This document shows, one piece after another, positions 1 through 64,000 of a DNA stretch of 64,000 bases. The position numbers and the translations under genes are program-made. The stretch is taken from the NCBI RefSeq assembly GCF_000025565.1, contig NC_014121.1:4054216-4118215 (forward strand), written 5' to 3'. How positions within the stretch are numbered: the first letter of the stretch is position 1; each line of letters starts with the position of its first letter. This DNA comes from Enterobacter cloacae subsp. cloacae ATCC 13047 (GTDB lineage: Bacteria > Pseudomonadota > Gammaproteobacteria > Enterobacterales > Enterobacteriaceae). The notes beneath the pieces are model-generated. The model ran no database searches and was not told the origin of the DNA. It worked only from the letters and a program-made list of their open reading frames with translations.

Positions 1-224
1 ATCCTAATATATCTGATAAGATATATCGCATGGGCTTTGCTACCCGCTACGCCCCCAGCTTTGTTGATATTTATCCCAATACCGATCATGTGCATGAGTA
101 TGGTGGCAATATCCCATTGGATAAATTTGGCTGCGTGATTGTTGCTGGCCAAAGTCGTAATACTAATAATCGTATAGCAACCCATAATTTGCTCGGAAAT
201 CCATTTACTCCCCTTTCTATATAA
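1..224 (+). CDS. C-terminal fragment of a PhyH/SyrB2-like Fe(II)/2-oxoglutarate enzyme (5' end outside window)
   Basis: The frame is open from the first base and ends at a stop at 222-224, so about 73 C-terminal residues are visible. They contain RMGFATRY, then IYPNTDHV, GGNIPLDKFG and a terminal NRIATHNLLGNPF. This arrangement is what I associate with the C-terminus of phytanoyl-CoA dioxygenase-type enzymes, in particular the SyrB2-like chlorinating enzymes that act on aminoacyl carrier proteins. The facial triad that separates hydroxylases (HxD/E) from halogenases (HxG/A) lies upstream of the window, so the reaction cannot be decided. The next gene starts 16 bases downstream on the same strand, and the set continues with a thioesterase and a phosphopantetheinyl transferase, so it is probably a tailoring enzyme of a carrier-protein pathway. 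PhyH-type superfamily membership is fairly likely; the halogenase reading is tentative. Confidence 0.55.
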   Translation, partial: PNISDKIYRMGFATRYAPSFVDIYPNTDHVHEYGGNIPLDKFGCVIVAGQSRNTNNRIATHNLLGNPFTPLSI

Positions 225-240
225 AATAAGGATTATCGCT

Positions 241-921
241 ATGCAACAAAATCAGTGTTATCTGGAGGATACTTATCGCTTTAATATATTAAGCGATGTC
301 ATTGCTACCGGTGCTGATGAAGGAGGGCAATGGATTGCCCTGCAGGATAATATTTTTCATCCGCAGGGAGGCGGGCAACCTGCAGATCTCGGGTGGGTAA
401 ATGACATACCGGTGGTGGTAAAAAAACAGGAATCAGGATTAGTGGTTCTTTATCCGCAGTCTCCTTTTTCGCCGCCGGTTGAAACAAAAGTATCATCAGT
501 TGTATCAGCGGATGCCCGCGCTTACCATGCTGCACTGCATACTGCCGGGCATTTACTGAACTGGGAAATGCGCCAGTTCGGGTGGATGGCTGTCCGGGGG
601 CATCATTTCCCCGGTGAGTCGCGTGTGGAATTTAGCGCCATTGATGCTTCAGCTATTCCAGCTGATCGCCTGGAGGCGGCTGAAATTGAACGAATTATTT
701 GCCAGCGTCTGCAAAAGGGAGCGGAAATCCGCAGTTGGTTCGAGGGCACCACCCGGCTATGCCAGATTAACCAATCAGAGGCTATGCCTTGTGCCGGGAC
801 ACACACTGATGATTTGGCAAAAATTAGCTCATTTAACATTAAGGCGATAAAGTTTAAAAAGGGCACTCTACGGATCAGCTATGATGCCGGGCATGTCCCG
901 CTAAAGGAATGTCATGTCTAA
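241..921 (+). CDS. AlaX-type trans-acting aminoacyl-tRNA editing protein
   Basis: 226 residues, the usual size of stand-alone AlaX proteins. Family marks are FHPQGGGQPADLG (39-51), the zinc-binding pair H100/H104 in HTAGHLL, and C184/H188 in PCAGTHTDDL, equivalent to the CxxxH of AlaRS and ThrRS editing domains. AlaX proteins hydrolyse Ser- or Gly-tRNA(Ala). The start follows an AAGGA-like site and lies 16 bases after the preceding gene; the 3' end overlaps the EamA gene by 8 bases, so the genes are probably translationally coupled. An AlaX gene inside a carrier-protein biosynthetic set next to amino-acid exporters suggests clearance of tRNA mischarged with the pathway product, but that role is inference. 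A housekeeping editing role is the alternative. Confidence 0.85.
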   Translation: MQQNQCYLEDTYRFNILSDVIATGADEGGQWIALQDNIFHPQGGGQPADLGWVNDIPVVVKKQESGLVVLYPQSPFSPPVETKVSSVVSADARAYHAALHTAGHLLNWEMRQFGWMAVRGHHFPGESRVEFSAIDASAIPADRLEAAEIERIICQRLQKGAEIRSWFEGTTRLCQINQSEAMPCAGTHTDDLAKISSFNIKAIKFKKGTLRISYDAGHVPLKECHV

Positions 922-1831
922 TTATTCTATTCTGGCTCCACGCAGCCGACTTTGGATAATTGATCTGGGATTATTGACCGTTGCCCTCTCATGGGGGGCA
1001 AGTTATTCCTTGATGCAGCTTATTATCCAGGCAGGGGTCACTGTTCCCCTGTTTTTAATGCTGAGATTCGCACTGGCTGTTCCCTTCATGTTTGTTGGCA
1101 CTCGTGTCAGATTAAACAGCTTCACTCGTGGTGAAGTGATTAATGGGATCGTATTTGGTGTGCTTCTTTATGCGATCCTAACATTCGAAACGTTTGGTGT
1201 TAAACACACCTCAGCTGCAAATGCAGGTTTCTTGATTGCATTATCGGTGGTATTAGTTCCCTTTTTTGAACGTTTTATCGGCAAGAGAAAACAAAGCAAA
1301 TTCATTTATTTCACCTGTTTTATGTCCCTTGCAGGTGGCGGCATGTTGAGCTTTACGGCCAATGGAAATATTGAGTTCAATCAAGGCGATATTCTTATCT
1401 TATCGGCTGCATTGATTCGCGGTTTTCAGATATTTATGTTTGGTCGGCAGACTGCTGGTAAGGATTACTCGCTAATCAATATCACATTGATTGAATTACT
1501 GGTTGTCGCGGCCCTCGGCTTGGTTACTATTGTGCTGACCGAACCCACTGCGTTGCAATATATACCTGAAATATCTATTTCGACATGGGGCTTGATTCTC
1601 TTTCTGAGTCTGCTGGCAACGGCATTTGCATTCCTGATGCAATTATATGCCGCTAAAATAACCAGTCCGACGCGCGTCGGGTTGATCTTGTCTCTCGAAC
1701 CGGCCTTTGCAGCTATGTTTGCCATCACCATTATGGGCGAAACCCTTGGTGTGCTGCAAGCAATAGGGGGCGGGATCATTATATGTGCAGCCCTGTTGGG
1801 GCGCATTGCTGAAGGGAAGCGTTATGAATGA
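914..1831 (+). CDS. EamA/DMT-family exporter
   Basis: 305 residues with about ten hydrophobic segments and the two-fold repeat of drug/metabolite transporters. The second EamA half holds the conserved stretch around ITSPTRVGLILSLEPAFAA and ends with a GxxLGxLQAxGGxxI segment. The family includes RhtA (threonine/homoserine) and other amino-acid and metabolite exporters of the inner membrane. It overlaps the preceding editing gene by 8 bases and the following thioesterase by 8 bases, so it sits in one tight operon and most likely exports the pathway product. The substrate cannot be read from the sequence. Confidence 0.85.
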   Translation: MSNYSILAPRSRLWIIDLGLLTVALSWGASYSLMQLIIQAGVTVPLFLMLRFALAVPFMFVGTRVRLNSFTRGEVINGIVFGVLLYAILTFETFGVKHTSAANAGFLIALSVVLVPFFERFIGKRKQSKFIYFTCFMSLAGGGMLSFTANGNIEFNQGDILILSAALIRGFQIFMFGRQTAGKDYSLINITLIELLVVAALGLVTIVLTEPTALQYIPEISISTWGLILFLSLLATAFAFLMQLYAAKITSPTRVGLILSLEPAFAAMFAITIMGETLGVLQAIGGGIIICAALLGRIAEGKRYE

Positions 1832-2540
1832 GCAGCCACATATTGCTATGTTTCATCATGCCGGAGGGAACGCTGCCGCTCTTGATGTACTGGAAAAGCA
1901 TTTTTCAAACTTCAATGTGAGTAAGTTTGAAATGCCTGGCCGCGGACGCCGCCGTCAGGAAGCGTTACTAACAGATATCAATAAGGTGATTAAGGATTTT
2001 TTTCCACAATTGCCACGCCATTGTCCGATAATTTTTATGGGGCATAGTCTCGGCGCCTATGTCGCATATGTAATGGCAAAAAAATACCGTTTCAATGATG
2101 CTCGACAAAAAAGTATGCTCGTGGTGATTGGTAATGAACCAATCCATTGCCGTCAGTTTTTTGATTTAACTGAATCCAGTGAAATTGCAAAACATTCATT
2201 ACTTAATTTTGCGAATCATTTCAGGCAATTACCTGACTGGCTGCAGAGAGAACCCGTTTTGCTGAAGCAATTTTTGCAGGTGCTATCTGCTGATTTGCAG
2301 GTTGCTAATTCTATCAGTGAAGAAGATAGCGCTGCGCTTGACGATATTCCAGTATTAGCATTTTACGGAAAAGAGGACCCCTTATTTCTTTTTCCCCCGG
2401 AACGATGGCAAGAATGTACCCTCCAGCCATTCAGGCTGGAGGGGATCTCAGGGGGGCATTTTATTTCAGATACACAAGCTCGTGAGATTAGTGAACTAAC
2501 AATGGATTTTATACGGAACAACAAGGTCTTTAATATATAA
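1824..2540 (+). CDS. Type II thioesterase (alpha/beta hydrolase)
   Basis: 238 residues. The nucleophile motif GHSLG is at 73-77 and FHHAGGNAAAL at 10-20 matches the oxyanion region of TEII enzymes of NRPS/PKS systems. A later YGKEDPLF supplies the acidic residue and GGHFI the catalytic histidine. These enzymes release acyl or aminoacyl groups from carrier proteins, either as proofreading or as the product-forming step. I chose the ATG at 1824 because it overlaps the exporter stop as ATGAATGA. An upstream in-frame ATG would extend 39 bases into the exporter gene and adds residues not expected of the family. It implies that a carrier-protein enzyme is encoded upstream of the window. Confidence 0.88.
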   Translation: MNEQPHIAMFHHAGGNAAALDVLEKHFSNFNVSKFEMPGRGRRRQEALLTDINKVIKDFFPQLPRHCPIIFMGHSLGAYVAYVMAKKYRFNDARQKSMLVVIGNEPIHCRQFFDLTESSEIAKHSLLNFANHFRQLPDWLQREPVLLKQFLQVLSADLQVANSISEEDSAALDDIPVLAFYGKEDPLFLFPPERWQECTLQPFRLEGISGGHFISDTQAREISELTMDFIRNNKVFNI

Positions 2541-2590
2541 ATAGCGCAGGCAGGTGAGGGGTAACACAGTAATGCCGTAAACCTGCTGAA

Positions 2591-3163
2591 TTAACCTTGT
2601 GTACTGTAAGACATTATAACCGTCGCACTTACCGCATCATCTGCACAAATATAGGCATGTTTAACATCACCTGAGAAGGCATAAAAATCTCCAGGTTGAA
2701 GAATAATACTTTCACTGTCAGATATTTTCAGAAGTAATGTGCCAAGGTGAACGATGATATGTTCATGCGTCCCTGAAACATGAGCCGGACTGTTTATTAC
2801 CACACCTGGTTTCATTTGTAAATGCCATATTTCTGTGATATTGCCCTGGCCGATGCGGAACTTCATTACCTGGGAATAATCACCTTTGTAGTCAGAATTT
2901 TTTTCGATATAGGGATAGCGTTCATTATTATTACCGAGCAAATCGCCTAATGTAAGTCTTAGTGCGCTGGCGATGGAATCCAGTGTATCAACGCGAGGAT
3001 TAGAACCGCCCGATTCGAGCGTGGACAGCGTAGCTTTGGAGACGCCGGAAAGTTTTGCCAGTTCATTAAGTGAAAGATTTCGAGCTATTCGTAACTTTTT
3101 TACGTTATTACCAATGTTGGTGTACGTTCTTTTTAAGCGATCGCTCTGTTGTGCATTACTCAT
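2591..3163 (-). CDS. XRE-family regulator with C-terminal cupin domain
   Basis: 190 residues. Residues about 17-72 form an XRE helix-turn-helix (VKKLRIARNLSLNELAKLSG...SKATLSTLESG) and residues about 100-185 a cupin_2 domain (MKPGVV...HEHIIVHLG...LQPGDFYAFSGDVKHAY). This architecture is common in one-component sensors of small metabolites and often sits beside amino-acid exporters. It is divergent from the LysE-type exporter at 3302 and convergent with the thioesterase operon. It therefore probably controls the exporter promoter in the 138-base gap and perhaps the biosynthetic operon. The ligand is unknown. Confidence 0.88.
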   Translation of the reverse strand: MSNAQQSDRLKRTYTNIGNNVKKLRIARNLSLNELAKLSGVSKATLSTLESGGSNPRVDTLDSIASALRLTLGDLLGNNNERYPYIEKNSDYKGDYSQVMKFRIGQGNITEIWHLQMKPGVVINSPAHVSGTHEHIIVHLGTLLLKISDSESIILQPGDFYAFSGDVKHAYICADDAVSATVIMSYSTQG

Positions 3164-3301
3164 CTTTTAATCTTCACTGTCAGGATAAAATTTGTAGCAT
3201 ATTAACATTTTAGGAAGAAAATATCTTCAAAAGTGACACATGAATTCAAACGCGGGCTATCAGTCTGATTTTTCTCATTTGTTAATGTATCAGAGGTTGA
3301 A

Positions 3302-3898
3302 ATGTTACTGAATGACTGCATTAAAATTATGGGTTCTGGCATGTTGTTGCTTGTAATGCCTGGCCCAACCAATACTCTTCTCCTTTTCTCAGGGTACGCC
3401 AGTGGTATCAGGCCAAGTATAAAAATGATTATTGCCGAATGGGGGGGATACTTTTGTGCAATCACCTTTTGGGGAGTTATTGTGAGTGTCTTAGCTCAAC
3501 ATGGCACGTTTTTACTCGGTATTATTAAGTTATTATCAGCATTCTATGTCGCCTGGCTGGCTGTTAAAGTCTGGGGGTTTTCATTACAGTCTCGACCGAC
3601 AAAAATTGGAATGAAAACCATATTTATTACCACTTTGTTTAACCCTAAATCATTCGTATTTGCGACATATATAATTCCTTCAATTGCTTTCAGAGAGCTT
3701 CAGTCTTTCACTGCCGCCATGCTGAGTGTTTTTGTCGCGCTATTGCCTCTTTCTTTTATATGGGTTGCCTGTGGGAAGGGGATAGCCAGGCAAGGCAAGC
3801 TGCAATCACGATTATGGCCAATGTTTTTTTATCGCGGTCTGTCGCTGGCGATGGCGAGTTTCGCTGCTTCTATGGTTTACCATTCCGTCGCTGTTTGA
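3302..3898 (+). CDS. LysE/RhtB-family exporter
   Basis: 198 residues, the family length, with about six membrane segments. The N-terminal VMPGPTNTLLLFSGYASGIRPS corresponds to the conserved PGP signature of LysE/RhtB transporters, and LFNPKSFVF matches the conserved NPK segment. Known members export lysine, threonine, homoserine or cysteine derivatives across the inner membrane. It is divergently arranged with the XRE-cupin regulator and followed 21 bases later by the phosphopantetheinyl transferase gene. It is the second amino-acid-type exporter in a 4.6-kb biosynthetic segment, which argues for an amino-acid-like product. Confidence 0.85.
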   Translation: MLLNDCIKIMGSGMLLLVMPGPTNTLLLFSGYASGIRPSIKMIIAEWGGYFCAITFWGVIVSVLAQHGTFLLGIIKLLSAFYVAWLAVKVWGFSLQSRPTKIGMKTIFITTLFNPKSFVFATYIIPSIAFRELQSFTAAMLSVFVALLPLSFIWVACGKGIARQGKLQSRLWPMFFYRGLSLAMASFAASMVYHSVAV

Positions 3899-3919
3899 TG
3901 CGAAAACCTAAGGATAACC

Positions 3920-4618
3920 ATGAAAATTTGCTGGTATCAAACACAACGACTAATGAAAGTCTTACCCGATTACATCCATTTCACCGTATTGCGTTTCTCC
4001 CTGGATGGTGTGCTGGAGGATGCTTTCCGAGTTTATGATATACCGCTCCCGCGCCGGTTGGCGAACGCATCAGATCAACGCCGGGCTGAATATCTTGCTG
4101 GACGGATTGGCGCTCAAAAGTTACTACAACATTTCGATTCCTCGCTATGTGCGCCGCTGATGGCAGATGATCGCGCACCCTCATGGCCTTCTTCCTTTTG
4201 TGGGGCAATTTCTCACGATCGCGATTTTGCTTCTGCCGCCGTTATCAAAATGCACCATGGCCGGGTCGGAATAGATATTGAATCGCTCTCACCGAAAATA
4301 GCTCTCGATACGATAAGCCAGCGCATAGCCTCTGCCAGGGAAATTGACACATTGGCCAACTCCCGCGATTTGCTTTCGGACCACGTCCTGCCATTGCTTT
4401 TTTCTGCTAAAGAGAGTGCCTATAAGGCTTTCCCACGTGATCTTCAACAGCATCTGGACTTTCACAGTATTGAATTGCGCGAGATTGATCCCCACTTGCA
4501 GCAGTTTACTTTTAGCCTGACACTTACGCTTAATCATGAATATGAGGCGGGGTTTCGCTTTAACGGCTGGTATACTTTTCTGGGAAATCGGGTTCTGACC
4601 TTGGTTCATTTGCATTGA
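3920..4618 (+). CDS. 4'-phosphopantetheinyl transferase (EntD/Sfp type)
   Basis: 232 residues, EntD-like in length. RRAEYLAGRIGAQ (54-66) and SHD (98-100) mark the N-terminal half. GIDIE (117-121) carries the Mg-binding Asp and Glu, and FSAKESAYKA (161-170) is the C-terminal signature. It converts apo carrier proteins to the holo form with CoA, so the neighbouring pathway must use a peptidyl or acyl carrier domain, which lies outside the window. The start after AAGGATAACC gives a short gap from the exporter. An internal ATG at residue 12 is a possible alternative. It closes the AT-richer segment. Confidence 0.9.
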   Translation: MKICWYQTQRLMKVLPDYIHFTVLRFSLDGVLEDAFRVYDIPLPRRLANASDQRRAEYLAGRIGAQKLLQHFDSSLCAPLMADDRAPSWPSSFCGAISHDRDFASAAVIKMHHGRVGIDIESLSPKIALDTISQRIASAREIDTLANSRDLLSDHVLPLLFSAKESAYKAFPRDLQQHLDFHSIELREIDPHLQQFTFSLTLTLNHEYEAGFRFNGWYTFLGNRVLTLVHLH

Positions 4619-4660
4619 CGGATATCGGTGACTCCAGACAATCTCCGCTCTCTTTGCGCC

Positions 4661-4708
4661 TTCCCTTCCCTTCCCTTCCCTTCCCTTCCCTTCCCTTCCC
4701 TTCCCTTC
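4661..4708. repeat. Pentanucleotide tandem repeat (TTCCC)9
   Basis: Nine complete TTCCC units plus TTC run without interruption, followed by a poly-A tract. The array starts 42 bases after the phosphopantetheinyl transferase stop. No convincing gene uses it as coding sequence: on the minus strand it would read as GREGK repeats in a frame that merely shadows the PPTase gene. Tracts of this kind are prone to slipped-strand length change. Confidence 0.95.
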
Positions 4709-4808
4709 GAAAAAAAGAAAAAATCTCAAACAAAATCAATCATCTCCCCCATCAATTACAAAGACTTCAACCCATTTCCGATCACCAGAGTCGACTGATG
4801 AAGTCCTT

Positions 4809-4826
4809 AAAGCCCTGCAGGCTTTT
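4809..4826. terminator. Possible weak terminator downstream of the PPTase gene and ada
   Basis: AAAGCC and GGCTTT flank a short loop and are followed by a short T-run. It lies between the convergent PPTase gene and ada, where a terminator for either strand is expected. The stem is short, so this is tentative. No gene is visible in the rest of 4619-4890. Confidence 0.35.
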
Positions 4827-4890
4827 CTGAGCTTGTAATTTATCCCGCAGAGCCCGTAAAATTTTCCGGCTACAAGTGAGCATCACGCCA

Positions 4891-5937
4891 TTAAACGTTA
4901 TTTCTCTCATGCTCAATGAGCCATTCTTTTCGAGAAATCCCCCCTCCATAACCCGTCATCGCTCCATCTTTACCAATTATCCTGTGGCAAGGGATCACAA
5001 TCGCAATTCGGTTTGCACCATTAGCAGCAGCGACAGCGCGCACAGCATTTGGCTTATTCATCCGTAGTGAGATGGCCTGATAGTGTGAGGTCTGTCCATA
5101 GGGAACTGACCGCAGCTCGCGCCAGACGGATTGTTGAAAATCACTCCCCGGGGCATCTACAGAGAGATCAAACTGTCGGCGCGTTCCGGCAAAATACTCG
5201 CTGACCTCTTTTACTGTCTGCCGGGTGTGGCTGTTTTCTCCGGTGACGATTCTGGCGTTAAATAAACGCTGAATATCGCGAAATTCTGTTTCTAACATCC
5301 GGCGATCGGTAAACTCCAGTAGACAAACTCCCCGCTCTGTCGCACAGACAAACATCGGCCCAAGCGTCGTGGTAAAACGGTGAATGACAATCACCTGGGT
5401 TGCCTGAGTCGGCGCTGCACCAGTAAGTCGCTTATAGGTATAACCAAACCCGCTCAGGGATTCATAGCCGTTGTCCAGCGCAACGTCAGTCGCCGTTCGT
5501 CCGCTTTTGAGCTCCTGCAGGGCAACGTTCACCCGCTGCATTCGCTGGAAAGCCTGAAAAGTGATGCCGTGATGTTGCAGAAACCAGCGCCTTACCCGCT
5601 CCGGACTGATTCCATGCTGGCGAAGCTCCGCGTCTGCAACACGGGATTTAATATCGCGCCTGACAAGCGCAAGCGCCTGTTCAACAAATAATGGCGCGCT
5701 GTGCGCATTCTCAGCGGGTCTGCAGACCTTACAGGGCCGAAAACCGGCCGCAAGGGCAGATTTGGCATCTTTATAAAATTCGACATTTTCACGTTTGGGC
5801 TTTCGCGCCCGACATACCGAAATGCAGAACACGCCAGTGGTTTTAACGCCGACAAAAAACACGCCAGTATATTCTGAAGCACGTTCAAGTAATGCCTGAT
5901 ACCAGATATCACATAAATTCTTATCGGTTATTTTCAT
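4891..5937 (-). CDS. ada: Ada: bifunctional DNA methylphosphotriester/O6-methylguanine methyltransferase and activator
   Basis: 348 residues from the chosen start. The N-terminal zinc domain has four cysteines (C38, C42 in FCISVC and C69, C72 in PCKVC); Cys38 is the methyl acceptor from phosphotriesters in this family. An AraC-type helix-turn-helix follows (about 85-180), then the methyltransferase domain ending with the active-site IPCHRIIG motif. Ada repairs alkylated DNA and, once methylated, activates the adaptive response. I chose the ATG at 5937, with AAGGAC upstream, over an in-frame ATG at 5988 because residues before MKITDKN do not resemble the family. The start overlaps the upstream gene's end by 17 bases, so the two are probably cotranscribed. 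Confidence 0.93.
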   Translation of the reverse strand: MKITDKNLCDIWYQALLERASEYTGVFFVGVKTTGVFCISVCRARKPKRENVEFYKDAKSALAAGFRPCKVCRPAENAHSAPLFVEQALALVRRDIKSRVADAELRQHGISPERVRRWFLQHHGITFQAFQRMQRVNVALQELKSGRTATDVALDNGYESLSGFGYTYKRLTGAAPTQATQVIVIHRFTTTLGPMFVCATERGVCLLEFTDRRMLETEFRDIQRLFNARIVTGENSHTRQTVKEVSEYFAGTRRQFDLSVDAPGSDFQQSVWRELRSVPYGQTSHYQAISLRMNKPNAVRAVAAANGANRIAIVIPCHRIIGKDGAMTGYGGGISRKEWLIEHERNNV

Positions 5938-6703
5938 CACCAAAAAGTCCTTCAAACGTCTGACGAGATCGGATCGCATGCATGACATCAGTCAGCGTTG
6001 ACTGCATGGCTGAATGCACAAAATTGCCCATGGAAATGCGGCTTACTCCGGCCAGCTTCAGCCTGTCGAACGACGGAAGGTCGGGCATACACATGACATT
6101 AAGAGGCAGAACCGTCGCCTCTGCAATGAGGCTGATGTCTTTCTCTGACGTCAGACAGGGAACAAAAAGGCCGTCAGCACCTGCAGCTTTATAACTTTGA
6201 CCCCGTAATATCGTCTCCTGCAACGCATCTACATGCCCGAGCAGGTAAGTGTCAGTCCGGATGTTCAGAAACAGGCTATGATTTTCGCTTCTTAGCGCAT
6301 CGCATACTGTTCTTAGGGTACAGGTAAAATCAGAGGCATCGTCAAGCTGACGCACCCCGTTTATGACTCTGCTGTCTTCAAGGTTAACGCCTGCGACACC
6401 TGTCTGAGCAAGGCGCCTGAGATTGGCTGTTATCTCTTCGGCTGAATCACCATACCCTGCTTCCATGTCAACGCTCAATGGCAGCTTGCTGACAGCCTGG
6501 ATACGGGTGACCATATAAAATAACGCATCAAATGGCATTCCCTGCCCGTCTTCATATCCTAGTGTGGACGCGATTGCTGCGCTGGACGTTCCCAATGCCT
6601 GATAACCTGCTTCTTGCGCTGCTACAGCACTGGCGGCATCCCAGACATTAGCGATAAGAAGTGGCTCATGCTGGTTGTGGAGTTCTGCAAAGTTCATATC
6701 CAT
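5921..6703 (-). CDS. Isocitrate lyase/PEP mutase family protein
   Basis: 260 residues. MNFAELHNQHEPLLIANVWDAASA opens a PEP-mutase/ICL TIM-barrel of the short PF13714 type. VDMEAGYGDSAEEI provides the metal-binding acidic residues, and NLEDS and RTDTYLLG follow in the usual order. Most such stand-alone proteins have no assigned reaction; C-C or P-C bond lyase chemistry is possible. It precedes and overlaps ada. Nothing else nearby suggests phosphonate metabolism, so I do not call it a phosphonate enzyme. Confidence 0.85.
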   Translation of the reverse strand: MDMNFAELHNQHEPLLIANVWDAASAVAAQEAGYQALGTSSAAIASTLGYEDGQGMPFDALFYMVTRIQAVSKLPLSVDMEAGYGDSAEEITANLRRLAQTGVAGVNLEDSRVINGVRQLDDASDFTCTLRTVCDALRSENHSLFLNIRTDTYLLGHVDALQETILRGQSYKAAGADGLFVPCLTSEKDISLIAEATVLPLNVMCMPDLPSFDRLKLAGVSRISMGNFVHSAMQSTLTDVMHAIRSRQTFEGLFGDENNR

Positions 6704-6761
6704 ATCCTCTCGATAGATTGAAAATGAATCTAAGCAGTCAGCAAGAACGTCACAACCGAAA

Positions 6762-6797
6762 TTCAGACGACCATTTTTTTAGCAAACGTCGTCTGAA
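6762..6797. other. Perfect 10-bp inverted repeat in the intergenic region
   Basis: TTCAGACGAC (6762-6771) and GTCGTCTGAA (6788-6797) are exact reverse complements around a T-rich 16-base loop. The element lies between two minus-strand genes, downstream of the nucleotidyltransferase stop, so it may act as its terminator or protect the mRNA 3' end. A second shorter inverted repeat (GAACCCG/CGGGTTC, 6795-6837) overlaps it. Confidence 0.6.
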
Positions 6798-6835
6798 CCC
6801 GGAGTGAATCAGACCGAAACCTTTCAAGGTCGGGT

Positions 6836-7621
6836 TCAGGCTTTCAGCATGGCAAGAACCGCCCATCGTGCCGCATCGTCTGCGATATTTTTCGGCAGCG
6901 CATCAGCCCGCAGAGTGATATAAGCGTCAATAGCCTTTCTGATGGCAATGCTGACGGAGTCACGATCGTGCGTTGCCAGCGTGGATGCAAGCAGGCCATC
7001 AGGATCAAGGCCATGGAATTCAATGCGGCGAACCCCACGTTGCGGTAGATTTGCCCGACGGCACAGCATAGGTCCCAGCACTTGCTCGCGAAAGAATGAC
7101 AGCATGCCAATCGCTTCAAAGAGTTCGCCCCTTCCCAGTTTCACCGCCGCATAATGAAGCCAGATCCATGCTCGGGACTCAAACCACTCTGGCGTCATGT
7201 CAGGCCATTGAGCACTATATTTTGCCAGTTGTTGTTCCAGAGCCAGGTGATCGCGGGTAAATAACACTGCAGGCTCCTCAACGCGTTGAGTGAGCATGTC
7301 CAGTGTGACAAATTTCAGATCGACATGGAGGAGTTCAGGACCATAGAGGCATATAAGCAGACGAGGCTCTCCGACATGTTCGCCGGTGAAGGCATGCAGC
7401 AGATGCCCCAGTGTTCCGGCGAACTCAATACGCTGCGCCATGATCTCGTCATAGCAGAGAGGGTCTACCACAACGACAAAATCGAGATCGGAGTAAATAT
7501 CGAACCCGCCATGAATAAGCGAGCCGCCAGCGAGAAGAGAGTGAATTCGCGAATCAGCCTGAATTTTAAGCTTGAGTTGCTCTGCAAAACTTCTGTGTAA
7601 ATCGGGTAATGTACTTAGCAT
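6836..7621 (-). CDS. Nucleotidyltransferase-domain protein (aminoglycoside adenylyltransferase-like)
   Basis: 261 residues. GGSLIHGGFDIYSDLDFVVV (about 32-51) matches the polymerase-beta-type nucleotidyltransferase motif GG/GSx9DxD, and LLHVDLKFV gives the third acidic residue. The C-terminal half is helical, as in AadA/LinB-type enzymes. It would transfer a nucleotide to a small molecule, possibly a drug, but the substrate cannot be read. It is a separate unit upstream of the PEP-mutase-like gene, with 132 bases and inverted repeats between them. Confidence 0.75.
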   Translation of the reverse strand: MLSTLPDLHRSFAEQLKLKIQADSRIHSLLAGGSLIHGGFDIYSDLDFVVVVDPLCYDEIMAQRIEFAGTLGHLLHAFTGEHVGEPRLLICLYGPELLHVDLKFVTLDMLTQRVEEPAVLFTRDHLALEQQLAKYSAQWPDMTPEWFESRAWIWLHYAAVKLGRGELFEAIGMLSFFREQVLGPMLCRRANLPQRGVRRIEFHGLDPDGLLASTLATHDRDSVSIAIRKAIDAYITLRADALPKNIADDAARWAVLAMLKA

Positions 7622-7899
7622 ACTTTTTCCTGTTCACAAAAAAGACAAAGCATTACAGAATATCGAGCTCTTTCAATAAGGGCCAGATATTTTTTGCAGG
7701 AACAGTCTTGTCCCTGAGGAGTTTACTCGCTTAGCCATAAAGCAATCTCTTAGATATGAAGGGCATAGTTATGTTCTGACTGCTGGGCACGATATCGTAA
7801 TTCATCACTTCAGCGAGTGTTGAATCTGTTTTTGCTCAGTCATAACTGTTATTGTTTAATATAATTTAAGCAGGAGCATTCAACGTTCAGGAGTGATGG

Positions 7900-8226
7900 G
7901 TGATAGATGCGCAACAGGAAGCGAAACTTCGTTCATACGGGTTTACTGATAAAAACATTACAGCTTTGCGTGCCGTACTTGAAGATCCGAAACGTAAAGA
8001 TCGGACTCTGCATTCACTTTTAGTTGAGCTAAAACGACGCTTCTACACGACCTGGATCATTGTCATTGGTTTACTGTTTTTTGCTACCTATGCCACTATC
8101 ACTAATGATTATGATAATGGTTGGGTTTATTTCGCAACAATTATCGTTTTATCTCTTTTTATACTGGGAATGGCCCCGCTGTCTGTTTCATGTAAGGCGG
8201 TGAAATTTTTACGCAACGAAGATTAA
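7900..8226 (+). CDS. Small membrane protein of unknown function
   Basis: 108 residues from a GTG start with a CAGGAG site at 7888-7893. Residues about 1-45 are hydrophilic and helical. Two membrane segments follow (about 48-67 and 75-95), joined by a short loop rich in Asn and Asp, and the end is basic. I do not recognise the family. The surrounding segment 7622-9240 holds only small unknown genes and looks like a low-GC insertion. Confidence 0.55.
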   Translation: MIDAQQEAKLRSYGFTDKNITALRAVLEDPKRKDRTLHSLLVELKRRFYTTWIIVIGLLFFATYATITNDYDNGWVYFATIIVLSLFILGMAPLSVSCKAVKFLRNED

Positions 8227-8429
8227 CTCTCCTTTCTGCCTGGCGAGCAAACTCTTGTTCATCGGTATTATAGGTTTTCCCATTTTATAAAGTTTATGGG
8301 CTAATTTTTTCACCTTTAATAGCCTATGTCGGCCCTGTCATCAAATACGATGAGGCGTTACATTAAAACTATTTTCATGCGTTCAATATAAAAAGCATAA
8401 AAACATTTCTGTAATTACAGGGATGACTA

Positions 8430-8849
8430 ATGAATGTTGCATTCAAAAAATTGTATAGTGTTTATATAAGGAGAAAATTAGCCAGAGATATTATCTCTAC
8501 CGCGTTGTTCGTCATGATGAGGTGCTGAATAGGATTCACATACCCCGCCGTTGCTGGAGCAATGCAGAATGATCAGAGAGCCTTTTCTACTGCTCTTGCT
8601 TCGCTGCAAGGAAAGGCGTCAAATTTTGCAGCACATTGTATACAGGACTCGCGTGTCAGACAGCAGTATTTGCGCGATATTCTGAAAATGTCTGCTGAGT
8701 TTGTGCAAGCAGTGGTAGCCACGGGTGTGTGCGCAGCAACTGCACCCGTTTGTATTGGTGTTGCGGCATTAGTGGGCGGAATTCTTGCGTCGATTGGAAC
8801 AGACCTCCTGTTCGGAACCGTGTATGTTTCACCGCAAGGGAGAAATTAA
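8430..8849 (+). pseudogene. Possible interrupted small gene (in-frame TGA), or a 95-residue ORF from 8562
   Basis: An ATG at 8430, preceded by AGGGA, opens a frame (MNVAFKKLYSVYIRRKLARD...) that stops at TGA 8526-8528. The same frame then runs without another stop to 8849. Read through, the product would be about 139 residues with a C-terminal hydrophobic hairpin (VQAVVATGVCAATAPVCIGVAALVGGILASIG). Alternatively translation starts at the ATG at 8562 with GGAG only 3 bases upstream, giving 95 residues. I cannot tell a nonsense mutation from a genuine short gene. The stop abuts the next gene's start, so the two are coupled. I do not recognise the protein. Confidence 0.4.
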
Positions 8850-8850
8850 A

Positions 8851-9240
8851 ATGCATTTGACTGAAACCCAGCTGATCGCCCGCGTCCCCGTCTGGCACGC
8901 CTTATCAGAACTTTTTTCCGGGCGTGAACTCCAGGAGTATGACTATCAATGGATGGCAGAGGTGCTGAAAAAATCCGAATTAAACCGGGAAGAGATCTTC
9001 AGAATTGTGGATGAGGAAGTCGCCCCTGCTCTACAGGCTAACCTGCTTTACAACCCAACGCCGGTGATGGACGGTTGGTCAGAGGAAGACATCAAACGGC
9101 TTGTGACAGCGTATTTGAACAGAAAGCCGACAATTATCGAACGCATCATTCCGGCCCGGGTACTGTTAAAACAACGGCGCAAACACATCAGCAAGGAACT
9201 TAACAGGCTATCCGCTGAGCTTGATAACGGCTTGTCATAA
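8851..9240 (+). CDS. DUF7079-like small cytoplasmic protein
   Basis: 129 residues starting at ATG 8851, one base after the preceding stop, with AAGGGAGA at 8836-8843. A longer frame from 8785 would overlap the upstream gene and lacks a ribosome site. The pattern VWHALSELFSGRELQEYDYQWMAEVLKKS...EIFRIVDEEVAPALQANL resembles the DUF7079 family of acidic helical proteins. The tail is basic (ARVLLKQRRKHISKEL). Pairing of a hydrophobic upstream product with a small soluble downstream one is the layout of toxin/immunity pairs, but no direct evidence supports that here. Confidence 0.6.
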   Translation: MHLTETQLIARVPVWHALSELFSGRELQEYDYQWMAEVLKKSELNREEIFRIVDEEVAPALQANLLYNPTPVMDGWSEEDIKRLVTAYLNRKPTIIERIIPARVLLKQRRKHISKELNRLSAELDNGLS

Positions 9241-9298
9241 GTTATAAAGCGAGATGATAACCAAAGAACGTTAATAGCACAGGCCTTCCCGCAAAAAC

Positions 9299-9333
9299 AA
9301 AAGCCCGCACACCTCAGGAATGCGGGCTTTTTT
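9299..9333. terminator. Strong bidirectional intrinsic terminator
   Basis: AAAAGCCCGCA and TGCGGGCTTTTTT form a GC-rich stem with an 11-base loop and T-runs on both strands. It separates the plus-strand DUF7079-like gene from the minus-strand dioxygenase operon that ends at 9352. Confidence 0.9.
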
Positions 9334-9351
9334 ATACCAGCAAGGTCACCC

Positions 9352-10362
9352 TTACTCGGCGACCACAAACCCCGGCAGATCGGCATCGAAGTAGTTATGA
9401 TACATATTCATCACCTCGGGATTACGGAAGCTGTAGGTTTTCAGCAGCCAGCGTTTTTCCGCTGAGTATGGATCTCTCACCTGGATGATTTCCCGGTTGT
9501 GTAAAGAGTCCTGATTGGCGAAGGAGAACAGGTCGCCTTTGTTAATAGCAACGCGGCCTTTTGCCGCTTTGGTGATGGCCACCTTAAGGTCAATTAATGC
9601 TTTGATCGCCTCTGCTGGCGCATCCGGAGAATACGTTGTGCGTGTGTCGTAGTAACGGAAAGTATGAATATTCTCCAGGATCGGATGCAGCTCAGAATCA
9701 ATCTGGCTGGCGTTCGAGTCGCGAGAGTATTCATCAAAAGGGGTAATAAAAAGTGGCTTTCGTAACCACTCCTGGGATTCAGCCTTCAAATTATCCAGAA
9801 TCGCTTTACCGTCCAGGTAGCCGGTAAAAATCAGGTTTTCTTCGCTGCAACGCATGCCTAATAAACTGAGAAAATCAGCACGTACCGGGTGAGCGGTGCG
9901 ATCGTTGTGGTAATAAAGTTCGCCGTCCGTTTTTTGCGTTTGTGTGTTGCTGTATTTTTTGTCGGCATAAACATCATGGAAAAAATCACCGTTGTTGCGC
10001 GTACGGTAGGCCAGTAACGGGGAGTCGGTGAGCTGTGCGAACAGCTCCAGCAGCGCCTCTCCTACAAAGGTGAGCTTTTTGGCGTACTTATCGTTAACGG
10101 GATTGGACTGATCAAATTCAGGAATGATGGTGTCGAGTGGTACGTTTTTTAATAAATGCGCGTTAATGCCTTGATCCTTGCGCTCTTGCCTGACGCGCTC
10201 GCAGGCCTGAACAAAAAAAGTGGGCACCAGACCATTTTCGATGAGTTCGGTGATGGACTGCTTGAAGAGTTTGTAGTCTGTATAAGGGCTGATGGTGACA
10301 CGGCTGATAAGTTTTGATAGCTCATCTTTTTGAAGATCGTTAAACTCTAGCTGGGTGATCAT
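9352..10362 (-). CDS. TauD/clavaminate-synthase-like Fe(II)/2-oxoglutarate dioxygenase
   Basis: 336 residues. The facial triad is visible: H152-N153-D154 in ELYYHNDRTAHP and a distal H288 in QDSLHNREI, with R296 placed to bind 2-oxoglutarate. The surrounding FLSLLGMRCSEE and GDLFSFANQ are typical of the clavaminate-synthase branch, which includes hydroxylases of free Lys, Arg, Asn and related amino acids. A hydroxylated amino acid or small acid is therefore the likely product, but the substrate is not readable. It is the last gene of a minus-strand operon, 87 bases after the LeuD-like gene. It ends at a strong terminator. Confidence 0.85.
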   Translation of the reverse strand: MITQLEFNDLQKDELSKLISRVTISPYTDYKLFKQSITELIENGLVPTFFVQACERVRQERKDQGINAHLLKNVPLDTIIPEFDQSNPVNDKYAKKLTFVGEALLELFAQLTDSPLLAYRTRNNGDFFHDVYADKKYSNTQTQKTDGELYYHNDRTAHPVRADFLSLLGMRCSEENLIFTGYLDGKAILDNLKAESQEWLRKPLFITPFDEYSRDSNASQIDSELHPILENIHTFRYYDTRTTYSPDAPAEAIKALIDLKVAITKAAKGRVAINKGDLFSFANQDSLHNREIIQVRDPYSAEKRWLLKTYSFRNPEVMNMYHNYFDADLPGFVVAE

Positions 10363-10449
10363 AGTTTGATTGCCTTATGTACGCTCAAAACAGACGCTGC
10401 ACCCTGAGAAAGTAAGGCGTCTTGTTTTGAGTCTTATGGTTGTATTGGA

Positions 10450-10989
10450 TTAAATCTTTCCTGTTTGCCTTGCGTAAGCGAACAAGCCACCGGCGGCGAC
10501 AATGTTCGCAAGTTCCCCTACCGGAGCGGTTTTCAGAATCCCATCAGCAGTACCAATCTGATGAGCGTCTAAATCGATTTCAATGGTATCCCCCGTTTTC
10601 AGCGCACGGATATCACAGCCTTCATTCAGCGTGACGGGCATGATTTGCCCCGTGGATACACAGTTACGGAAAAATATGCGGGCGAACGACTGGGCGACGA
10701 CGGCCTTCACGCCGGATGCTCCCAGGGCCACCACCGCATGCTCGCGCGATGAGCCACAGCCGAAATTTTTCCCGGCCACAATAAAGTCATAACCGGCTCG
10801 CTGCGTCTGCGGGTTAATAAACGGCAGCGCCCCTTCCGGCAGTCCGCACATGGCGAGCGTTGCCAGCTCTTCACGCCCCTCGGCAGAGGCCGGGTTAATT
10901 TTCAAATATTCAGCCGTTAATATCTGGTCGGTATCGATATTGTCGCCTAACACATAAACTGTACCGCGCATTACGTTATTAATAGTCAT
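10450..10989 (-). CDS. LeuD-like aconitase-superfamily small subunit
   Basis: 179 residues. It has the swivel-domain fold of isopropylmalate dehydratase/homoaconitase small subunits: DNIDTDQILTAEYL near the start and GKNFGCGSSREHAVVALG in the middle. Its start overlaps the large-subunit gene by 11 bases, so the two make one enzyme. Housekeeping LeuD of enterobacteria is about 200 residues and sits in leuABCD; this shorter form in a different context is a specialised paralogue, closer to archaeal-type or pathway-specific isomerases. The substrate is unknown. Confidence 0.88.
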   Translation of the reverse strand: MTINNVMRGTVYVLGDNIDTDQILTAEYLKINPASAEGREELATLAMCGLPEGALPFINPQTQRAGYDFIVAGKNFGCGSSREHAVVALGASGVKAVVAQSFARIFFRNCVSTGQIMPVTLNEGCDIRALKTGDTIEIDLDAHQIGTADGILKTAPVGELANIVAAGGLFAYARQTGKI

Positions 10990-12334
10990 TAGTTAAGTAC
11001 CGTTCTGGATTAGTAATAAAACCGGTCACTGCCGCAGCAGCCACTGCATAAGGAGAGGCCAGATAAATCATCGCGCCTTTATTTCCCATCCGCCCCACAA
11101 AGTTACGGTTGGTGGTGGAGATCACGCTTATCGGATCCCTGACTCTCCCAAAGGTGTCCGCTGGCCCGCCACAGCAAGCCGCGCAGCCGGGTTCAGAAGA
11201 TAATTTAACGCCAGCCCGGGTCAGGATTTCATACACGGATCGGCCCTTCACCTGGGTGGTGATCAGATTATGAAAAACCTCTTTGGTCGCGGGAACGGCG
11301 TAGGTTGGGATGGCCACCTTGCGCTGCCACAGTATTTCCGCAGCAGCGATAAAATCATCCGTTTTACCGCCCGTGCAGGAGCCAATATAGGCTTGCGAAA
11401 TGGCAATATTTTCCAGTTGTGCCACTGCCACCACATTATCCGGGGAGTGTGGCCGCGCAATCACGCTGGTTAATGCCGAGACGTCAATATCAATCGTGCG
11501 GACGTAATGCGCGTTTTCATCAGGCGCCAGCACGGAATACGGGACGGTAGTTCTGGTCGCCAGGTAATCCAGCGTGGCCTGGTTTGGCACCATAATGCCG
11601 TTTTTAGCCCCGCACTCCACAACCATATTGCACATCGTCATTCGCTCTTCGACCGATAATTCATCGATGACGTTGCCGGTAAATTCGATGGCATTATAGG
11701 TCGCCCCTTCCACGCCCAGCTCTTTCATTAACACCAGAATTAAATCTTTCGCCTGAACGCTTTTCGCTTTTTTACCGTAGTAATTCACTTTTATGGTGGC
11801 GGGGACCATCAACGGGATCTCCCCCGTACCCAGGGCATACGCCCCGTCGGTGATCCCCACGCCAATGGCGAAGGTGCCAAAGGCCCCGGCGGTCACGGTG
11901 TGAGAATCGGTCCCCAACAACACCTCTCCCGGCCGGGTGTGTCCCCCTTCCGCCAGGCCGATATGACACACGCCTTTATAGTCCGGGGTGCCCACATCAT
12001 AAAAATGGGTAATATTTTGCGCTTTTGCGAATTCCCGCATTACCCGAATATTTTGATTCGCCTGCGGGTCGGCGGAATAAACAAAGTGGTCAGGGATCAT
12101 AATAAAGCGATCCGGATTCCAGACTTTTGCCTCTTCACCAAATTCTTTTTTAAATACGCTGGCGACGCCAGGCGTGCAGGGATCGTGGGACATTAATACA
12201 TCAACATTCACGAAAAGCACTTCACCCGGTGAAACATGCGATCTCTTGCTGGCTCTGGCGATTATTTTTTCGGTTAACGTCATCCCCGGCTTTATATTTA
12301 CCGACGCATAATCATCAGTTTCGTGAATATTCAT
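10979..12334 (-). CDS. LeuC-like aconitase-superfamily large subunit
   Basis: 451 residues from ATG 12334, which follows a clear GAGGAGAG site; an in-frame ATG at 12391 is less likely. The 4Fe-4S ligands are in YIGSCTGGKTDDF and EPGCAACCGGP, and GTDSHTVTAGAFGTFAIGVG is the conserved substrate-domain stretch. The family performs dehydration/rehydration of malate-type 2- or 3-hydroxy acids. The CAACCGG form of the second cysteine motif is unlike enterobacterial LeuC, as I recall it, and supports a specialised enzyme. It is coupled to the small-subunit gene. A 108-base gap separates it from the MFS gene upstream, so an internal promoter is possible. Confidence 0.88.
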   Translation of the reverse strand: MNIHETDDYASVNIKPGMTLTEKIIARASKRSHVSPGEVLFVNVDVLMSHDPCTPGVASVFKKEFGEEAKVWNPDRFIMIPDHFVYSADPQANQNIRVMREFAKAQNITHFYDVGTPDYKGVCHIGLAEGGHTRPGEVLLGTDSHTVTAGAFGTFAIGVGITDGAYALGTGEIPLMVPATIKVNYYGKKAKSVQAKDLILVLMKELGVEGATYNAIEFTGNVIDELSVEERMTMCNMVVECGAKNGIMVPNQATLDYLATRTTVPYSVLAPDENAHYVRTIDIDVSALTSVIARPHSPDNVVAVAQLENIAISQAYIGSCTGGKTDDFIAAAEILWQRKVAIPTYAVPATKEVFHNLITTQVKGRSVYEILTRAGVKLSSEPGCAACCGGPADTFGRVRDPISVISTTNRNFVGRMGNKGAMIYLASPYAVAAAAVTGFITNPERYLTNDY

Positions 12335-12442
12335 TTTTCTCTCCTCTTTATCTGATGGGGAAATTACACCGTACAGAGGAGGGGCTTTCAACGGGAATCC
12401 GTTATTCGTCAGATTAGTTTCATTTTGCGTATGAATTGTTCC

Positions 12443-13669
12443 TCAGGTGGAACTGTGCTCCCCGCTGCGCAAATTCTTTAAGTAAAGCAGTGCAGATATG
12501 CATACCACCAGAATATAGATCAGGCAGAAGATCAGCATCAGCGTGGAAAAGTCCCGGCTCACCAGCAGCCACGCCCCAACGGCCAGTAAAAAAGCATTGG
12601 CCAGCCCGAAATCACGCTCCATGCGCCCGAACACGCGCATACGTTCATCCGGGGTATTGGCAGAGAGATCGAGGTTAGCAAGCGTGACGGGCCGGATCGT
12701 CCCGGAGCCAAACCCCAGCAGCACCAGCGCCAGCAGCCCGGAGACAAAATAGTCCATGCCTCTCGCTGCAAGCCATTCATTGCTGGCAAAAAGCCCCAGC
12801 GCCGCCGTCATAAAAAGGCTTGTCGTCGCCAGTAACGCCGTTACCCCAAACCGTGCGATAAACGGCCCGGCTATTTTGATCGCCCCCCAGGACGAGAGTG
12901 TAAAGCAGCTCAGCACGGCACCGAAAAGCAGCGGGTCGACGTTCACCATAATAAAGTAGAACGGGATAAAGCCGATGAACGGCGCCAGCGTAAAAGCGCG
13001 TGAAATGGAATAGAACAGCATCCAGAAGAGCTGGTCCCCTCTGGGCGAAAAAGAGACCCGCTCAACAGGCCGGGCTGATTCGGGCTCTGCCTCCTGCACG
13101 CGAATCAACGCCACGCATCCGGCGGAGATAACGCTCACCACAATGGCGGCGATAAACGGCCACTGGGGGTTGTAGTCAAACAGAATACTCCCCAGCGATC
13201 CGGCGATCAGGGTGGCAATAAACATCCCGCTTTGCGACGTGGTCTGGATCTGCATAAACCGGTGCTGATCGCCTGCGGTGAGCTGGCGCAGCAGGGCCGC
13301 ATCCGTGGTCAGCGCAATGGTAAATCCCGCGCCGCCAAGCAGCTGCGACACCACCAGCAGAGGGAGGCTGACCTCACTTTGCCGGGTGCTCCAGAGCATC
13401 AGCGCCATTCCCAGCGCCTTCATCAGTTCGCCTGCAATCACCGTCTGTCTGGGTGACAAGAAGCGCAGCAGCCAGCCGGGTATGCCGCTGCTGAAGGTGC
13501 TGGTCAATCCATACAGCGCCAGCAGGAAAATAATCCGGTACATCCCCATGTCTATTGTCCAGAAATAGAGCAGCAAGACGGGAAGATGGAAATAGCAACG
13601 GGAAATAATACGGTAGGCCAGGAACAGGCCATGGTTGCCAGACCCGGGATGTAACCGGCGCGTCGTCAT
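12443..13669 (-). CDS. MFS transporter (12-TM type)
   Basis: 408 residues with about eleven or twelve hydrophobic segments and MFS-style loop residues between halves (VQEAEPESARPVERVSFSPRGDQ is the central cytoplasmic loop). The start overlaps the Sua5-like gene's stop as ATGA, so the two are translationally coupled. In this operon it most plausibly exports the product, perhaps with the HlyD-type protein. That protein normally pairs with 14-TM EmrB-type pumps, so the pairing is uncertain. Confidence 0.82.
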   Translation of the reverse strand: MTTRRLHPGSGNHGLFLAYRIISRCYFHLPVLLLYFWTIDMGMYRIIFLLALYGLTSTFSSGIPGWLLRFLSPRQTVIAGELMKALGMALMLWSTRQSEVSLPLLVVSQLLGGAGFTIALTTDAALLRQLTAGDQHRFMQIQTTSQSGMFIATLIAGSLGSILFDYNPQWPFIAAIVVSVISAGCVALIRVQEAEPESARPVERVSFSPRGDQLFWMLFYSISRAFTLAPFIGFIPFYFIMVNVDPLLFGAVLSCFTLSSWGAIKIAGPFIARFGVTALLATTSLFMTAALGLFASNEWLAARGMDYFVSGLLALVLLGFGSGTIRPVTLANLDLSANTPDERMRVFGRMERDFGLANAFLLAVGAWLLVSRDFSTLMLIFCLIYILVVCISALLYLKNLRSGEHSST

Positions 13670-14271
13670 GACGCCAGCATCGCCATAATATCCATATCTC
13701 CCGCACGAAGGATTTTAATCTCCTTCTCCAGTAACGAGACGATGGTGCTGGAGACCGTTGTCACCGGACGCTGGACTGCGGGCAGAATATAGCCCACACG
13801 GTCGCCAAACGTCTGGCGGGCGGCATCAATGTCGATCAGGCAGTCAGACTCCACGCCGGAAAGATTGGCAGAACTCATCCCCAGCGGGCGGCCAAACAGC
13901 GCAATCACCTCTCGCAACACGCTCTGATGATTGCACACCAGAGAGATGGATTCCGGCTTCAGATACGGGTTCTGCGGCACATTGTCCGATGCCGGAACCA
14001 CCACATTCAGCGCGCCGGGCATGGCACCAATCAGTTTGTCGAGCGCAGCGCGGTGCTGGACCTTATCGACGGCGATGTAATCCCATGCCTGCGCCGGTTC
14101 CGCGACGAAAAGCGTCAGCGGTTTCTGTCGTTCGCGTTTTTTGAGATCGTAAATTTTCTGGCAGGCGTCAATGTTCCACGGGTCTGCCGCCAGGGCGTAA
14201 TTCGTGTCCGTGGGGACCAGAACCACCTCGCCGCGCTTCAGGGCGGCGACCGTATTGTGTATATGCTGCAT
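13666..14271 (-). CDS. Sua5/YciO/YrdC-domain protein, canonical copy
   Basis: 201 residues. PTDTNYALAADP (about 20-31), KKRERQKPLTLFV (about 44-56), a PGALNVVVP segment and SSANLSG are all present, the full set of ATP/bicarbonate/amino-acid binding motifs of threonylcarbamoyl-adenylate synthases. Family members condense an amino acid, bicarbonate and ATP to a carbamoyl-adenylate. The genome's tRNA-modifying TsaC/YrdC should be elsewhere, so this copy is probably pathway-specific. It lies 12 bases after the HlyD-type gene and overlaps the MFS gene. Two divergent relatives lie at 16233 and 17051. Confidence 0.87.
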   Translation of the reverse strand: MQHIHNTVAALKRGEVVLVPTDTNYALAADPWNIDACQKIYDLKKRERQKPLTLFVAEPAQAWDYIAVDKVQHRAALDKLIGAMPGALNVVVPASDNVPQNPYLKPESISLVCNHQSVLREVIALFGRPLGMSSANLSGVESDCLIDIDAARQTFGDRVGYILPAVQRPVTTVSSTIVSLLEKEIKILRAGDMDIMAMLAS

Positions 14272-14283
14272 CTCTTTTCCTGT

Positions 14284-15510
14284 TTAAATGTTGACGGTTA
14301 CGCTACGGCCCGCGAGGCAGAAACTGGCGGGATCCGGCACGTCTTTCCAGTCGATATCGATATGTGCAGTCAGCACTTTCACGGGCAACTGCCGGCGCGC
14401 GATTTCAGGCGGGGGCTGTACGTCCCTCTCCCCGACCGCCACGCGTCCACTCCCTGCGCGGAGGGTTCTTATCGTTCCTTTCCAGCGCGTGGCGGATGCG
14501 GTGGTCAGACGCACCGTTACCGCCATCCCCGGGCGCAGACTGCCGGCGTCAGCCTCATCAAAAAACGCCTCTACCCAGCGGGTGCGGCAATCCAGAATGC
14601 GCACAATCGGGGTGCCGTTCTGAACGCTCGCACCACTCTCCTCCGTCACGTCCCAGATCACGCCGTCCGTGCTGCTGTTGAGCGCCGCCTGCTGACGGGA
14701 GTGAAGGAGCGCAGCGACTTCCTGAATGCTCTGCGTCGTCGCCTGCTTGCGGGCAATCAGCTGTAGCTTCTCCTGCTGCATATTCTCGATAGTGAGCGAC
14801 ATATCGCGCTGATTCTGCTGTGGCGCATCCAGCGTTCTTGGCCCTGTCAGCTGAAGGCCGGATTTGGCGGCATTCACGTCCAGTAAACGCTGACGGAGCT
14901 CGGCCGCTTTCGCCTCCTGGCTGGCCTGCAACACCCGCGTGTTGTTCTTACGCTCTTCATACTCCATGCGGCTGATGAAACGCTGCTGGTAGAGATTTTC
15001 ATAGCGCTGAAGCTGCTGTCGGGAGAAGGCAGTTTGCGCCGTAATCGCGCTCAGCTCCTCCTTCAGTTGCACAAACGTGGCAGCCGATTGTTTCTCACCT
15101 AACTGCTGCTGCATCCTGCTCTCGGCGAGGTACTGCTGCCGCTGCTGCTGATAAACCTGCAGTCGTTGATCGATCCCCGAAATTTGCTTGTCGAGTTCAG
15201 CAAGCTGGATCTCCAGCGCGCTGCGCTGGGCCACCAGGCCGGGGATCTGGTCGTTCGCCTGCGTGGTGACCACATTTCCCAGCGATTGCCGGGCCCGGAC
15301 CGCCTGTCCCGGCGCGATGTTCTTCGCCAGCACCAGCTGTCCCGGCAGCGGGGAGAGCACCGTGGATATTCGGCCATTGATAAAGGCCTCCTTGCTGGAG
15401 ACCCCCATTCCCGCAAAAAACAGCAGAACAATGGCCACCAGCACGCCACCCGCCACGCCCCATTTGAGCAGGCTATGCCGGGCGAAAACCGCTCTGATTC
15501 GGTTAATCAC
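14284..15510 (-). CDS. HlyD/EmrA-family membrane fusion protein
   Basis: 408 residues from GTG 15510, chosen because GAGG sits 5 bases upstream and only 10 bases separate it from the preceding gene; an ATG at 15558 would overlap that gene. One N-terminal membrane segment (WGVAGGVLVAIVLLFFAGM) is followed by a split biotinyl-lipoyl domain, a long alpha-helical hairpin rich in Gln, Leu and Arg (about 90-270) and a C-terminal beta-barrel (WVEAFFDEADAGSLRPGMAVTVRL). This is the periplasmic adaptor of tripartite export. No outer-membrane factor is encoded nearby in this operon, so TolC would be shared. Confidence 0.85.
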   Translation of the reverse strand: MINRIRAVFARHSLLKWGVAGGVLVAIVLLFFAGMGVSSKEAFINGRISTVLSPLPGQLVLAKNIAPGQAVRARQSLGNVVTTQANDQIPGLVAQRSALEIQLAELDKQISGIDQRLQVYQQQRQQYLAESRMQQQLGEKQSAATFVQLKEELSAITAQTAFSRQQLQRYENLYQQRFISRMEYEERKNNTRVLQASQEAKAAELRQRLLDVNAAKSGLQLTGPRTLDAPQQNQRDMSLTIENMQQEKLQLIARKQATTQSIQEVAALLHSRQQAALNSSTDGVIWDVTEESGASVQNGTPIVRILDCRTRWVEAFFDEADAGSLRPGMAVTVRLTTASATRWKGTIRTLRAGSGRVAVGERDVQPPPEIARRQLPVKVLTAHIDIDWKDVPDPASFCLAGRSVTVNI

Positions 15511-15520
15511 ACACGCCTCA

Positions 15521-15997
15521 TTAACGCTTATACAGCGTGACGACGCTGGCTTTCTCAAGGGTATGCATGTTGATGAGGAAACGTATCACCGCGTTTGGCA
15601 GATCCGGCGTCACGCCCAGGTCATCGCAGCTCAGGGCGTGCAGGGTGAAGATATAGCGGTGCGGAATATCCCCCTCTGGCGGGCAGCAACCGCCGTAGCC
15701 AGGCGCACCAAAATCGGAGCTGGCGTGTTTGATGTCGGGTGTGTTCGCCGGGTTTCCCGCGCCTGCCGCAAGCCCGGTCAGGCTGGCAGGAATGTTATAC
15801 GCCACCCAGTGCCAGAAACCGCTGCCCGTTGGCGCATCAGGATCGTACGCGGTTACGGCAAAACTTTTGGTTCCCTGCGGGACATTTTCCCAGGACAAGG
15901 CGGGCGAGACATTATCGCCATTCCCCCCAAAATTATGATATTCGTTCGCTTTGGAGAGAAAAGCGTAGTCACTTAAACCTGCAATAGATACTTTCAT
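15521..15997 (-). CDS. YbhB/YbcL-family PEBP-like protein
   Basis: 158 residues. DPDAPTGSGFWHWV and GYGGCCPPEGDIPHRYIFTLHAL are the two ligand-pocket motifs of bacterial phosphatidylethanolamine-binding-like proteins, called Raf-kinase-inhibitor-like in databases. The biochemical role of the family is unclear; small-molecule or anion binding is usual. No signal peptide is visible, so it is cytoplasmic. It is the first gene of the minus-strand operon running through the HlyD, Sua5, MFS, LeuC, LeuD and dioxygenase genes. Confidence 0.88.
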   Translation of the reverse strand: MKVSIAGLSDYAFLSKANEYHNFGGNGDNVSPALSWENVPQGTKSFAVTAYDPDAPTGSGFWHWVAYNIPASLTGLAAGAGNPANTPDIKHASSDFGAPGYGGCCPPEGDIPHRYIFTLHALSCDDLGVTPDLPNAVIRFLINMHTLEKASVVTLYKR

Positions 15998-16232
15998 AGC
16001 GTTAACCTCTGTTTGAAAATCGGTATTTACCGGTGGGTTGTTCTATTGGTAACCGATTGAAAGCAAAACCGGTAACAGAATTAACCAACCCGGCATATTG
16101 CCCAGGAATAACGCGATATTGTTCCAACACTGAAACAATGCGGTGAAAATTTCTCTGCTGATTGCGAAGCCTCTTATTACACGACATCCTTTCCCTAAAT
16201 TTATGACACCAGTGCGGTGCAGGGAGAATTGA
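15998..16232. promoter_or_regulatory. Divergent promoter region of the Sua5/LeuCD locus
   Basis: 235 bases between the divergent YbhB-like and second Sua5-like genes. The segment is AT-richer than the flanking genes and carries several copies of a CCGGTAA/TTACCGG-like half-site (for example around 16025-16040 and 16068-16074), which could be regulator sites. Promoter hexamers were not assigned. Confidence 0.4.
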
Positions 16233-17012
16233 ATGATGAATAAGAAAGTCGCGTGGAATGGTCAGGTTCAGCCGGAAGCGATTAACGTATTATCGGCTGA
16301 AGGCGGAATGATTGTTTGCCCTACGAAAGTGGGTTATATCATTATGACCTCAGATAAAGAGGGGCTGGAGAGAAAATTCGAAGCCAAACAGCGAAACCGT
16401 AATAAACCCGGCGTGGTATTGTGCGGCAGTATGGAACAGCTGAAATCGCTGGCGGAGATGAACCCGGAAATCGAGGCATTTTATCAGGCCCACTGGGATG
16501 CAGACGTATTACTGGGCTGTATTTTACCGTGGCGAGAAGATGCCATCGCCAGATTACCCGATAACGGCCTCAAAGAGCTGATGATGGACGGCAGAAAAAC
16601 AAGCTGCTTCGTGATTAAATTTGGCAAACCCGGCGAAATGATTGCTAAAGATCTGTGGGAAAATCATCAGAAATTCTCTTTTGCCAGCTCGGCGAATCCG
16701 TCAGGAAAAGGCAACCGCGGCATGGTGGAATTCATTGGGGAACGCATCGAATCGCGTGCAGACTTAATTATTTGTGCCAACGAGTACGTTAAGTCTATAC
16801 AGCCTGATGAAACCCAGGAGAGTCGCTATGAACAAGGCGTGATGGTGTCCATGGTGGACAGCGAAGGGAAACTGGTCCCTGAACAGGGTAGTGCCAGAAA
16901 AGTGACCCCTTGCCCGGTATTAATTCGCAAAGGTCTCGACGTGAATAAAATTATTAATTTCATGTCCGCCCAGTTTAATACCTGGGACTATCGCCACGGC
17001 GATTACTATTAA
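16233..17012 (+). CDS. Sua5/YrdC-domain protein, long divergent copy
   Basis: 259 residues, starting at 16233 or at the adjacent ATG 16236 after GGGAGAA. CPTKVGYIIMTSD replaces the usual PTDTxYGL, KQRNRNKPGVVLC keeps the basic KxRxxxKP motif and SSANPSGKGNRG keeps the nucleotide-binding SSAN motif. A roughly 60-residue C-terminal extension (from about 200, ending WDYRHGDYY) is unlike simple TsaC proteins. The changes at the amino-acid-binding end suggest a different substrate. It is divergent from the YbhB-to-dioxygenase operon and 38 bases upstream of the third Sua5-like gene. Confidence 0.82.
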   Translation: MMNKKVAWNGQVQPEAINVLSAEGGMIVCPTKVGYIIMTSDKEGLERKFEAKQRNRNKPGVVLCGSMEQLKSLAEMNPEIEAFYQAHWDADVLLGCILPWREDAIARLPDNGLKELMMDGRKTSCFVIKFGKPGEMIAKDLWENHQKFSFASSANPSGKGNRGMVEFIGERIESRADLIICANEYVKSIQPDETQESRYEQGVMVSMVDSEGKLVPEQGSARKVTPCPVLIRKGLDVNKIINFMSAQFNTWDYRHGDYY

Positions 17013-17050
17013 TTTTTGGGTTTAACCGCGTCACAGGGATATCGATAATC

Positions 17051-17644
17051 ATGTCATTTATAGACAAGGCCATTACCGTATTGCGTAATAGCGGGATCAT
17101 CCTGATCCCTACCGATACCCACTTTGCCCTGGCAGCCGATCCTTACAGCCCGGATGCCGTGGAAAAACTGACGCTGTTAAAAAGATCGCCCTGTACCAGA
17201 GAGATGACGTTTTGCTTCTGCGAACTGGCGGACATATGGGAATGGGTGGATGTCAGCCCGTGGCAAAGAAGCAAAATTGAAATGCTCAGCCGGGCCTGCT
17301 GGCCCGGCACCCTTAAAATCAGCCTGCGAAAGAAACAGCGCGCCGATTTTCTTCCCGGCGCAGGCGATATTCTCCCGGTCGTCTGCGTGAAAAACAGTCA
17401 GATGCGAACCATCATCAGCCGCTTAGGCAGGCCGCTGGTGGTGATCCCGGCAGGGTATCCGCAGGATGAGGGCGATCTTGTCAGTTTTACCCTCGCCCGG
17501 GAAGACATGGGAGACTGTGTCGATCTGGTTGTCCCGTCCAACTGCAAAAACCCCAGCCGTACCGCCACCACGCATATCTCTTTGCTGGATGACAAAGTCT
17601 CGATCCTGCGTCATGGCGAGCTGGATATCAGTAGCCTGCTTTGA
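17051..17644 (+). CDS. Sua5/YrdC-domain protein, degenerate third copy
   Basis: 197 residues. IPTDTHFALAADP and WPGTLKISL are kept, but the KRxxxKPL motif reads LKRSPCTREMTF and the SSAN motif is replaced by VIPAGYPQDEG. It may therefore have lost adenylation and act as a partner or regulatory subunit of one of the other two copies. Its 3' end overlaps the convergent LysR gene by 17 bases. It probably forms a two-gene operon with the copy at 16233. Confidence 0.8.
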   Translation: MSFIDKAITVLRNSGIILIPTDTHFALAADPYSPDAVEKLTLLKRSPCTREMTFCFCELADIWEWVDVSPWQRSKIEMLSRACWPGTLKISLRKKQRADFLPGAGDILPVVCVKNSQMRTIISRLGRPLVVIPAGYPQDEGDLVSFTLAREDMGDCVDLVVPSNCKNPSRTATTHISLLDDKVSILRHGELDISSLL

Positions 17645-18542
17645 CCTCGGCCCCGGCGATCAGCTGCTGAAGTTCGTCGCTAAAGCGTTTAATGCCTGAG
17701 GTCATCGTGTTTTTATTTTTGGACAGTAGCCACACTTTATATTCATCCATCTGCCAGCCGGGTAAAAGCCGGACCAGTTTCCCGGTGGCGAGGCTTTCTC
17801 GCGCAATGTAATTGGGCAAGTAAGCAATGCCGAGGCCGGAAAGCGCCATGCTGATCAGCGCCACGCTGTTGTTGCTTCTGAAGCGGCTATGAACGTCAAT
17901 ATTGACCTTCTGTTTCTCTTTTCTGAACGGCAGCGAAACCGTACGCGCCACACCGCGAAACAGAATGTAGTTGTGGGCCGGGAGATCGCCCGGCGTCAGA
18001 ACAGGACGCATCCGGGCGATACAGTCAGGGGTGGCATAAAGCCCCCACTGGATGGAGCATAAAAATTTGGTGTGCTCATGGGTTGGCGTGTCCTGCGCCA
18101 CAATGATAGAGAGATCGTACTGGCTCTCTTTGATATCCACCGCTTTATCCGATAAATCGAGATCGACGTTGGCCATAATATTTCGTTCTAAGTACGCATT
18201 TAATGCTGGCACAACATACTCTTTTCCGAACGTCACCGGGGCAAGTATTTTTATTGTCCCCGCTGGTTCCTCATAATAATCCCGTATAAAGCGTTCTGCG
18301 GCGCGCAGTTCATTCAATATTTTGAAGCAGTGCTGATAGTAGCTCAGCCCCAGCTCCGTAATCTCTATTTTCCGGGTGGTGCGCTTAAGCAGCATTGCAC
18401 CAATACGTTTTTCCAGCGTTGAAATATCCCGGCTAACTGATGACTTCGACATTCCCAAAGAGAGTGCGGCCTCGGTGAAGCTCAGGGTTTCGACGACACG
18501 CGCGAAAACCACCATCGGAATTAAATTCTCGATTTTTTCCAT
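17628..18542 (-). CDS. LysR-type transcriptional regulator
   Basis: 304 residues. The N-terminal winged helix (VVFARVVETLSFTEAALSLGMSKSSVSRDISTLEKRIG) is of the PnuR/DsdC-like CrgA subgroup, and the effector-binding domain runs from about residue 90. It is divergent from the MFS gene at 18871 and convergent with the third Sua5-like gene. It is the only regulator in the locus, so it is the best candidate to control both the MFS promoter and, less directly, the Sua5/LeuCD operons. Confidence 0.88.
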   Translation of the reverse strand: MEKIENLIPMVVFARVVETLSFTEAALSLGMSKSSVSRDISTLEKRIGAMLLKRTTRKIEITELGLSYYQHCFKILNELRAAERFIRDYYEEPAGTIKILAPVTFGKEYVVPALNAYLERNIMANVDLDLSDKAVDIKESQYDLSIIVAQDTPTHEHTKFLCSIQWGLYATPDCIARMRPVLTPGDLPAHNYILFRGVARTVSLPFRKEKQKVNIDVHSRFRSNNSVALISMALSGLGIAYLPNYIARESLATGKLVRLLPGWQMDEYKVWLLSKNKNTMTSGIKRFSDELQQLIAGAEVKAGY

Positions 18543-18870
18543 TCTACAATCTGCACCAGGTCAGCAAACATCACCCGATAATTAGTGGCAAAAGTCCTTG
18601 CTATCGTCAAGTGAAAATTTTCCAGCATTGTCGTTCTGCCCCGGCTCGATAATAACTCCGTAGCGCCGCACGGCTATTTTTCACCGCGTAACAAGAATAT
18701 ATTTTCTTCGAAAAATGGGTTAACTCAGAGGGTGAATATCCACGCACTAAAAGAAAAATATCTGGTTTTTTATGCTTTATTTATTGCTTCTGAATACGAA
18801 TTAAAAATTTAAATCCGCTGATTTCCCTCTAGCATAACGACTCAGGGTGAATGTTACGAGAGGGTTAATC
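18543..18870. promoter_or_regulatory. Divergent intergenic region between LysR and the MFS gene
   Basis: 328 bases without a gene. The middle part (18690-18800) is AT-rich and is the expected place for the LysR operator and the MFS promoter. No clear T-N11-A site was fixed. Confidence 0.4.
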
Positions 18871-20289
18871 GTGAGTGAATGCATAGTTTCAGGTACACAG
18901 TGGGGGGCACAAAACCCCATCCGCGAGGACGATCTTGCGGCAAGGATCGATGCCTTACCGGCTTCCGCCGGACTTTGGCGATTCATCGCCTTGCTGTCCC
19001 TTGGCGGTTTTTTTGAGCTTTACGATCTGTTTCAGACAGGCTACATCAGCGCCGGTCTCATTGCTGATGGCATCTTCCACACCGGCCAGCAGGGCGTGTT
19101 CGGTATGGCCGACCAGGCCGCGTTTGCGTCCGCAACTTTTCTGGGGCTTTTTATCGGTGCCAGCCTGCTCAGCCCCTATGCTGATCGCATTGGCCGACGC
19201 GCAACCTTTATGTATGCCCTGCTCTGGTACGGGCTGTTCTCCCTCGTCATGGCGTTTCAGCATCAGGCGGAATGGGTGATCTTTTTTCGTTTTATGGTAG
19301 GCATCGGCCTCGGCGTTGAACTGGTTACCATTGATACCTATCTGACAGAGTGGGTACCTGCTCACCTTCGCACCCGCGCCTTTGCTTTCGCCTTTTTCAT
19401 TCAGTTTCTCTCGGTTCCTGCCGTCGCGCTGATGTCATGGTGGCTGGTACCGCAGATGTGGTTTGGCCTGAGCGGATGGCGGTTCGTGGTGATCGCTGGC
19501 GCGCTGGCGTCCATCATTATCTGGCTGGTACGCAAGGGGCTGCCGGAATCTCCGCGCTGGCTGCTGCAGCAAAAGCGCTTTCATGAGGTGAGAACCGTCA
19601 TGCAGGAGATGGAGAAGCGCTGCGGCAGCGGCGAACAGGCGGATTTCCCTCTCCGCGCCGGGCAGCACAACGAACAGGTTTCACTCAAGGGCAGGTTTAA
19701 AGATATCTGGTCTCCGCGCTACCGTGGCCGGGTTGCGATGCTGGTGGTGATGAATATCTTTCAGGCGATTGGCTTTTTTGGCTTCGGAAACTGGCTGCCC
19801 GCCCTGCTGTCCGGCAGCGGGACATCCGTCACGCACAGTTTGTTATACGCCTTTTTCATCACGCTGGCCTATCCTCTTGGCGCGCTTATCTGCAGCCGCT
19901 ATGCCGATCGAATGGAAAATAAATGGCAAATCGTGTTGTCCTGTCTGACCACGGTCATCTTTGGTTCGCTGTTTGCGTTTCAGAGCAACCCACTGCTGCT
20001 CATTGCCTGCGGCTTTTTTATTACCTGGTCCAATGCCTGGCTGACTTACAGCTACCACTCCTATCAGTCAGAGATTTTCCCCACCCGTATCCGGGCGCGA
20101 GCGGTCGGCTTTTGTTACTCCTTTAGCCGTTTATCCACCGTCTTCAGCAGTATAATTATCGGTCTGATACTGCAATATAGCGGCTCAACGGCGGTCATTG
20201 CCTTTATTGTGATCAGTATGCTGATTGTTATGCTCACCATTGGTATTTTTGGTCCCAACACGCGCGGTATCGACCTGGAAAATATTTAA
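18871..20289 (+). CDS. MFS transporter (sugar/organic-acid:H+ symporter-like)
   Basis: 472 residues from GTG 18871, chosen because GAGAGGG sits 6 bases upstream; a further GTG at 18847 lacks a site. About twelve membrane segments are present. GGFFELYDLFQTGYI, DRIGRRATF (loop 2-3), RFMVGIGLGVELV and GLPESPRW are signatures of the sugar/aromatic-acid porter branch. The C-terminal half keeps a second RYADR loop. It is the LysR gene's divergent partner and probably moves an acid or polyol related to the neighbouring pathway. Confidence 0.85.
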   Translation: MSECIVSGTQWGAQNPIREDDLAARIDALPASAGLWRFIALLSLGGFFELYDLFQTGYISAGLIADGIFHTGQQGVFGMADQAAFASATFLGLFIGASLLSPYADRIGRRATFMYALLWYGLFSLVMAFQHQAEWVIFFRFMVGIGLGVELVTIDTYLTEWVPAHLRTRAFAFAFFIQFLSVPAVALMSWWLVPQMWFGLSGWRFVVIAGALASIIIWLVRKGLPESPRWLLQQKRFHEVRTVMQEMEKRCGSGEQADFPLRAGQHNEQVSLKGRFKDIWSPRYRGRVAMLVVMNIFQAIGFFGFGNWLPALLSGSGTSVTHSLLYAFFITLAYPLGALICSRYADRMENKWQIVLSCLTTVIFGSLFAFQSNPLLLIACGFFITWSNAWLTYSYHSYQSEIFPTRIRARAVGFCYSFSRLSTVFSSIIIGLILQYSGSTAVIAFIVISMLIVMLTIGIFGPNTRGIDLENI

Positions 20290-20442
20290 TCACGGTGACT
20301 AATAAAATGCCGTCTTACAACTTGTGAGCGGCATCCATGATTATTTTCGCTGCCCTGTAGATAATAACGTTGCCCCTAATAACATCGGGCGGGAGCATAC
20401 CAGGAAAACACGGATGAAATTTGCGCAAACAAGGAGAGAGCG

Positions 20443-20526
20443 ATGTACAGACCCTTCACCATAGTATTTTTTATTCAACTGACGCTGGCAGCACTGGCTG
20501 AGATTGGATATCTCACGTTCGGTTAG
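20443..20526 (+). CDS. Predicted 27-residue single-span membrane protein
   Basis: An AAGGAGAG site lies 4 bases before ATG 20443. The peptide begins MYRPFTIVFFIQLTLAALAE and ends YLTFG. It is almost entirely hydrophobic with one likely membrane span. Small proteins of this type are common in enterobacteria and easily missed. I do not recognise it. The other 20290-20648 bases hold nothing else I can support. Confidence 0.5.
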   Translation: MYRPFTIVFFIQLTLAALAEIGYLTFG

Positions 20527-20648
20527 CCTTTCGCATGAAATAGCGCCGTCATGGCCTCCACCCTTTTACAGTTTTTTCCTAAAGCCGCTTCGCTTTGTCT
20601 GTGACATGCTGAATCACGCTCATAACCGATAACGTAAATGAGGATATT

Positions 20649-21005
20649 ATGAAAAAAACAATTATCGCATTGTCTGCCATTCTGCTGGCTTCTCCAGTAT
20701 TTGCTGCGACCACACATGCAACTGATGATACCGTCGCCGCGGCGAACGCTAACGCCAACGAAGCGAAGCAAAAACTGCACGAAGAGCAGAACAAAGGTGA
20801 AGAGCTGAAGCTGAAACAGAAACATGCTGCAGAAGGTAAAAGCGAAAGCTTTGGCAGCAAGGTCAGCGAAGACTCACAGAAAGTCTGGCACAAAACCAAA
20901 GAAGGCACCGAGAAGGGTTGGGACGCCACCAAAGAAGGTGCTGAGAAAGGCTGGAACAAAACCAAAGAAGGTGCCAGCGAGCTGGAAAAGAAAGTCACTG
21001 AGTAA
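20649..21005 (+). CDS. Periplasmic LEA-like 11-mer repeat protein
   Basis: 118 residues. MKKTIIALSAILLASPVFA is a typical Sec signal peptide cleaved near residue 19-20. The mature part is Lys/Glu/Ala-rich, with an 11-residue period at the C-terminus: KVWHKTKEGTE, KGWDATKEGAE, KGWNKTKEGAS (78-110), with Trp at 80, 91 and 102. Such amphipathic 11-mers resemble LEA-type stress proteins, which are disordered and fold on drying or membrane contact. GAGGATATT precedes the ATG. The gene ends at a strong terminator. A role in envelope stress is inferred only from composition. Confidence 0.75.
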   Translation: MKKTIIALSAILLASPVFAATTHATDDTVAAANANANEAKQKLHEEQNKGEELKLKQKHAAEGKSESFGSKVSEDSQKVWHKTKEGTEKGWDATKEGAEKGWNKTKEGASELEKKVTE

Positions 21006-21018
21006 CCGTCACACAGAT

Positions 21019-21046
21019 AAAAAGGCCGCCTGCGCGGCCTTTTTTA
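21019..21046 (+). terminator. Intrinsic terminator after the LEA-like gene
   Basis: AAAGGCCGC and GCGGCCTTTTTT form a GC-rich stem followed by a T-run 13 bases after the stop codon. Confidence 0.92.
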
Positions 21047-21701
21047 TTGCTTCAAATAAAGTCAGGCGTATTTTACCCCTCACCATTCTATTAAATATCG
21101 CCCGCTAGCAGAAAATTTAACCCTGTAAAAGAATATTTTTAAAATGCGAATAAATATAATATATCTTACATCAAAAACATTACCCTATCTTAAATCGCAA
21201 TTAAGCAACCATAAGCAATCAATGCCAGAATACGATTAAAGTTATCACCTACCAATTATTTTCCCGCGGCAAAAACGCACAAAAAACCGACTCATCAAAA
21301 ATGAATTAATCGCAAATAATCAATGGCTTACAAACTTTAAATTATAAACAAAATCTATAAAGCAATGCCCTCTTCACATCCTTGCGCCATGTTTACTAAA
21401 GCTTAATTTGCATATCCAGACTTTTCTGACTATATCATTTTCATACCGTCCCGGATTAATTCCTCTATTAAATACAAGGTTATATAAAAGACAAAATCAC
21501 ATTGTTGATAGTTTTTCTCAAATAAATAGATTCGCTCTGATGTTGCCACTCTGCATTCTGGCGGGCATCGTTCGCGCTGAAAATAAATACGGTGAGCGCT
21601 GTTTTAAATAACAGTTACTCCGCCGGGGGCGCGCTTTACCCTTAACAGAGATGGCTCATCTTGCTCGCCGTTAACGATAACTCTGCTGGAGTACTCACTA
21701 A
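21047..21701 (+). promoter_or_regulatory. Long AT-rich upstream region of the giant adhesin gene
   Basis: About 650 bases with no supported gene. The stretch 21110-21520 is markedly AT-rich compared with the GC-rich adhesin gene, as expected for an H-NS/StpA-silenced promoter, and contains TATAAT at 21155-21160. A GGAG about 11 bases before ATG 21702 is the likely ribosome site. Short reading frames here look fortuitous. Confidence 0.5.
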
Positions 21702-24700
21702 ATGAGCCAAATCTCTGTTATATCGAAACTTACGGGTGTGGAAACCACCACGGAAGGCACTCAGGTTACGCTGAGCCATTCCTCTATCGTTGAGCTTAAG
21801 GTAGAGCGAGCCAATGTCGCTGACTTCGCCCGCAACGGTAACGATCTGGTGATCACGCTACACTCCGGCGAGGTGATTACCGTTAAAAATTTCTTCGTCA
21901 CCGATGCGCAAGGGGCGAGCCAGCTGGTACTGCAGGACAGTGAGGGGGCGCTGTGGTGGATTCAGGACCCCGCCGGGGCGGCCACCTATGAATCTATTGC
22001 CTCCACTGACGTCCTGCTTGCCGCATCCGGAAGTGATGCAGGCGGCGCGGCCATCTGGCCCTGGGTACTGGGTGGCATTGTCGCTGCGGGTGGCATCGCG
22101 GCGGCGGCAAGCACCGGCGGTGGCGGCGGTGGGGATGACGATGATGACAACGGCAGCAACCCCGGCACGCCGACAAACCCTTCCGATCCGGATACCACTC
22201 CGCCGAATGCGCCGTCCGGCCTGCAGTTCTCGCCGGATGGTAAAACCGTCTCCGGTACCGCCGAACCGGGCAGTACCATCACGCTGAAAGACGCCGACGG
22301 CAACGTCATCGGCACCGGTAAAACCGGCAGCGACGGTAAATTCACCATCGACCTGGGGACGCCGCTGACTAACGGCGAACAAATTACCGCCACCGCGACG
22401 GATTCCTCCGGAAATACCAGCCCGGGCACGACCGTAACCGCTCCGGACACCACCGCGCCGGATGCCCCGGACATCCTGCTGGTAAATGACGATGCCGGCG
22501 ACAAAGCGGGCCCGCTGGAAAACGGCCAGCGCACCGATGATGCCCGCCCGACCTTCAGCGGTATCGGCGAGCCAGGCAGCACCATCACTCTCTACGATAA
22601 CGGCAAGCAGATTGGCACCACCACGGTGGATGCTAAAGGTAGCTGGAGCTTTACCCCCACCACCGATCTCACCAACGGCAGCCACACCATTACCACAACC
22701 GCGACCGATGCGGCAGGCAATACCAGCCCGGCATCCGCTGCCGTCAGTTTTGTTGTCGATACGGTTGCGCCCGGCGCGCCCACCATTAGCAGCGCAACGG
22801 ACGATATTGATCCCGGCAAAGGAACGGTAAGCAGCGGAGGCAGCACTAACGATCCGCGTCCTCAGCTCTCGGGTACCGCCGAACCAGGCTCCACCGTAAC
22901 CATCTATGACGGCTCTGTCGCTATTGGCACGGCGGTCACCGGCAGCAACGGCACGTGGACCTTCACGCCATCGGTCAATCTGGGTGAAAGCACCCACCAG
23001 TTCACCGTCCGGGCAACCGATGCCGCTGGCAACACCGGACCCGCCTCTCCGGTATTCACCCTCACCGTGGATCTCACCCCTCCGGCAACGCCAACGGCGA
23101 TTGTACTGAGCGATGAGACCGGGGCCATTAAAGGCGCAATTACCGCAGGCCAGTTCACCGACTCCTCTGAACCACTGCTGGCGGGACGGGGAGAGCCTGG
23201 CGGCACAATCCAGGTCTATGACAATGGTGTGCTGATTGGGCAAACCACCGTGCTGCCAAACGGCACCTGGAGTCTCAGGCCAGACAATCCGCTCGCGGAA
23301 GGCCCGCACTCGATCACCATTAAACAAACCGATGCGGCGGGCAACCAGAGCGCAGAATCGCAGCCGGTAAACTTTACCGTCGATACCACGCCACCGGCGC
23401 TGCCCGTTATTGCCATTAACCCGGTGGGAACCCAGGTTACCGGCACCGCCGAGCCAGGCAGCAAAATCGTCATCACCAACAGCAACGGCGACGTGATTGG
23501 CCGCGCCACCACTGACGGCAACGGTAACTTTGTTGCGACCCTTTCGCCTGCACAAACAAACGGCGAGCAGCTTTCGGTAGTAGCCACTGACGCGGCGGGC
23601 AACCAGAGTCCGGCGGCGTCCCTCACCGCACCGGACACGACACCCGATATCCTCTCTGTGGTGGATGATCAACCCGGCGTCACAGGCCCCATCAGCCAGA
23701 ATGGGATCACCAATGACCGCACCCCTACCCTGAACGGCACGGCGGAGCCAGGCTCGACCATCACCATCCATAGCGGCGGCGACGTCCTCGGCACGGTCGT
23801 TGTTCCATCATCTGGCCAGTGGACCTTTACGCCATCCACCCCGCTGGCCGAAGGTGCCCATGTACTGACGGCGACATCAAGCAACGGTAACGTTTCAAAC
23901 GCCTGGACCATTACCATTGACGGAACGGCGCCTGATGCGCCCGCCATCACCCAGCTTGTCGATAATGTCCCTGGGGGCACCGGCCCGGTGGGTGCCAACG
24001 ACACCACCAATGACGCAACGCCGACGCTCAACGGTACCGGTGAACCCGGCTCAACGATCACCATCCGTCTGGATGGCGTCGATATTGGCACCGCGGTGGT
24101 CGGTAGCAGCGGCGCGTGGACCTTTACGCCCACCACGCCGGTTGGCGACGGTGCGCATACCCTGACCGCGATCGCCACCGACGTCGCCGGTAACACCAGC
24201 CCGGTATCCGGTGGATTTACCTTTACCGTTGATACCACCCCACCGCCGGTCGCGACGCTGGCAACCGTCACCGACGACGCCGGAGACGTTAAAGGCCCGC
24301 TCAGCAGCGGCGATACCACGGATGACACCCAGCCGTTACTTCAGGGGAGCGCCCCGGATGGCACGGTCATCACCGTGTATGACGGCACCACGCTGCTCGG
24401 TACCGCAACGCTCGACGGCAGCGGCGGCTGGAGCTTTACCCCTACCACGCCGCTCACCGACGGCCCGCATTCGCTGACGATCCATGCCACAGATGCCGCC
24501 GGGAATACCTCGATTTCTGATCCGTTCGAGCTGGTGATTGATACCGTCGCACCGGCCACACCGGACACGCCAGCCATCACCGTTAACCCGGATGGCTCAG
24601 CACCCACGTCGCTGAACCCGGGGGAAACCACCCGTGATACCACGCCGACGCTGAGCGGTACCGGTAATCCGGGCGATACGGTGACGATTTACAACGGCAC

Positions 24701-27700
24701 CGACAAAATCGGTGACGCCGTGGTGGACGGCGACGGCAACTGGAGCTGGACGCCACCCGCCGAACTGCCCAACGGCACCTATGACATTACCCTGACCGTC
24801 ACCAACAAGGACGGCGCGGGTAACGAAAGCGCCCCGTCCCAGCCGGTGACTATCACCATCGACACCGACGCGCCTGCCGCGCCCGCGGTCCCGGTCATTA
24901 CCGACAGCGTCAGCCAGATAACCGGCCCGGTTGCCGATGGCGAAACCACCAACGATCCGCGTCCGGTACTGAGTGGCACCGGTACGCCAAATGATGTGAT
25001 TACCATTTACGACAGCGTTGATGGCGGCACGCCAACCGCCGTGGGTACCGTCACGGTAGACGGCAACGGCAACTGGAGCTGGCGTCCTGAAAGCGCCATT
25101 GACGAGGGCAGCCACGAATTTACCGCTACCGCCACCGACGAGGCGGGTAACGTCTCTGACCCATCTACGGGGATCACTATCACCGTCGATACCCTCGCAC
25201 CGGATACCCCGGTGATTGGCGCCATCGCCGGTGAGCCGAATGGCGGTGTTACTACGGATACCACACCAACCGTCGGTGGAACCGGTGTGACGGGTGAAAC
25301 GGTAATCGTCTACAACAATGGCGTCGAGCTTGGACGCGTGGTTGTGGCTAACGGCGAATGGTCATTCACCCTGCCCACACAGACGGATGGCCCGCTGAAC
25401 ATCACCGTTGCGGCAGTCGACGCTGCGGGTAACGTCAGCGCACTCAGCCCGGTCTTTACCGTCACCGTCGATACCACTGCACCTGAGATCCCGCTGATCA
25501 ACAGCGTTGAAGACAGCCAGCTCACCAACGGGACGCTCTATACCCGCGACGGTACGCCAACACTCAACGGCACCGGCGAGCCGGGCTCCACCGTGATTGT
25601 CAGCGTGGACGGTACGCCATCCACAGTCCTGGTCACCGTCCAGCCGGACGGTACCTGGAGCTGGACCGCCGACACCACACTGGCGGAAGGCCCACACAGC
25701 TTCACCGTCTCGTCGGTCGACCCGGCGGGTAACCCTTCAGGAAGCTCTGCGCCGCTTGCCGTCACGGTGGATACCGTGCTTCCGGCAGCGCCGGACAATA
25801 TCAGCGTGGCTGCACAGGGGACGCCGCTGACCGGTACCGGCGAAGAGGGTGCCACCATTATCGTTACAGACGCCAGCGGTAACGTGATCGGTACCGGGGT
25901 GGTTTCAGGCGGCAACTTCTCCGTGGCGCTCAGCCCGGCCCAGCAGGACGGCGCGGCGCTGACCATCACCGCCACCGATGCCGCAGGGAATCTCAGCCCT
26001 GAAGCCTCCTATACCGTCACCGGTACGCAGCCGAACCTCCCGGACGTTCCCGTCATTACGGTCATCAACGACGATACGGCCCCGGTTACGGGCGATGTGA
26101 AAGACAAAACCACCAACGACACGACGCCGACCCTCGTCGGGACGGCAGAGCCAGGCAGCATAATCACTGTCTATCAGGATGGCGTGCAGGTTCTGCTGCC
26201 AACCGTAACCGCCGATGCAAACGGCAACTGGAGCTATACGCCAGCTCTGCCGCTGGGTGAAGGAGCGCACACCTTTGAGGTCACCGCCACGCTGAATGGC
26301 GAAACCAGCGGACGTTCGCCAGTGGCGACCGTCACTGTTGATCTCACCGCCCCTGACGCGCCTGCCATTGGCGCAGTTATTGATGATGTCGGCCCGGGCA
26401 CCGGTCCACTCACGGACGGGCAGACCACCAATGACAACCGCCCAACCCTGACCGGTAGCGGCACGGCGGGCGATACCATCTCCATTTACAGCAACGGCAC
26501 CCTGCTGGGCACCACCGTGGTCGGCCAGACGGGTAACTGGAGCTTCACGCCGTCCGCGCTGGCGGAGGGCAATAACGTCCTGACCATCCGTGAAACCGAT
26601 CCGGCGGGCAACCAGAGTGCGCCATCGGCAGGCTTCACCATCGTGGTTGATACCAGCTCCACCACCCCGGTGATTGTTAACGTCACCGATGATGTCGGCA
26701 ACACCGCCACGACCGTGGTCAGCGGCAATACCACCAACGACGCAACGCCTACCCTCTCCGGTACGGCGGAAGCGAACAGCGTGGTGACGATCTTTGATGG
26801 CAATACGCAGATTGGCATCGTCACGGCGGACGGTACCGGCGCGTGGAGCTTTACGCCTGAGACCGCCCTCGTCGAAGGGTCACACAGCTTCACCGTCAAG
26901 GCCACCGATCCGCAGGGTAACGTCAGCCTGTCGTCAAACGCCTGGAGCGTGGTGGTTGACCTGACGGCGCCAGCGGTCCCCGTGCTGGAAACCGTCAGCG
27001 ACAACGTGGCGGGCGGGATTGTCGGTAATCTCACCACCGGCCAGGTCACTAATGACACCACGCCAACGCTCAGCGGGACAGGCGCCGTCGGCAGTACCAT
27101 CCACATCCTGAACAATGGCGTGGAGATCGGTACCGCACCGGTAGACAGCAACGGCAACTGGAGCTTTACCCCTAATCCGGCGCTGGGAGATGGCAGCTAT
27201 AACATTCGCATCAACGCCAGCGATGCCGCCGGTAACGTCTCAGCCAACTCGCCGGTCTTCGTCTTCACGGTTGATACCGCAGGTCCTTCCGCGCCGGTGG
27301 TTACCAGTGTGATTGACGATGTCGGTCCGGTCACCGGGACGCTCACCAGCGGCAACAGCACCAACGACACAAAACCCACCTTCAACGGCACGGGCGAAGT
27401 CGGTTCCACGGTGCACATCATTGTTGATGGCAGCGAGATTGGCACCGCGGTCGTCAATGCTCAGGGGAACTGGACCTTCACCCCGGGTACCGCGCTCACC
27501 GAAGGGCCACATGCCATCACCTTCAACGCCACCGATACTGCAGGCAATACCGGCAGCACGTCGGCACCGATTAACCTGACGGTGGATACCTCCGCACCAA
27601 CAGCGCCGTCCATTTTGACCGCGAGCGATAACGTGGGCAGCGTTCAGACACCGCTCTCCTCCGGGCAGAGCACGGACGATACCACCCCAACCCTTAGCGG

Positions 27701-30700
27701 CACAGCCGCGGCCAACGCGACCATCACTGTCTATCAGGACGGCCAGCAGGTCGGCACCGCCCAGGCTGACGGCAGCGGCGCGTGGAGCTTTACCCCGTCC
27801 ACAGCGCTGGCGAATGGTAGTCACACCTGGTCCGTCACGGCCACCGATGCGGCGGGCAACGTCAGCCCCGCATCGCCTGACTTTACGCTGGTGGTGGATA
27901 CCACTGCGCCTAACGCGCCGGTTATCAGCCAGGCGGTTGATGACGTGGGCACGATCACCGGCCCTGTCAGCTCCGGACAAAGCACCGACGACACCATTCC
28001 GCGTCTCGTCGGTACCAGCGAGCCGTTTGCCACGGTGAACATTTATGAAGGAACGACGCTGGTGGGCACCGGTACCGCGGATGCCAGCGGAAACTGGAGC
28101 ATTCTGCTGACCACCACGCTGGCAACCGGTCCTCATAGCTTTACGGCTCAGGCGACGGATGCGGCAGGTAACACCAGCGCGCCGTCAGCGACCTTCAACC
28201 TGACCATTGACACCACGCCGCCTGCGCAGCCGGTGCTGAGCAGCATTGTGGATGACGTCGGGAATGCCGCCACGCCTGTCGCCAATGGCGGATTGACCAA
28301 CGACGCGCAGCCAACCCTCACCGGGACGGCGGAAGCGGGCGCGACGGTGAAAATCTTCGATAACGGCGTGCAGATTGGCAGCGTTGTCGCCACCGGCGGT
28401 AACTGGAGCTTTACGCCATCCCCGGCGCTCAGCGATGGTCAGCACAGCCTGACGTTCACCGCCACCGATGCGGCGGGCAACGCCAGCGCACCCACCAACG
28501 GGTATGTGATCAACGTGGATGCCACCGCGCCAGCCGCACCGGTCATCAGCGCGATTGTAGACGACGTGGGCAGCGTTACCGGGCCGGTGACGGGCAATAA
28601 CCCGACCAACGACACCCGACCAGCGTTGAGCGGTACCGTCGAAGCCAATGCGACGGTGCGTATCTACGACGGTAGCACGCTGGTTGGCACGGTCACCGCC
28701 GATGCCAACGGCAACTGGACGCTGGCGCAAACCACCACCACGCTGACGGAAGGTTCGCACAGCTTCACCGCCACCGCCACCGATGCCGCGGGCAATACCA
28801 GCGCGCCATCAACCGTGACCACAATCCTGGTGGACCTGACGGCACCGGGCGCACCGACCAGCCTGCAGGTGATCGCTAACGGAACCCAGGTCACCGGTAC
28901 CGCGGAAGCGGGCAGCACCGTCACCATCACCAGCGGTAACGGCACGGTGCTCGGTACCGCGACGGCAGACGGTAACGGCAACTTTAGCGCTACCCTCACC
29001 ACGGCGCAGACCAACGGTGAAGCCCTGCTGGTCTACGCGACCGATAAGGCCGGTAACGCTGGCGTCAGCGCCTCGGTGGTTGCGCCATCAACCAACATTC
29101 CAAACGCACCGGTTATCGCCAACATTGACGATAACGTCGGTAGCGTTACCGGAGGGCTGACCAACGGTAAAACCACCGATGACACCACGCCAACCCTGAG
29201 CGGCACCGCACAGCCGAACGCCACCGTCACGCTGTATAACAACGGCGTGTCGATGGGTACGGTAGTGGCGGATGCCAGCGGTAACTGGAGTTTTACGACC
29301 CCGGCATTAAGCGAGGGCTCACACGCCTTTACCGCCACGGCAACCAACTCAGCCGGCACCAGCCCGATCTCGCTCTCGACAACCGTTATCGTCGACGTGA
29401 CGGCGCCAAACGCGCCTGCCGGGACCTTTAACGCTGACGGCAGCGTATTGACCGGTACGGCGGAAGCGGGCAGCACCGTCACCATCCGCCTCGCGGACGG
29501 GTCAACGGTGACCACCACCGCAGACAGCAATGGCGCCTACAGCTACACCTTCCTCAACAAGCAGACCGAAGGCCAGACGCTGCAGATCACGGCCACCGAT
29601 GCGGCGGGTAACACCTCGCAGCCGGGCTCGGTCCTTGCGCCGGTGGTGCCGCTCTCTGCCAGCAATAACGTTGAAGAGCTGGATCTCAGTACCACCGCCA
29701 CCGTCACCAACAGCCAGTACAGCGACTATGGCTTCCTGCTGGTGGGTGCCGTAGGCAACGTGCTGACCCTGCTGGGCAACGATACAGCCCAGGTTGAGTT
29801 CAACGTGGGCAGCGGCGGCAGTGCGGATATTGTGGTCAATGCCAACGCCACGGGGGCGGTGCTTTCGCTGCTCAACACCCTGGAGCTGGTGGTGCAGCGT
29901 TTCGATACCGTCAACAACACCTGGACCACCGTCGTGGATACCGGACAACCGCAGTTCGCCGACCTGCTGACCCTTGGGGCCACCGGCGTGTCGCTGAACC
30001 TGACCGGGCTCGCTGATGGCCAGTATCGCGTGCTGAGCTACAACACCAACCTGCTGGCAACCGGCTCGTACACCAGCCTGGATGTGGCGGTGAAAGAGAC
30101 CAGCGCCGGGACTGTAACGGGCGACACCAGCCTGGACGGTAACGTGATCCTGGATACCGATCCTACCGCAGGCAGCGATAACGCCCCGGCAGGTACGACC
30201 GTCTCCGCCGTGACCAACGCGCTGGGGGTCACCACCAGCGTTAACGCCGACGGCACGGTGATTCAGGGGCAGTACGGTACGTTGACCATTAACCGCGACG
30301 GTAGCTACACCTACAACCTCACCGACACCAGTGCCGCGGTGATTGGCCGCACGGAGAGCTTCACCTACACCATTACCCATAACGGTGTCAGCGCGTCGGC
30401 GAACCTTGTGCTGTCGCTCGGTTCGGGCAGCGTGGCGAATGGCATTGTCGCCGTAGACGACGCGGCTTCCCTGACCTTCGACACCACCGTCCAGGCCATC
30501 GATAACGGCACATCATCGCAAAGCGGCTTTACCCTGGTGGGGATCAATCTCGGCAACACGCTGGGGCTGAACCTGCTGGACGACATGACCAACCCGATCA
30601 TCTACACCGTGGAGGAAGGTACAACCCGCACCATGACGATTCAGGCCTCCGTGGGGGGTGTAGCCCTGGCATCGGTGTTCGACCTGTACGTCTATAAGTT

Positions 30701-32342
30701 CAACAACGCAACCCAGACCTTCGAGCAGATGCGCGTTGAGCCGGGCTGGCTGCGTGCGCCGCTGCTGGGCGGCACCTCCTCGCAGCTGACGCTGAACCTG
30801 CCTGCCGGGGAGTATCTGTTCCTGCTCAATACGGCGGCAGGGATCACCGCGCTGACGGCCTACACCCTGAGCGTGCTGCAGGATCATGTCTACAGCGTCT
30901 CCAGCATCGGGGAAAGCACCACGGGGGATGTGCTGGCGAACGATCCGGTGCCGGATGGCACGGTGGTGACGGAAGTGAACGGTGTGGCGGTTAACAGCAG
31001 TGGAACAACCGACATTCAGGGAGAATACGGCACGCTGACCATTGATTCGTCCGGCCAGTACACCTACACCCTGAATAGCGGCGTGGGTGCGGACCATATC
31101 AGCACGCCGGACACCTTCGTCTATACCATTACGGCACCAAACGGCGCGAAAGATACGGGCTCACTCAACATTACCCCAACCGCGCGGGCAATGGATGCGG
31201 TGAACGATGTCAGCACCGAGATGAGTGTCACGTCGGTACACCATACCTCGGCCTACTCTGACACCACCGTCGGTAGCGCCAGCTGGACCACCTCGTTGCT
31301 AGGTACCACCACGGGCAGCGGAAGCGGGACCTTTGTGGTGGATCCGAACACCGCCCTGCATAGCGCGTCGCTGCACTTTGACGTCGCGTCGCTGCTGGCG
31401 CTGGGCGGGCTGACGGTGAACTGGACGATCAGTGATGCCAACGGTGTTATCCGCACCGGCTCCTTCAGCGGCGGCTCGCTGCTGGGCGGCAGTATCGACG
31501 TGCCCCTGACTGGGCTGGATCTGAACGCCGGGACCTATACGCTGAGCTATACCGGCAGCGTACCGGGGCTGAGCGTGGGCAATATCACCATCACCCCGAG
31601 CGTGAACGGTACCACCTACTCGCTGACCCAGTTCGACTCCACCAGCGGCCACACCGTTGACGGCAATATCTTCGACGGTACAGATTCCGCCGGGGCGATG
31701 GATCAGCTGCAGTCGGTCGATACCCGCGTGACCATTACCGGCTTCGACGGCACCACCACCACGCTGGATCCTTACACCGGCAGCACGCTGGTCAACGTCA
31801 CGGGTCATTACGGCACGCTGTCGATTGGCGCAGACGGCCACTACACCTACACCCTCAACAGCGGGGTGTCGCTCTCAACCATCACGTCGAAGGAGGTCTT
31901 CAACTACACCCTCACCGATGCCAACGGCAATACGGACACTGCCACGCTGACCATCAATATGGCGCCGCAGTTCGTCAGTTCTGAGCATAACGATGTCATT
32001 ACCGGCACCGCGTACGGCGATACGCTGATTTATCAGGTGCTGAACAGCACCGCAGGCAACGCCACCGCGGGTAACGTCAGCAGTACCGCCGGCGATCACT
32101 GGACCAACTTCTCGCTGGCCCAGGGAGACAAAATTGACATCGGCGATCTGCTGGTGGGCTGGAACGGCAGTGCGTCAACGCTCGGTAATTACCTGCATGT
32201 GACGAACAGCAATGGCAGTACCGTGATCGCCATCGACCGTGACGGTACAGGAAGCACCTATACCAATACCACGCTCGTGACGCTTGATAACGTCCAGACC
32301 ACCTACGACGAGTTAGTTAACCAGCAACACATCGTGACCTGA
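21702..32342 (+). CDS. bapA: BapA-like giant Ig-repeat adhesin, type I secretion substrate
   Basis: 3546 residues. There is no Sec signal; the N-terminus (1-110) resembles the BapA prefix domain. It is followed by a hydrophobic Gly/Ala stretch (WPWVLGGIVAAGGIAAAAS, about 118-136) and an acidic linker (GGGGGGDDDDD). I count about 25 Ig-like repeats: roughly 20 long ones of about 100 residues with the core PTLSGTAEPGSTVTIY...WSFTP...ATDAAGN, and 5 short ones lacking the first half. The C-terminal third has three VCBS-like modules (YGTLTIxxxGxYTYTL), then a degenerate RTX-like EHNDVITGTAYGDTLIY and the secretion-target end. Salmonella BapA, with the same operon and the same side of the nrd region, promotes biofilm and intestinal colonisation. 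The gene is immediately followed by its own exporter. Confidence 0.93.
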   Translation: MSQISVISKLTGVETTTEGTQVTLSHSSIVELKVERANVADFARNGNDLVITLHSGEVITVKNFFVTDAQGASQLVLQDSEGALWWIQDPAGAATYESIASTDVLLAASGSDAGGAAIWPWVLGGIVAAGGIAAAASTGGGGGGDDDDDNGSNPGTPTNPSDPDTTPPNAPSGLQFSPDGKTVSGTAEPGSTITLKDADGNVIGTGKTGSDGKFTIDLGTPLTNGEQITATATDSSGNTSPGTTVTAPDTTAPDAPDILLVNDDAGDKAGPLENGQRTDDARPTFSGIGEPGSTITLYDNGKQIGTTTVDAKGSWSFTPTTDLTNGSHTITTTATDAAGNTSPASAAVSFVVDTVAPGAPTISSATDDIDPGKGTVSSGGSTNDPRPQLSGTAEPGSTVTIYDGSVAIGTAVTGSNGTWTFTPSVNLGESTHQFTVRATDAAGNTGPASPVFTLTVDLTPPATPTAIVLSDETGAIKGAITAGQFTDSSEPLLAGRGEPGGTIQVYDNGVLIGQTTVLPNGTWSLRPDNPLAEGPHSITIKQTDAAGNQSAESQPVNFTVDTTPPALPVIAINPVGTQVTGTAEPGSKIVITNSNGDVIGRATTDGNGNFVATLSPAQTNGEQLSVVATDAAGNQSPAASLTAPDTTPDILSVVDDQPGVTGPISQNGITNDRTPTLNGTAEPGSTITIHSGGDVLGTVVVPSSGQWTFTPSTPLAEGAHVLTATSSNGNVSNAWTITIDGTAPDAPAITQLVDNVPGGTGPVGANDTTNDATPTLNGTGEPGSTITIRLDGVDIGTAVVGSSGAWTFTPTTPVGDGAHTLTAIATDVAGNTSPVSGGFTFTVDTTPPPVATLATVTDDAGDVKGPLSSGDTTDDTQPLLQGSAPDGTVITVYDGTTLLGTATLDGSGGWSFTPTTPLTDGPHSLTIHATDAAGNTSISDPFELVIDTVAPATPDTPAITVNPDGSAPTSLNPGETTRDTTPTLSGTGNPGDTVTIYNGTDKIGDAVVDGDGNWSWTPPAELPNGTYDITLTVTNKDGAGNESAPSQPVTITIDTDAPAAPAVPVITDSVSQITGPVADGETTNDPRPVLSGTGTPNDVITIYDSVDGGTPTAVGTVTVDGNGNWSWRPESAIDEGSHEFTATATDEAGNVSDPSTGITITVDTLAPDTPVIGAIAGEPNGGVTTDTTPTVGGTGVTGETVIVYNNGVELGRVVVANGEWSFTLPTQTDGPLNITVAAVDAAGNVSALSPVFTVTVDTTAPEIPLINSVEDSQLTNGTLYTRDGTPTLNGTGEPGSTVIVSVDGTPSTVLVTVQPDGTWSWTADTTLAEGPHSFTVSSVDPAGNPSGSSAPLAVTVDTVLPAAPDNISVAAQGTPLTGTGEEGATIIVTDASGNVIGTGVVSGGNFSVALSPAQQDGAALTITATDAAGNLSPEASYTVTGTQPNLPDVPVITVINDDTAPVTGDVKDKTTNDTTPTLVGTAEPGSIITVYQDGVQVLLPTVTADANGNWSYTPALPLGEGAHTFEVTATLNGETSGRSPVATVTVDLTAPDAPAIGAVIDDVGPGTGPLTDGQTTNDNRPTLTGSGTAGDTISIYSNGTLLGTTVVGQTGNWSFTPSALAEGNNVLTIRETDPAGNQSAPSAGFTIVVDTSSTTPVIVNVTDDVGNTATTVVSGNTTNDATPTLSGTAEANSVVTIFDGNTQIGIVTADGTGAWSFTPETALVEGSHSFTVKATDPQGNVSLSSNAWSVVVDLTAPAVPVLETVSDNVAGGIVGNLTTGQVTNDTTPTLSGTGAVGSTIHILNNGVEIGTAPVDSNGNWSFTPNPALGDGSYNIRINASDAAGNVSANSPVFVFTVDTAGPSAPVVTSVIDDVGPVTGTLTSGNSTNDTKPTFNGTGEVGSTVHIIVDGSEIGTAVVNAQGNWTFTPGTALTEGPHAITFNATDTAGNTGSTSAPINLTVDTSAPTAPSILTASDNVGSVQTPLSSGQSTDDTTPTLSGTAAANATITVYQDGQQVGTAQADGSGAWSFTPSTALANGSHTWSVTATDAAGNVSPASPDFTLVVDTTAPNAPVISQAVDDVGTITGPVSSGQSTDDTIPRLVGTSEPFATVNIYEGTTLVGTGTADASGNWSILLTTTLATGPHSFTAQATDAAGNTSAPSATFNLTIDTTPPAQPVLSSIVDDVGNAATPVANGGLTNDAQPTLTGTAEAGATVKIFDNGVQIGSVVATGGNWSFTPSPALSDGQHSLTFTATDAAGNASAPTNGYVINVDATAPAAPVISAIVDDVGSVTGPVTGNNPTNDTRPALSGTVEANATVRIYDGSTLVGTVTADANGNWTLAQTTTTLTEGSHSFTATATDAAGNTSAPSTVTTILVDLTAPGAPTSLQVIANGTQVTGTAEAGSTVTITSGNGTVLGTATADGNGNFSATLTTAQTNGEALLVYATDKAGNAGVSASVVAPSTNIPNAPVIANIDDNVGSVTGGLTNGKTTDDTTPTLSGTAQPNATVTLYNNGVSMGTVVADASGNWSFTTPALSEGSHAFTATATNSAGTSPISLSTTVIVDVTAPNAPAGTFNADGSVLTGTAEAGSTVTIRLADGSTVTTTADSNGAYSYTFLNKQTEGQTLQITATDAAGNTSQPGSVLAPVVPLSASNNVEELDLSTTATVTNSQYSDYGFLLVGAVGNVLTLLGNDTAQVEFNVGSGGSADIVVNANATGAVLSLLNTLELVVQRFDTVNNTWTTVVDTGQPQFADLLTLGATGVSLNLTGLADGQYRVLSYNTNLLATGSYTSLDVAVKETSAGTVTGDTSLDGNVILDTDPTAGSDNAPAGTTVSAVTNALGVTTSVNADGTVIQGQYGTLTINRDGSYTYNLTDTSAAVIGRTESFTYTITHNGVSASANLVLSLGSGSVANGIVAVDDAASLTFDTTVQAIDNGTSSQSGFTLVGINLGNTLGLNLLDDMTNPIIYTVEEGTTRTMTIQASVGGVALASVFDLYVYKFNNATQTFEQMRVEPGWLRAPLLGGTSSQLTLNLPAGEYLFLLNTAAGITALTAYTLSVLQDHVYSVSSIGESTTGDVLANDPVPDGTVVTEVNGVAVNSSGTTDIQGEYGTLTIDSSGQYTYTLNSGVGADHISTPDTFVYTITAPNGAKDTGSLNITPTARAMDAVNDVSTEMSVTSVHHTSAYSDTTVGSASWTTSLLGTTTGSGSGTFVVDPNTALHSASLHFDVASLLALGGLTVNWTISDANGVIRTGSFSGGSLLGGSIDVPLTGLDLNAGTYTLSYTGSVPGLSVGNITITPSVNGTTYSLTQFDSTSGHTVDGNIFDGTDSAGAMDQLQSVDTRVTITGFDGTTTTLDPYTGSTLVNVTGHYGTLSIGADGHYTYTLNSGVSLSTITSKEVFNYTLTDANGNTDTATLTINMAPQFVSSEHNDVITGTAYGDTLIYQVLNSTAGNATAGNVSSTAGDHWTNFSLAQGDKIDIGDLLVGWNGSASTLGNYLHVTNSNGSTVIAIDRDGTGSTYTNTTLVTLDNVQTTYDELVNQQHIVT
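22200..29650 (+). repeat. Tandem Ig-like repeat array inside bapA
   Basis: About 25 repeat units, most of about 300 bases, with alternating conservation. The nucleotide sequence of the WSFTP, ATDAAGN and VDTTAP segments is nearly the same in many units, so recombination between units can change their number. Read alignment across this stretch is prone to collapse. Confidence 0.9.
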
Positions 32343-32361
32343 TAGCACCTGTAGTACCTGA

Positions 32362-32382
32362 CCCGGGCGCACTGCGCCCGGG
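32362..32382 (+). other. GC-rich stem-loop between bapA and bapB
   Basis: CCCGGGCGCA and TGCGCCCGGG are exact reverse complements separated by one base, 20 bases after the bapA stop. No T-run follows, so it is not a complete terminator. It could act as a partial attenuator or a 3' stabiliser, giving much more adhesin than exporter. Confidence 0.7.
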
Positions 32383-32425
32383 CATAAACAATAAAGCTGT
32401 ACTTATTTTTTATTAGGGACATGAC

Positions 32426-33829
32426 ATGGGAAAGATGATGCCTTACTGGTGGCTCTCGTGCTGCCTGATATCTGTGCCCGCACTCTCCGCTAATCCGGCG
32501 GCGATGATTAATACCGGACAACTTCGCGAAACGCAGGAACTCCCCTCCCTGAATGGCCGCGTGGCGCCTGTGGCGGGCAACGCCGCCCCCGGCACGCTGC
32601 AGCTTGGCGACGCCGTCAACCGCGCCGTCACCTGGCACCCGGCCATCAGTGAAGCGGTAGGAAAACTCTACCAACAGAGTGAAGAGGTGGACGTCGCCAA
32701 ATCGAAATACTACCCGCAAATTAACGCCGGTATGGACAATGGCTATACCCATGACGGCGACGATAATGGCTTTACGCCATCGCTGGTGCTCTCTCTTTCC
32801 CAGATGCTGTACGACTTTGGCAAGGTAGCAAGCCAAGTGCGTGCCGAAAACGCCGGGGTTGCCCAGCAGCAGGCCAACGTGCTGGTGAGCATCGACACCA
32901 TCGCCCACGATACCGCCATCGCCATGGTGGAAGTACAAACCTGGCAGCAGATGGTCGATACCGCAAAAGAACAGCTCGACGCTCTCTCCTCCATTGGCAA
33001 GCTGACCCGCCAGCGTAACGACGAAGGGGCCACCTCGCTCTCTGACGTGGTGCAGACCGATGCCCGTATCGAAGGGGCCCGCGCCCAGCTCATGCAGTAC
33101 CAGGCCAGCCTCGACAGCGCCCGCGCCACGCTGATGAGTTTTCTCGGCTGGAACACCCTCAACGAGGTGGGCAACGATTTTCCGCAAAAGCTGGCCCGCA
33201 GCTGTGATATCGCCGAACCGGACGATCGTCTGGTGCCAGCGGTGTTAGCGGCCTGGGCGCAGGCTAACGTCGCGCAGGCCAACCTTGACTACGCCAACGC
33301 CCAGATGACTCCGACCGTCTCGCTGGAGCCGGAAGTGCGTCACTACCTCAACGACCGCTATGCGGGTAACGAAACGCGGGATCGCACGCAATACTCCGCG
33401 TGGGTGAAAGTGCAAATGCCGCTCTATCAGGGCGGCGGCCTCACCGCCCGGCGTAACGCTGCCGGACACGCGGTGGAAGCGGCGCAATCCACCATTCAGC
33501 GCACCCGCCTTGAAGTTCGCCAGAAGCTGCTTGAGGCGCGCAGTCAGGTGATGAGCCTGCTCAGCACCCTGCAGATCCAGGGTCGTCAGGAGGCGCTCAG
33601 CGCCCGCACCCGCGAGCTGTATCAGCAGCAGTATCTTGACCTTGGCTCACGCCCGCTGCTCGATGTGCTCAACGCCGAGCAGGAGGTCTACCAGGCGCGT
33701 TTCACCCAGCAACAGACCCTTGGCCAGCTGCATCAGCTGCAGCTCAACTGCCTCTACAACACCGGGCAGCTGCGCCATGCGTTCGATCTTGATAACCGCA
33801 CCATCCAGACCGTGGAGATCCAGCCATGA
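32426..33829 (+). CDS. bapB: TolC-family outer-membrane factor of the BapA exporter
   Basis: 467 residues. A Sec signal peptide (MMPYWWLSCCLISVPALSA) is followed by the duplicated OEP architecture with long helices rich in Gln, Ala and Leu; LGDAVNRAVTWHPAISEA opens the first repeat and WVKVQMPLYQGGGLTARRNAAG the second beta/helix segment. It forms the outer-membrane channel that exports BapA in one step. The 3' end overlaps the ABC exporter gene as ATGA. Confidence 0.9.
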   Translation: MGKMMPYWWLSCCLISVPALSANPAAMINTGQLRETQELPSLNGRVAPVAGNAAPGTLQLGDAVNRAVTWHPAISEAVGKLYQQSEEVDVAKSKYYPQINAGMDNGYTHDGDDNGFTPSLVLSLSQMLYDFGKVASQVRAENAGVAQQQANVLVSIDTIAHDTAIAMVEVQTWQQMVDTAKEQLDALSSIGKLTRQRNDEGATSLSDVVQTDARIEGARAQLMQYQASLDSARATLMSFLGWNTLNEVGNDFPQKLARSCDIAEPDDRLVPAVLAAWAQANVAQANLDYANAQMTPTVSLEPEVRHYLNDRYAGNETRDRTQYSAWVKVQMPLYQGGGLTARRNAAGHAVEAAQSTIQRTRLEVRQKLLEARSQVMSLLSTLQIQGRQEALSARTRELYQQQYLDLGSRPLLDVLNAEQEVYQARFTQQQTLGQLHQLQLNCLYNTGQLRHAFDLDNRTIQTVEIQP

Positions 33830-36018
33830 AAGAGCGTGATATGCCGCAAGCTGAGCCCATGACGGATGATGCCCTGGCCCAGTGGGCGCAGGCCTTTGGC
33901 TTTATTGCCACGCGCTACCGCGTCGCCTGCTCTCCCGGCGCGCTGCTGGCAGGCGCACCGTGGCTGAAAGGCAAACCGATGGTGCCCGCCCTCACCCAGC
34001 TCGCCCGCGAGGCGGGGCTGTCGTTTCAGCTGCTTACCGCCAGCCAGCAGTCGATCAACAGCTGGCGTCTGCCGGTGGTGGTGGCGCTAAACGACGGCAG
34101 GGTTGGCGTGATCGAACATTTCGACGGCGACGATACGCTGGAGGTCAGTTTCTTTGACGACCAGACCTACACCAACCGTTTGTCGATGACGGCGATGCTG
34201 CCCGCCATCCGCCACGTCATCGCCCTGCGTCCGCTGGCAGCGCTGAAGGACAGCCGGGTGGACGCCTATATCTCAAAATACCGCCCGGACTGGCTCTACC
34301 GGCTGGTAATGCGCGACCTGCGCCCCTACAGCTGGGTGATGCTCGCCGCGCTGTTTATCAACGTGCTGTCGCTCTCCGGGATTGTCTTTTCCATGCAGGT
34401 GTATGACCGGGTGATCCCCGCCCAGTCCTATCCGACGCTGTACGTACTGACCATCGGGGTGCTGATCGCCACCCTGTTCGGCTTCGTGTTGCGCGTGGCG
34501 CGCGGGCACATTATGGATCTGCTGGGCAAACGCTCGGATCTGCGCGTCTCGGATCGCGTGTTCGGTCACGCCCTGCGGCTGCGCAACAGCGCGATCCCAC
34601 GCTCTACCGGCAGCTTTATCTCCCAGCTGCGCGAGCTGGAGCAGATCCGCGAGATGGTCACCTCCTCCACCATCTCGACGATTGTCGATCTGCCTTTCTT
34701 CTTACTGTTTGTGGTGGTGCTGGCGATTATCGCCCCGCAGCTGGCGTGGATCGCCCCGGTGGCAGCGGTGATCATGGTTCTGCCCGGCCTGCTGCTGCAG
34801 AAGAAACTGGCGGAGCTGGCGAAACAATCCGCCCATGAATCGACCCTGCGCAACGCGGTGCTGGTAGAAAGCGTGCAGGGGCTGGAGGACATCAAGCTGA
34901 TGCAGGCGGAAAACCGCTTTTTGCAGCAGTGGAACAGCTATATCCAGATCACCGCGGAATCCGGCCTGCGTACCCGCGAGCTGACGCAGAATCTGATCAG
35001 CTGGGGGATGACCATCCAGAGCCTGGTTTACGCCGCCGTGATCGTGGTTGGCGCACCGATGGTGATCGACGGCACGCTGACCACCGGTTCGGTGGTCGCC
35101 GCCTCGATGCTGGCCTCGCGCATGATCGCCCCCATGGCGACGCTGTGCGGCGTGCTGGCCCGCTGGCAGCAGGTGAAAGCGGCAAAAGAGGGGCTGGACA
35201 GCATTATGCAGTTACCTACCGAGAACCAGCGCGAGGAGACGCCGATCCGCCTGGACGTGCTGCGCGGTCACTACCTGTTCGAGCAGGCGCAGTTTCGCTA
35301 TCACCCGGAGGATCCGCGCATGGCGCTGCGCATCAACCGTCTGGAGATCAAGCCCGGTGAGAAAGTGGCGATCCTCGGGCGTAACGGCGCGGGCAAATCA
35401 ACCCTGCTGCAGGCGATGGCAGGCGGGATGGATCTGGCCGGCGGCGAGCTGCGGCTCGACAACCTCAGCCTGCCGCACCTCGACGTCGCCGATGTCCGGC
35501 GCAACGTCGGCTTTATGACCCAGAACGCACGGCTGTTTTACGGCACCCTGCGGGAAAACATCACCCTCGGCATGCCGCGCGCCACCGACGACGAGATTTT
35601 CGCCGCACTGGAGTTAACCGGCGCGGCGAGCTTTGTGCAGAAGCTACCGAAGGGGCTGGACTATCCGATCATGGAGAACGGCGTGGGGCTCTCCGGCGGC
35701 CAGCGGCAGTCTATTTTGCTGGCGCGTATGCTGCTGCGCGACCCGAATATCGTCCTGATGGACGAACCCACCGCCTCGCTGGATGAGCATACCGAACGGG
35801 AATTTATCCAGCGTCTGAGCGCCTGGCTCGGCCACCGTACGCTGATCGTCGCCACCCATCGCGTGCCGGTGCTGGAACTGGTCGAGCGGGTGGTGGTGCT
35901 CAAGGAGGGCATGCTGGTGATGGATGCCCCGAAAGCGCAGGCGCTGAACAACAGCCGCATGCAACAACAGCAGGCAGCCGCCGCAAGGGAGTGGAAAAAT
36001 GAAAATCAGTCAGCATGA
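33826..36018 (+). CDS. bapC: Type I secretion ABC transporter (LapB-like)
   Basis: 730 residues; the start at 33826 overlaps bapB, with an ATG at 33841 as alternative. An N-terminal C39-like domain (about 10-135) lacks the catalytic Cys, as in proteins that do not cleave their cargo. The membrane domain spans about 155-430 and the ATPase has GRNGAGKST (Walker A), LSGGQRQ (signature) and IVLMDEPTASLDE (Walker B plus D-loop). It powers secretion of BapA from the cytoplasm. The order adhesin-TolC-ABC-MFP is that of Salmonella bapABCD. Confidence 0.92.
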   Translation: MKERDMPQAEPMTDDALAQWAQAFGFIATRYRVACSPGALLAGAPWLKGKPMVPALTQLAREAGLSFQLLTASQQSINSWRLPVVVALNDGRVGVIEHFDGDDTLEVSFFDDQTYTNRLSMTAMLPAIRHVIALRPLAALKDSRVDAYISKYRPDWLYRLVMRDLRPYSWVMLAALFINVLSLSGIVFSMQVYDRVIPAQSYPTLYVLTIGVLIATLFGFVLRVARGHIMDLLGKRSDLRVSDRVFGHALRLRNSAIPRSTGSFISQLRELEQIREMVTSSTISTIVDLPFFLLFVVVLAIIAPQLAWIAPVAAVIMVLPGLLLQKKLAELAKQSAHESTLRNAVLVESVQGLEDIKLMQAENRFLQQWNSYIQITAESGLRTRELTQNLISWGMTIQSLVYAAVIVVGAPMVIDGTLTTGSVVAASMLASRMIAPMATLCGVLARWQQVKAAKEGLDSIMQLPTENQREETPIRLDVLRGHYLFEQAQFRYHPEDPRMALRINRLEIKPGEKVAILGRNGAGKSTLLQAMAGGMDLAGGELRLDNLSLPHLDVADVRRNVGFMTQNARLFYGTLRENITLGMPRATDDEIFAALELTGAASFVQKLPKGLDYPIMENGVGLSGGQRQSILLARMLLRDPNIVLMDEPTASLDEHTEREFIQRLSAWLGHRTLIVATHRVPVLELVERVVVLKEGMLVMDAPKAQALNNSRMQQQQAAAAREWKNENQSA

Positions 36019-37198
36019 TGCCGCGGCAATGGACGATCTGGATAATGCGCTCGGTTCTGAAAGCGGCTACACCGGCGCGCGACGAATCGTGATCCTCTCT
36101 CTGCTGCTGTTTATCGTCCTCGGGATCTGGGCCTGGTTTGGCGTGCTGGATGAGGTCTCAACCGGTACCGGCAAAGTGATCCCCAGCTCGCGCGAGCAGG
36201 TTTTACAGTCGCTGGACGGGGGGATCCTCACCGAGCTGAACGTCCACGAGGGCGATCAGGTGCAGGCCGGACAAGTGCTGGCGCGCCTTGATCCCACGCG
36301 TTCAGAATCAAACGTCGGCGAAAGTGCGGCACGCTATCGCGCCTCGCTGGCTTCCAGCGCGCGCCTGTATGCCGAGGTGAACGATCTGCCGCTTAAATTC
36401 CCCCCTTCGCTGAAGGAATGGCCGGAGCTGATTGCGGACGAAACGCGGCTCTACAACTCCCGCCGCGCGCAACTTGAGGATACCCAGCGGGAGCTGCGTG
36501 CCGCGCTCGATCTCGCCAATAAGGAGCTGGCGATCACCCAGCGGCTGGTTAAAACCGGGGCCGCCAGCCACGTAGAGGTGCTACGCCTGCAGCGGCAGAA
36601 AAGTGACCTGGAGCTGAAGCTCACCGACGTGCGCTCGCAGTATTACGTTCAGGCGCGCGAGGCGCTCTCCAAAGCCAACGCGGAGGTGGATATGGTCTCG
36701 GCGATCCTGAAAGGCCGTCAGGATTCCGTCACGCGCCTGACGGTGAAATCGCCGGTGCGCGGGATCGTGAAAAACATCAAGGTCACCACCATCGGCGGCG
36801 TGATCCCGCCCAACGGCGAGCTGATGGAGATCGTGCCGGTGGACGATCACCTGCTGATCGAAACTCGCCTCTCGCCGCGCGATATCGCCTTTATCCACCC
36901 GAACCAGGAAGCGCTGGTCAAAATCACCGCCTACGACTACGCCATTTACGGCGGGCTGCACGGGGTGGTAGAGACGATTTCCCCGGACACCATCCAGGAC
37001 GAAGCCAAGCCGGAAGTGTTCTATTACCGGGTGTTTATCCGCACCAGCCAGGATTACCTGGTGAATAAAGCAGGCAGGCACTTCTCAATTGTGCCTGGGA
37101 TGATTGCGACGGTGGATATTAAAACCGGGGAGAAAACGGTGCTGGATTATATGATTAAGCCGTTTAACCGGGCGAAGGAAGCGCTGAGGGAGCGGTGA
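35999..37198 (+). CDS. bapD: HlyD-family adaptor of the BapA exporter (LapC-like)
   Basis: 399 residues, overlapping the ABC gene by 20 bases. One N-terminal membrane helix (IVILSLLLFIVLGIWAWFGV) precedes a coiled-coil segment (about 150-235) and a C-terminal beta-barrel/lipoyl region (LTVKSPVRGIVKNIKVTTIGGVIPPNGELMEIVPVDD). The stretch ending DIKTGEKTVLDYMIKPFNRAKEALRE is the hallmark end of HlyD/LapC proteins. It bridges the inner-membrane ABC unit and the TolC-type channel. Confidence 0.92.
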   Translation: MKISQHDAAAMDDLDNALGSESGYTGARRIVILSLLLFIVLGIWAWFGVLDEVSTGTGKVIPSSREQVLQSLDGGILTELNVHEGDQVQAGQVLARLDPTRSESNVGESAARYRASLASSARLYAEVNDLPLKFPPSLKEWPELIADETRLYNSRRAQLEDTQRELRAALDLANKELAITQRLVKTGAASHVEVLRLQRQKSDLELKLTDVRSQYYVQAREALSKANAEVDMVSAILKGRQDSVTRLTVKSPVRGIVKNIKVTTIGGVIPPNGELMEIVPVDDHLLIETRLSPRDIAFIHPNQEALVKITAYDYAIYGGLHGVVETISPDTIQDEAKPEVFYYRVFIRTSQDYLVNKAGRHFSIVPGMIATVDIKTGEKTVLDYMIKPFNRAKEALRER

Positions 37199-37220
37199 TC
37201 TTTGCAGGATGAACAGGGCA

Positions 37221-37250
37221 TGCCTCCACTCAATTTATAGAGCGGAGGCA
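37221..37250. terminator. Stem-loop between bapD and the Hcp islet
   Basis: TGCCTCC and GGAGGCA (7 bp) with a further CTC/GAG pair form a hairpin, followed on the plus strand by GTTTGTT. It sits between two convergent operons and probably ends both. Confidence 0.6.
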
Positions 37251-37262
37251 GTTTGTTGCACT

Positions 37263-37751
37263 TCAAACCGTAGCTCGCTCATTCCAGGCATCGGAGTATT
37301 GAATATTTCCATCAACATAACGCCATGTGATTTTCTCGTAGCGCAGTTGAATGCTTTCCATGTGCCCTGTTCCCGGACAGTTACGTGTATCGTGCATAAT
37401 TGGCGTAATAGAAACAACTTTTACACTTTCCAGTAAAATATTGAAGTATTCGACTTCCTGCCCTGCATCATTAATGTGGTACCACTTTACCTCTGCAGAT
37501 TTGAGAGCTTGCCCTGTTGCAACAGCCCGATAAAGATAGGGGGATGCGCTGTCAATTTCTTTTTCAAACAGGAAAGGAGCGTGCTGACGTGTTCCGGTGA
37601 GGCTTCCTGTTGTCCCATCAACCGGGATACTTAAATTATGTGTCAAACCACGTAATTCAATACTCCCTTCTCTATGTTCTACGTCAGATGACCCCTTAAT
37701 CAGATTCCCTGCATCATCTTTTAGCCATAAATGGACCGGTACAGCCATCAT
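37263..37751 (-). CDS. hcp: Hcp-family type VI secretion tube protein (orphan)
   Basis: 162 residues, the usual size. VPVHLWLKDDAGNLIKGSSDV opens the Hcp fold (DUF796). REGSIELRGLTHNLSIPVD, QHAPFLFEKEIDSASPYLYRAVATGQALKSAEVKWY and EYFNILLESVKVVSI follow in family order. Two adjacent ATG codons (37751 and 37748) follow AAGGAGG; the second gives the usual MAVP start. No other T6SS core gene is in the window, so it depends on a system elsewhere. It is last in an operon behind a DUF1493 and a membrane protein gene, 11 bases after the DUF1493 stop. Confidence 0.92.
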   Translation of the reverse strand: MMAVPVHLWLKDDAGNLIKGSSDVEHREGSIELRGLTHNLSIPVDGTTGSLTGTRQHAPFLFEKEIDSASPYLYRAVATGQALKSAEVKWYHINDAGQEVEYFNILLESVKVVSITPIMHDTRNCPGTGHMESIQLRYEKITWRYVDGNIQYSDAWNERATV

Positions 37752-37762
37752 TTTCCTCCTTA

Positions 37763-38089
37763 TTAATCATATAACCATCTTCCCGCTTTCGCAGATTCGG
37801 CGAACATCCTCACCGTTAAAGGCTTAGAAATTTGCTTTACGGGTTTATCCGTAAACCATTTTCGAAAAAACCATGTGTGAAACCATGGGTAATAGGCATT
37901 GTAATTCATCAGCGTTATATCAATATTGAATCGTTCGCTGAATTTATCCATACAGATGGCTAAATCATCATCCTCTGCATAGTCTTGTAAAATATCATCT
38001 AACTGCAAAGGTATGAGCTTGCCGGTAAATGTACCCATAACGGGCAATTCATTCTGAAAAAAAGCCAAAACCTCTTGTTCAGTTACCAT
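37763..38089 (-). CDS. DUF1493-family protein
   Basis: 108 residues with the family pattern EVLAFFQNELPV near the start, then acidic LDDILQDYAEDDDLAICMDKFSERFNIDITLM, YYPWFHTWFFRKWF and a C-terminal PLTVRMFAESAKAGRWLYD. DUF1493 proteins are small acidic proteins seen in enterobacterial T6SS and competition loci. It overlaps the upstream membrane-protein gene by 7 bases and precedes hcp. An immunity or chaperone role is possible, from context alone. Confidence 0.8.
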   Translation of the reverse strand: MVTEQEVLAFFQNELPVMGTFTGKLIPLQLDDILQDYAEDDDLAICMDKFSERFNIDITLMNYNAYYPWFHTWFFRKWFTDKPVKQISKPLTVRMFAESAKAGRWLYD

Positions 38090-38550
38090 ATCCGGTCTTT
38101 CTTATGAGCAATCGTGTTATACATTTTAAGTGTCTTATAGCATATTTGAGCCAAATCGCTGGCTACCAATGTCCAGCCAATCACTGGTAGGCCTCTCCCG
38201 ATAAAGGCCCCCAAATTTGTCACATACTTAGGTTTTAAAGTGGCAATGCTCGCTTCAGTTAACGTCGGTAATCTTACAGGTAACTCTACATTGAGATATT
38301 GACGTAAATATTTTGATGCTATAGATGTTCCTGCTGTTGTTCCGTAGGGCTTATTTCTGGTCTTTAATATCGGCAATCCTAAAATGATACAACTCATTGT
38401 TAGTGCATCCTCTATGCCGCCAAACTGCTCTTCAATTTTATCTAACAAAATCCAGAAAAACAGTTCACCAGCCGATATGTTGCAAATTCCTTTATAGAAG
38501 TAGGTTCCATTAAGCGCCTCGACGGTATCCATACACACCTTCATAGCCAT
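38083..38550 (-). CDS. Putative membrane-active protein of the Hcp islet
   Basis: 155 residues with hydrophobic stretches at about 25-37 (NISAGELFFWILL), 48-62 and 113-140 (LGAFIGRGLPVIGWTLVASDLAQICY). A C-terminal YNTIAHKKDRIW motif resembles that of a family often found with DUF1493 genes. It is the first gene of the islet and is coupled to DUF1493. It may be the effector, with DUF1493 as its partner and Hcp as carrier. The function is not recognised with certainty. Confidence 0.55.
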   Translation of the reverse strand: MAMKVCMDTVEALNGTYFYKGICNISAGELFFWILLDKIEEQFGGIEDALTMSCIILGLPILKTRNKPYGTTAGTSIASKYLRQYLNVELPVRLPTLTEASIATLKPKYVTNLGAFIGRGLPVIGWTLVASDLAQICYKTLKMYNTIAHKKDRIW

Positions 38551-39022
38551 TCTTATTAAGAATAAATACCATACGCCACTTTGACCGCAATGTTGATAAA
38601 ATAGACCTTTATAAATTCCTAATTTTATAAACCGGCAGTATTATGTGCGGCGGAAAATATTTGCTCATCAGGTGAAACATTTTTGGCTTGAACGCATTCC
38701 TCATTTTCCATTTTTTCTGAAGCAGCCTCGCAGAATGTAACTTATCCCTTCATCCCCACTTTTTCTAACGGCTTTTCGGGCGTATGTTCCTCCCACGCCA
38801 GCAAAATCTGGCGTCGGGATTGGCATCCCGGTTAAACTTAATGGCGGCGTAAGCTCTTGTTGCGCCGTGCGTCTGGCTACATTCCAATGGTGGGCTGGGC
38901 GGGGGCGTCGCAAGACGCGCCGGTGTCCATTAAGGCCGGTAATGCCAACTCCGTTCAGTCCTGCCACCCGGGAAATTGGCATTTCTCTGGCAGAGTCTTA
39001 ATCACTTAATGGAAACTGTCAT

Positions 39023-39268
39023 ATGACCACCAGTAACGCACTTTTCACGACCCCTTTCGACTGCAACACCGACTTCATCGATCTTGCCGACAATTGCCAA
39101 CGCTATTGCGAAGCGCTGGTGGAAGAGACCAATCCCGCGAGAAAAATAGCCCTCTGCGGTCGTCTTGCTTCGACTTTTGCCCTGCTCCGCCCAATGCTGC
39201 TGGAGCCTATCCCTGAGCACTTACAGGGACGGAGGCTGGAATCGCGTTGCTGGGTTGAGGTGGTTTTC
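39023..39268 (+). pseudogene. Truncated derepression-like (P4 type) gene fragment
   Basis: About 80 residues of a helical protein (DNCQRYCEALVEETNPARKIALCGRLASTFALLRPMLLEPIPEHLQG) remain before an intergenic palindrome replaces the rest. The open frame continues only because the palindrome and the antisense of the AraC gene happen to lack stops. It is probably not functional. Confidence 0.4.
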
Positions 39269-39304
39269 TCCCTCTCCCTGTGGGAGAGGGCCGGGGTGAG
39301 GGCA
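39269..39304. repeat. Palindromic intergenic repeat, copy 1 (REP-like)
   Basis: CCCTCTCCC and GGGAGAGGG flank a short loop and are followed by CCGGGGTGAGGGC. The same sequence occurs, in the opposite orientation, at 49232 and 51643. Confidence 0.9.
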
Positions 39305-39391
39305 TCATACCGCACCTATTTTATATTTATAAACAGGACGTTAATTATGAGTAACCAGGAAAAATTACGCATCTCAACGACGCCACGCGCA

Positions 39392-40123
39392 TTACCTTCG
39401 CCCAAAAGGGGCTTCTTTAAGCGCCCACTGCCCCGGCGTTTTACCGGTCCACGCGCTGAAGACCTCAATGAATGCGCTGACGCTGCTGTAGCCGCAGGAC
39501 AGCGCAATCCATCCCACCGGCTTCCCCGCGGCCAACCACTCCATTGCCTGCATTACCCGCGCCAGTTGCCGCCAGTTAACGAAGTTCATTCCGGTCTGGG
39601 CACGAAAACGACGGTTGAACGTACGCACGCTCATCCCCGCCTGGCGGGCATGGTTCTCAACCGTCTGATTATCATCGACAAACTGCAGCAAATGCCTGAC
39701 TACGTCCTTCAGACGCGGATCCGTCGGCACGGGCAGAGTAAAGTGCACCTGAGGTGCCACGGCAAGCTCATCCAGCAGCAGGGTGAGCTTTCGCGGATCG
39801 TACTCGCTTTCAGCAACGCTTAAGCGGGAAAACAGTGCATGGGTAAGATCGTCGGGCTCGAACAGGGCGGGCACATCGGGAAGCCTTGCGCAGCAGGCGG
39901 GGTCAAGATAGATGGCGCTGCCTTCTATCGCGCTTTCAGAAAAGGCGGCGTGCTGATTGCCAGGCGGGATCCAGCCGATGTGTTTTGCCGGTACGACCGA
40001 GCGCCCCTGCTGCGACTCAATCACCAGCAGACCCGTTGCAATGCGCCACAGCTGCCCAGCGCGATGGCTGTGCCAGGGGGTTCGGTACCCGCCAGGATGA
40101 AGGAGCGTCTCAGTACTGACCAT
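39392..40123 (-). CDS. AraC-family transcriptional regulator
   Basis: 243 residues. The N-terminal cupin-like domain (HSHRAGQLWRIATGLLVIES...IPPGNQHAAF) senses a small molecule. The C-terminal double helix-turn-helix (about 150-238) holds HARQAGMSVRTFNRRFRAQTGMNFVNWRQLARVMQAMEWL. It is divergent from the SnoaL-like gene at 40222, which is its likely target. Such pairs often respond to toxic or xenobiotic compounds. Confidence 0.88.
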   Translation of the reverse strand: MVSTETLLHPGGYRTPWHSHRAGQLWRIATGLLVIESQQGRSVVPAKHIGWIPPGNQHAAFSESAIEGSAIYLDPACCARLPDVPALFEPDDLTHALFSRLSVAESEYDPRKLTLLLDELAVAPQVHFTLPVPTDPRLKDVVRHLLQFVDDNQTVENHARQAGMSVRTFNRRFRAQTGMNFVNWRQLARVMQAMEWLAAGKPVGWIALSCGYSSVSAFIEVFSAWTGKTPGQWALKEAPFGRR

Positions 40124-40221
40124 ATCATTTTGACCGAAAACCGTTATTCATCGGCGTATTACAGAAACTGCGTCTTCGGCTGTCAAGGATAATGGCGACT
40201 AAACCACATAAGGAGCCCTTA

Positions 40222-40641
40222 ATGAGCATAATCACATCCCTGATAGCCGACACCGACAATGCCGCACAGCGCGAAAAGATGGCGTGCCTGTTAACCCGCT
40301 TATTCAACGGCGATATCGATCCGGCAGAGGTCTTTACGCCCGATTACCAGCAGGTTACGGACGGTCACACGCTTGATTACCGGGGATTTATCCAGCACCT
40401 GAGCCACGTCCGCTCGCAGACTCGCACGATCGCCTTTACCGTGGCGGAGATAGCCTGTCATGACGAACTTCTGGCTGACCGGCATATCGTGACGGTCACG
40501 TATCCTGGCGGTCGTCAGGCAGAGATCGAGGTTTACCTGTTTGCCGCGCTGCGTGAAGGGAAAATCTGGCGGATCCATGAAGTCACGCGGGCCCTCAGCG
40601 GCGATGCTTCAGATCGCACGCTGGCCCATGCGACAGAGTAA
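40222..40641 (+). CDS. SnoaL/NTF2-like protein
   Basis: 139 residues from ATG 40222, chosen because AAGGAG sits 6 bases upstream; an in-frame ATG at 40192 lacks a site. The pattern MACLLTRLFNGDIDPAEVFTPDYQQVTDGHTLDYRGFIQHLSHV...GKIWRIHEVTRAL is that of the small alpha+beta cone fold shared by polyketide cyclases and nuclear transport factor 2. The substrate is unknown. It is divergent from the AraC regulator. Confidence 0.8.
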   Translation: MSIITSLIADTDNAAQREKMACLLTRLFNGDIDPAEVFTPDYQQVTDGHTLDYRGFIQHLSHVRSQTRTIAFTVAEIACHDELLADRHIVTVTYPGGRQAEIEVYLFAALREGKIWRIHEVTRALSGDASDRTLAHATE

Positions 40642-40643
40642 CG

Positions 40644-41162
40644 TCACTCCGCCGGGCGCGGTACGCTACGGTTATATACCTCAACATAACGCGCAAATTT
40701 TCCGATAAACACGCCCGCAAATACCCCGCCTGAGATAATTGCCAGCGCACTCATGGCGGGTTGCTGCATTGTATGGGGAGAGATGGCGCTCATCACGCCC
40801 AGCACATACTTCACCGCGAACGCCAGCATCATAAACGGCAGCGCGGTGTAGTCTGCCTGACGGTAGAGGCTGCGCGGTGCCTCAGCTCGGGTGATAGCCG
40901 CCTGCTTAATCAGAAAGTACCCCAGTGCCGCACCGGCAAGGATCCCCGCCGTCCACAATGCAACAGTCGCAGGAGTCAGCGTGCGATAGACCACCAGATC
41001 GTAAATATCCCAGATAAGAAAAATGCCCGGAATGATAGCAAGCCGCTCCAGCGTCACGGTGGCCGGCTTGCGGGCTTTAATGCCGCGGGAGATAAGGAAG
41101 ATAAACAGCACCCACACCCAGGCGGGTGTGTGCGTAACGACACCGAGCAGAAATTCAAACAT
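40644..41162 (-). CDS. DUF6622-like integral membrane protein
   Basis: 172 residues from MFEFLLGVVTHTPAWVW, which matches the start of this family; ATGs at 41174 and 41216 are upstream alternatives. Five or six hydrophobic segments cover most of the protein. FLISRGIKARKPATVTLERLAIIPG is a typical first loop. The function of the family is unknown. It is convergent with the SnoaL-like gene, with only 2 bases between the stops. Confidence 0.75.
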   Translation of the reverse strand: MFEFLLGVVTHTPAWVWVLFIFLISRGIKARKPATVTLERLAIIPGIFLIWDIYDLVVYRTLTPATVALWTAGILAGAALGYFLIKQAAITRAEAPRSLYRQADYTALPFMMLAFAVKYVLGVMSAISPHTMQQPAMSALAIISGGVFAGVFIGKFARYVEVYNRSVPRPAE

Positions 41163-41247
41163 GGAGATCACCATGGACGATCGCGGCTCCTGCCGCCCTG
41201 AACGCGTATTGCGCATAACGGCAGGAGCGCCATTATGCGCAGGTCTT

Positions 41248-42429
41248 TTACAGCGATTTTTTCAGGCGACGAACCGCCTCTTTCAGCTCTTCATCCGTTG
41301 GCGTTACAAACGACATACGCAGCGTCGAATGGTCTGGCTCATTGCAGTAGAAAAATTCGCCCGGCACAAATACTACGCCGTTACTTAACGTCTTTTCCAG
41401 CCAGCGCGTGGTATTACTACCATTTTTCATATTCGCCCACAGGAACATGCCGCCCTTCGGCTTGTGGAACGACATCACATCGCCCAGCTCGGCTTCCAGT
41501 TCGTTGGCGAACGTCTGATACTTCTGACGATAGGCTTCGCGGATCATTTTGATCTGCCCGGCCAGACGCCCGGTTTTCAGGTATTCGTAAGTCATCAGCT
41601 GCGACAGCGTACTGGTGTGCAGATCGGTGGTTTGCTTCAGGTTCACCACCGCACGCTTCAGCCACTCCGGCACCAGCACCCAGCCCACACGGGTGCCCGG
41701 CGCGAGAATTTTAGAGAAGGTTGAGGTATACACCACGTTCTCTTCGTTGCCGATATCTTTGGCATGGGCAATTAACGGGCGGAAAACTTCGTCGGTGTAA
41801 TTAATTTCACTGTACGGATCGTCTTCGATAATCACGAAGTCATAGCGCTTCGAGAGTTCCACCAGCTGTTTACGGCGCGCCTCAGACAGCGTAACGCCAC
41901 CCGGGTTACCAAATGTCGGCACAATATAAACCGCTTTGATGGGTTTATTTACCACCAGGGCTTCGAGTTCATCCACTTTCATGCCGTCGCCATCGGTGCC
42001 AACGGATTCGAAATTCGCCTGCGCCAGACCAAAGACCTGCAGCGCAGCAAGATAGGTTGGGCGTTCGACGACGACGGTATCGCCCGGATTAATTAACGCG
42101 CGCGCCAGCACGTCGAGGGATTGTTGTGAACCGGAGGTCACGCCCACATCATCCGCTTTGCAGCGGATCCCGCGCCCTTCGCAGATGCGCTGAATCTCTT
42201 CCCGCAGTCCCGGCACACCCTCGGTCAGACCATACTGGAAGGCTTCACCAAAATGCTGCGACAGTACGGCATCAGCGGCGATTTTCAGGCCTTCGTGATC
42301 GAACAAAGCCGGGTTAGGAATACCCCCACCCAGCGAAATGACGCCTGCCATTTTGCTATGTTTTAATAATTCACGGATGGCGGAAGATTGCAGGCCCTGC
42401 GCGCTGCTGGCGAGTTTGTTTGCAGACAT
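41248..42429 (-). CDS. PLP-dependent aminotransferase (2-aminoadipate transaminase-like)
   Basis: 393 residues, a stand-alone class I/II fold. ISLGGGIPNPALFDHEG, YGLTEGVPGLREEI, EDDPYSEINY and the lysine of STFSKILAPGTRVGW are the PLP-binding and substrate signatures of the LysN/KAT II branch. It moves amino groups between a 2-oxo acid and an amino acid; the natural pair could be 2-aminoadipate, aromatic or branched-chain. It is monocistronic on the minus strand. Confidence 0.87.
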   Translation of the reverse strand: MSANKLASSAQGLQSSAIRELLKHSKMAGVISLGGGIPNPALFDHEGLKIAADAVLSQHFGEAFQYGLTEGVPGLREEIQRICEGRGIRCKADDVGVTSGSQQSLDVLARALINPGDTVVVERPTYLAALQVFGLAQANFESVGTDGDGMKVDELEALVVNKPIKAVYIVPTFGNPGGVTLSEARRKQLVELSKRYDFVIIEDDPYSEINYTDEVFRPLIAHAKDIGNEENVVYTSTFSKILAPGTRVGWVLVPEWLKRAVVNLKQTTDLHTSTLSQLMTYEYLKTGRLAGQIKMIREAYRQKYQTFANELEAELGDVMSFHKPKGGMFLWANMKNGSNTTRWLEKTLSNGVVFVPGEFFYCNEPDHSTLRMSFVTPTDEELKEAVRRLKKSL

Positions 42430-42448
42430 TCTTTGATTACCTTCTTTT

Positions 42449-43336
42449 TTATATTGTGCCCAATCTTAGCAGAATATGAGCAATAAATTCCGTTAGCTTC
42501 GGGAGGGGACGTAAATCCTGACGCCACAGTAAATGCACCGGCCTCGGCGCGGGTGTAAACGGCTCCAGAACCCGAACCAGCCTGCCGCTTGCCAGCTCTT
42601 CCGCCACCAGCACCTCCGGCTGCAGAAGCAGCCCTGCCCCGGCGCGCGCCGCCATGCGTAAGCCGTAGCCGTCGTTGCATCGTAAAATGGCATCGCGCTT
42701 CCAGCGCACTTCGCCCTCCACACCCGGCAACCGCCATTCGTTGCGCGCGGTCCATACCGTGTGGGAAAGGCAGAGATGGTCCACCAGATCGGCAGGCGTT
42801 TGCGGCGTACCGTGGCGCGCCAGATAATCCGGCGACGCGCAGATCACCATGTTGTAAGGGCACAGGTATTTCGCCACCAGATCGTCATTGCGAATATCAC
42901 CAATGCGAATGGCCAGATCGACCCCCTCTTCCACCAGATCCACCATCCGGTTAGTGAGATCCAGTTCGATACGCACTGCCGGATAGCGCTGCAGAAAGGT
43001 GGCGGTCAGCGGCGCGATAACGCAGCCGCCAAACGACGTAGGTGCCGTCACGCGCAGGGTGCCCGCCGGTGCGGCGCGCAGACGTTCCACCGCGCTTTCG
43101 GCAATGGCCACCTGCTCCAGCACCCGCTTCGCCTCGTCAAAATAGACCCGCCCGGCGTCGGTCAGGCTTTGACGTCGCGTATTGCGCTCCAGCAGACGGG
43201 TGCCAAGCTCGGATTCCAGCAGCGCAATGTACTTCCCCACCATCACCGACGACATATCCAGCCGGGAGGCCGCCCCGGTAAAACTGCCGCTTTCCACTAC
43301 GGCGATAAAGGTTTCCATGCCGCGAAGCTTATCCAT
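42449..43336 (-). CDS. LysR-type regulator (CrgA/DmlR subgroup)
   Basis: 295 residues. MDKLRGMETFIAVVESGSFTGAASRLDMSSVMVGKYIALLESELG is the winged helix, and GTLRVTAPTSFGG with GVDLAIRIGD is typical of the CrgA-like effector domain. It is divergent from the SDR-like gene at 43434, a very common regulator/oxidoreductase pairing. Confidence 0.9.
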   Translation of the reverse strand: MDKLRGMETFIAVVESGSFTGAASRLDMSSVMVGKYIALLESELGTRLLERNTRRQSLTDAGRVYFDEAKRVLEQVAIAESAVERLRAAPAGTLRVTAPTSFGGCVIAPLTATFLQRYPAVRIELDLTNRMVDLVEEGVDLAIRIGDIRNDDLVAKYLCPYNMVICASPDYLARHGTPQTPADLVDHLCLSHTVWTARNEWRLPGVEGEVRWKRDAILRCNDGYGLRMAARAGAGLLLQPEVLVAEELASGRLVRVLEPFTPAPRPVHLLWRQDLRPLPKLTEFIAHILLRLGTI

Positions 43337-43433
43337 ATTACAAACCTCTGGTTAGCAATCTTCTAACTTTAGCCCAGTTTATCCGACTTTTAATTTATTA
43401 AAGAATGAAGGCTCACAACATGAGGAGTCGGCA

Positions 43434-44036
43434 ATGAAAATCATCATTATTGGTGCCAGCGGTACGGTCGGTCGTGCAGTAACGGAGGCGCTCAGTCGCC
43501 GCCACGAAGTGATCCGCGTGGGCCGCACGCAGGGCGATGAGCAGGTGGATATTACGTCACAGGCGAGCGTGCAGGCGCTGTTTGAGAAGGTCGGTCGTGT
43601 GGATGCGATTGTCTCCGCCAGCGGCGGGTTGTACTTTGGCCCCCTCGCCACCATGAAAGACAGCGATTTCAATCAGGGGTTACAGGATAAACTGCTCGGA
43701 CAGGTGCGTCTGGCGCTGACCGGCCAGCACTACCTGAACGATGGCGGCTCCATTACCCTGATTAGCGGGATTGTGGCGCACGAGCCCATCGCGCAGGGCG
43801 TCAATGCCACCACGGTGAATGCCGCGCTGGAAGGGTTTGTTCGCGCTGCCGCCTGCGAGCTGCCGCGCGGGATCCGCATCAACCTGATAAGCCCGACGGT
43901 CCTCACCGAATCGGTCGAAACGTACGACGGCTTCTTCCCGGGCTTTGAAAGCGTGCCGGCCGCCACCGTGGCGCAAGCCTATCGCCGCAGCGTGGAAGGG
44001 GTGCAGACCGGGCGGGTGTATAAGGTGGGTTACTGA
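43434..44036 (+). CDS. Short-chain dehydrogenase-like protein
   Basis: 200 residues. GASGTVGRAV (7-16) is the NAD(P)-binding loop. SGIVAHEPIAQGVNATTVNAALEG stands where a classical SDR has S...YxxxK, and the Tyr/Lys pair is absent. It belongs to a short group of SDR-like proteins that lack the usual catalytic residues, so dehydrogenase activity is uncertain. It starts with GAGGAG 8 bases upstream and is divergent from a LysR gene. Confidence 0.8.
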   Translation: MKIIIIGASGTVGRAVTEALSRRHEVIRVGRTQGDEQVDITSQASVQALFEKVGRVDAIVSASGGLYFGPLATMKDSDFNQGLQDKLLGQVRLALTGQHYLNDGGSITLISGIVAHEPIAQGVNATTVNAALEGFVRAAACELPRGIRINLISPTVLTESVETYDGFFPGFESVPAATVAQAYRRSVEGVQTGRVYKVGY

Positions 44037-44045
44037 AGCAGGAAA

Positions 44046-44066
44046 GGGGCGAGGAACGCTCGCCCC
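44046..44066. terminator. Stem-loop between convergent SDR and transketolase genes
   Basis: GGGGCGAG and CTCGCCCC form an 8-bp stem with a 5-base loop, 10 bases after the SDR stop. Confidence 0.6.
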
Positions 44067-44073
44067 GTCACGA

Positions 44074-45072
44074 TCAGAGCCTGCGTCGGATTTTCTCCAC
44101 CATAGCGGTGGTTGAGATCCCGTAGCGGTCGTGCAGGGTTGGCAGCGCCCCCGCATCAAGGAATGCGTCCGGCAATGCGACGGTATCGAAATCCACGTTC
44201 ACGCGGTTGCGCATTAACAGCGACGCGACGGCCTCACACAGCCCGCCAACGCTGCTGTGGTTTTCCGCCACAATAACCAGCCGTCCCGGCTTCGCGGCCT
44301 GCGCCAGAATGGTCTCCTCATCCAGCGGTTTAATGGTGGGCGAGTGCAGTACCGCCACGCTGACGTTATCCTTACGCAGTTGCTTTGCTGCCTCCAGCGC
44401 GCGCATGGTCATTAGCCCTGAGGCGATGATCAGAACGTCGCTCCCCTCTTCCAGCAGCGCGGCTTTGCCCAGCGTAAACTGGTAATTGTACTGGTCCAGC
44501 ACCACCGGCACCTTGCCGCGCAGTAGTCGCATATACACCGGCCCATTGTGCGCCGCGATCGCCGGTACAGCCTGTTCGGTGTCTATCGCGTCGCAGGGAT
44601 CGATGATGGTCATCCCCGGAATACCGCGCATAATCGCAATATCTTCCGTCGCCTGGTGGCTCGGACCGTAGCCCGTGGTTAACCCCGGCAGTGCAGCGCA
44701 TATCTTCACGTTGAGATGCTCTTCGGCGATAACCTGATGAATAAAATCGTAGGCACGACGGGTGGCAAAGACCGCATATGTCGTGGCGAAGGGAATAAAC
44801 CCCTCTTTTGCCATTCCCCCGGCCGCGCCCATTAAGAGTTGCTCCGCCATCCCCATCTGGAAGAAACGTTCCGGATACGCCTGCGCAAAGATATGCAGAT
44901 CGGTATATTTCGACAAATCCGCCGTCATACCGACAACTTCCGGGCGCTGTTCCGCCAGCTTCACCAGCGCATGGCCGAACGGTGCAGAGCGCGTCTCCTG
45001 GCCGTCTTCCGCAATAGAGGCAATCATGGCCGACGTGGTTAAACGCGGTTTTTTCTCCGTTATCTGGCTCAT
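44074..45072 (-). CDS. Transketolase, C-terminal (pyrimidine/C) subunit
   Basis: 332 residues. SAPFGHALVKLAEQRPEVVGMTADLSKYTDL and FFQMGMAEQLLMGAAGGMAKEGFIPFATTYAVF are the pyrimidine-binding half. The C-terminal domain holds IASGLMTMRALEAAKQL and LVIVAENHS. It joins the N-terminal subunit encoded just upstream, whose gene overlaps it by one base, to form a split transketolase. Split enzymes act on unusual sugars, for example apulose phosphate or sulfo-sugars. Confidence 0.9.
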   Translation of the reverse strand: MSQITEKKPRLTTSAMIASIAEDGQETRSAPFGHALVKLAEQRPEVVGMTADLSKYTDLHIFAQAYPERFFQMGMAEQLLMGAAGGMAKEGFIPFATTYAVFATRRAYDFIHQVIAEEHLNVKICAALPGLTTGYGPSHQATEDIAIMRGIPGMTIIDPCDAIDTEQAVPAIAAHNGPVYMRLLRGKVPVVLDQYNYQFTLGKAALLEEGSDVLIIASGLMTMRALEAAKQLRKDNVSVAVLHSPTIKPLDEETILAQAAKPGRLVIVAENHSSVGGLCEAVASLLMRNRVNVDFDTVALPDAFLDAGALPTLHDRYGISTTAMVEKIRRRL

Positions 45073-45917
45073 TACAGCACTCCTTCAGGTTTGTTGGCAT
45101 CCAGCACGGCGAGTGCCTTTTGCCACTCGTCAGCATCCACGCGAATAAAATGGTTCTTGTCACGTTGTTCGAGGAAAGGCACACCTTTGCCCATCAGCGT
45201 GTCGCACAAAATGACGCGTGGCTGGTTTTCCGGATAGCGTCTGGCGTTATCAAACGCCGCCACCAGCGCAGGGACATCGTTGCCATTTACGCGCTGCACA
45301 TACCAGCCGAACGAGGTCCATTTATCTTCCAGCGGCTCAAAGCCAAGGATCTTGTGCGAATTGCCGTCTGCCTGCTGGCGGTTAATGTCCACCAGCACGA
45401 TCAGGTTCGACAGGCCATGGTGCGCTGCAGACATAGCCGCTTCCCAAGTTGATCCTTCGTCAAGCTCACCGTCCGACATGGAGTTAACGACCCATGCCGC
45501 GCTCTGCTTGTGCTTCAGCCCCAGCGCCATGCCGACCCCAATACTTAACCCCTGTCCCAGCGAACCACCGGAGATCTCCATGCCCGGCGTATAAGTTGCC
45601 ATACCGGACATTGGCAGGCGGCTGTCGTCCGAGCCGTAGGTCTCCAGCTCCTCTTCAGGAATGATCCCGGCTTCAATCAGGGCGGCATAACAGGCAATGG
45701 CGTAATGACCGTGGGAAAGCAGAAAACGGTCACGACCTTCCCACTCCGGCTCGTCCGGCTTGAGGTTCATACCGTGGGTAAACGCGGTGGCCAGTACGTC
45801 GGCATAGCCCAGCGCCTGCCCGATGTAGCCCTGCCCCTGCACTTCGCCCATGCGCAGCGCATAGCGGCGAATACGCCATGCCGCCGCGGCAACCTGTTGA
45901 ACTGTGGTATCCGTCAT
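45072..45917 (-). CDS. Transketolase, N-terminal (TPP-binding) subunit
   Basis: 281 residues. SHGHYAIACYAALIEAG and SLGQGLSIGVGMALGLK are conserved, and MSDGELDEGSTWEAAMSAAHHGLSNLIVLVDINRQQADG is the GDG-type thiamine-diphosphate motif with N in the metal site. It precedes the C-terminal subunit gene and follows the SDR gene by 12 bases. The operon order is MFS, SDR, TktN, TktC. No kinase or aldolase gene is present. Confidence 0.9.
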   Translation of the reverse strand: MTDTTVQQVAAAAWRIRRYALRMGEVQGQGYIGQALGYADVLATAFTHGMNLKPDEPEWEGRDRFLLSHGHYAIACYAALIEAGIIPEEELETYGSDDSRLPMSGMATYTPGMEISGGSLGQGLSIGVGMALGLKHKQSAAWVVNSMSDGELDEGSTWEAAMSAAHHGLSNLIVLVDINRQQADGNSHKILGFEPLEDKWTSFGWYVQRVNGNDVPALVAAFDNARRYPENQPRVILCDTLMGKGVPFLEQRDKNHFIRVDADEWQKALAVLDANKPEGVL

Positions 45918-45929
45918 CGTCGAGTCTCC

Positions 45930-46679
45930 TTAATGGATCAGCATGCCGCCGTTCACGTCGAGCGTGATACCGGTGGAGTAAGACGAAAGGTCGCTGCCAA
46001 GGAACAGCGCGGCGCGGGCAATATCCTGCGCGTCGCCGAGGCGGTTAAGCGGAATGCCCGCCAGGATGGCGGTTTTCATCTCATCGCTGAGCTTGCCTGC
46101 GGTGATGTCCGTCTGGATAAGGCCGGGTGTAATGCAGTTTACGCGTACGTTATCCGGACCCAGCTCGCGGGCCATCGCTTTCGCCAGGCCCAGCACACCT
46201 GCTTTAGCTGCGCTGTAGTGGGGGCCGCCAAAAATACCGCCGCCGCGCTGTGCTGATACCGATGAAATGCAGACAATGCTGCCCGACTGCTGCGCGCGCA
46301 TGGTGGGGATCACCGCCTGGGACATCAGCAGCGTGCCGCGCAGGCTGACGTCCAGCACCGCGTCGTAATTCTCGCGTTTAATATCCATCAGCTTAATCGG
46401 CTGAGTAATTCCGGCGTTATTCACCAGAATATCGATGCGCCCGTATTTACCCAGCACCTGCTCAATGGCGGCGTTAACCTGTAATTCATTGCTGACGTTC
46501 GCCGCAAGGCCCAGATGCTCTTCACCCAGATTCGCCGCCGCTGCCCGACTGGCCTCAGCATCTAAATCGATAATCACCACCTTCGCACCCTGCCCGGCAT
46601 ATAATTTAGCCGTGGCAAAACCCAAACCGCGTACAGAAGCCGCGCCGGTAATAACGGCGACTTTATCTTTCAGTAGCAT
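45930..46679 (-). CDS. SDR-family polyol/sugar dehydrogenase
   Basis: 249 residues. VITGAASVRGLGFATA is the cofactor loop, NNAGITQ follows, and the active site S...YSAAK is intact (SSVSAQRGGGIFGGPHYSAAKAG). The C-terminal LDVNGGMLIH is typical of FabG-like sugar-alcohol dehydrogenases. It probably oxidises the substrate brought in by the MFS gene upstream to a ketose that feeds the split transketolase. The substrate is unknown. Confidence 0.88.
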   Translation of the reverse strand: MLLKDKVAVITGAASVRGLGFATAKLYAGQGAKVVIIDLDAEASRAAAANLGEEHLGLAANVSNELQVNAAIEQVLGKYGRIDILVNNAGITQPIKLMDIKRENYDAVLDVSLRGTLLMSQAVIPTMRAQQSGSIVCISSVSAQRGGGIFGGPHYSAAKAGVLGLAKAMARELGPDNVRVNCITPGLIQTDITAGKLSDEMKTAILAGIPLNRLGDAQDIARAALFLGSDLSSYSTGITLDVNGGMLIH

Positions 46680-46714
46680 ATATTTACTCCACTATGGTAA
46701 AAGGAATTTATTTT

Positions 46715-48046
46715 TTATTTCGGTTCATCCAGCAACATAATCACAAACAGGCCAATCGCTGCACAAACACCGAAATAAATAAAGACAGAATTAAAACTTC
46801 CTGTTTTATCCAGCAGAAAACCTGCCAGCATCGGGGAAACAAATCCGCCGAGATTTCCGCCGCTATTGATAATTGACGCAGCAATGGGATACGTTTTACT
46901 GTCCGCAACGGCCATACCGTAAGCCGTAAAAGCAGGCCAGCCGATATTCAGACAGAGGCCGACAAAAAACAGCCCCACGCAAACCGCAACGGTGCTTTGC
47001 GGAATATTCAGCATGATGACCATCATTAACACGGTACTGATGGCGGTAAACATCATGGTCGGTTTACGCCGACGGCCGAGCAGTTTGTCGGATACGTAAC
47101 CGCCAAAAATCGCCCCGATAAATCCGCCGATGCACGGCATACTGGCGACCAGCCCCATGCTCATAAACGTAAAGCCTTTCTCTTTCACCAGATAGAGCGG
47201 GATCCACGTCAACAGGCCATACAGCACGCTGACCATCATGAAATAGGCCAGACAGTCGCCGAGGATATTCTTCGAGGTAAACAGCCCTTTTACCGTGCTC
47301 ACCGGGGCTAAGTCCCGCACGCGAATCAGGCGGTCAAGGCGCGCAAAGCCCGGTGAAATCACGATGTTTTCCCGTCTGGCATCCGGCGTCTCCTGACCCA
47401 CAGTAATGGTCTCCAGTTCGGCTTTAGAGACGAATGCGCTCTCTGATGGTCTGGTGCGCACCAGCAGATACCACAGAACGGCAATGACCAGACCGGGGAT
47501 CGCGAAGGAGAAGAAGACCCAACGCCAGCCCCAGGTCATGGCGATCCACACCGCCAGCGGCGGCACGAGGATCGGCGCGAACATGGTGGCCGCGATGTAG
47601 ACGCCGGTGGCGGTGGCCTTCTCCTTTGGTGGAAACCAGTTATTGATGGTGGAGGCCAGCCCGACGGGGCACGGCCCCTCCGTTAACCCCAGCCCCAGAC
47701 GAATAAACTTCAGCCCAAGAACCGAGGTTGCCGTGCCCATCAGCCAGGTAAACGCCGAGAAGCCGAATATCGACAGCGCCACCATGCCGCGAATACCCTT
47801 TTTGGCGATAAAAAAGCCCGCTGGAATTTGGCTCAATGCGTATCCCAAAAAGAACATACTGGCGATGGCACCGGCTTCGAAATTATTAATATGAAACTCA
47901 TCAATGATAAAGGGCAGTACTGCACCAATATTTGTTCGGTCAGCATAGTTAATGGCATACACAATAAAAATTAATGCCAGCACAACGAAACGGTAATTGG
48001 TTTTTTTAGTGTTTATGTAGGGGACAGCATGTTCTATACGAGACAT
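46715..48046 (-). CDS. MFS transporter, anion:cation symporter (ACS) family
   Basis: 443 residues with about twelve membrane segments. NYADRTNIGAVLPFI, the GYALSQIPAGFFIAKKG loop, RLGLGLTEGPCPVGLASTINNWFPPKEKATATG and GWRWVFF are marks of the GudP/ExuT/DgoT branch, which takes up sugar acids with H+. It is the first gene of the SDR/transketolase operon and is divergent from the LysR gene at 48262. Confidence 0.88.
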   Translation of the reverse strand: MSRIEHAVPYINTKKTNYRFVVLALIFIVYAINYADRTNIGAVLPFIIDEFHINNFEAGAIASMFFLGYALSQIPAGFFIAKKGIRGMVALSIFGFSAFTWLMGTATSVLGLKFIRLGLGLTEGPCPVGLASTINNWFPPKEKATATGVYIAATMFAPILVPPLAVWIAMTWGWRWVFFSFAIPGLVIAVLWYLLVRTRPSESAFVSKAELETITVGQETPDARRENIVISPGFARLDRLIRVRDLAPVSTVKGLFTSKNILGDCLAYFMMVSVLYGLLTWIPLYLVKEKGFTFMSMGLVASMPCIGGFIGAIFGGYVSDKLLGRRRKPTMMFTAISTVLMMVIMLNIPQSTVAVCVGLFFVGLCLNIGWPAFTAYGMAVADSKTYPIAASIINSGGNLGGFVSPMLAGFLLDKTGSFNSVFIYFGVCAAIGLFVIMLLDEPK

Positions 48047-48261
48047 AACTTACCTCATTATTCGAACAACGTGAGTCGTTTTATTTTTACGTTCAAGGTC
48101 AATATATCGGCTCATGAATGAAACACCATTCAATAAACCTCATTTATTGCTGAGATAAATTTGATTCGCGATACAGCTCAAAAAAATAACATCGGGATAA
48201 AATTGCCCGCATGTCGTCTCAATGTTATGTTTTTTATCAATAAACATGACAGGAGTAGGCT

Positions 48262-49182
48262 ATGTCCGCGCAGGATCGCCAGACGTTATCACTGCCCTCG
48301 CTCAGAAATTTGCAGGCATTCATCGCCGTCGCTAACGCATTGAGCATCCATCAGGCGGCCGAACAGCTCAACGTCACCCCCTCCGCGGTCAGCCATCAGA
48401 TCGCGTCGCTGGAGTCGTGGATGGGCAAGAAATTATTCATCCGCAGCGGCAAAGGGGTTCAGCTCACCCCAACGGGAGAAAAATATCTGCGGGAGGTCTC
48501 GGCGGCGATGAGCGCCATCGGACGCGCCACCGATCAGATCGTCAAAGAGAAAGATAACGCCGTGCTTCGGGTGCACTCCTCGCCCACCTTCGGGTTGTCA
48601 TGGCTGTTGCGCCGCCTGGGTAAGTTTCGCGCCGAATATCCCGATATCACCATCAATCTCACCTGCTCCTATGAGAATCTGCAATTCGCCAGAGATAATA
48701 TTGATATTGATATCCGCCACGGTATCCCGGACTGGGATGCTTACCGGGTGATGACCATAAAAAACGACACGCTGGTGGTGCTGGCCTCGCCGGAGTATGC
48801 GCAAAAACACCCCATCAGCACACCCACCGATCTGCTGCAACAGTCACTCATCTCGTCCACCAGCACTCTGGTGAACTGGGAAAAATGGTTCGCCTGGCAC
48901 AATATCGACAGGCCCTGGCTCAACTTCAGCCTCAGCTTTGACCGCTCCTATATGAGCTTTGAAGCGGCGCGCATGGGGCTGGGATTTATCCTTGAGAGCA
49001 AAATGATGGCGACAGACCACCTGAAAGATGGCTCACTGGTGCAGGTACTGCCGGATGAGATGGGGATCGCCATTAACGCGCATCATCTGGTAATGCCGCA
49101 TATGCATGAACGCGCGTGGAAGATCCAGCAGTTCGTTGAGTGGATTGACCGGGAGCTGCGGCTGTCGGGTTATCATCTGTAA
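48262..49182 (+). CDS. LysR-type regulator (GcvA-like) of the transketolase operon
   Basis: 306 residues. LPSLRNLQAFIAVANALSIHQAAEQLNVTPSAVSHQIASLESWMG is the DNA-binding domain of the GcvA branch, with the effector domain from about 95. CAGGAG lies 6 bases before the start. It is divergent from the MFS gene by 215 bases, so it likely controls the MFS/SDR/transketolase operon in response to the sugar substrate. Confidence 0.88.
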   Translation: MSAQDRQTLSLPSLRNLQAFIAVANALSIHQAAEQLNVTPSAVSHQIASLESWMGKKLFIRSGKGVQLTPTGEKYLREVSAAMSAIGRATDQIVKEKDNAVLRVHSSPTFGLSWLLRRLGKFRAEYPDITINLTCSYENLQFARDNIDIDIRHGIPDWDAYRVMTIKNDTLVVLASPEYAQKHPISTPTDLLQQSLISSTSTLVNWEKWFAWHNIDRPWLNFSLSFDRSYMSFEAARMGLGFILESKMMATDHLKDGSLVQVLPDEMGIAINAHHLVMPHMHERAWKIQQFVEWIDRELRLSGYHL

Positions 49183-49183
49183 C

Positions 49184-49215
49184 GTCGGGTGGCGGCTTCG
49201 CCTTACCCGACCTAC
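49184..49215. repeat. REP palindrome
   Basis: GTCGGGTGGCGGCTTCGCC followed by TTACCCGACCTAC is a classical enterobacterial REP unit, directly after the LysR stop. Confidence 0.9.
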
Positions 49216-49231
49216 AAAATCTGCGGCCTGT

Positions 49232-49270
49232 TGCCCTCACCCCAACCCTCTCCCACCGGGAGAGGGAGAA
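49232..49270. repeat. Palindromic intergenic repeat, copy 2
   Basis: GCCCTCACCCCAACCCTCTCCC and GGGAGAGGGAG form the same palindrome as copies 1 and 3. It lies between the convergent LysR and yahJ genes, next to a REP. Confidence 0.9.
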
Positions 49271-49277
49271 ATGCACA

Positions 49278-50657
49278 TTAACCCACCGTGCCCCAGACAA
49301 GGTTCCCCTTATGGAAGGTCGCGGTGCGCGGTGAAATGCGCGCCACCGCCTCGGCGGAACAGGAGGCGTCCACCAGCACAAAGCTGGCATCGTCCTGCGC
49401 TTTCGGCCAGACGCGTTCACCTTTGTCGTTCAGCGGCAGCACGTCACCGGTCGCAATACCTAAAGCGCGGGACAGCGTCTGCTCATTAGGGCGGATATAC
49501 AGCTGGGCGTAGAGATTCGCTTTTTCCAGCATGTCCCCCAGGCCGTACGGTGACCAGTGGTCGATCACGCTGTCGGTGCCGGTCATGACAAACACGCCTT
49601 TATCGCGCAGCTGCTTCAGCGGCATATGCAGGGTGCCAATCGGCACGGTGGAGGCGATAGTCACCTGCTGCGCCGCCATGCGGGTGGCAATCTCGTCCAC
49701 CTGCTGCTCGTTGAGCGTGGCCAGCGCAAAGGCGTGGCTGATGGTCAGTTTGCCCTTCAGTTGCGGGGTTTTCTCCACGGTTTCGACCATGTAGTTCACC
49801 GCCGCCACGCCCGCCGGGCTGGTTTCGTGCAGGTGAATATCCACCCCTTTGTCATAATCCAGCGCAATCTGGAACATGGTGTCTAGAGATTTCTCCATCG
49901 CCCCGTCAACGTTGGTTGGATCCAGCCCGCCCACGTAGTGCGCCCCGGCCTGCATCGCCTCGCGCATCAGCTTTTCGGAATTCGACAGCAGCAGGCCGTG
50001 CTGTGGAAACGCCACGATCTCGCAGTCAAATCCGGGCTTGCGGCGCGCCAGCACCGCCTGCAGGTTCTCGAGATTCTTCAGGCCCGAGACTGGCTCAATA
50101 TTGCAGTGGCTGCGGGCGAGGGTGGAACCTTTCGACTGGATCAAATCGATCAGCTTTTCGGCGCGCTCCTGGGTATAAGGCTGGAGTTCGGGGAGCAGCT
50201 TCTGCTCAAGGCGGATCATATCCTGAATGGTGGTACCCGCCGGGCGGTTGAGCGAACGCCACGGGCCGCCGTAGAAGGTTTTATCCAGGTGAATGTGCAT
50301 ATCGCGCATCGCCGGGAGCATCAGCTTGCCGCCTGCGTCATAGTGCGGCAGGGTGGCGTCCGCGTGACTTTTGTTATCCCGCAGGGCGACAATTTTCCCG
50401 TCTTTGATCTCCAGCGTTTTCAGCTCGGTGCGGGTGCTCGTCGCCACGCCGCCGTCGACGTTAAATCCGGCCTCCAGCAGCACGTTGTCCAGGTAGTAGT
50501 GTTTAGCGGTGATGTTCATCGGTTTGCCCGTCTCGCAGGTTGGTTTTGCGGAATCGGCAGCATACGCGACGGAGCCGGTCGCGCCAAACAGCGCGCAGGC
50601 GGTGACCATTTTGCCGCTCTGGCTGATGAATTCACGGCGGCTTTTATTTTCACTCAT
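49278..50657 (-). CDS. yahJ: YahJ-like amidohydrolase with Tat-type signal
   Basis: 459 residues from ATG 50657, chosen because AAGGAAG lies upstream; a longer start at 50678 overlaps the kinase gene. A twin-arginine signal (SRREFISQSGKMVTACALFG) precedes the amidohydrolase barrel. The metal ligands include MHIHLDKTFYGGPWRS, SHCNIEP, HLHETSPAG, SHAFAL and TGTDSV, as in cytosine-deaminase-type enzymes. I recall E. coli YahJ as very similar along its length. The predicted reaction is hydrolysis of a cyclic amide or ureide, supplying the carbamoyl-transfer chemistry of the operon. Export to the periplasm is odd for such a pathway. It is the last gene of the operon. Confidence 0.9.
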   Translation of the reverse strand: MSENKSRREFISQSGKMVTACALFGATGSVAYAADSAKPTCETGKPMNITAKHYYLDNVLLEAGFNVDGGVATSTRTELKTLEIKDGKIVALRDNKSHADATLPHYDAGGKLMLPAMRDMHIHLDKTFYGGPWRSLNRPAGTTIQDMIRLEQKLLPELQPYTQERAEKLIDLIQSKGSTLARSHCNIEPVSGLKNLENLQAVLARRKPGFDCEIVAFPQHGLLLSNSEKLMREAMQAGAHYVGGLDPTNVDGAMEKSLDTMFQIALDYDKGVDIHLHETSPAGVAAVNYMVETVEKTPQLKGKLTISHAFALATLNEQQVDEIATRMAAQQVTIASTVPIGTLHMPLKQLRDKGVFVMTGTDSVIDHWSPYGLGDMLEKANLYAQLYIRPNEQTLSRALGIATGDVLPLNDKGERVWPKAQDDASFVLVDASCSAEAVARISPRTATFHKGNLVWGTVG

Positions 50658-50658
50658 C

Positions 50659-51615
50659 TTATCTTCCTTCATTAACAATATGGGTACCGGTTTCCCCGCG
50701 CAGCGCGGCGGGCAGGCAGTCTGGCGAGGTGATGATCACGCGCTTGCCGCCATGGCGTAAAAATTCCAGCGAGGCGACGATTTTGGGCAGCATGCTGCCC
50801 GCCGGGAAATGGCCCTCGTCTTTGTAACGCGTCATCTGCGCCACGCTCACCGTGTCCAGCGCCTGCTGATTCGGCTTGCCAAAGTGGATGCACACTTTTT
50901 CGACCCCGGTGGTGATCACCAGTACGTCGGCGCGGATCTCGCGCGCCAGCAGCGCGGTGGAGAGATCTTTATCAATTACCGCGTCAACGCTCTGGTAATC
51001 GCCCTGCTCCGTGCGCACCACCGGAATACCGCCGCCGCCCGCGCCAATTACTACAAAGCCTTTTTGCGTCAGGGTCTTAATGGCATCGGCTTCAACAATG
51101 CGTAACGGCTGCGGCGAGGCCACCACGCGACGATAGCCCCGGCCAGAATCCTCAACAAAGTGCCAGTCCGGATGCGCCTGCTGCAGTTCATCGCGCTGCG
51201 CTTCGCTGAAGAATGCGCCGATGGGCTTGGTCGGGTGGCTAAAGCCCGGATCGTTTTTATCCACCTCCACCTGAGTGACGACGGTGACCGCTTTTTGCTC
51301 ACCGCGCGCAGACAGGCGGTTGTTAAGCGCCTGCTGGATCAGGTAGCCGATCCCACCCTGCGTATCCGCCACGCAATTAGCCAGCGGCGTGAGCGGCAGT
51401 CCCTCCCGCTCGTGAGCAATTTCGGCGCGGCGGAGATCCAGCCCCACCTGGGGGCCGTTGCCGTGGGTGAGCACGATGTCATAGTCCGAGGCCAGCATCT
51501 CCAGCACCGACTCTGCCACCGCCTTTACCGCCTGCGCCTGATGTTCAACCGACTGGCTGGCGTTATCTTTGATAATGCTGTTGCCGCCAATGGCGACGAC
51601 CATAAGCTCTTTCAT
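50659..51615 (-). CDS. yahI: Carbamate kinase-like protein YahI
   Basis: 318 residues. AIGGNSIIKD (8-17), LTHGNGPQVGLDLRRAE and GAGGGGIPVVR are the conserved carbamate-kinase motifs, and GSMLPKIVASLEFLRHGGKRVIITS is the C-terminal one. The enzyme transfers the phosphate of carbamoyl phosphate to ADP, which gives ATP. The start overlaps the permease stop as ATGA and the stop lies one base before yahJ. Confidence 0.92.
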   Translation of the reverse strand: MKELMVVAIGGNSIIKDNASQSVEHQAQAVKAVAESVLEMLASDYDIVLTHGNGPQVGLDLRRAEIAHEREGLPLTPLANCVADTQGGIGYLIQQALNNRLSARGEQKAVTVVTQVEVDKNDPGFSHPTKPIGAFFSEAQRDELQQAHPDWHFVEDSGRGYRRVVASPQPLRIVEADAIKTLTQKGFVVIGAGGGGIPVVRTEQGDYQSVDAVIDKDLSTALLAREIRADVLVITTGVEKVCIHFGKPNQQALDTVSVAQMTRYKDEGHFPAGSMLPKIVASLEFLRHGGKRVIITSPDCLPAALRGETGTHIVNEGR

Positions 51616-53192
51616 TTTGTTTCCTTTAGAAGGTGCGTTCTGGTGCCCTCACCCCGGCCCTCTCCCACCGGGAGAGGGGGATTAACAGAGATATCCAGCA
51701 CATGCTTCACCACAAACATGCCGCCCATCATCAGATACGCCGTCACAAACATCAGCGAACTGCCTTCGGCAAAGCCCACCACCGGGGCGTGGATCACGCC
51801 AAACAGCGCCAGCAGTGCGCCACCGGCGGCAGCAACGGCGCCGCGCAGCGGTTTGTTGATAATGGCGAAGATGGCGATGCAGCCCCACAGCATGCTGGCG
51901 AGCGGTGCGCCGCTGCCCAGATGCACCAGCCCCTCGTAGTAGATCCCTTTACTGTGCAGCACGTCGGTGCCGATTTTCGCCGCGCTGGTGCCCGCCGCGC
52001 CCATCACGCTGTTCATCATGGTCAATGCCCAGTTGGCGATCCACGGGAACAGGCAGATGAAAATCACGGGCACCTCCACTTTGGGCGTTTCCCTCACCAC
52101 CTGGTTGGCGGTGACAACGCCGATAAACACCAGGATCGGCACGATGGCGGTCATCGGAATGATGGCGAGCATAAACGCCCCCAGCCCGAACAGCGGCACG
52201 ATAAACATCGTCACGCCGGAGGCCAGCGTGTAGCCGATGCTGGCGCCCATCGCTTTCCAGCCCGCATGACCCACATAGACCGTCACCGGGAACGGATTGC
52301 CCATCAGGCAGCCGAGCATGGAGGCCAGGCCGTTTGCCAGCATTACCTTGCGGGTCGGGTATTCGTCTCCCGCCGCGTGGGCGCTTTCAATGTTTTCCAG
52401 GTCAAAGATGTAGTTCGCCAGCCCCAGCGGCACGGCAGACGCCAGGTACGGCAGCGCGTGCGGCAAGCCCTGCAGGAAACCTTCTACATGGACTTCGGGC
52501 GGGTTAAAGCCGAAAGAGGACATCGAGGCTTTGATTGCCTCCGGGCTTTGCAGGCCGGAGATCCACGCTAACACCGTGCCAGCAATCAACAACAGCAGAC
52601 CGGTCGGGATCCTGGCGAAGATCGGTTTTTTGCCGAACCAGTTAATGAAGATCAGCAGCAGCACAATGAACGACACGGTGGGCGCTTCAAACGCCTGCAG
52701 CATCGGGTTCATCGCCAGCAACAGCAGGCCCAGGCCCGACAGACACGAGAGCAGCACGGTACGCGGGATCATCTTGCGGATGGTCTCCCCCAGGAAAGAG
52801 CCGCCCGCCAGAATCATCGCCTCGACAAAGCACCACACCAGACCGATCTGAATGGCAAAATCCGCGTCACCGGTTTGCTGGTAGACCGGCATCAGGACCA
52901 GAAAAGTAACGGTAAAAATCGACGGCGCGCTCGGGCCAGACGGCAGCGCGGTGACGTCCGTTCGTCCGGTGGCGCGCGCCATCTGCAGGCCAAACCACGC
53001 GTAGCAGACGCTCGCCACCAGCACCGCCAGCCCGAAGGCCGGCGCGATGCGTCCATAAACAATCTCCTTCGGGATGCCGACGACAAAAATGAGCAACCCC
53101 ATCATGGTCAGCAAATTGGTCAGGTTGTTGGTCATCAACCCGAAATATGCCGCCCAGTCACCTCTTTTCCACTCCAGTTTCATGTTTTTCAT
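51612..53192 (-). CDS. Permease (xanthine/uracil-type, NCS2-like) with a repeat-encoded C-terminus
   Basis: 526 residues with about thirteen hydrophobic segments. TDVTALPSGPSAPSIFTVTFLVLMPVYQQTGD and NPFPVTVYVGHAGWKAMGASIGYTLASG are typical of nucleobase-type permeases. It probably imports the ring or ureide substrate of the operon. The last 23 residues (NPPLPVGEGRGEGTRTHLLKETK) are encoded by the palindromic repeat at 51643-51682, so the original C-terminus has been replaced. The stop overlaps the yahI start. E. coli yah has no such gene at this position, as far as I recall. Confidence 0.83.
   Translation of the reverse strand: MKNMKLEWKRGDWAAYFGLMTNNLTNLLTMMGLLIFVVGIPKEIVYGRIAPAFGLAVLVASVCYAWFGLQMARATGRTDVTALPSGPSAPSIFTVTFLVLMPVYQQTGDADFAIQIGLVWCFVEAMILAGGSFLGETIRKMIPRTVLLSCLSGLGLLLLAMNPMLQAFEAPTVSFIVLLLIFINWFGKKPIFARIPTGLLLLIAGTVLAWISGLQSPEAIKASMSSFGFNPPEVHVEGFLQGLPHALPYLASAVPLGLANYIFDLENIESAHAAGDEYPTRKVMLANGLASMLGCLMGNPFPVTVYVGHAGWKAMGASIGYTLASGVTMFIVPLFGLGAFMLAIIPMTAIVPILVFIGVVTANQVVRETPKVEVPVIFICLFPWIANWALTMMNSVMGAAGTSAAKIGTDVLHSKGIYYEGLVHLGSGAPLASMLWGCIAIFAIINKPLRGAVAAAGGALLALFGVIHAPVVGFAEGSSLMFVTAYLMMGGMFVVKHVLDISVNPPLPVGEGRGEGTRTHLLKETK
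51643..51682. repeat. Palindromic intergenic repeat, copy 3, inside a gene end
   Basis: GCCCTCACCCCGGCCCTCTCCC and GGGAGAGGGGG are the same unit as copies 1 and 2. Here the element is within the 3' end of the permease reading frame. Confidence 0.9.
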
Positions 53193-53203
53193 GGATGCTT
53201 GCC

Positions 53204-54619
53204 TTATAAAAAGTAGCGATCGCGGAAGGTCAACAGCGCCTTTTCAAAACAGCTAAACGGCGGGTGCACAATGCCCGCGCCAATCATGCCAATACCGGCG
53301 TCTTTGTGGGCAATGGCGGTATTGATAACCGGCAGAATGCCGCTGCCTGCGACTCGGGTGATGTCGATGGCGGTTGGAATGCCCATAAACGACAGCAGCG
53401 GAATGGTGACGTTCGGGTTTTCACCGAGGGTGATTTCGCGCATCTGGCGGGAGAAGTCGATGGCTTCTTCCACCGTGCCGCCCACCAGCGCGACAATCGC
53501 CGGGGCCGTCGCCATCGCAAAGCCACCGATACCGTAGGTTTCCGTGATGGCGCTGTCGCCGATATCCAGCCCGGAGTCTTCCGGCTTGTAACCCGCGAAC
53601 ATCGGGCCAATCACCTGCTGCGCCGGGCCGGTGAACCACTGTCCTGGCAGGCCAGAGACGCGCAGACCAAACTCGTAACCGTTACGCGCCATGGTGGTGA
53701 CCACGGTGCTGTACTCAATGCCGTGGGCGGCGTCCAGCGCGGCCTTACACATCGCCATCCACGTCGGGCCGGAGAAGTAGTCGCTGCTGGCGACAAACTC
53801 AAATACCTCGCGCTGCTGCGCCACCGGATAGCCCGCCTGGATCAGCCCCGGCGTCAGCGCCTGGATCAGCAGCGTGGTGCCCGCGTTGTTGCGGTTGTGG
53901 CATTCGTCACCCATGTGCAGCGCCTGAGCCAGCATCAGGCGCAGATCGATTTCGCCGATAATCTTCATGGCGTCGCGCAGCATCGGGCCAAGCACATCGC
54001 GCATCCAGTTCAGACGGTCAATGACGCTCTGGTCGTTGGCGCCCATGCGCAGGATCTTCGCCATCTGCTCGCTGAGGTTGGTGTAGGCGCGGTTGCCGTA
54101 GGTTTTGTTCTCAACGATATGCATAAACATCGACGCGGAGGTAACGCCCGCCATCGAGCCCACGCAGTCGTGCTCGTGGCACGGCGAGAAGGTGATGTCG
54201 CCTGAAGCCGCCAGCCTTGCCGCCTCCTCCAGATCGTTCGCCAGCCCTTCAAACACCAGCGCGCCGGTGACAGCGCCTTTCATCGCGCCACACATATTTT
54301 CCCAGCTCACCGGAGGACCGGCATGCAGAATGGTGGTACGGGTCATCCCCGGCACAACGTTAATCGCCTGGTCGTACCCCACCAGCACCGGGTGGGACTG
54401 AATGATGCGCTCCAGCGCAATCTTGTTGGCGGCAGCGATCTTCTCTGCCAGCGGCTCCGCGGCCAACTGGTCGAGCGCTTCGACGATCTGCATATTGCCC
54501 TGCCCCGGCGGTGCCCAGTCGAGCTGGGTGACGGGGACGTGCTGTTTTTTAAGATCGTCACTGAACAGCGCAATACCGACGTTAATGACGTTCAGCGGTT
54601 GGTTGAATAAGGTGGTCAT
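53204..54619 (-). CDS. yahG: DUF1116 protein YahG/AllG-like
   Basis: 471 residues, equal to E. coli YahG in length as I recall it. MTRTTILHAGPPVSWENMCGAMKGAVTGALVFEGLA, SPCHEHDCVGSMAGVTSASMFM and MGDECHNRNNAGTTLL are family hallmarks. AllG together with AllF and AllH forms oxamate carbamoyltransferase; YahG is its paralogue. The start overlaps the yahF stop by one base. It is followed by the permease gene 11 bases on. Confidence 0.92.
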   Translation of the reverse strand: MTTLFNQPLNVINVGIALFSDDLKKQHVPVTQLDWAPPGQGNMQIVEALDQLAAEPLAEKIAAANKIALERIIQSHPVLVGYDQAINVVPGMTRTTILHAGPPVSWENMCGAMKGAVTGALVFEGLANDLEEAARLAASGDITFSPCHEHDCVGSMAGVTSASMFMHIVENKTYGNRAYTNLSEQMAKILRMGANDQSVIDRLNWMRDVLGPMLRDAMKIIGEIDLRLMLAQALHMGDECHNRNNAGTTLLIQALTPGLIQAGYPVAQQREVFEFVASSDYFSGPTWMAMCKAALDAAHGIEYSTVVTTMARNGYEFGLRVSGLPGQWFTGPAQQVIGPMFAGYKPEDSGLDIGDSAITETYGIGGFAMATAPAIVALVGGTVEEAIDFSRQMREITLGENPNVTIPLLSFMGIPTAIDITRVAGSGILPVINTAIAHKDAGIGMIGAGIVHPPFSCFEKALLTFRDRYFL

Positions 54620-56211
54620 CAGGCGTTCTCCCCTTTGCAGACAAATTCGCGTGCCAGTAATCCGGTGTTAGTACTGCTGCTGGCCCAGATCACGCCGGCA
54701 TCGGTCAAAAGCTGACACTGCTGCGCCAGCGATTGGGGATCCTGGTCGGAGCCCAACACGTAGCCGAGGATCTCCAGCGGACGGTTATCGGCTTCCGCAA
54801 TCGCCTGCGCCTCTTTAATGGCATCGAGCATCACGCCGACCGGATCCTCATGCGCGCCAAAGCCCAGCACGAAGTCCATCACAATTACGCCCACTTCCGG
54901 ATCGCGCGCCTCCTGCAGCAGGCGGCTGATGCGGTTGGTCGGGTCGATCATCGGGTGCGGTTTGCCGTTGGTGAAATCGTCATCCCCAAAATCGAGGAAG
55001 GTGTGAGCCTGGCTGACGTTAATGTCGCGCAGGCGTTTCGCCGGATCGGGCTGAATGTTGCTGTAGACGTCGTCGTACTTCTCAAGCGCGGCGAACATCG
55101 CTTCATCACACAGGGTGCCGCCACAGAACAGACCGCGAATGTATTTCTGCTGCGGAGTGAGACGGGCGCGCACCTCTTCAATCAGGGGCCAGTTGAGCGG
55201 ATGCAGGTTAAGGGACGCTTTGTTGATACCGGTGAGCAGCACGGCCTTCAGGGCCGCCTCTTTGGTGCCACGGGCGAACTGCAGACCGTCTTCATCGGCG
55301 GGCGGTTCGTTGCGACCAAGGAAACAGGCGATGACGGGTTTGCGACAGGCCCGGGCACGCGCCAGCACCTTTTCTGCCACCGCTGGCGCTGGCGGTTTGG
55401 AGATCAGCGCGATGACCTGGGTGGCATCGTCGGCCTCCAGCATGTCGATGGCGTCGAGCATCATCAGACCACCGATTTTTTCACTGAGATCGCGCCCGCC
55501 GGTGCCAATCAGCTGCGATACCCCGCCGCCAAATTCATGAATGCGCACGCTCAGCTCCTGGCTACCGGTACCGGACGCCCCGACAATGCCTATCGACCCG
55601 CGGCGTACGGCGTTGGCGAAGCACAGTCCTGCGCCGTTGATAGTAGCGGTGCCGCAGTCTGGCCCCATCATCAGCAGCCCTTTCTGGTGCGCCAGCTGCT
55701 TGAGCGCCAGCTCATCGTCGAGGGATACGTTATCGGAAAAGAGCATCACGTTGAGATCGTTTTCAAGCGCCTTGCGCGCTTCGCGTGCCGCAAACATGCC
55801 GTTTACTGAAATCACCGCCAGGTTACTGTCGGGACGGTGGGCTTTCGCGCTGGCCAGAGTCGCGTAGCGTGCTTCATGGGTGCCCGCGCTCTCTTTTCGG
55901 GTGAATAACGCTTCAATCGCCGCCAGGGTTTCATCATTGGCCGCGTCGCCTTTAATGACGATCATCAGATCGCCGTTTTTCGCATCCTCTAATTCCGGCG
56001 TTAACAGCCCGAGGTTTTTTAATACGCCTTTGTTCATTTCCGTCGCCATCGCTACAAAGGCCTGCTCAACGCCCGGCAATTTATTGGCTTTGGTGGAAAC
56101 GGACATTAATGAGACGGAGTCAAAATACGTGTTCTTTTTAATCACGATTTTTGTGGGCATTATTTTCTCCTGAATGCGGATAAAAGGGGGCCGCCGTCGT
56201 GCAAAATGCAC
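54619..56211 (-). CDS. yahF: FdrA/YahF-like acyl-CoA-synthetase-fold protein
   Basis: 530 residues, with an internal ATG (MPTKIVIKKNTYFDSVSLM) at 56160 after GGAGAA as the more likely start, giving 513 residues. GIVGASGTGSQELSVRIHEFGGGVSQLIGTGGRDLSEKIGG is the CoA-binding/succinyl-CoA-synthetase-like stretch, and NDRNP-like VLGFGAHEDPVGVMLDAIKEA follows. It is an AllF/FdrA relative, a subunit of oxamate-type carbamoyltransferases. It is coupled to yahG. Confidence 0.9.
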   Translation of the reverse strand: MHFARRRPPFIRIQEKIMPTKIVIKKNTYFDSVSLMSVSTKANKLPGVEQAFVAMATEMNKGVLKNLGLLTPELEDAKNGDLMIVIKGDAANDETLAAIEALFTRKESAGTHEARYATLASAKAHRPDSNLAVISVNGMFAAREARKALENDLNVMLFSDNVSLDDELALKQLAHQKGLLMMGPDCGTATINGAGLCFANAVRRGSIGIVGASGTGSQELSVRIHEFGGGVSQLIGTGGRDLSEKIGGLMMLDAIDMLEADDATQVIALISKPPAPAVAEKVLARARACRKPVIACFLGRNEPPADEDGLQFARGTKEAALKAVLLTGINKASLNLHPLNWPLIEEVRARLTPQQKYIRGLFCGGTLCDEAMFAALEKYDDVYSNIQPDPAKRLRDINVSQAHTFLDFGDDDFTNGKPHPMIDPTNRISRLLQEARDPEVGVIVMDFVLGFGAHEDPVGVMLDAIKEAQAIAEADNRPLEILGYVLGSDQDPQSLAQQCQLLTDAGVIWASSSTNTGLLAREFVCKGENA

Positions 56212-56265
56212 GTCGGAAAAATACGTTTGAAATGGGGCCAGCCGGAAACAGGCTGGCCGAATAAA

Positions 56266-56871
56266 TTACGCGCCCGCCGCCAGCAGCTGGTCAGCTATCG
56301 CGTGGTAGCCTTTTTCCCGCGCCAGTTCGAGCGGGGTTTTACCGTATTTATCGGTCATGTGCGGATTCGCACCGTGGTCCAGCAGCAGCTTCACGATCGC
56401 CTGCTGTTTCGGGCCGCCGTCATTCAGGACAATGGCTTCCAGCAGCGGCGTCCAGCCGACAAAATTGGTGTGATTAACGTTGATATCGGTTTTTTCCAGC
56501 AACTCGCGGACAATCTCCACATGTCCTTTCTCACTGGCGGGCGTAATCCCCACTCCGCCGAAGCGTGTCAGGCGGTCCAGATCCGGGTTGGCGGGCAGAA
56601 CAAGCCGCAGCAGGGTTAAATCATTGGTCAGGCAGCTGATCAGGAAGGGGTTAAAACAGGTCTGGTCCTGTTTATCTATATCCGCACCGGCGTCAATTAA
56701 TAACGCGACACAGGGGTAATGTTTTTTCAGGCTGGCAATAACAATGGCGGTTCTTTTCTGACGGTTGGTGGCGTTAATATCGACACCTTTCTCAAGGCAG
56801 GCTTTTAGCGCGTCGACATTACCCTGCTCTGCCGCCAGTAAAAATTCCGTCACAAGTTCGTTCGCAGACAT
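56266..56871 (-). CDS. yahD: Ankyrin-repeat protein YahD
   Basis: 201 residues, the length I recall for E. coli YahD. About five ankyrin repeats fill it: GNVDALKACLEKGVDINATN, HYPCVALLIDAGADIDKQD, DLTLLRLVLPANPDLDRLTRFGG, GHVEIVRELLEKTDINVNHTN and AIVKLLLDHGANPHMTDKYGKTPLELA. It has no enzymatic motifs and probably mediates protein contacts within the yah system. It is the first gene of the operon, divergent from yahB. Confidence 0.92.
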   Translation of the reverse strand: MSANELVTEFLLAAEQGNVDALKACLEKGVDINATNRQKRTAIVIASLKKHYPCVALLIDAGADIDKQDQTCFNPFLISCLTNDLTLLRLVLPANPDLDRLTRFGGVGITPASEKGHVEIVRELLEKTDINVNHTNFVGWTPLLEAIVLNDGGPKQQAIVKLLLDHGANPHMTDKYGKTPLELAREKGYHAIADQLLAAGA

Positions 56872-57189
56872 ACAGACTCCCGATGGTGTGTTGCTGATGA
56901 CCTGAGAATAGCAACAGCCCTTTCAGAAAAGAATCCGCTTAAAAATCATTCATCGACAGTCAATTCATTGTTGAGTTAAATTCAACGGTTCAGCCAAAAC
57001 GTGCGTCTGTGCAACCTTTTTCTTATGGGTAAGCGTTTTTTCAGGCCATTCACGGCATTTTGCTTATGACCAAAGAAGCCTTGCATAACAAGGCCTGTAG
57101 CTAAACATCAGAACTGTGACCGCCGTCAAATGCGTTGTTGCGCCGCTGTTAAAATATGTTCAAAACTGATGGTAACCCGGAGCCGTAAT
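56872..57189. promoter_or_regulatory. Divergent promoter region of the yah cluster
   Basis: 318 bases between yahD and yahB without a gene. AT-rich segments occur at 56935-56995. It should hold both promoters and the YahB operator; I did not fix the sites. Confidence 0.45.
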
Positions 57190-58119
57190 ATGAATTCCAT
57201 CTTTACTGAAGAGAATCTGCTGGCCTTCACCACGGCGGCGCGTTTTGGCAGTTTCAGCAAAGCCGCCGCCGAGCTGGGTGTGACCACGTCGGCCATCAGT
57301 TACACCATCAAACGTATGGAGACCGGGCTGGACGTGGTGCTGTTTGTGCGTAACACACGCAGCATCGAGCTGACCGAGTCCGGCTTTTACTTTTACCGCA
57401 AGGCTACCGATCTGCTGAACGATTTCTATGCTATCAGGCGTGGGATAGACACCATCTCTCAGGGCATCGAGGCGCGGGTACGCATCTGCATCAATCAGCT
57501 TTTGTATACCCCACGTCATACCGCGCGGCTGCTGCAGGTGCTGAAAAAGCAGTTTCCCACCTGCCAGATCACCGTCACCACGGAGGTCTATAACGGCGTC
57601 TGGGACTCAATCATCAATAACCAGGCCAATATCGCGATTGGCGCGCCGGATACGCTTCTTGACGGCGGCGGCATTGATTACACGGAGATTGGCGCTATCC
57701 GCTGGGTATTCGCCATCGCGCCGGAACACCCGCTGGCGTTTGTCCCGGAACCGATCGCGGAAAGCCAGCTGCGCCTCTACCCGAACATCATGGTGGAGGA
57801 CACCGCGCACACCATTAATAAGAAGGTCGGCTGGCTGCTGCACGGGCAGGAGGCGATTCTGGTGCCGGATTTTAACACCAAATGCCAGTGTCAGATTCTG
57901 GGGGAAGGGATCGGTTTTTTACCGGAATACATGACCCGGGAGGCCGTAGCGGACGGGCTGCTGGTGACACGACGCATTAATAACCCGCGTCAGGATTCGC
58001 GCATGCTGCTTGCCACGCAGCATGCGGCGACCGGCCAGGTTACGCGCTGGATCAAACAGCAGTTCGGCCCGCAGGGCGTACTGACCGGGATCTACAGCGA
58101 CTTACTGTGGCGCACCTAG
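57190..58119 (+). CDS. yahB: LysR-type regulator YahB
   Basis: 309 residues from ATG 57190; an upstream in-frame ATG at 57130 would add residues unlike the family. NSIFTEENLLAFTTAARFGSFSKAAAELGVTTSAISYTIKRMETGLDVVLFVRNTRSIELTESG is the winged helix of the AllS/YahB branch. It is divergent from yahD and should regulate the operon. Its TAG stop shares the CTAG with the stop of the convergent yqaE gene. Confidence 0.9.
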   Translation: MNSIFTEENLLAFTTAARFGSFSKAAAELGVTTSAISYTIKRMETGLDVVLFVRNTRSIELTESGFYFYRKATDLLNDFYAIRRGIDTISQGIEARVRICINQLLYTPRHTARLLQVLKKQFPTCQITVTTEVYNGVWDSIINNQANIAIGAPDTLLDGGGIDYTEIGAIRWVFAIAPEHPLAFVPEPIAESQLRLYPNIMVEDTAHTINKKVGWLLHGQEAILVPDFNTKCQCQILGEGIGFLPEYMTREAVADGLLVTRRINNPRQDSRMLLATQHAATGQVTRWIKQQFGPQGVLTGIYSDLLWRT

Positions 58120-58274
58120 TTTCTCGTCTGAACCCAAAACGCGTGGATAAGTCCAGGGAAGTAGCCCAGTATGGTCAGAAGGATATTCAGGATAAACGCC
58201 CAGCCCAGTCCCTTGCCAAGCAGTACGCCCAGCGGCGGGAGAATAATCGTAAAAACAACACGCCAAAAACCCAT
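58116..58274 (-). CDS. yqaE: YqaE/Pmp3-family small membrane protein
   Basis: 52 residues from ATG 58274 (MGFWRVVFTII). Two membrane segments and the family core PPLGVLLGKGLGWAFILNILLTILGYFPGLIHAFW are clear; 52 residues is the E. coli length. Members are stress-induced and affect membrane potential. An upstream in-frame ATG at 58298 is less likely. It shares overlapping stop codons with yahB. Confidence 0.93.
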   Translation of the reverse strand: MGFWRVVFTIILPPLGVLLGKGLGWAFILNILLTILGYFPGLIHAFWVQTRN

Positions 58275-58452
58275 AAAGACTCCGTGCAAGCTAACCAATT
58301 GAAAATTATAAAAGAGACATCTCTAAGCGTAGCCAGTTTACGGGTAACTGCCATTCGGCTGGCGCGCTTTTACCTGCCTTTACCCTCTTTACACTGGCTT
58401 AAATCCTTCTTTAAATGCTCTACTACATAAAACACGATCGTAAGGAAACACC

Positions 58453-58974
58453 ATGTCTCTTCCTCTGATTACGCCACAGCAGGCAAACGCGCTTATTGGT
58501 GACGGCGCAAAGCTGATTGATATTCGCGATCCTGACGAATATGCCCGCGAGCATATTCCCGCCGCACAGTCCGTGCCGCTGGACATCTTACCCGGCGCAC
58601 TGAACGCCGGGGCGGGTGAAACGGTGATTTTTCACTGCCAGTCCGGGGCCAGAACATCGAACAACGCCGCACGTCTTGCCCAGGCGGCGTCGCCTGCTCA
58701 GGCCTTGGTGGTCGAGGGCGGTATTCAGGGCTGGAAACAGGCCGGACTACCGACCGTAGAAGATAAATCCCAGCCGCTGCCGCTGATGCGTCAGGTGCAA
58801 ATTGCTGCCGGGCTGCTGATTCTGTGCGGCGTGGTGCTGGGCTATACGCTCTCCAGCGGCTTCTTCCTGCTGAGCGGTTTTGTCGGGGCCGGGCTTCTGT
58901 TTGCTGGCCTGACCGGATTTTGCGGCATGGCAAGACTGCTCAAGGTGATGCCGTGGAACAGACATACCTCATAA
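58453..58974 (+). CDS. ygaP: YgaP: rhodanese with C-terminal membrane domain
   Basis: 173 residues, the E. coli length. The rhodanese domain spans about 5-110 with the active-site Cys in [11 protein letters not shown], and two membrane helices follow ([38 protein letters not shown]). It transfers sulfur from thiosulfate-type donors at the inner membrane. AAGGAAAC precedes the start. The regulator gene ygaV, which precedes ygaP in E. coli, is absent between yqaE and ygaP. Confidence 0.94.
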
Positions 58975-59053
58975 GCAGTAATCGATGAACCCTGCTGTAC
59001 CCGGCGTGTGACGTGGGCTACAGTGAAGATCGCTAAAACGATGAGGAGGTTCT

Positions 59054-59233
59054 ATGTTTTCTGTCGGTGATTATGTGCAACCGCGTCAGGGCGGCCCGAA
59101 ACTGAAAGTGCTCGAAGTCAATGGGGATAGCATTGTGGCCGTTCAGGCCAGCAATGAGCAGGGCGAGAAATATACCCTGAAAGCAGCGGAAGTTGCGCTG
59201 TACACCGAAGACGGTGATTTTGGCGTCTGCTAA
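59054..59233 (+). CDS. YodC/DUF2158-like small protein
   Basis: 59 residues, from ATG 59054 with a strong GAGGAGG site. MFSVGDYVQPRQGGPKLKVLEVNGDSIVAVQASNEQG has the VGDxVxLKxGGPxMxV pattern of the small DUF2158/YodC family, with a single Cys as last residue. It is a separate gene between ygaP and stpA. The function of the family is unknown. Confidence 0.7.
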   Translation: MFSVGDYVQPRQGGPKLKVLEVNGDSIVAVQASNEQGEKYTLKAAEVALYTEDGDFGVC

Positions 59234-59241
59234 ACAGACAA

Positions 59242-59263
59242 CCGGGCGGAGTCTTCCGCCCGG
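59242..59263. terminator. Stem-loop between the YodC-like gene and stpA
   Basis: CCGGGCGGA and TCCGCCCGG form a perfect 9-bp stem with a 4-base loop, between two convergent genes. No long T-run follows. Confidence 0.6.
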
Positions 59264-59271
59264 CTCACGCA

Positions 59272-59676
59272 TTAGATCAGAAAATCATCCAGTGATTTGC
59301 CATTTTCCAGCGCATTGGCAATAGGCTTCGGCGTGCGGCCCTGACCGGTCCACGTTTTCTCTTCACCGTTCTGGTCAATAAAGCGATATTTTGCTTCACG
59401 CGGCTTACGTTTTTTCGCCGATTTACCCGCATGCGCCAGCTCTACACCCAGCAGATCGGACGGTGAAATACCATCGGCTTTCATCCGTTCCAGCAGAGCA
59501 TTAATTTTTTCCTGCTGCTCAGCGCGCTGTTGCTCTAATTCCGCCTGCTCACTACGTTTCTCTTCAGCAACGACCCTGACTTTTTCCAGCATTTCCTCAA
59601 GAACGTCCAGGGATAATTCACGCGCCATGGCGCGCAGAGTTCGGATATTATTAAGATTCTGTAACGTCAAAGACAT
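59272..59676 (-). CDS. stpA: StpA, H-NS paralogue
   Basis: 134 residues. The oligomerisation domain (LNNIRTLRAMARELSLDVLEEMLEKVRVVAEEKRSEQ) is followed by a linker and the DNA-binding domain with the core TWTGQGRTPKPI. It is a nucleoid protein that silences AT-rich DNA and chaperones RNA. Place and orientation are as in E. coli. The AT-rich upstream regions of bapA and the biosynthetic segment at the left edge are the kind of DNA it binds. Confidence 0.95.
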   Translation of the reverse strand: MSLTLQNLNNIRTLRAMARELSLDVLEEMLEKVRVVAEEKRSEQAELEQQRAEQQEKINALLERMKADGISPSDLLGVELAHAGKSAKKRKPREAKYRFIDQNGEEKTWTGQGRTPKPIANALENGKSLDDFLI

Positions 59677-60155
59677 ATTATTTGAAAACCTTTTTTGTGG
59701 TGAGTCGTAAAATCAAAGCGAAGAATAATTCATTTCAAACATAATATCCACCCATCGACGCTTTTTGTCATTATTGTAAATATTTTTAAAGACGCCGCTT
59801 ATATTATCCGGATATCGCGTTGTCGCGCTGCTTTTAATAAACATTCATAACAACATAAACGGTCGGTTTTAAGGCAAATCGCAGGAGGGTACGCTGCGCG
59901 CTGCGTGTCGCACGGTCGCCGCCCACGCATCGCAAGCAACTTGTTGATTTTGCGCATCAAAAAACAGGACGAGAAAGAAAATAACGAAGCGAGCAAAAAA
60001 CCATCATCTTTAGAGGATTTTGTGGAAAAAACGCGAATAAATAAAAATTTAATACTAGTTGTTAGTTTAAAGCCAGAAGGATACGCTATACATGTCAACC
60101 AAACCAACCCAAATCACTAAGATCATTACTTTTGTGCGTCTCAAGGAGCTCAGCC
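59677..60155. promoter_or_regulatory. Divergent stpA/alaE intergenic region
   Basis: About 480 bases with no supported gene. AT-rich stretches near 59700-59800 and 60020-60065 fit promoters of the divergent genes. A short frame from ATG 60092 overlaps the alaE start and was not accepted. Confidence 0.5.
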
Positions 60156-60605
60156 ATGTTCTCACCGCAATCTCGCCTGCGCCACGCGGTAGCGGATACT
60201 TTCGCGATGGTTGTCTACTGTTCCGTCGTGAACATGCTGATTGAAATATTCCTCTCCGGAATGACCTTCGAGCAGTCACTTTCTTCGCGTCTGGTAGCGA
60301 TCCCGGTGAACATTATTATCGCCTGGCCTTACGGCTTATACCGTGATGCCGTGATGCGCTTCGCCCGCCGCATCAGCCCGTCTGGCTGGATGAAAAACCT
60401 GGCAGATGTGCTGGCTTATGTGACGTTTCAGTCGCCGGTGTATGTGGCGATCCTGTTGACGGTGGGGGCAGACTGGCATCAGATTGCCGCAGCGGTGAGC
60501 TCAAATATCGTGATTTCGATGTTGATGGGCGCGGTGTATGGCTATTTCCTCGACTACTGTCGCCGCCTGTTCAGGGTCAGCCAGTACAGCCAGGCAAAAG
60601 CCTGA
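60156..60605 (+). CDS. alaE: AlaE, L-alanine exporter
   Basis: 149 residues from ATG 60156 with AAGGAG 7 bases upstream; this is the E. coli length. Four membrane segments ([68 protein letters not shown]) are in the expected places. It exports alanine and prevents its accumulation. Confidence 0.95.
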
Positions 60606-60611
60606 TATGAA

Positions 60612-60633
60612 GCGACTGGCATATGCCAGTCGC
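60612..60633. terminator. Palindrome after alaE
   Basis: GCGACTGGCATATGCCAGTCGC is a perfect palindrome 6 bases after the alaE stop, between convergent alaE and ygaC. Confidence 0.6.
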
Positions 60634-60637
60634 AGTA

Positions 60638-60982
60638 TTATTGTGCGTCGCCAAACAGTCCCTTCAGAAACCGCTCCAGCGCCATACGCGAGCTAAAACC
60701 ATGCGGAATACCATAATGCTCGTGCGTCTCGCCGCCTAAATAGAGCGGAAATTGCTGGTAGTGATCGCAGGTTTTAATATCCGAGGCAGGCTCAGCAAAT
60801 GACAGACTTCTGTCTTTCAGCGTCGGGTGAATAATAAGAGCGGTACGCCCCATTCTGGCTTCACGATTCACGTAAACATAATTCTCGCCACGGCGATAGC
60901 CATACGCTTTTGGCGTCACTTCATCCATGGTGAATCCCGCTTTTTCAAGAACGCGCGCCACCTCATCCGGTCGTAAATACAT
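60638..60982 (-). CDS. ygaC: YgaC, DUF2002-family protein
   Basis: 114 residues, the E. coli length. [53 protein letters not shown] is the family pattern. The function is unknown; in E. coli the gene is Fur-regulated. The position between alaE and ygaM is conserved. Confidence 0.94.
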
Positions 60983-61142
60983 ATCTTTTCCTCGTTATCT
61001 TTTCCTGCCCGGCAACCTTACAGTATTCAGCATTAGCAGGGCTTTCAGAATATTCCATAAACGGCCTGATGAGTCGTGACTCGCTTCAGATATTAAATTT
61101 CTGAACTAAACTAAACCGGAAGACAAAATTATGGAGGATCGT

Positions 61143-61469
61143 ATGTTTAACAGACCGAACCAAAACGATATTAACGACGACGCTCAGGATATTCGTAATG
61201 ATGTCAGCAGATTAGCGGACACGCTGGAGGAGGTGCTGAAATCCTGGGGCTCCGATGCGAAGGACGATGCGGAGGCCGCAAAACGTAAGGCTCAGTCTCT
61301 GCTGCGTGAAACACGCGCCCGAATGCATGGCCGCTCTCGTGCCACCCAGGCTGCCTGCGACATGGCAAGTTGCGCCACCACCTTCGTTCGTGAAAAACCG
61401 CTATGTACCCTGGGTACGGTCGCGGCGGTGGGTATTTTTGTTGGCGCCCTGCTTAGCCTGCGTAAGTAA
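61143..61469 (+). CDS. ygaM: YgaM, ElaB/YqjD-family membrane-anchored protein
   Basis: 108 residues from ATG 61143 with GGAGG 5 bases upstream; an ATG at 61131 precedes that site. An acidic helical region (about 8-80) is followed by a C-terminal membrane helix (LGTVAAVGIFVGALLSLRK). Relatives bind ribosomes at the membrane in stationary phase. Position before nrdH is conserved. Confidence 0.93.
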   Translation: MFNRPNQNDINDDAQDIRNDVSRLADTLEEVLKSWGSDAKDDAEAAKRKAQSLLRETRARMHGRSRATQAACDMASCATTFVREKPLCTLGTVAAVGIFVGALLSLRK

Positions 61470-61481
61470 GCGCGCGTTATC

Positions 61482-61514
61482 AGCCCCGGTTGCCTCTGGC
61501 GCCGGGGCTTTTCT
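61482..61514 (+). terminator. Intrinsic terminator after ygaM
   Basis: AGCCCCGG and CCGGGGCT form a GC-rich stem with a 12-base loop, followed by TTTTC, 12 bases after the ygaM stop. Confidence 0.85.
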
Positions 61515-61591
61515 TTGCCTGAAAGCCTGAAAAACCCGTGCAGCCTGCCCTGCCCCGCTGTGCTCATCATTGGGGCGCCATCAATCTGAAT

Positions 61592-61638
61592 TTCCCATAT
61601 CTTGTATGGTTGAAACTTAGCACAACTACATCTAGTAT
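61592..61638 (+). promoter_or_regulatory. Putative tandem NrdR boxes upstream of nrdH
   Basis: Two 16-base sites start 31 bases apart, the three-turn spacing typical of NrdR: TTCCCATATCTTGTAT (61592-61607) and CAACTACATCTAGTAT (61623-61638). The second fits the ACWATATATWGT core at about ten of twelve positions, the first less well. NrdR represses ribonucleotide reductase operons when ATP/dATP is bound. Confidence 0.55.
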
Positions 61639-61712
61639 TCCCTTTAGCAAGACACACACAACCTGACGCGATGCTTCGCGCCGTTCTCTCACTTTAAATG
61701 GAAATACGAATC

Positions 61713-61952
61713 ATGAGCATTATTATTTACACTCGTAACGATTGTGTTCAGTGCCACGCGACCAAACGCGCTATGGAAAGCCGCGGGGTGGACTTTGAGA
61801 TGGTGAATATCGATCTGGTGCCCGAGGCTGCCGATACTCTGCGTGCCCAGGGATTTCGCCAGCTGCCAGTGGTGGTGGCCGGGGAAACCAGCTGGTCTGG
61901 CTTTCGCCCGGACATGATTAACCGCCTCGCCGCGCAGGCCGCAAGGGCATGA
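61713..61952 (+). CDS. nrdH: NrdH-redoxin
   Basis: 79 residues from ATG 61713 ([21 protein letters not shown]); an ATG at 61698 would add five residues not seen in the family. The CVQC active site, the RQLPVVV cis-Pro loop and [12 protein letters not shown] are NrdH hallmarks. It reduces the class Ib ribonucleotide reductase. It overlaps nrdI by 4 bases. Confidence 0.95.
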
Positions 61953-62359
61953 GCGGGCTGGTCTACTTTTCCAGCAGCTCGGAAAACACGCTCCGCTTTA
62001 TTGAGCGCGTCGGGCTGCCTGCGGTGCGCATTCCGCTCAACGAGCGGGAGCGTATTCAGGTAGACGCCCCTTACATTCTGGTGGTTCCCAGCTATGGCGG
62101 CGGCGGTACGGCAGGTGCGGTACCGCGTCAGGTGATCCGCTTTCTCAACGATCCCCATAACCGCGCGCTTATTCGCGGCGTGATTGCGGCGGGCAATCGT
62201 AATTTCGGCGACGCCTTTGGTCGCGCCGGGGATGTCATCTCTCAAAAATGCGGCGTGCCGTATCTCTATCGCTTTGAACTGATGGGGACACAGCAGGACG
62301 TAGAGAACGTGCGTAAAGGAGTGAACGAATTTTGGCAACGACAACCGCAGAACGCGTAA
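61949..62359 (+). CDS. nrdI: NrdI flavodoxin-like protein
   Basis: 136 residues. [24 protein letters not shown] and [22 protein letters not shown] form the FMN site, and [10 protein letters not shown] is the typical loop. NrdI supplies the oxidant that builds the Mn-tyrosyl cofactor of NrdF. It is coupled to nrdH (ATGA overlap) and overlaps nrdE. Confidence 0.95.
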
Positions 62360-64000
62360 TGCAGGCGACACCGGACTACCACGCCTTAAACGCGATGCTT
62401 AACCTCTACGATCGCGAGGGGCGCATCCAGTTTGGTAAAGATCATGACGCCGTGGACGCCTTTTTTGCCGCCCACGTCCGTCCAAACAGCGTGACGTTCG
62501 CCAGCCAGGATGAGCGTCTCGACTACCTGGTCAACGAAGGGTATTACGAAGAACGCGTGCTCTCCCGTTACGACCGCGCCTTTGTGGTCAGGTTATTTGA
62601 GCGGGCCCACGCCAGCGGTTTTCGGTTCCAGACGTTTCTGGGCGCCTGGAAGTATTACACCAGCTACACCCTGAAAACCTTTGACGGCAAACGCTACCTT
62701 GAAAGCTTTGAGGATCGCGTAGTGATGGTGGCGCTGACCCTGGCCCAGGGCGATGAAGCCCTGGCTGAACAGCTGATGGAAGAGATCCTCTCCGGACGCT
62801 TCCAGCCGGCCACTCCGACCTTCCTTAACTGCGGCAAGGCCCAGCGCGGCGAGCTGGTCTCCTGTTTCCTGCTGCGTATAGAAGACAATATGGAGTCGAT
62901 TGGCCGCGCGGTAAATTCGGCGCTGCAGCTGTCCAAACGCGGCGGCGGCGTGGCGTTTTTACTGTCTAACCTGCGTGAAGCGGGTGCGCCAATTAAGCGC
63001 ATTGAGAACCAGTCATCCGGCGTGATCCCGGTGATGAAGATGCTGGAAGATGCCTTCTCCTACGCCAACCAGCTTGGCGCGCGTCAGGGGGCCGGGGCGG
63101 TCTACCTGCACGCCCACCACCCGGACATTCTGCGTTTTCTGGATACCAAACGCGAAAACGCCGACGAAAAAATCCGTATCAAAACCCTGTCGCTCGGGGT
63201 GGTGATCCCGGATATCACCTTTAAGCTCGCCAAAGAGAATGCCGACATGGCGCTGTTCTCGCCGTATGACATCGAGCGAATTTATGGCAAAGCGTTTGGC
63301 GACGTGGCGATAAGCGAGCTTTACGACGAGCTGGTTGCCGACGATCGCATTCGCAAAAAATACATCAACGCCCGCGATTTCTTCCAGCGGCTTGCCGAAA
63401 TTCAGTTTGAGTCCGGCTACCCGTATATCATGTATGAAGACACGGTAAACCGTGCGAACCCGATTGCCGGGCGCATCAACATGAGCAACCTCTGTTCGGA
63501 GATTTTGCAGGTCAACAGCGCGTCCACTTATGACGAGAATCTGGACTACGCCGACATCGGCAAAGATATCTCCTGCAACCTCGGGTCGCTGAATATCGCC
63601 CACACCATGGATTCCCCCGATTTTGGCCGTACGGTCGACACGGCAGTTCGCGGCCTGACGGCTGTATCAGACATGAGTCATATCCGCAGCGTGCCGTCCA
63701 TTGAGGCAGGCAACGCCGCGTCGCACGCCATCGGCCTGGGCCAGATGAACCTGCACGGCTATCTGGCGCGGGAAGGCATCGCCTACGGCAGCCCGGAAGG
63801 GCTGGATTTCACCAACCTCTATTTTTACACCATCACCTGGCATGCGCTGCACACCTCAATGATGCTGGCGCGCGAGCGCAACCAGCGCTTCGCGGGCTTT
63901 GAGCAGTCGCGCTATGCCAGCGGGGAATATTTCAGTCAGTACCTGGAGAGCGACTGGCAGCCGAAAACGGAGAAAGTGCGCGCGTTGTTTGCCCGCGCCG
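62332..64000 (+). CDS. nrdE: NrdE, class Ib ribonucleotide reductase alpha subunit (truncated by window end)
   Basis: The frame from TTG 62332 is open to the end of the window: about 556 of roughly 714 residues. The TTG is chosen because the next residues ([26 protein letters not shown]) match the known NrdE N-terminus and an AAGGAG lies about 10 bases upstream; the next ATG at 62359 would cut conserved residues. [52 protein letters not shown] and [10 protein letters not shown] are catalytic and allosteric-site motifs. It overlaps nrdI by 28 bases. The enzyme reduces ribonucleoside diphosphates, mainly under iron limitation or oxidative stress. Confidence 0.96.

Follow-up and report, generated by a model that had tools for sequence, protein, structure and literature searches.

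A putative biosynthesis-and-export cluster joining Sua5-fold proteins to a LeuC/LeuD-like pair and a dioxygenase in Enterobacter cloacae

What might a bacterium do with a locus that combines a clavaminate-synthase-like dioxygenase (DIOX), LeuC/LeuD paralogues, an efflux set and three Sua5-fold proteins? We analysed this locus in a window of 64,000 nucleotides, the whole stretch of Enterobacter cloacae subsp. cloacae ATCC 13047 DNA under study. The original prediction, made from the letters alone, described minus-strand genes for YbhB, HlyD, Sua5, MFS, LeuC, LeuD and DIOX divergent from two further Sua5-like genes, and the open reading frames and families are as it described (Table 1). Its gene set at 9352–17644 stands; its extent does not, as the genes sit in a longer island that includes a second MFS gene.

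Gene content and boundaries of the island

Comparison by blastn found the island also in E. mori, as far as the E. mori locus extends, and about 320 bp in its place in a relative (G010); its left flank is matched, in several cases only by short pieces, in seven genomes among 40 of the genus. The second MFS is not conserved with the cluster: a close relative occurs only in G021 (apparently E. mori) among the 40 genus genomes, and at 1e-15 the only other loci matched were those of E. mori (L010) and of the own genome (L005). The terminator-like hairpin downstream of DIOX is absent from the output of a scan with a loop limit of 8 bases, and the scan gave no promoter-like match in the divergent intergenic region. 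The own genome contains six PF01300 places, three of them in this cluster, and has other aconitase-family genes, making the LeuC gene of the cluster a paralogue.

Table 1. Features of the island, in window coordinates
Feature	Position	Strand	Basis or remark
Island, 11.3 kb	9243..20565		blastn of window against L121 and L010
Terminator-like hairpin with T-rich tail, 3' of DIOX gene	9303..9327	-	by eye
DIOX, clavaminate-synthase/VioC-like Fe(II)/2-oxoglutarate dioxygenase	9352..10362	-	
LeuD/HacB-like aconitase-family small subunit	10450..10989	-	TIGR02087, GSSRE motif
LeuC/HacA-like aconitase-family large subunit	10979..12334	-	NF001614, cluster cysteines
MFS transporter of the module	12443..13669	-	PF07690; relatives adjoin SuaA in other records
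SuaA, single-domain TsaC/Sua5-fold, cluster-type clade, Asn signature	13666..14271	-	PF01300 (125 bits), trees, residues
HlyD/EmrA-like periplasmic adaptor, start codon uncertain	14284..15558	-	PF13437
PEBP (YbhB/YbcL-like)	15521..15997	-	PF01161, TIGR00481
Intergenic region between divergent transcription units	15998..16232		ORF coordinates
SuaB, Sua5-fold, smu.1377c family	16233..17012	+	PDB 3l7v match, separate clade
SuaC, degenerate SuaA relative	17051..17644	+	ATP-site residues replaced
LysR-type regulator, at end of unit	17628..18542	-	PF00126, PF03466
Second MFS, sugar-transporter type	18847..20289	+	PF07690/PF00083

The predicted exporter was borne out at the level of protein families: the module MFS and a HlyD adaptor of efflux type look like an exporter in Gram-negatives, and family searches recognised no uptake system among the core proteins. 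A family search of the proteins of 9352–18542 also found no TsaD-, TobZ- or HypF-like transferase. A pantaphos-type phosphonate pathway was rejected, with no PEP mutase (PepM) among the proteins of the same interval; a PEP-mutase-fold protein at 5921–6703 lies outside the island and lacks the PEP mutase motif EDK...NS.

Residues and relationships of the Sua5-fold proteins, LeuCD and DIOX

The original prediction treated the three Sua5 proteins as equivalents, and here it failed: SuaA is complete, SuaB belongs to a separate family and SuaC is degenerate. SuaA, a single domain of 201 aa, carries the catalytic residue set of TsaC/Sua5 enzymes, defined in the accessible text of PMC10321239 as the KxR/SxN tetrad plus T33, S181 and R195. 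The ATP tetrad and the threonine-site residues S181 and R195 are kept in 11 of 11 SuaA rows, with T33 replaced by Ser in Geobacillus. An Asn after PT(D/E)T, near the threonine site, marks all 11 rows as well as every one of the 47 database relatives in which the position is readable, versus Val in 13 and Leu in one of 14 TsaC/Sua5-type host rows. In a tree built without HypF and SuaB rows, SuaA and SuaC split from 30 TsaC/Sua5/YciO rows at 99/91 (other trees include HypF and SuaB; Sua5 rows of L103, L107 and L114 were dropped, and L109, L112 and L119 gave no match). SuaA thus resembles the TsaC/Sua5 enzymes of t6A synthesis in fold, tetrad and threonine-site residues, and differs in forming its own clade, in Asn for Val and in belonging to an exporter operon without TsaD, TsaB or TsaE. 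As a t6A-synthesis orthologue it would be expected to group with the host enzymes; it does not, and the genome has a separate TsaC. The trees likewise rule out a recent duplicate of host TsaC, and replacement of TsaC, raised by an E. mori draft without a TsaC match, was not adopted because that draft (G021) is 96% complete and the own genome has both genes. Nor is SuaA a carbamoyltransferase of TobZ/HypF type, in which a Sua5-like domain is joined to a Kae1-like one, since 9352–18542 encodes no such partner; the three HypF rows likewise retain the ATP tetrad, with Gly in place of both T33 and the Asn.

SuaB matches PDB 3l7v over residues 2–259 (391 bits) and forms a separate clade. All seven SuaB rows keep the tetrad, with Gly at S181, and R195 is seen in the longer rows. 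We discarded the idea that SuaB is specific to the cluster, as it belongs to a widespread family (947 relatives; S. mutans smu.1377c) whose plasmid genes stand alone in the four records examined. SuaC has R58S, S143P and N145G in 4 of 4 rows, does not keep the KxR/SxN tetrad and, judged by these replacements and its place in the trees, is a degenerate SuaA relative.

Cluster LeuCD shares Fe–S cysteines and the GSSRE motif with isopropylmalate isomerase and homoaconitase (LeuCD, HacAB): all 15 LeuC rows, which come from 13 loci, have the three cluster cysteines, and all 13 LeuD rows of the subclade have GSSRE. By these motifs the pair keeps the residues of a working Fe–S hydro-lyase/isomerase. 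Both subunits pass subfamily cut-offs of the HacA family and LeuD-arch type (LeuC, NF001614, 447 bits against 385; LeuD, TIGR02087, 126 against 109) and fall below the leucine equivalogs (LeuC, TIGR02083, 375 against 611; LeuD, TIGR02084, 108 against 246). The equivalog scores therefore do not identify a leucine-pathway isopropylmalate isomerase, and, unlike that pathway, the cluster encodes neither LeuA nor LeuB. The best PDB match of LeuC is 4nqy, an isopropylmalate/citramalate isomerase large subunit.

DIOX has the clavaminate-synthase-like fold, the 2-His-1-carboxylate triad and the 2OG Arg, with metal and 2OG residues in all 16 subclade rows that reach them. It differs from VioC, AsnO, OrfP, NapI and clavaminate synthase in its HxD motif and in sequence, identity being 17–21%. 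Fold and retained residues agree with its earlier assignment to the free-amino-acid branch, and on that basis DIOX is an Fe/2OG oxygenase of free-amino-acid type. A proposed carboxylate Arg is Arg in 51 of 69 DIOX rows and is missing from Geobacillus DIOX; in the structure model, 139–147 and 213–217 are poorly predicted, with pLDDT below 50.

Linkage and distribution of the gene set

Whether the genes lie scattered in other genomes had been set beforehand as the check on the original prediction, and their linkage proved conserved. SuaA and/or SuaB occur in 12 of the 16 loci of the DIOX subclade, across Proteobacteria, Bacillota and Actinomycetota. LeuCD is present in 13 of the 16, MFS (once as a fragment) and PEBP in 11 each, SuaA in 10, and SuaB and related LysR genes in seven each. 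HlyD accompanies SuaA in 7 of 7 Gram-negative loci versus 0 of 3 Gram-positive ones, and the smallest set, in Geobacillus, is LeuC-LeuD-DIOX-SuaA-MFS. In the DIOX tree, 11 SuaA/SuaB-labelled rows and four unlabelled ones fall under one fork (100/99). This tree drew one row from each of 50 of 67 loci, rows without NGDFFxDV or shorter than 250 aa being dropped; this excluded the rows of Pseudomonas, Vibrio and Photobacterium, the Tenebrionibacter locus and, in all, 16 loci besides the latter. Trees were rooted at midpoint, with a tool warning of long branches, and a hand-chosen set comprised 22 of 77 loci. The recurrence of much the same gene set in distant bacteria is more than chance.

Within the order, DIOX is patchy, matching 3 of 394 genomes at 1e-30, the own genome included; at 1e-20 SuaA matched only the own genome among 398 of its phylum, and complete E. 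coli genomes gave no megablast match to the cluster. In a second sample, 32 of 396 genomes matched SuaA at 1e-20 and 20 loci were kept, one of them the query; the motif is readable in 12 of the other 19 and is Val in all, as if these were housekeeping enzymes. SuaB without SuaA characterises both Xenorhabdus loci whose context is readable, and their genomes have no further Sua5 protein beyond YciO- and TsaC-type ones.

The module also extends beyond DIOX. SuaA and MFS occur without it beside LeuA and/or LeuCD, and in Staphylococcus aureus SuaA, MFS and PEBP do so next to a LeuA-like gene. That locus (L124) shares with the cluster an Asn-bearing SuaA-clade protein, an MFS (25% identical to the module MFS), a PEBP and a divergent LysR, and its SuaA and MFS genes overlap as they do here; it differs in that a LeuA-like enzyme replaces LeuCD and DIOX. 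Its gene order and product names suggest that it is the four-gene leuA-like operon (SaurJH1_0995 on; SAUSA300_0879) whose disruption, according to the accessible text of PMC10019231, which assigns the operon no function, confers linoleic acid resistance. Clusters of LeuA, isochorismatase, FAD, cupin and DIOX genes, such as that on S. epidermidis plasmid pML7049-5, share the DIOX family, LeuCD, MFS and LysR with the island and differ in carrying LeuA, isochorismatase-family, FAD and aminotransferase genes. Only three loci outside the DIOX subclade (L030, L038 and L040) showed a Sua5-like gene, each time of another, non-Asn type, which indicates that Sua5 recruitment was more than one event; the matches of L038 and L040 to SuaA are weak and were assigned by hand as not Sua.

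Searches of titles and abstract openings turned up no published cluster of this composition, in keeping with the original prediction, the genes of Pantoea PNP-3 lying outside the comparison. PNP-3 (8.5 kb, eight genes) is similar in size to the island cluster and has a host of the same order, and a cited title names MFS transporters; in one strain it is predicted to be part of a phosphonate/NRPS region, as far as the accessible text goes. No P. agglomerans or P. vagans protein is among the named SuaA relatives, many of the entries bearing no name, and for FVG/PNP-1 the accessible text names regulatory, transferase and transport genes without isopropylmalate or oxygenase terms.

A candidate pathway and its rivals

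Taken together, the earlier reading is partly supported: linkage, exporter and dioxygenase branch are borne out, and the carbamoylated or hydroxylated product that it proposed is a candidate. The best overall explanation, which we hold with middling confidence, is a horizontally acquired cluster predicted to make and export a small amino-acid-derived metabolite; that it is an export cluster is considerably safer and seems likely. LeuCD would shape a hydroxy-acid precursor that host enzymes convert to an amino acid. VioC, AsnO and OrfP hydroxylate at C-beta, and DIOX would probably hydroxylate the amino acid at the same position, a placement we regard as evenly balanced. With bicarbonate and ATP, SuaA could then form an N-carbamoyl-adenylate of this unusual amino acid. 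Because the cluster has no TsaD-, TobZ- or HypF-like transferase, the adenylate might cyclise onto a hydroxyl, proceed via an isocyanate or be captured by some amine. The product would leave through MFS–HlyD under LysR regulation, and SuaC, as a catalytically dead copy, may have a binding or regulatory role. The hydroxylation step cannot be general, since no oxygenase is encoded in the operon of S. aureus. Further points against the scheme are the Xenorhabdus loci lacking SuaA, a haloarchaeal SuaA outside any such module, the missing carboxylate Arg of Geobacillus DIOX, the poorly modelled stretches of DIOX and the repeated recruitment of Sua5-like genes; nor does it give PEBP a role.

The main rival is self-protection: DIOX and LeuCD would make a threonine-like antimetabolite that poisons TsaC and t6A synthesis, with SuaA (and SuaB) as an insensitive or sequestering version. 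SuaA does have the TsaC residue set with one change near the threonine site and adjoins exporter genes; the additional Sua5-fold copies (including a dead one), the solitary SuaB-like plasmid genes and the Sua5-like genes of three clusters outside the subclade would fit as well. However, SuaA branches apart from its hosts' own TsaC, stands in S. aureus beside LeuA where there is no oxygenase, and was met without the module only once, as an Asn-type protein on a haloarchaeal plasmid with no LeuA, LeuCD or MFS neighbours. We consider self-protection unlikely and lean slightly towards a biosynthetic rather than protective role for SuaA.

Less probable still is a catabolic or detoxifying operon that effluxes a toxic intermediate and has no product made for export; LysR control and an MFS would suit catabolism equally, and the S. 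aureus phenotype, in which transposon loss of the leuA-like gene increases linoleic acid resistance, is compatible with it, but the efflux-type HlyD, the lack of a recognised uptake system in the core, the patchy DIOX distribution and the island location count against it. A product that inhibits leucine-pathway or aconitase-type enzymes, with LeuCD as the insensitive copy and the Sua5 proteins accessory, is very improbable: the residues of LeuCD are intact, and a GAPDH copy, which might likewise be a copy of a target, is present in several clusters beyond the subclade, yet LeuCD passes the HacA-family and LeuD-arch cut-offs rather than the leucine equivalogs, and different LeuCD types fill its slot from cluster to cluster, as for a needed reaction.

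Extending the biosynthetic reading, we tentatively suggest, as a possibility rather less probable than the pathway itself, that SuaA represents a new class of free-standing amino-acid carbamoyl-adenylate synthetases for small molecules, working without a TsaD-like transferase, whose activated intermediate would itself turn into a cyclic carbamate, a urea or a product derived from an isocyanate. Such enzymes would pair with LeuA or LeuCD, an interchangeable iron oxygenase and their own MFS exporter across phyla, and S. aureus would carry one such pathway. If so, the TsaC/Sua5 fold would gain a second job in small-molecule synthesis, a residue signature would be available for finding such pathways, and the unexplained S. 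aureus operon with its reported fatty-acid-resistance phenotype would acquire a testable function.

Gene cluster, island and distribution

The cluster is real and of a conserved type, its product being uncertain, and no described cluster of this type was found as far as literature searches reach. ORF and domain analysis bore out the original prediction of a minus-strand operon divergent from two further Sua5-like genes. The operon encodes a clavaminate-synthase/VioC-like Fe(II)/2-oxoglutarate dioxygenase (DIOX), aconitase-family paralogues (LeuC, LeuD) and a YbhB/YbcL-like protein (PEBP), and SuaA, SuaB and SuaC denote the three Sua5-fold proteins. The SuaA and MFS genes overlap by 4 bases and the LeuC and LeuD genes by 11. 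Three of the six PF01300 places in the 5.6-Mb genome lie in the cluster, and the remaining three group in the tree with YciO, TsaC and HypF types, as labelled in this analysis.

Coordinates of features in the window and at compared loci
Place	Positions	Strand	Feature
Window	5921-6703		PEP-mutase-fold protein adjoining an Ada-like gene; near the island but not in it
Window	9243-20565		Island
Window	9352-18542		Cluster, DIOX to LysR
Window		-	PEBP, HlyD, SuaA, MFS, LeuC, LeuD, DIOX, in that order
Window	13666-14271	-	SuaA
Window	16233-17012	+	SuaB
Window	17051-17644	+	SuaC
Window		-	LysR, after SuaB-SuaC
Window	21702-37198		3546-aa BapA-like Ig-repeat protein, then outer membrane efflux, ABC and HlyD genes (type I secretion kind)
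L007, S. epidermidis plasmid	8836-20241		LysR, LeuA, isochorismatase-family, DIOX, cupin, MFS, LeuC, LeuD, FAD protein, aminotransferase, GAPDH
L030, L038, L040, Streptomyces clusters of other kind	near 13700-14950		Non-Asn Sua5-like genes
L050, Tenebrionibacter	9540-10548		DIOX divided between two reading frames
L124, S. aureus	12242-16597		LysR, LeuA-like, SuaA, MFS, PEBP, between clpB and a fabH-fabF pair
L128, Bacilli	1936-11085		SuaA, MFS, ABC transporter, LeuA, LeuC, LeuD; by eye, second Sua5-like and TenA-like proteins
L129, Bacilli	9326-12328		Val-type Sua5-like gene, GcvT-like gene (by eye), related MFS
L131, Halobellus plasmid	7971-8609		Asn-type SuaA amid other neighbours

The island is absent from the genus relative G010, because window positions 9242 and 20566 map ~320 bp apart there. 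Its G+C content is 52.8%, against 57.5% in the right flank and 46.1% in the left, and no tRNA genes were found within the window. The nearest locus among those found, in Enterobacter mori LMG 25706 (DIOX at 99%), has 8953-20355 in common with the window at 93%, up to the edge of the compared stretch. Among 60 relatives, DIOX turned up in four, at 99-100% in the own genome and in G021 and at 41-51% in two more; at 1e-30 it turned up in 3 of 394 genomes of the order, own genome counted. G021 appears to be the same E. mori genome as G060, to which the LMG 25706 locus belongs, since their match places coincide. TsaC has no match in this E. mori draft, although SuaA, SuaB and SuaC are present there, probably reflecting an assembly gap. 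The PEP-mutase-fold protein outside the island lacks the PepM motif.

Dioxygenase relatives and their neighbourhoods

With one genome scanned per species, 100 stretches matched the pattern and 64 loci encoding DIOX relatives were found; three plasmid loci were added to these (67). Comparison by tblastn, with the cluster proteins and the S. epidermidis set as queries, revealed two main neighbourhood kinds: that of the Enterobacter cluster and one in which DIOX and LeuCD accompany LeuA, an isochorismatase-family protein, an FAD/NAD(P) protein, a cupin and sometimes GAPDH. Gene sets related to the S. epidermidis plasmid cluster were seen in Streptomyces, Pseudomonas, Vibrio and others. In a midpoint-rooted DIOX tree with one row each from 50 of the 67 loci, 11 rows labelled by a SuaA or SuaB gene at their locus and four unlabelled rows share one fork (100/99), which nests among loci of the LeuA/isochorismatase kind. 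The Tenebrionibacter locus, left out of the tree for its split gene, was assigned to this subclade by 86% identity, giving 16 loci.

Across these 16 loci we counted LeuCD in 13, MFS and PEBP in 11 each (one of the MFS genes is a fragment), SuaA in 10, SuaB in 7, HlyD in 7, and SuaA or SuaB in 12. Loci without part of the set include a contig that begins inside DIOX (L014), a Dyella remnant in which MFS and DIOX are reduced to short pieces (L019), a short contig from Trichodesmium on which an aminotransferase and a 2-hydroxyacid dehydrogenase were recognised by eye (L021), and a Pseudonocardiales contig (L022). The smallest set is LeuC-LeuD-DIOX-SuaA-MFS in Geobacillus. HlyD accompanies SuaA at all seven Gram-negative loci but is missing from the three Gram-positive ones, the distribution that a periplasmic adaptor should show.

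Sua5-fold proteins and SuaA-MFS loci without DIOX

In the TsaC/Sua5 active site as described (PMC10321239), the ATP residues are K56xR58/S143xN145 and the threonine residues T33/S181/R195. All 11 SuaA rows keep these residues, save for Ser at T33 in Geobacillus, and all 11 have Asn at the position after PT(D/E)T; 14 TsaC/Sua5-type host rows have Val (13) or Leu (1) there, and Gly stands there in three HypF rows, whose ATP tetrad is likewise kept. The Asn recurs in 47 of 49 database relatives of SuaA, the other two being truncated at that point, and its closeness to T33 suggests a place by the pocket. When all 67 loci were scanned with a profile, Sua5-like genes of non-Asn type came up at 3 of the 51 outside the subclade. 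SuaA and SuaC split from 30 TsaC/Sua5/YciO rows at 99/91 support, on a tree with a long-branch warning, and SuaC has lost R58, S143 and N145 in 4/4 rows. SuaB matches smu.1377c of S. mutans (PDB 3l7v) over residues 2-259 and has 947 relatives at E 0.001; it is also found on plasmids, where the cluster is lacking in the four records examined.

A Skermanella plasmid carries SuaA and MFS relatives with HlyD, two LeuC, one LeuD and acyl-carrier-type genes, PEBP at the edge and, by eye, a further LeuD-like protein annotated as hypothetical. The S. aureus record, labelled a plasmid, looks chromosomal by its genes (clpB to fabF), and its MFS is only 25% identical to that of the cluster. The SuaA proteins of both records carry the Asn and group within the SuaA clade at 96/96. 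SuaA of the Bacilli locus L128, where DIOX has no match, also has the Asn and forms a long branch. The Halobellus locus is an exception to this pattern, with no LeuA, LeuCD or MFS beside its SuaA. A published S. aureus four-gene leuA-like operon, equated here with that of L124 by gene order rather than sequence, is described as carrying inactivating mutations in clinical lineages, and a transposon mutant of the leuA-like gene as having increased linoleic acid resistance (PMC10019231).

Proposed chemistry

We infer that SuaA would form a carbamoyl-adenylate. The cluster encodes no TsaD-, TobZ- or HypF-type transferase, so this intermediate would react by itself or be captured by a small amine; TC-AMP is described as decaying to AMP and threonine isocyanate within minutes (PMC9654439). 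In the chief rival reading, the Sua5 proteins would serve to protect the producing cell. If SuaA instead acts in synthesis through a carbamoyl-adenylate, its retained threonine-site residues suggest a threonine-like substrate, which may be a beta-hydroxy amino acid made by DIOX. Hydroxylation cannot be a universal requirement, since the S. aureus operon has no oxygenase.
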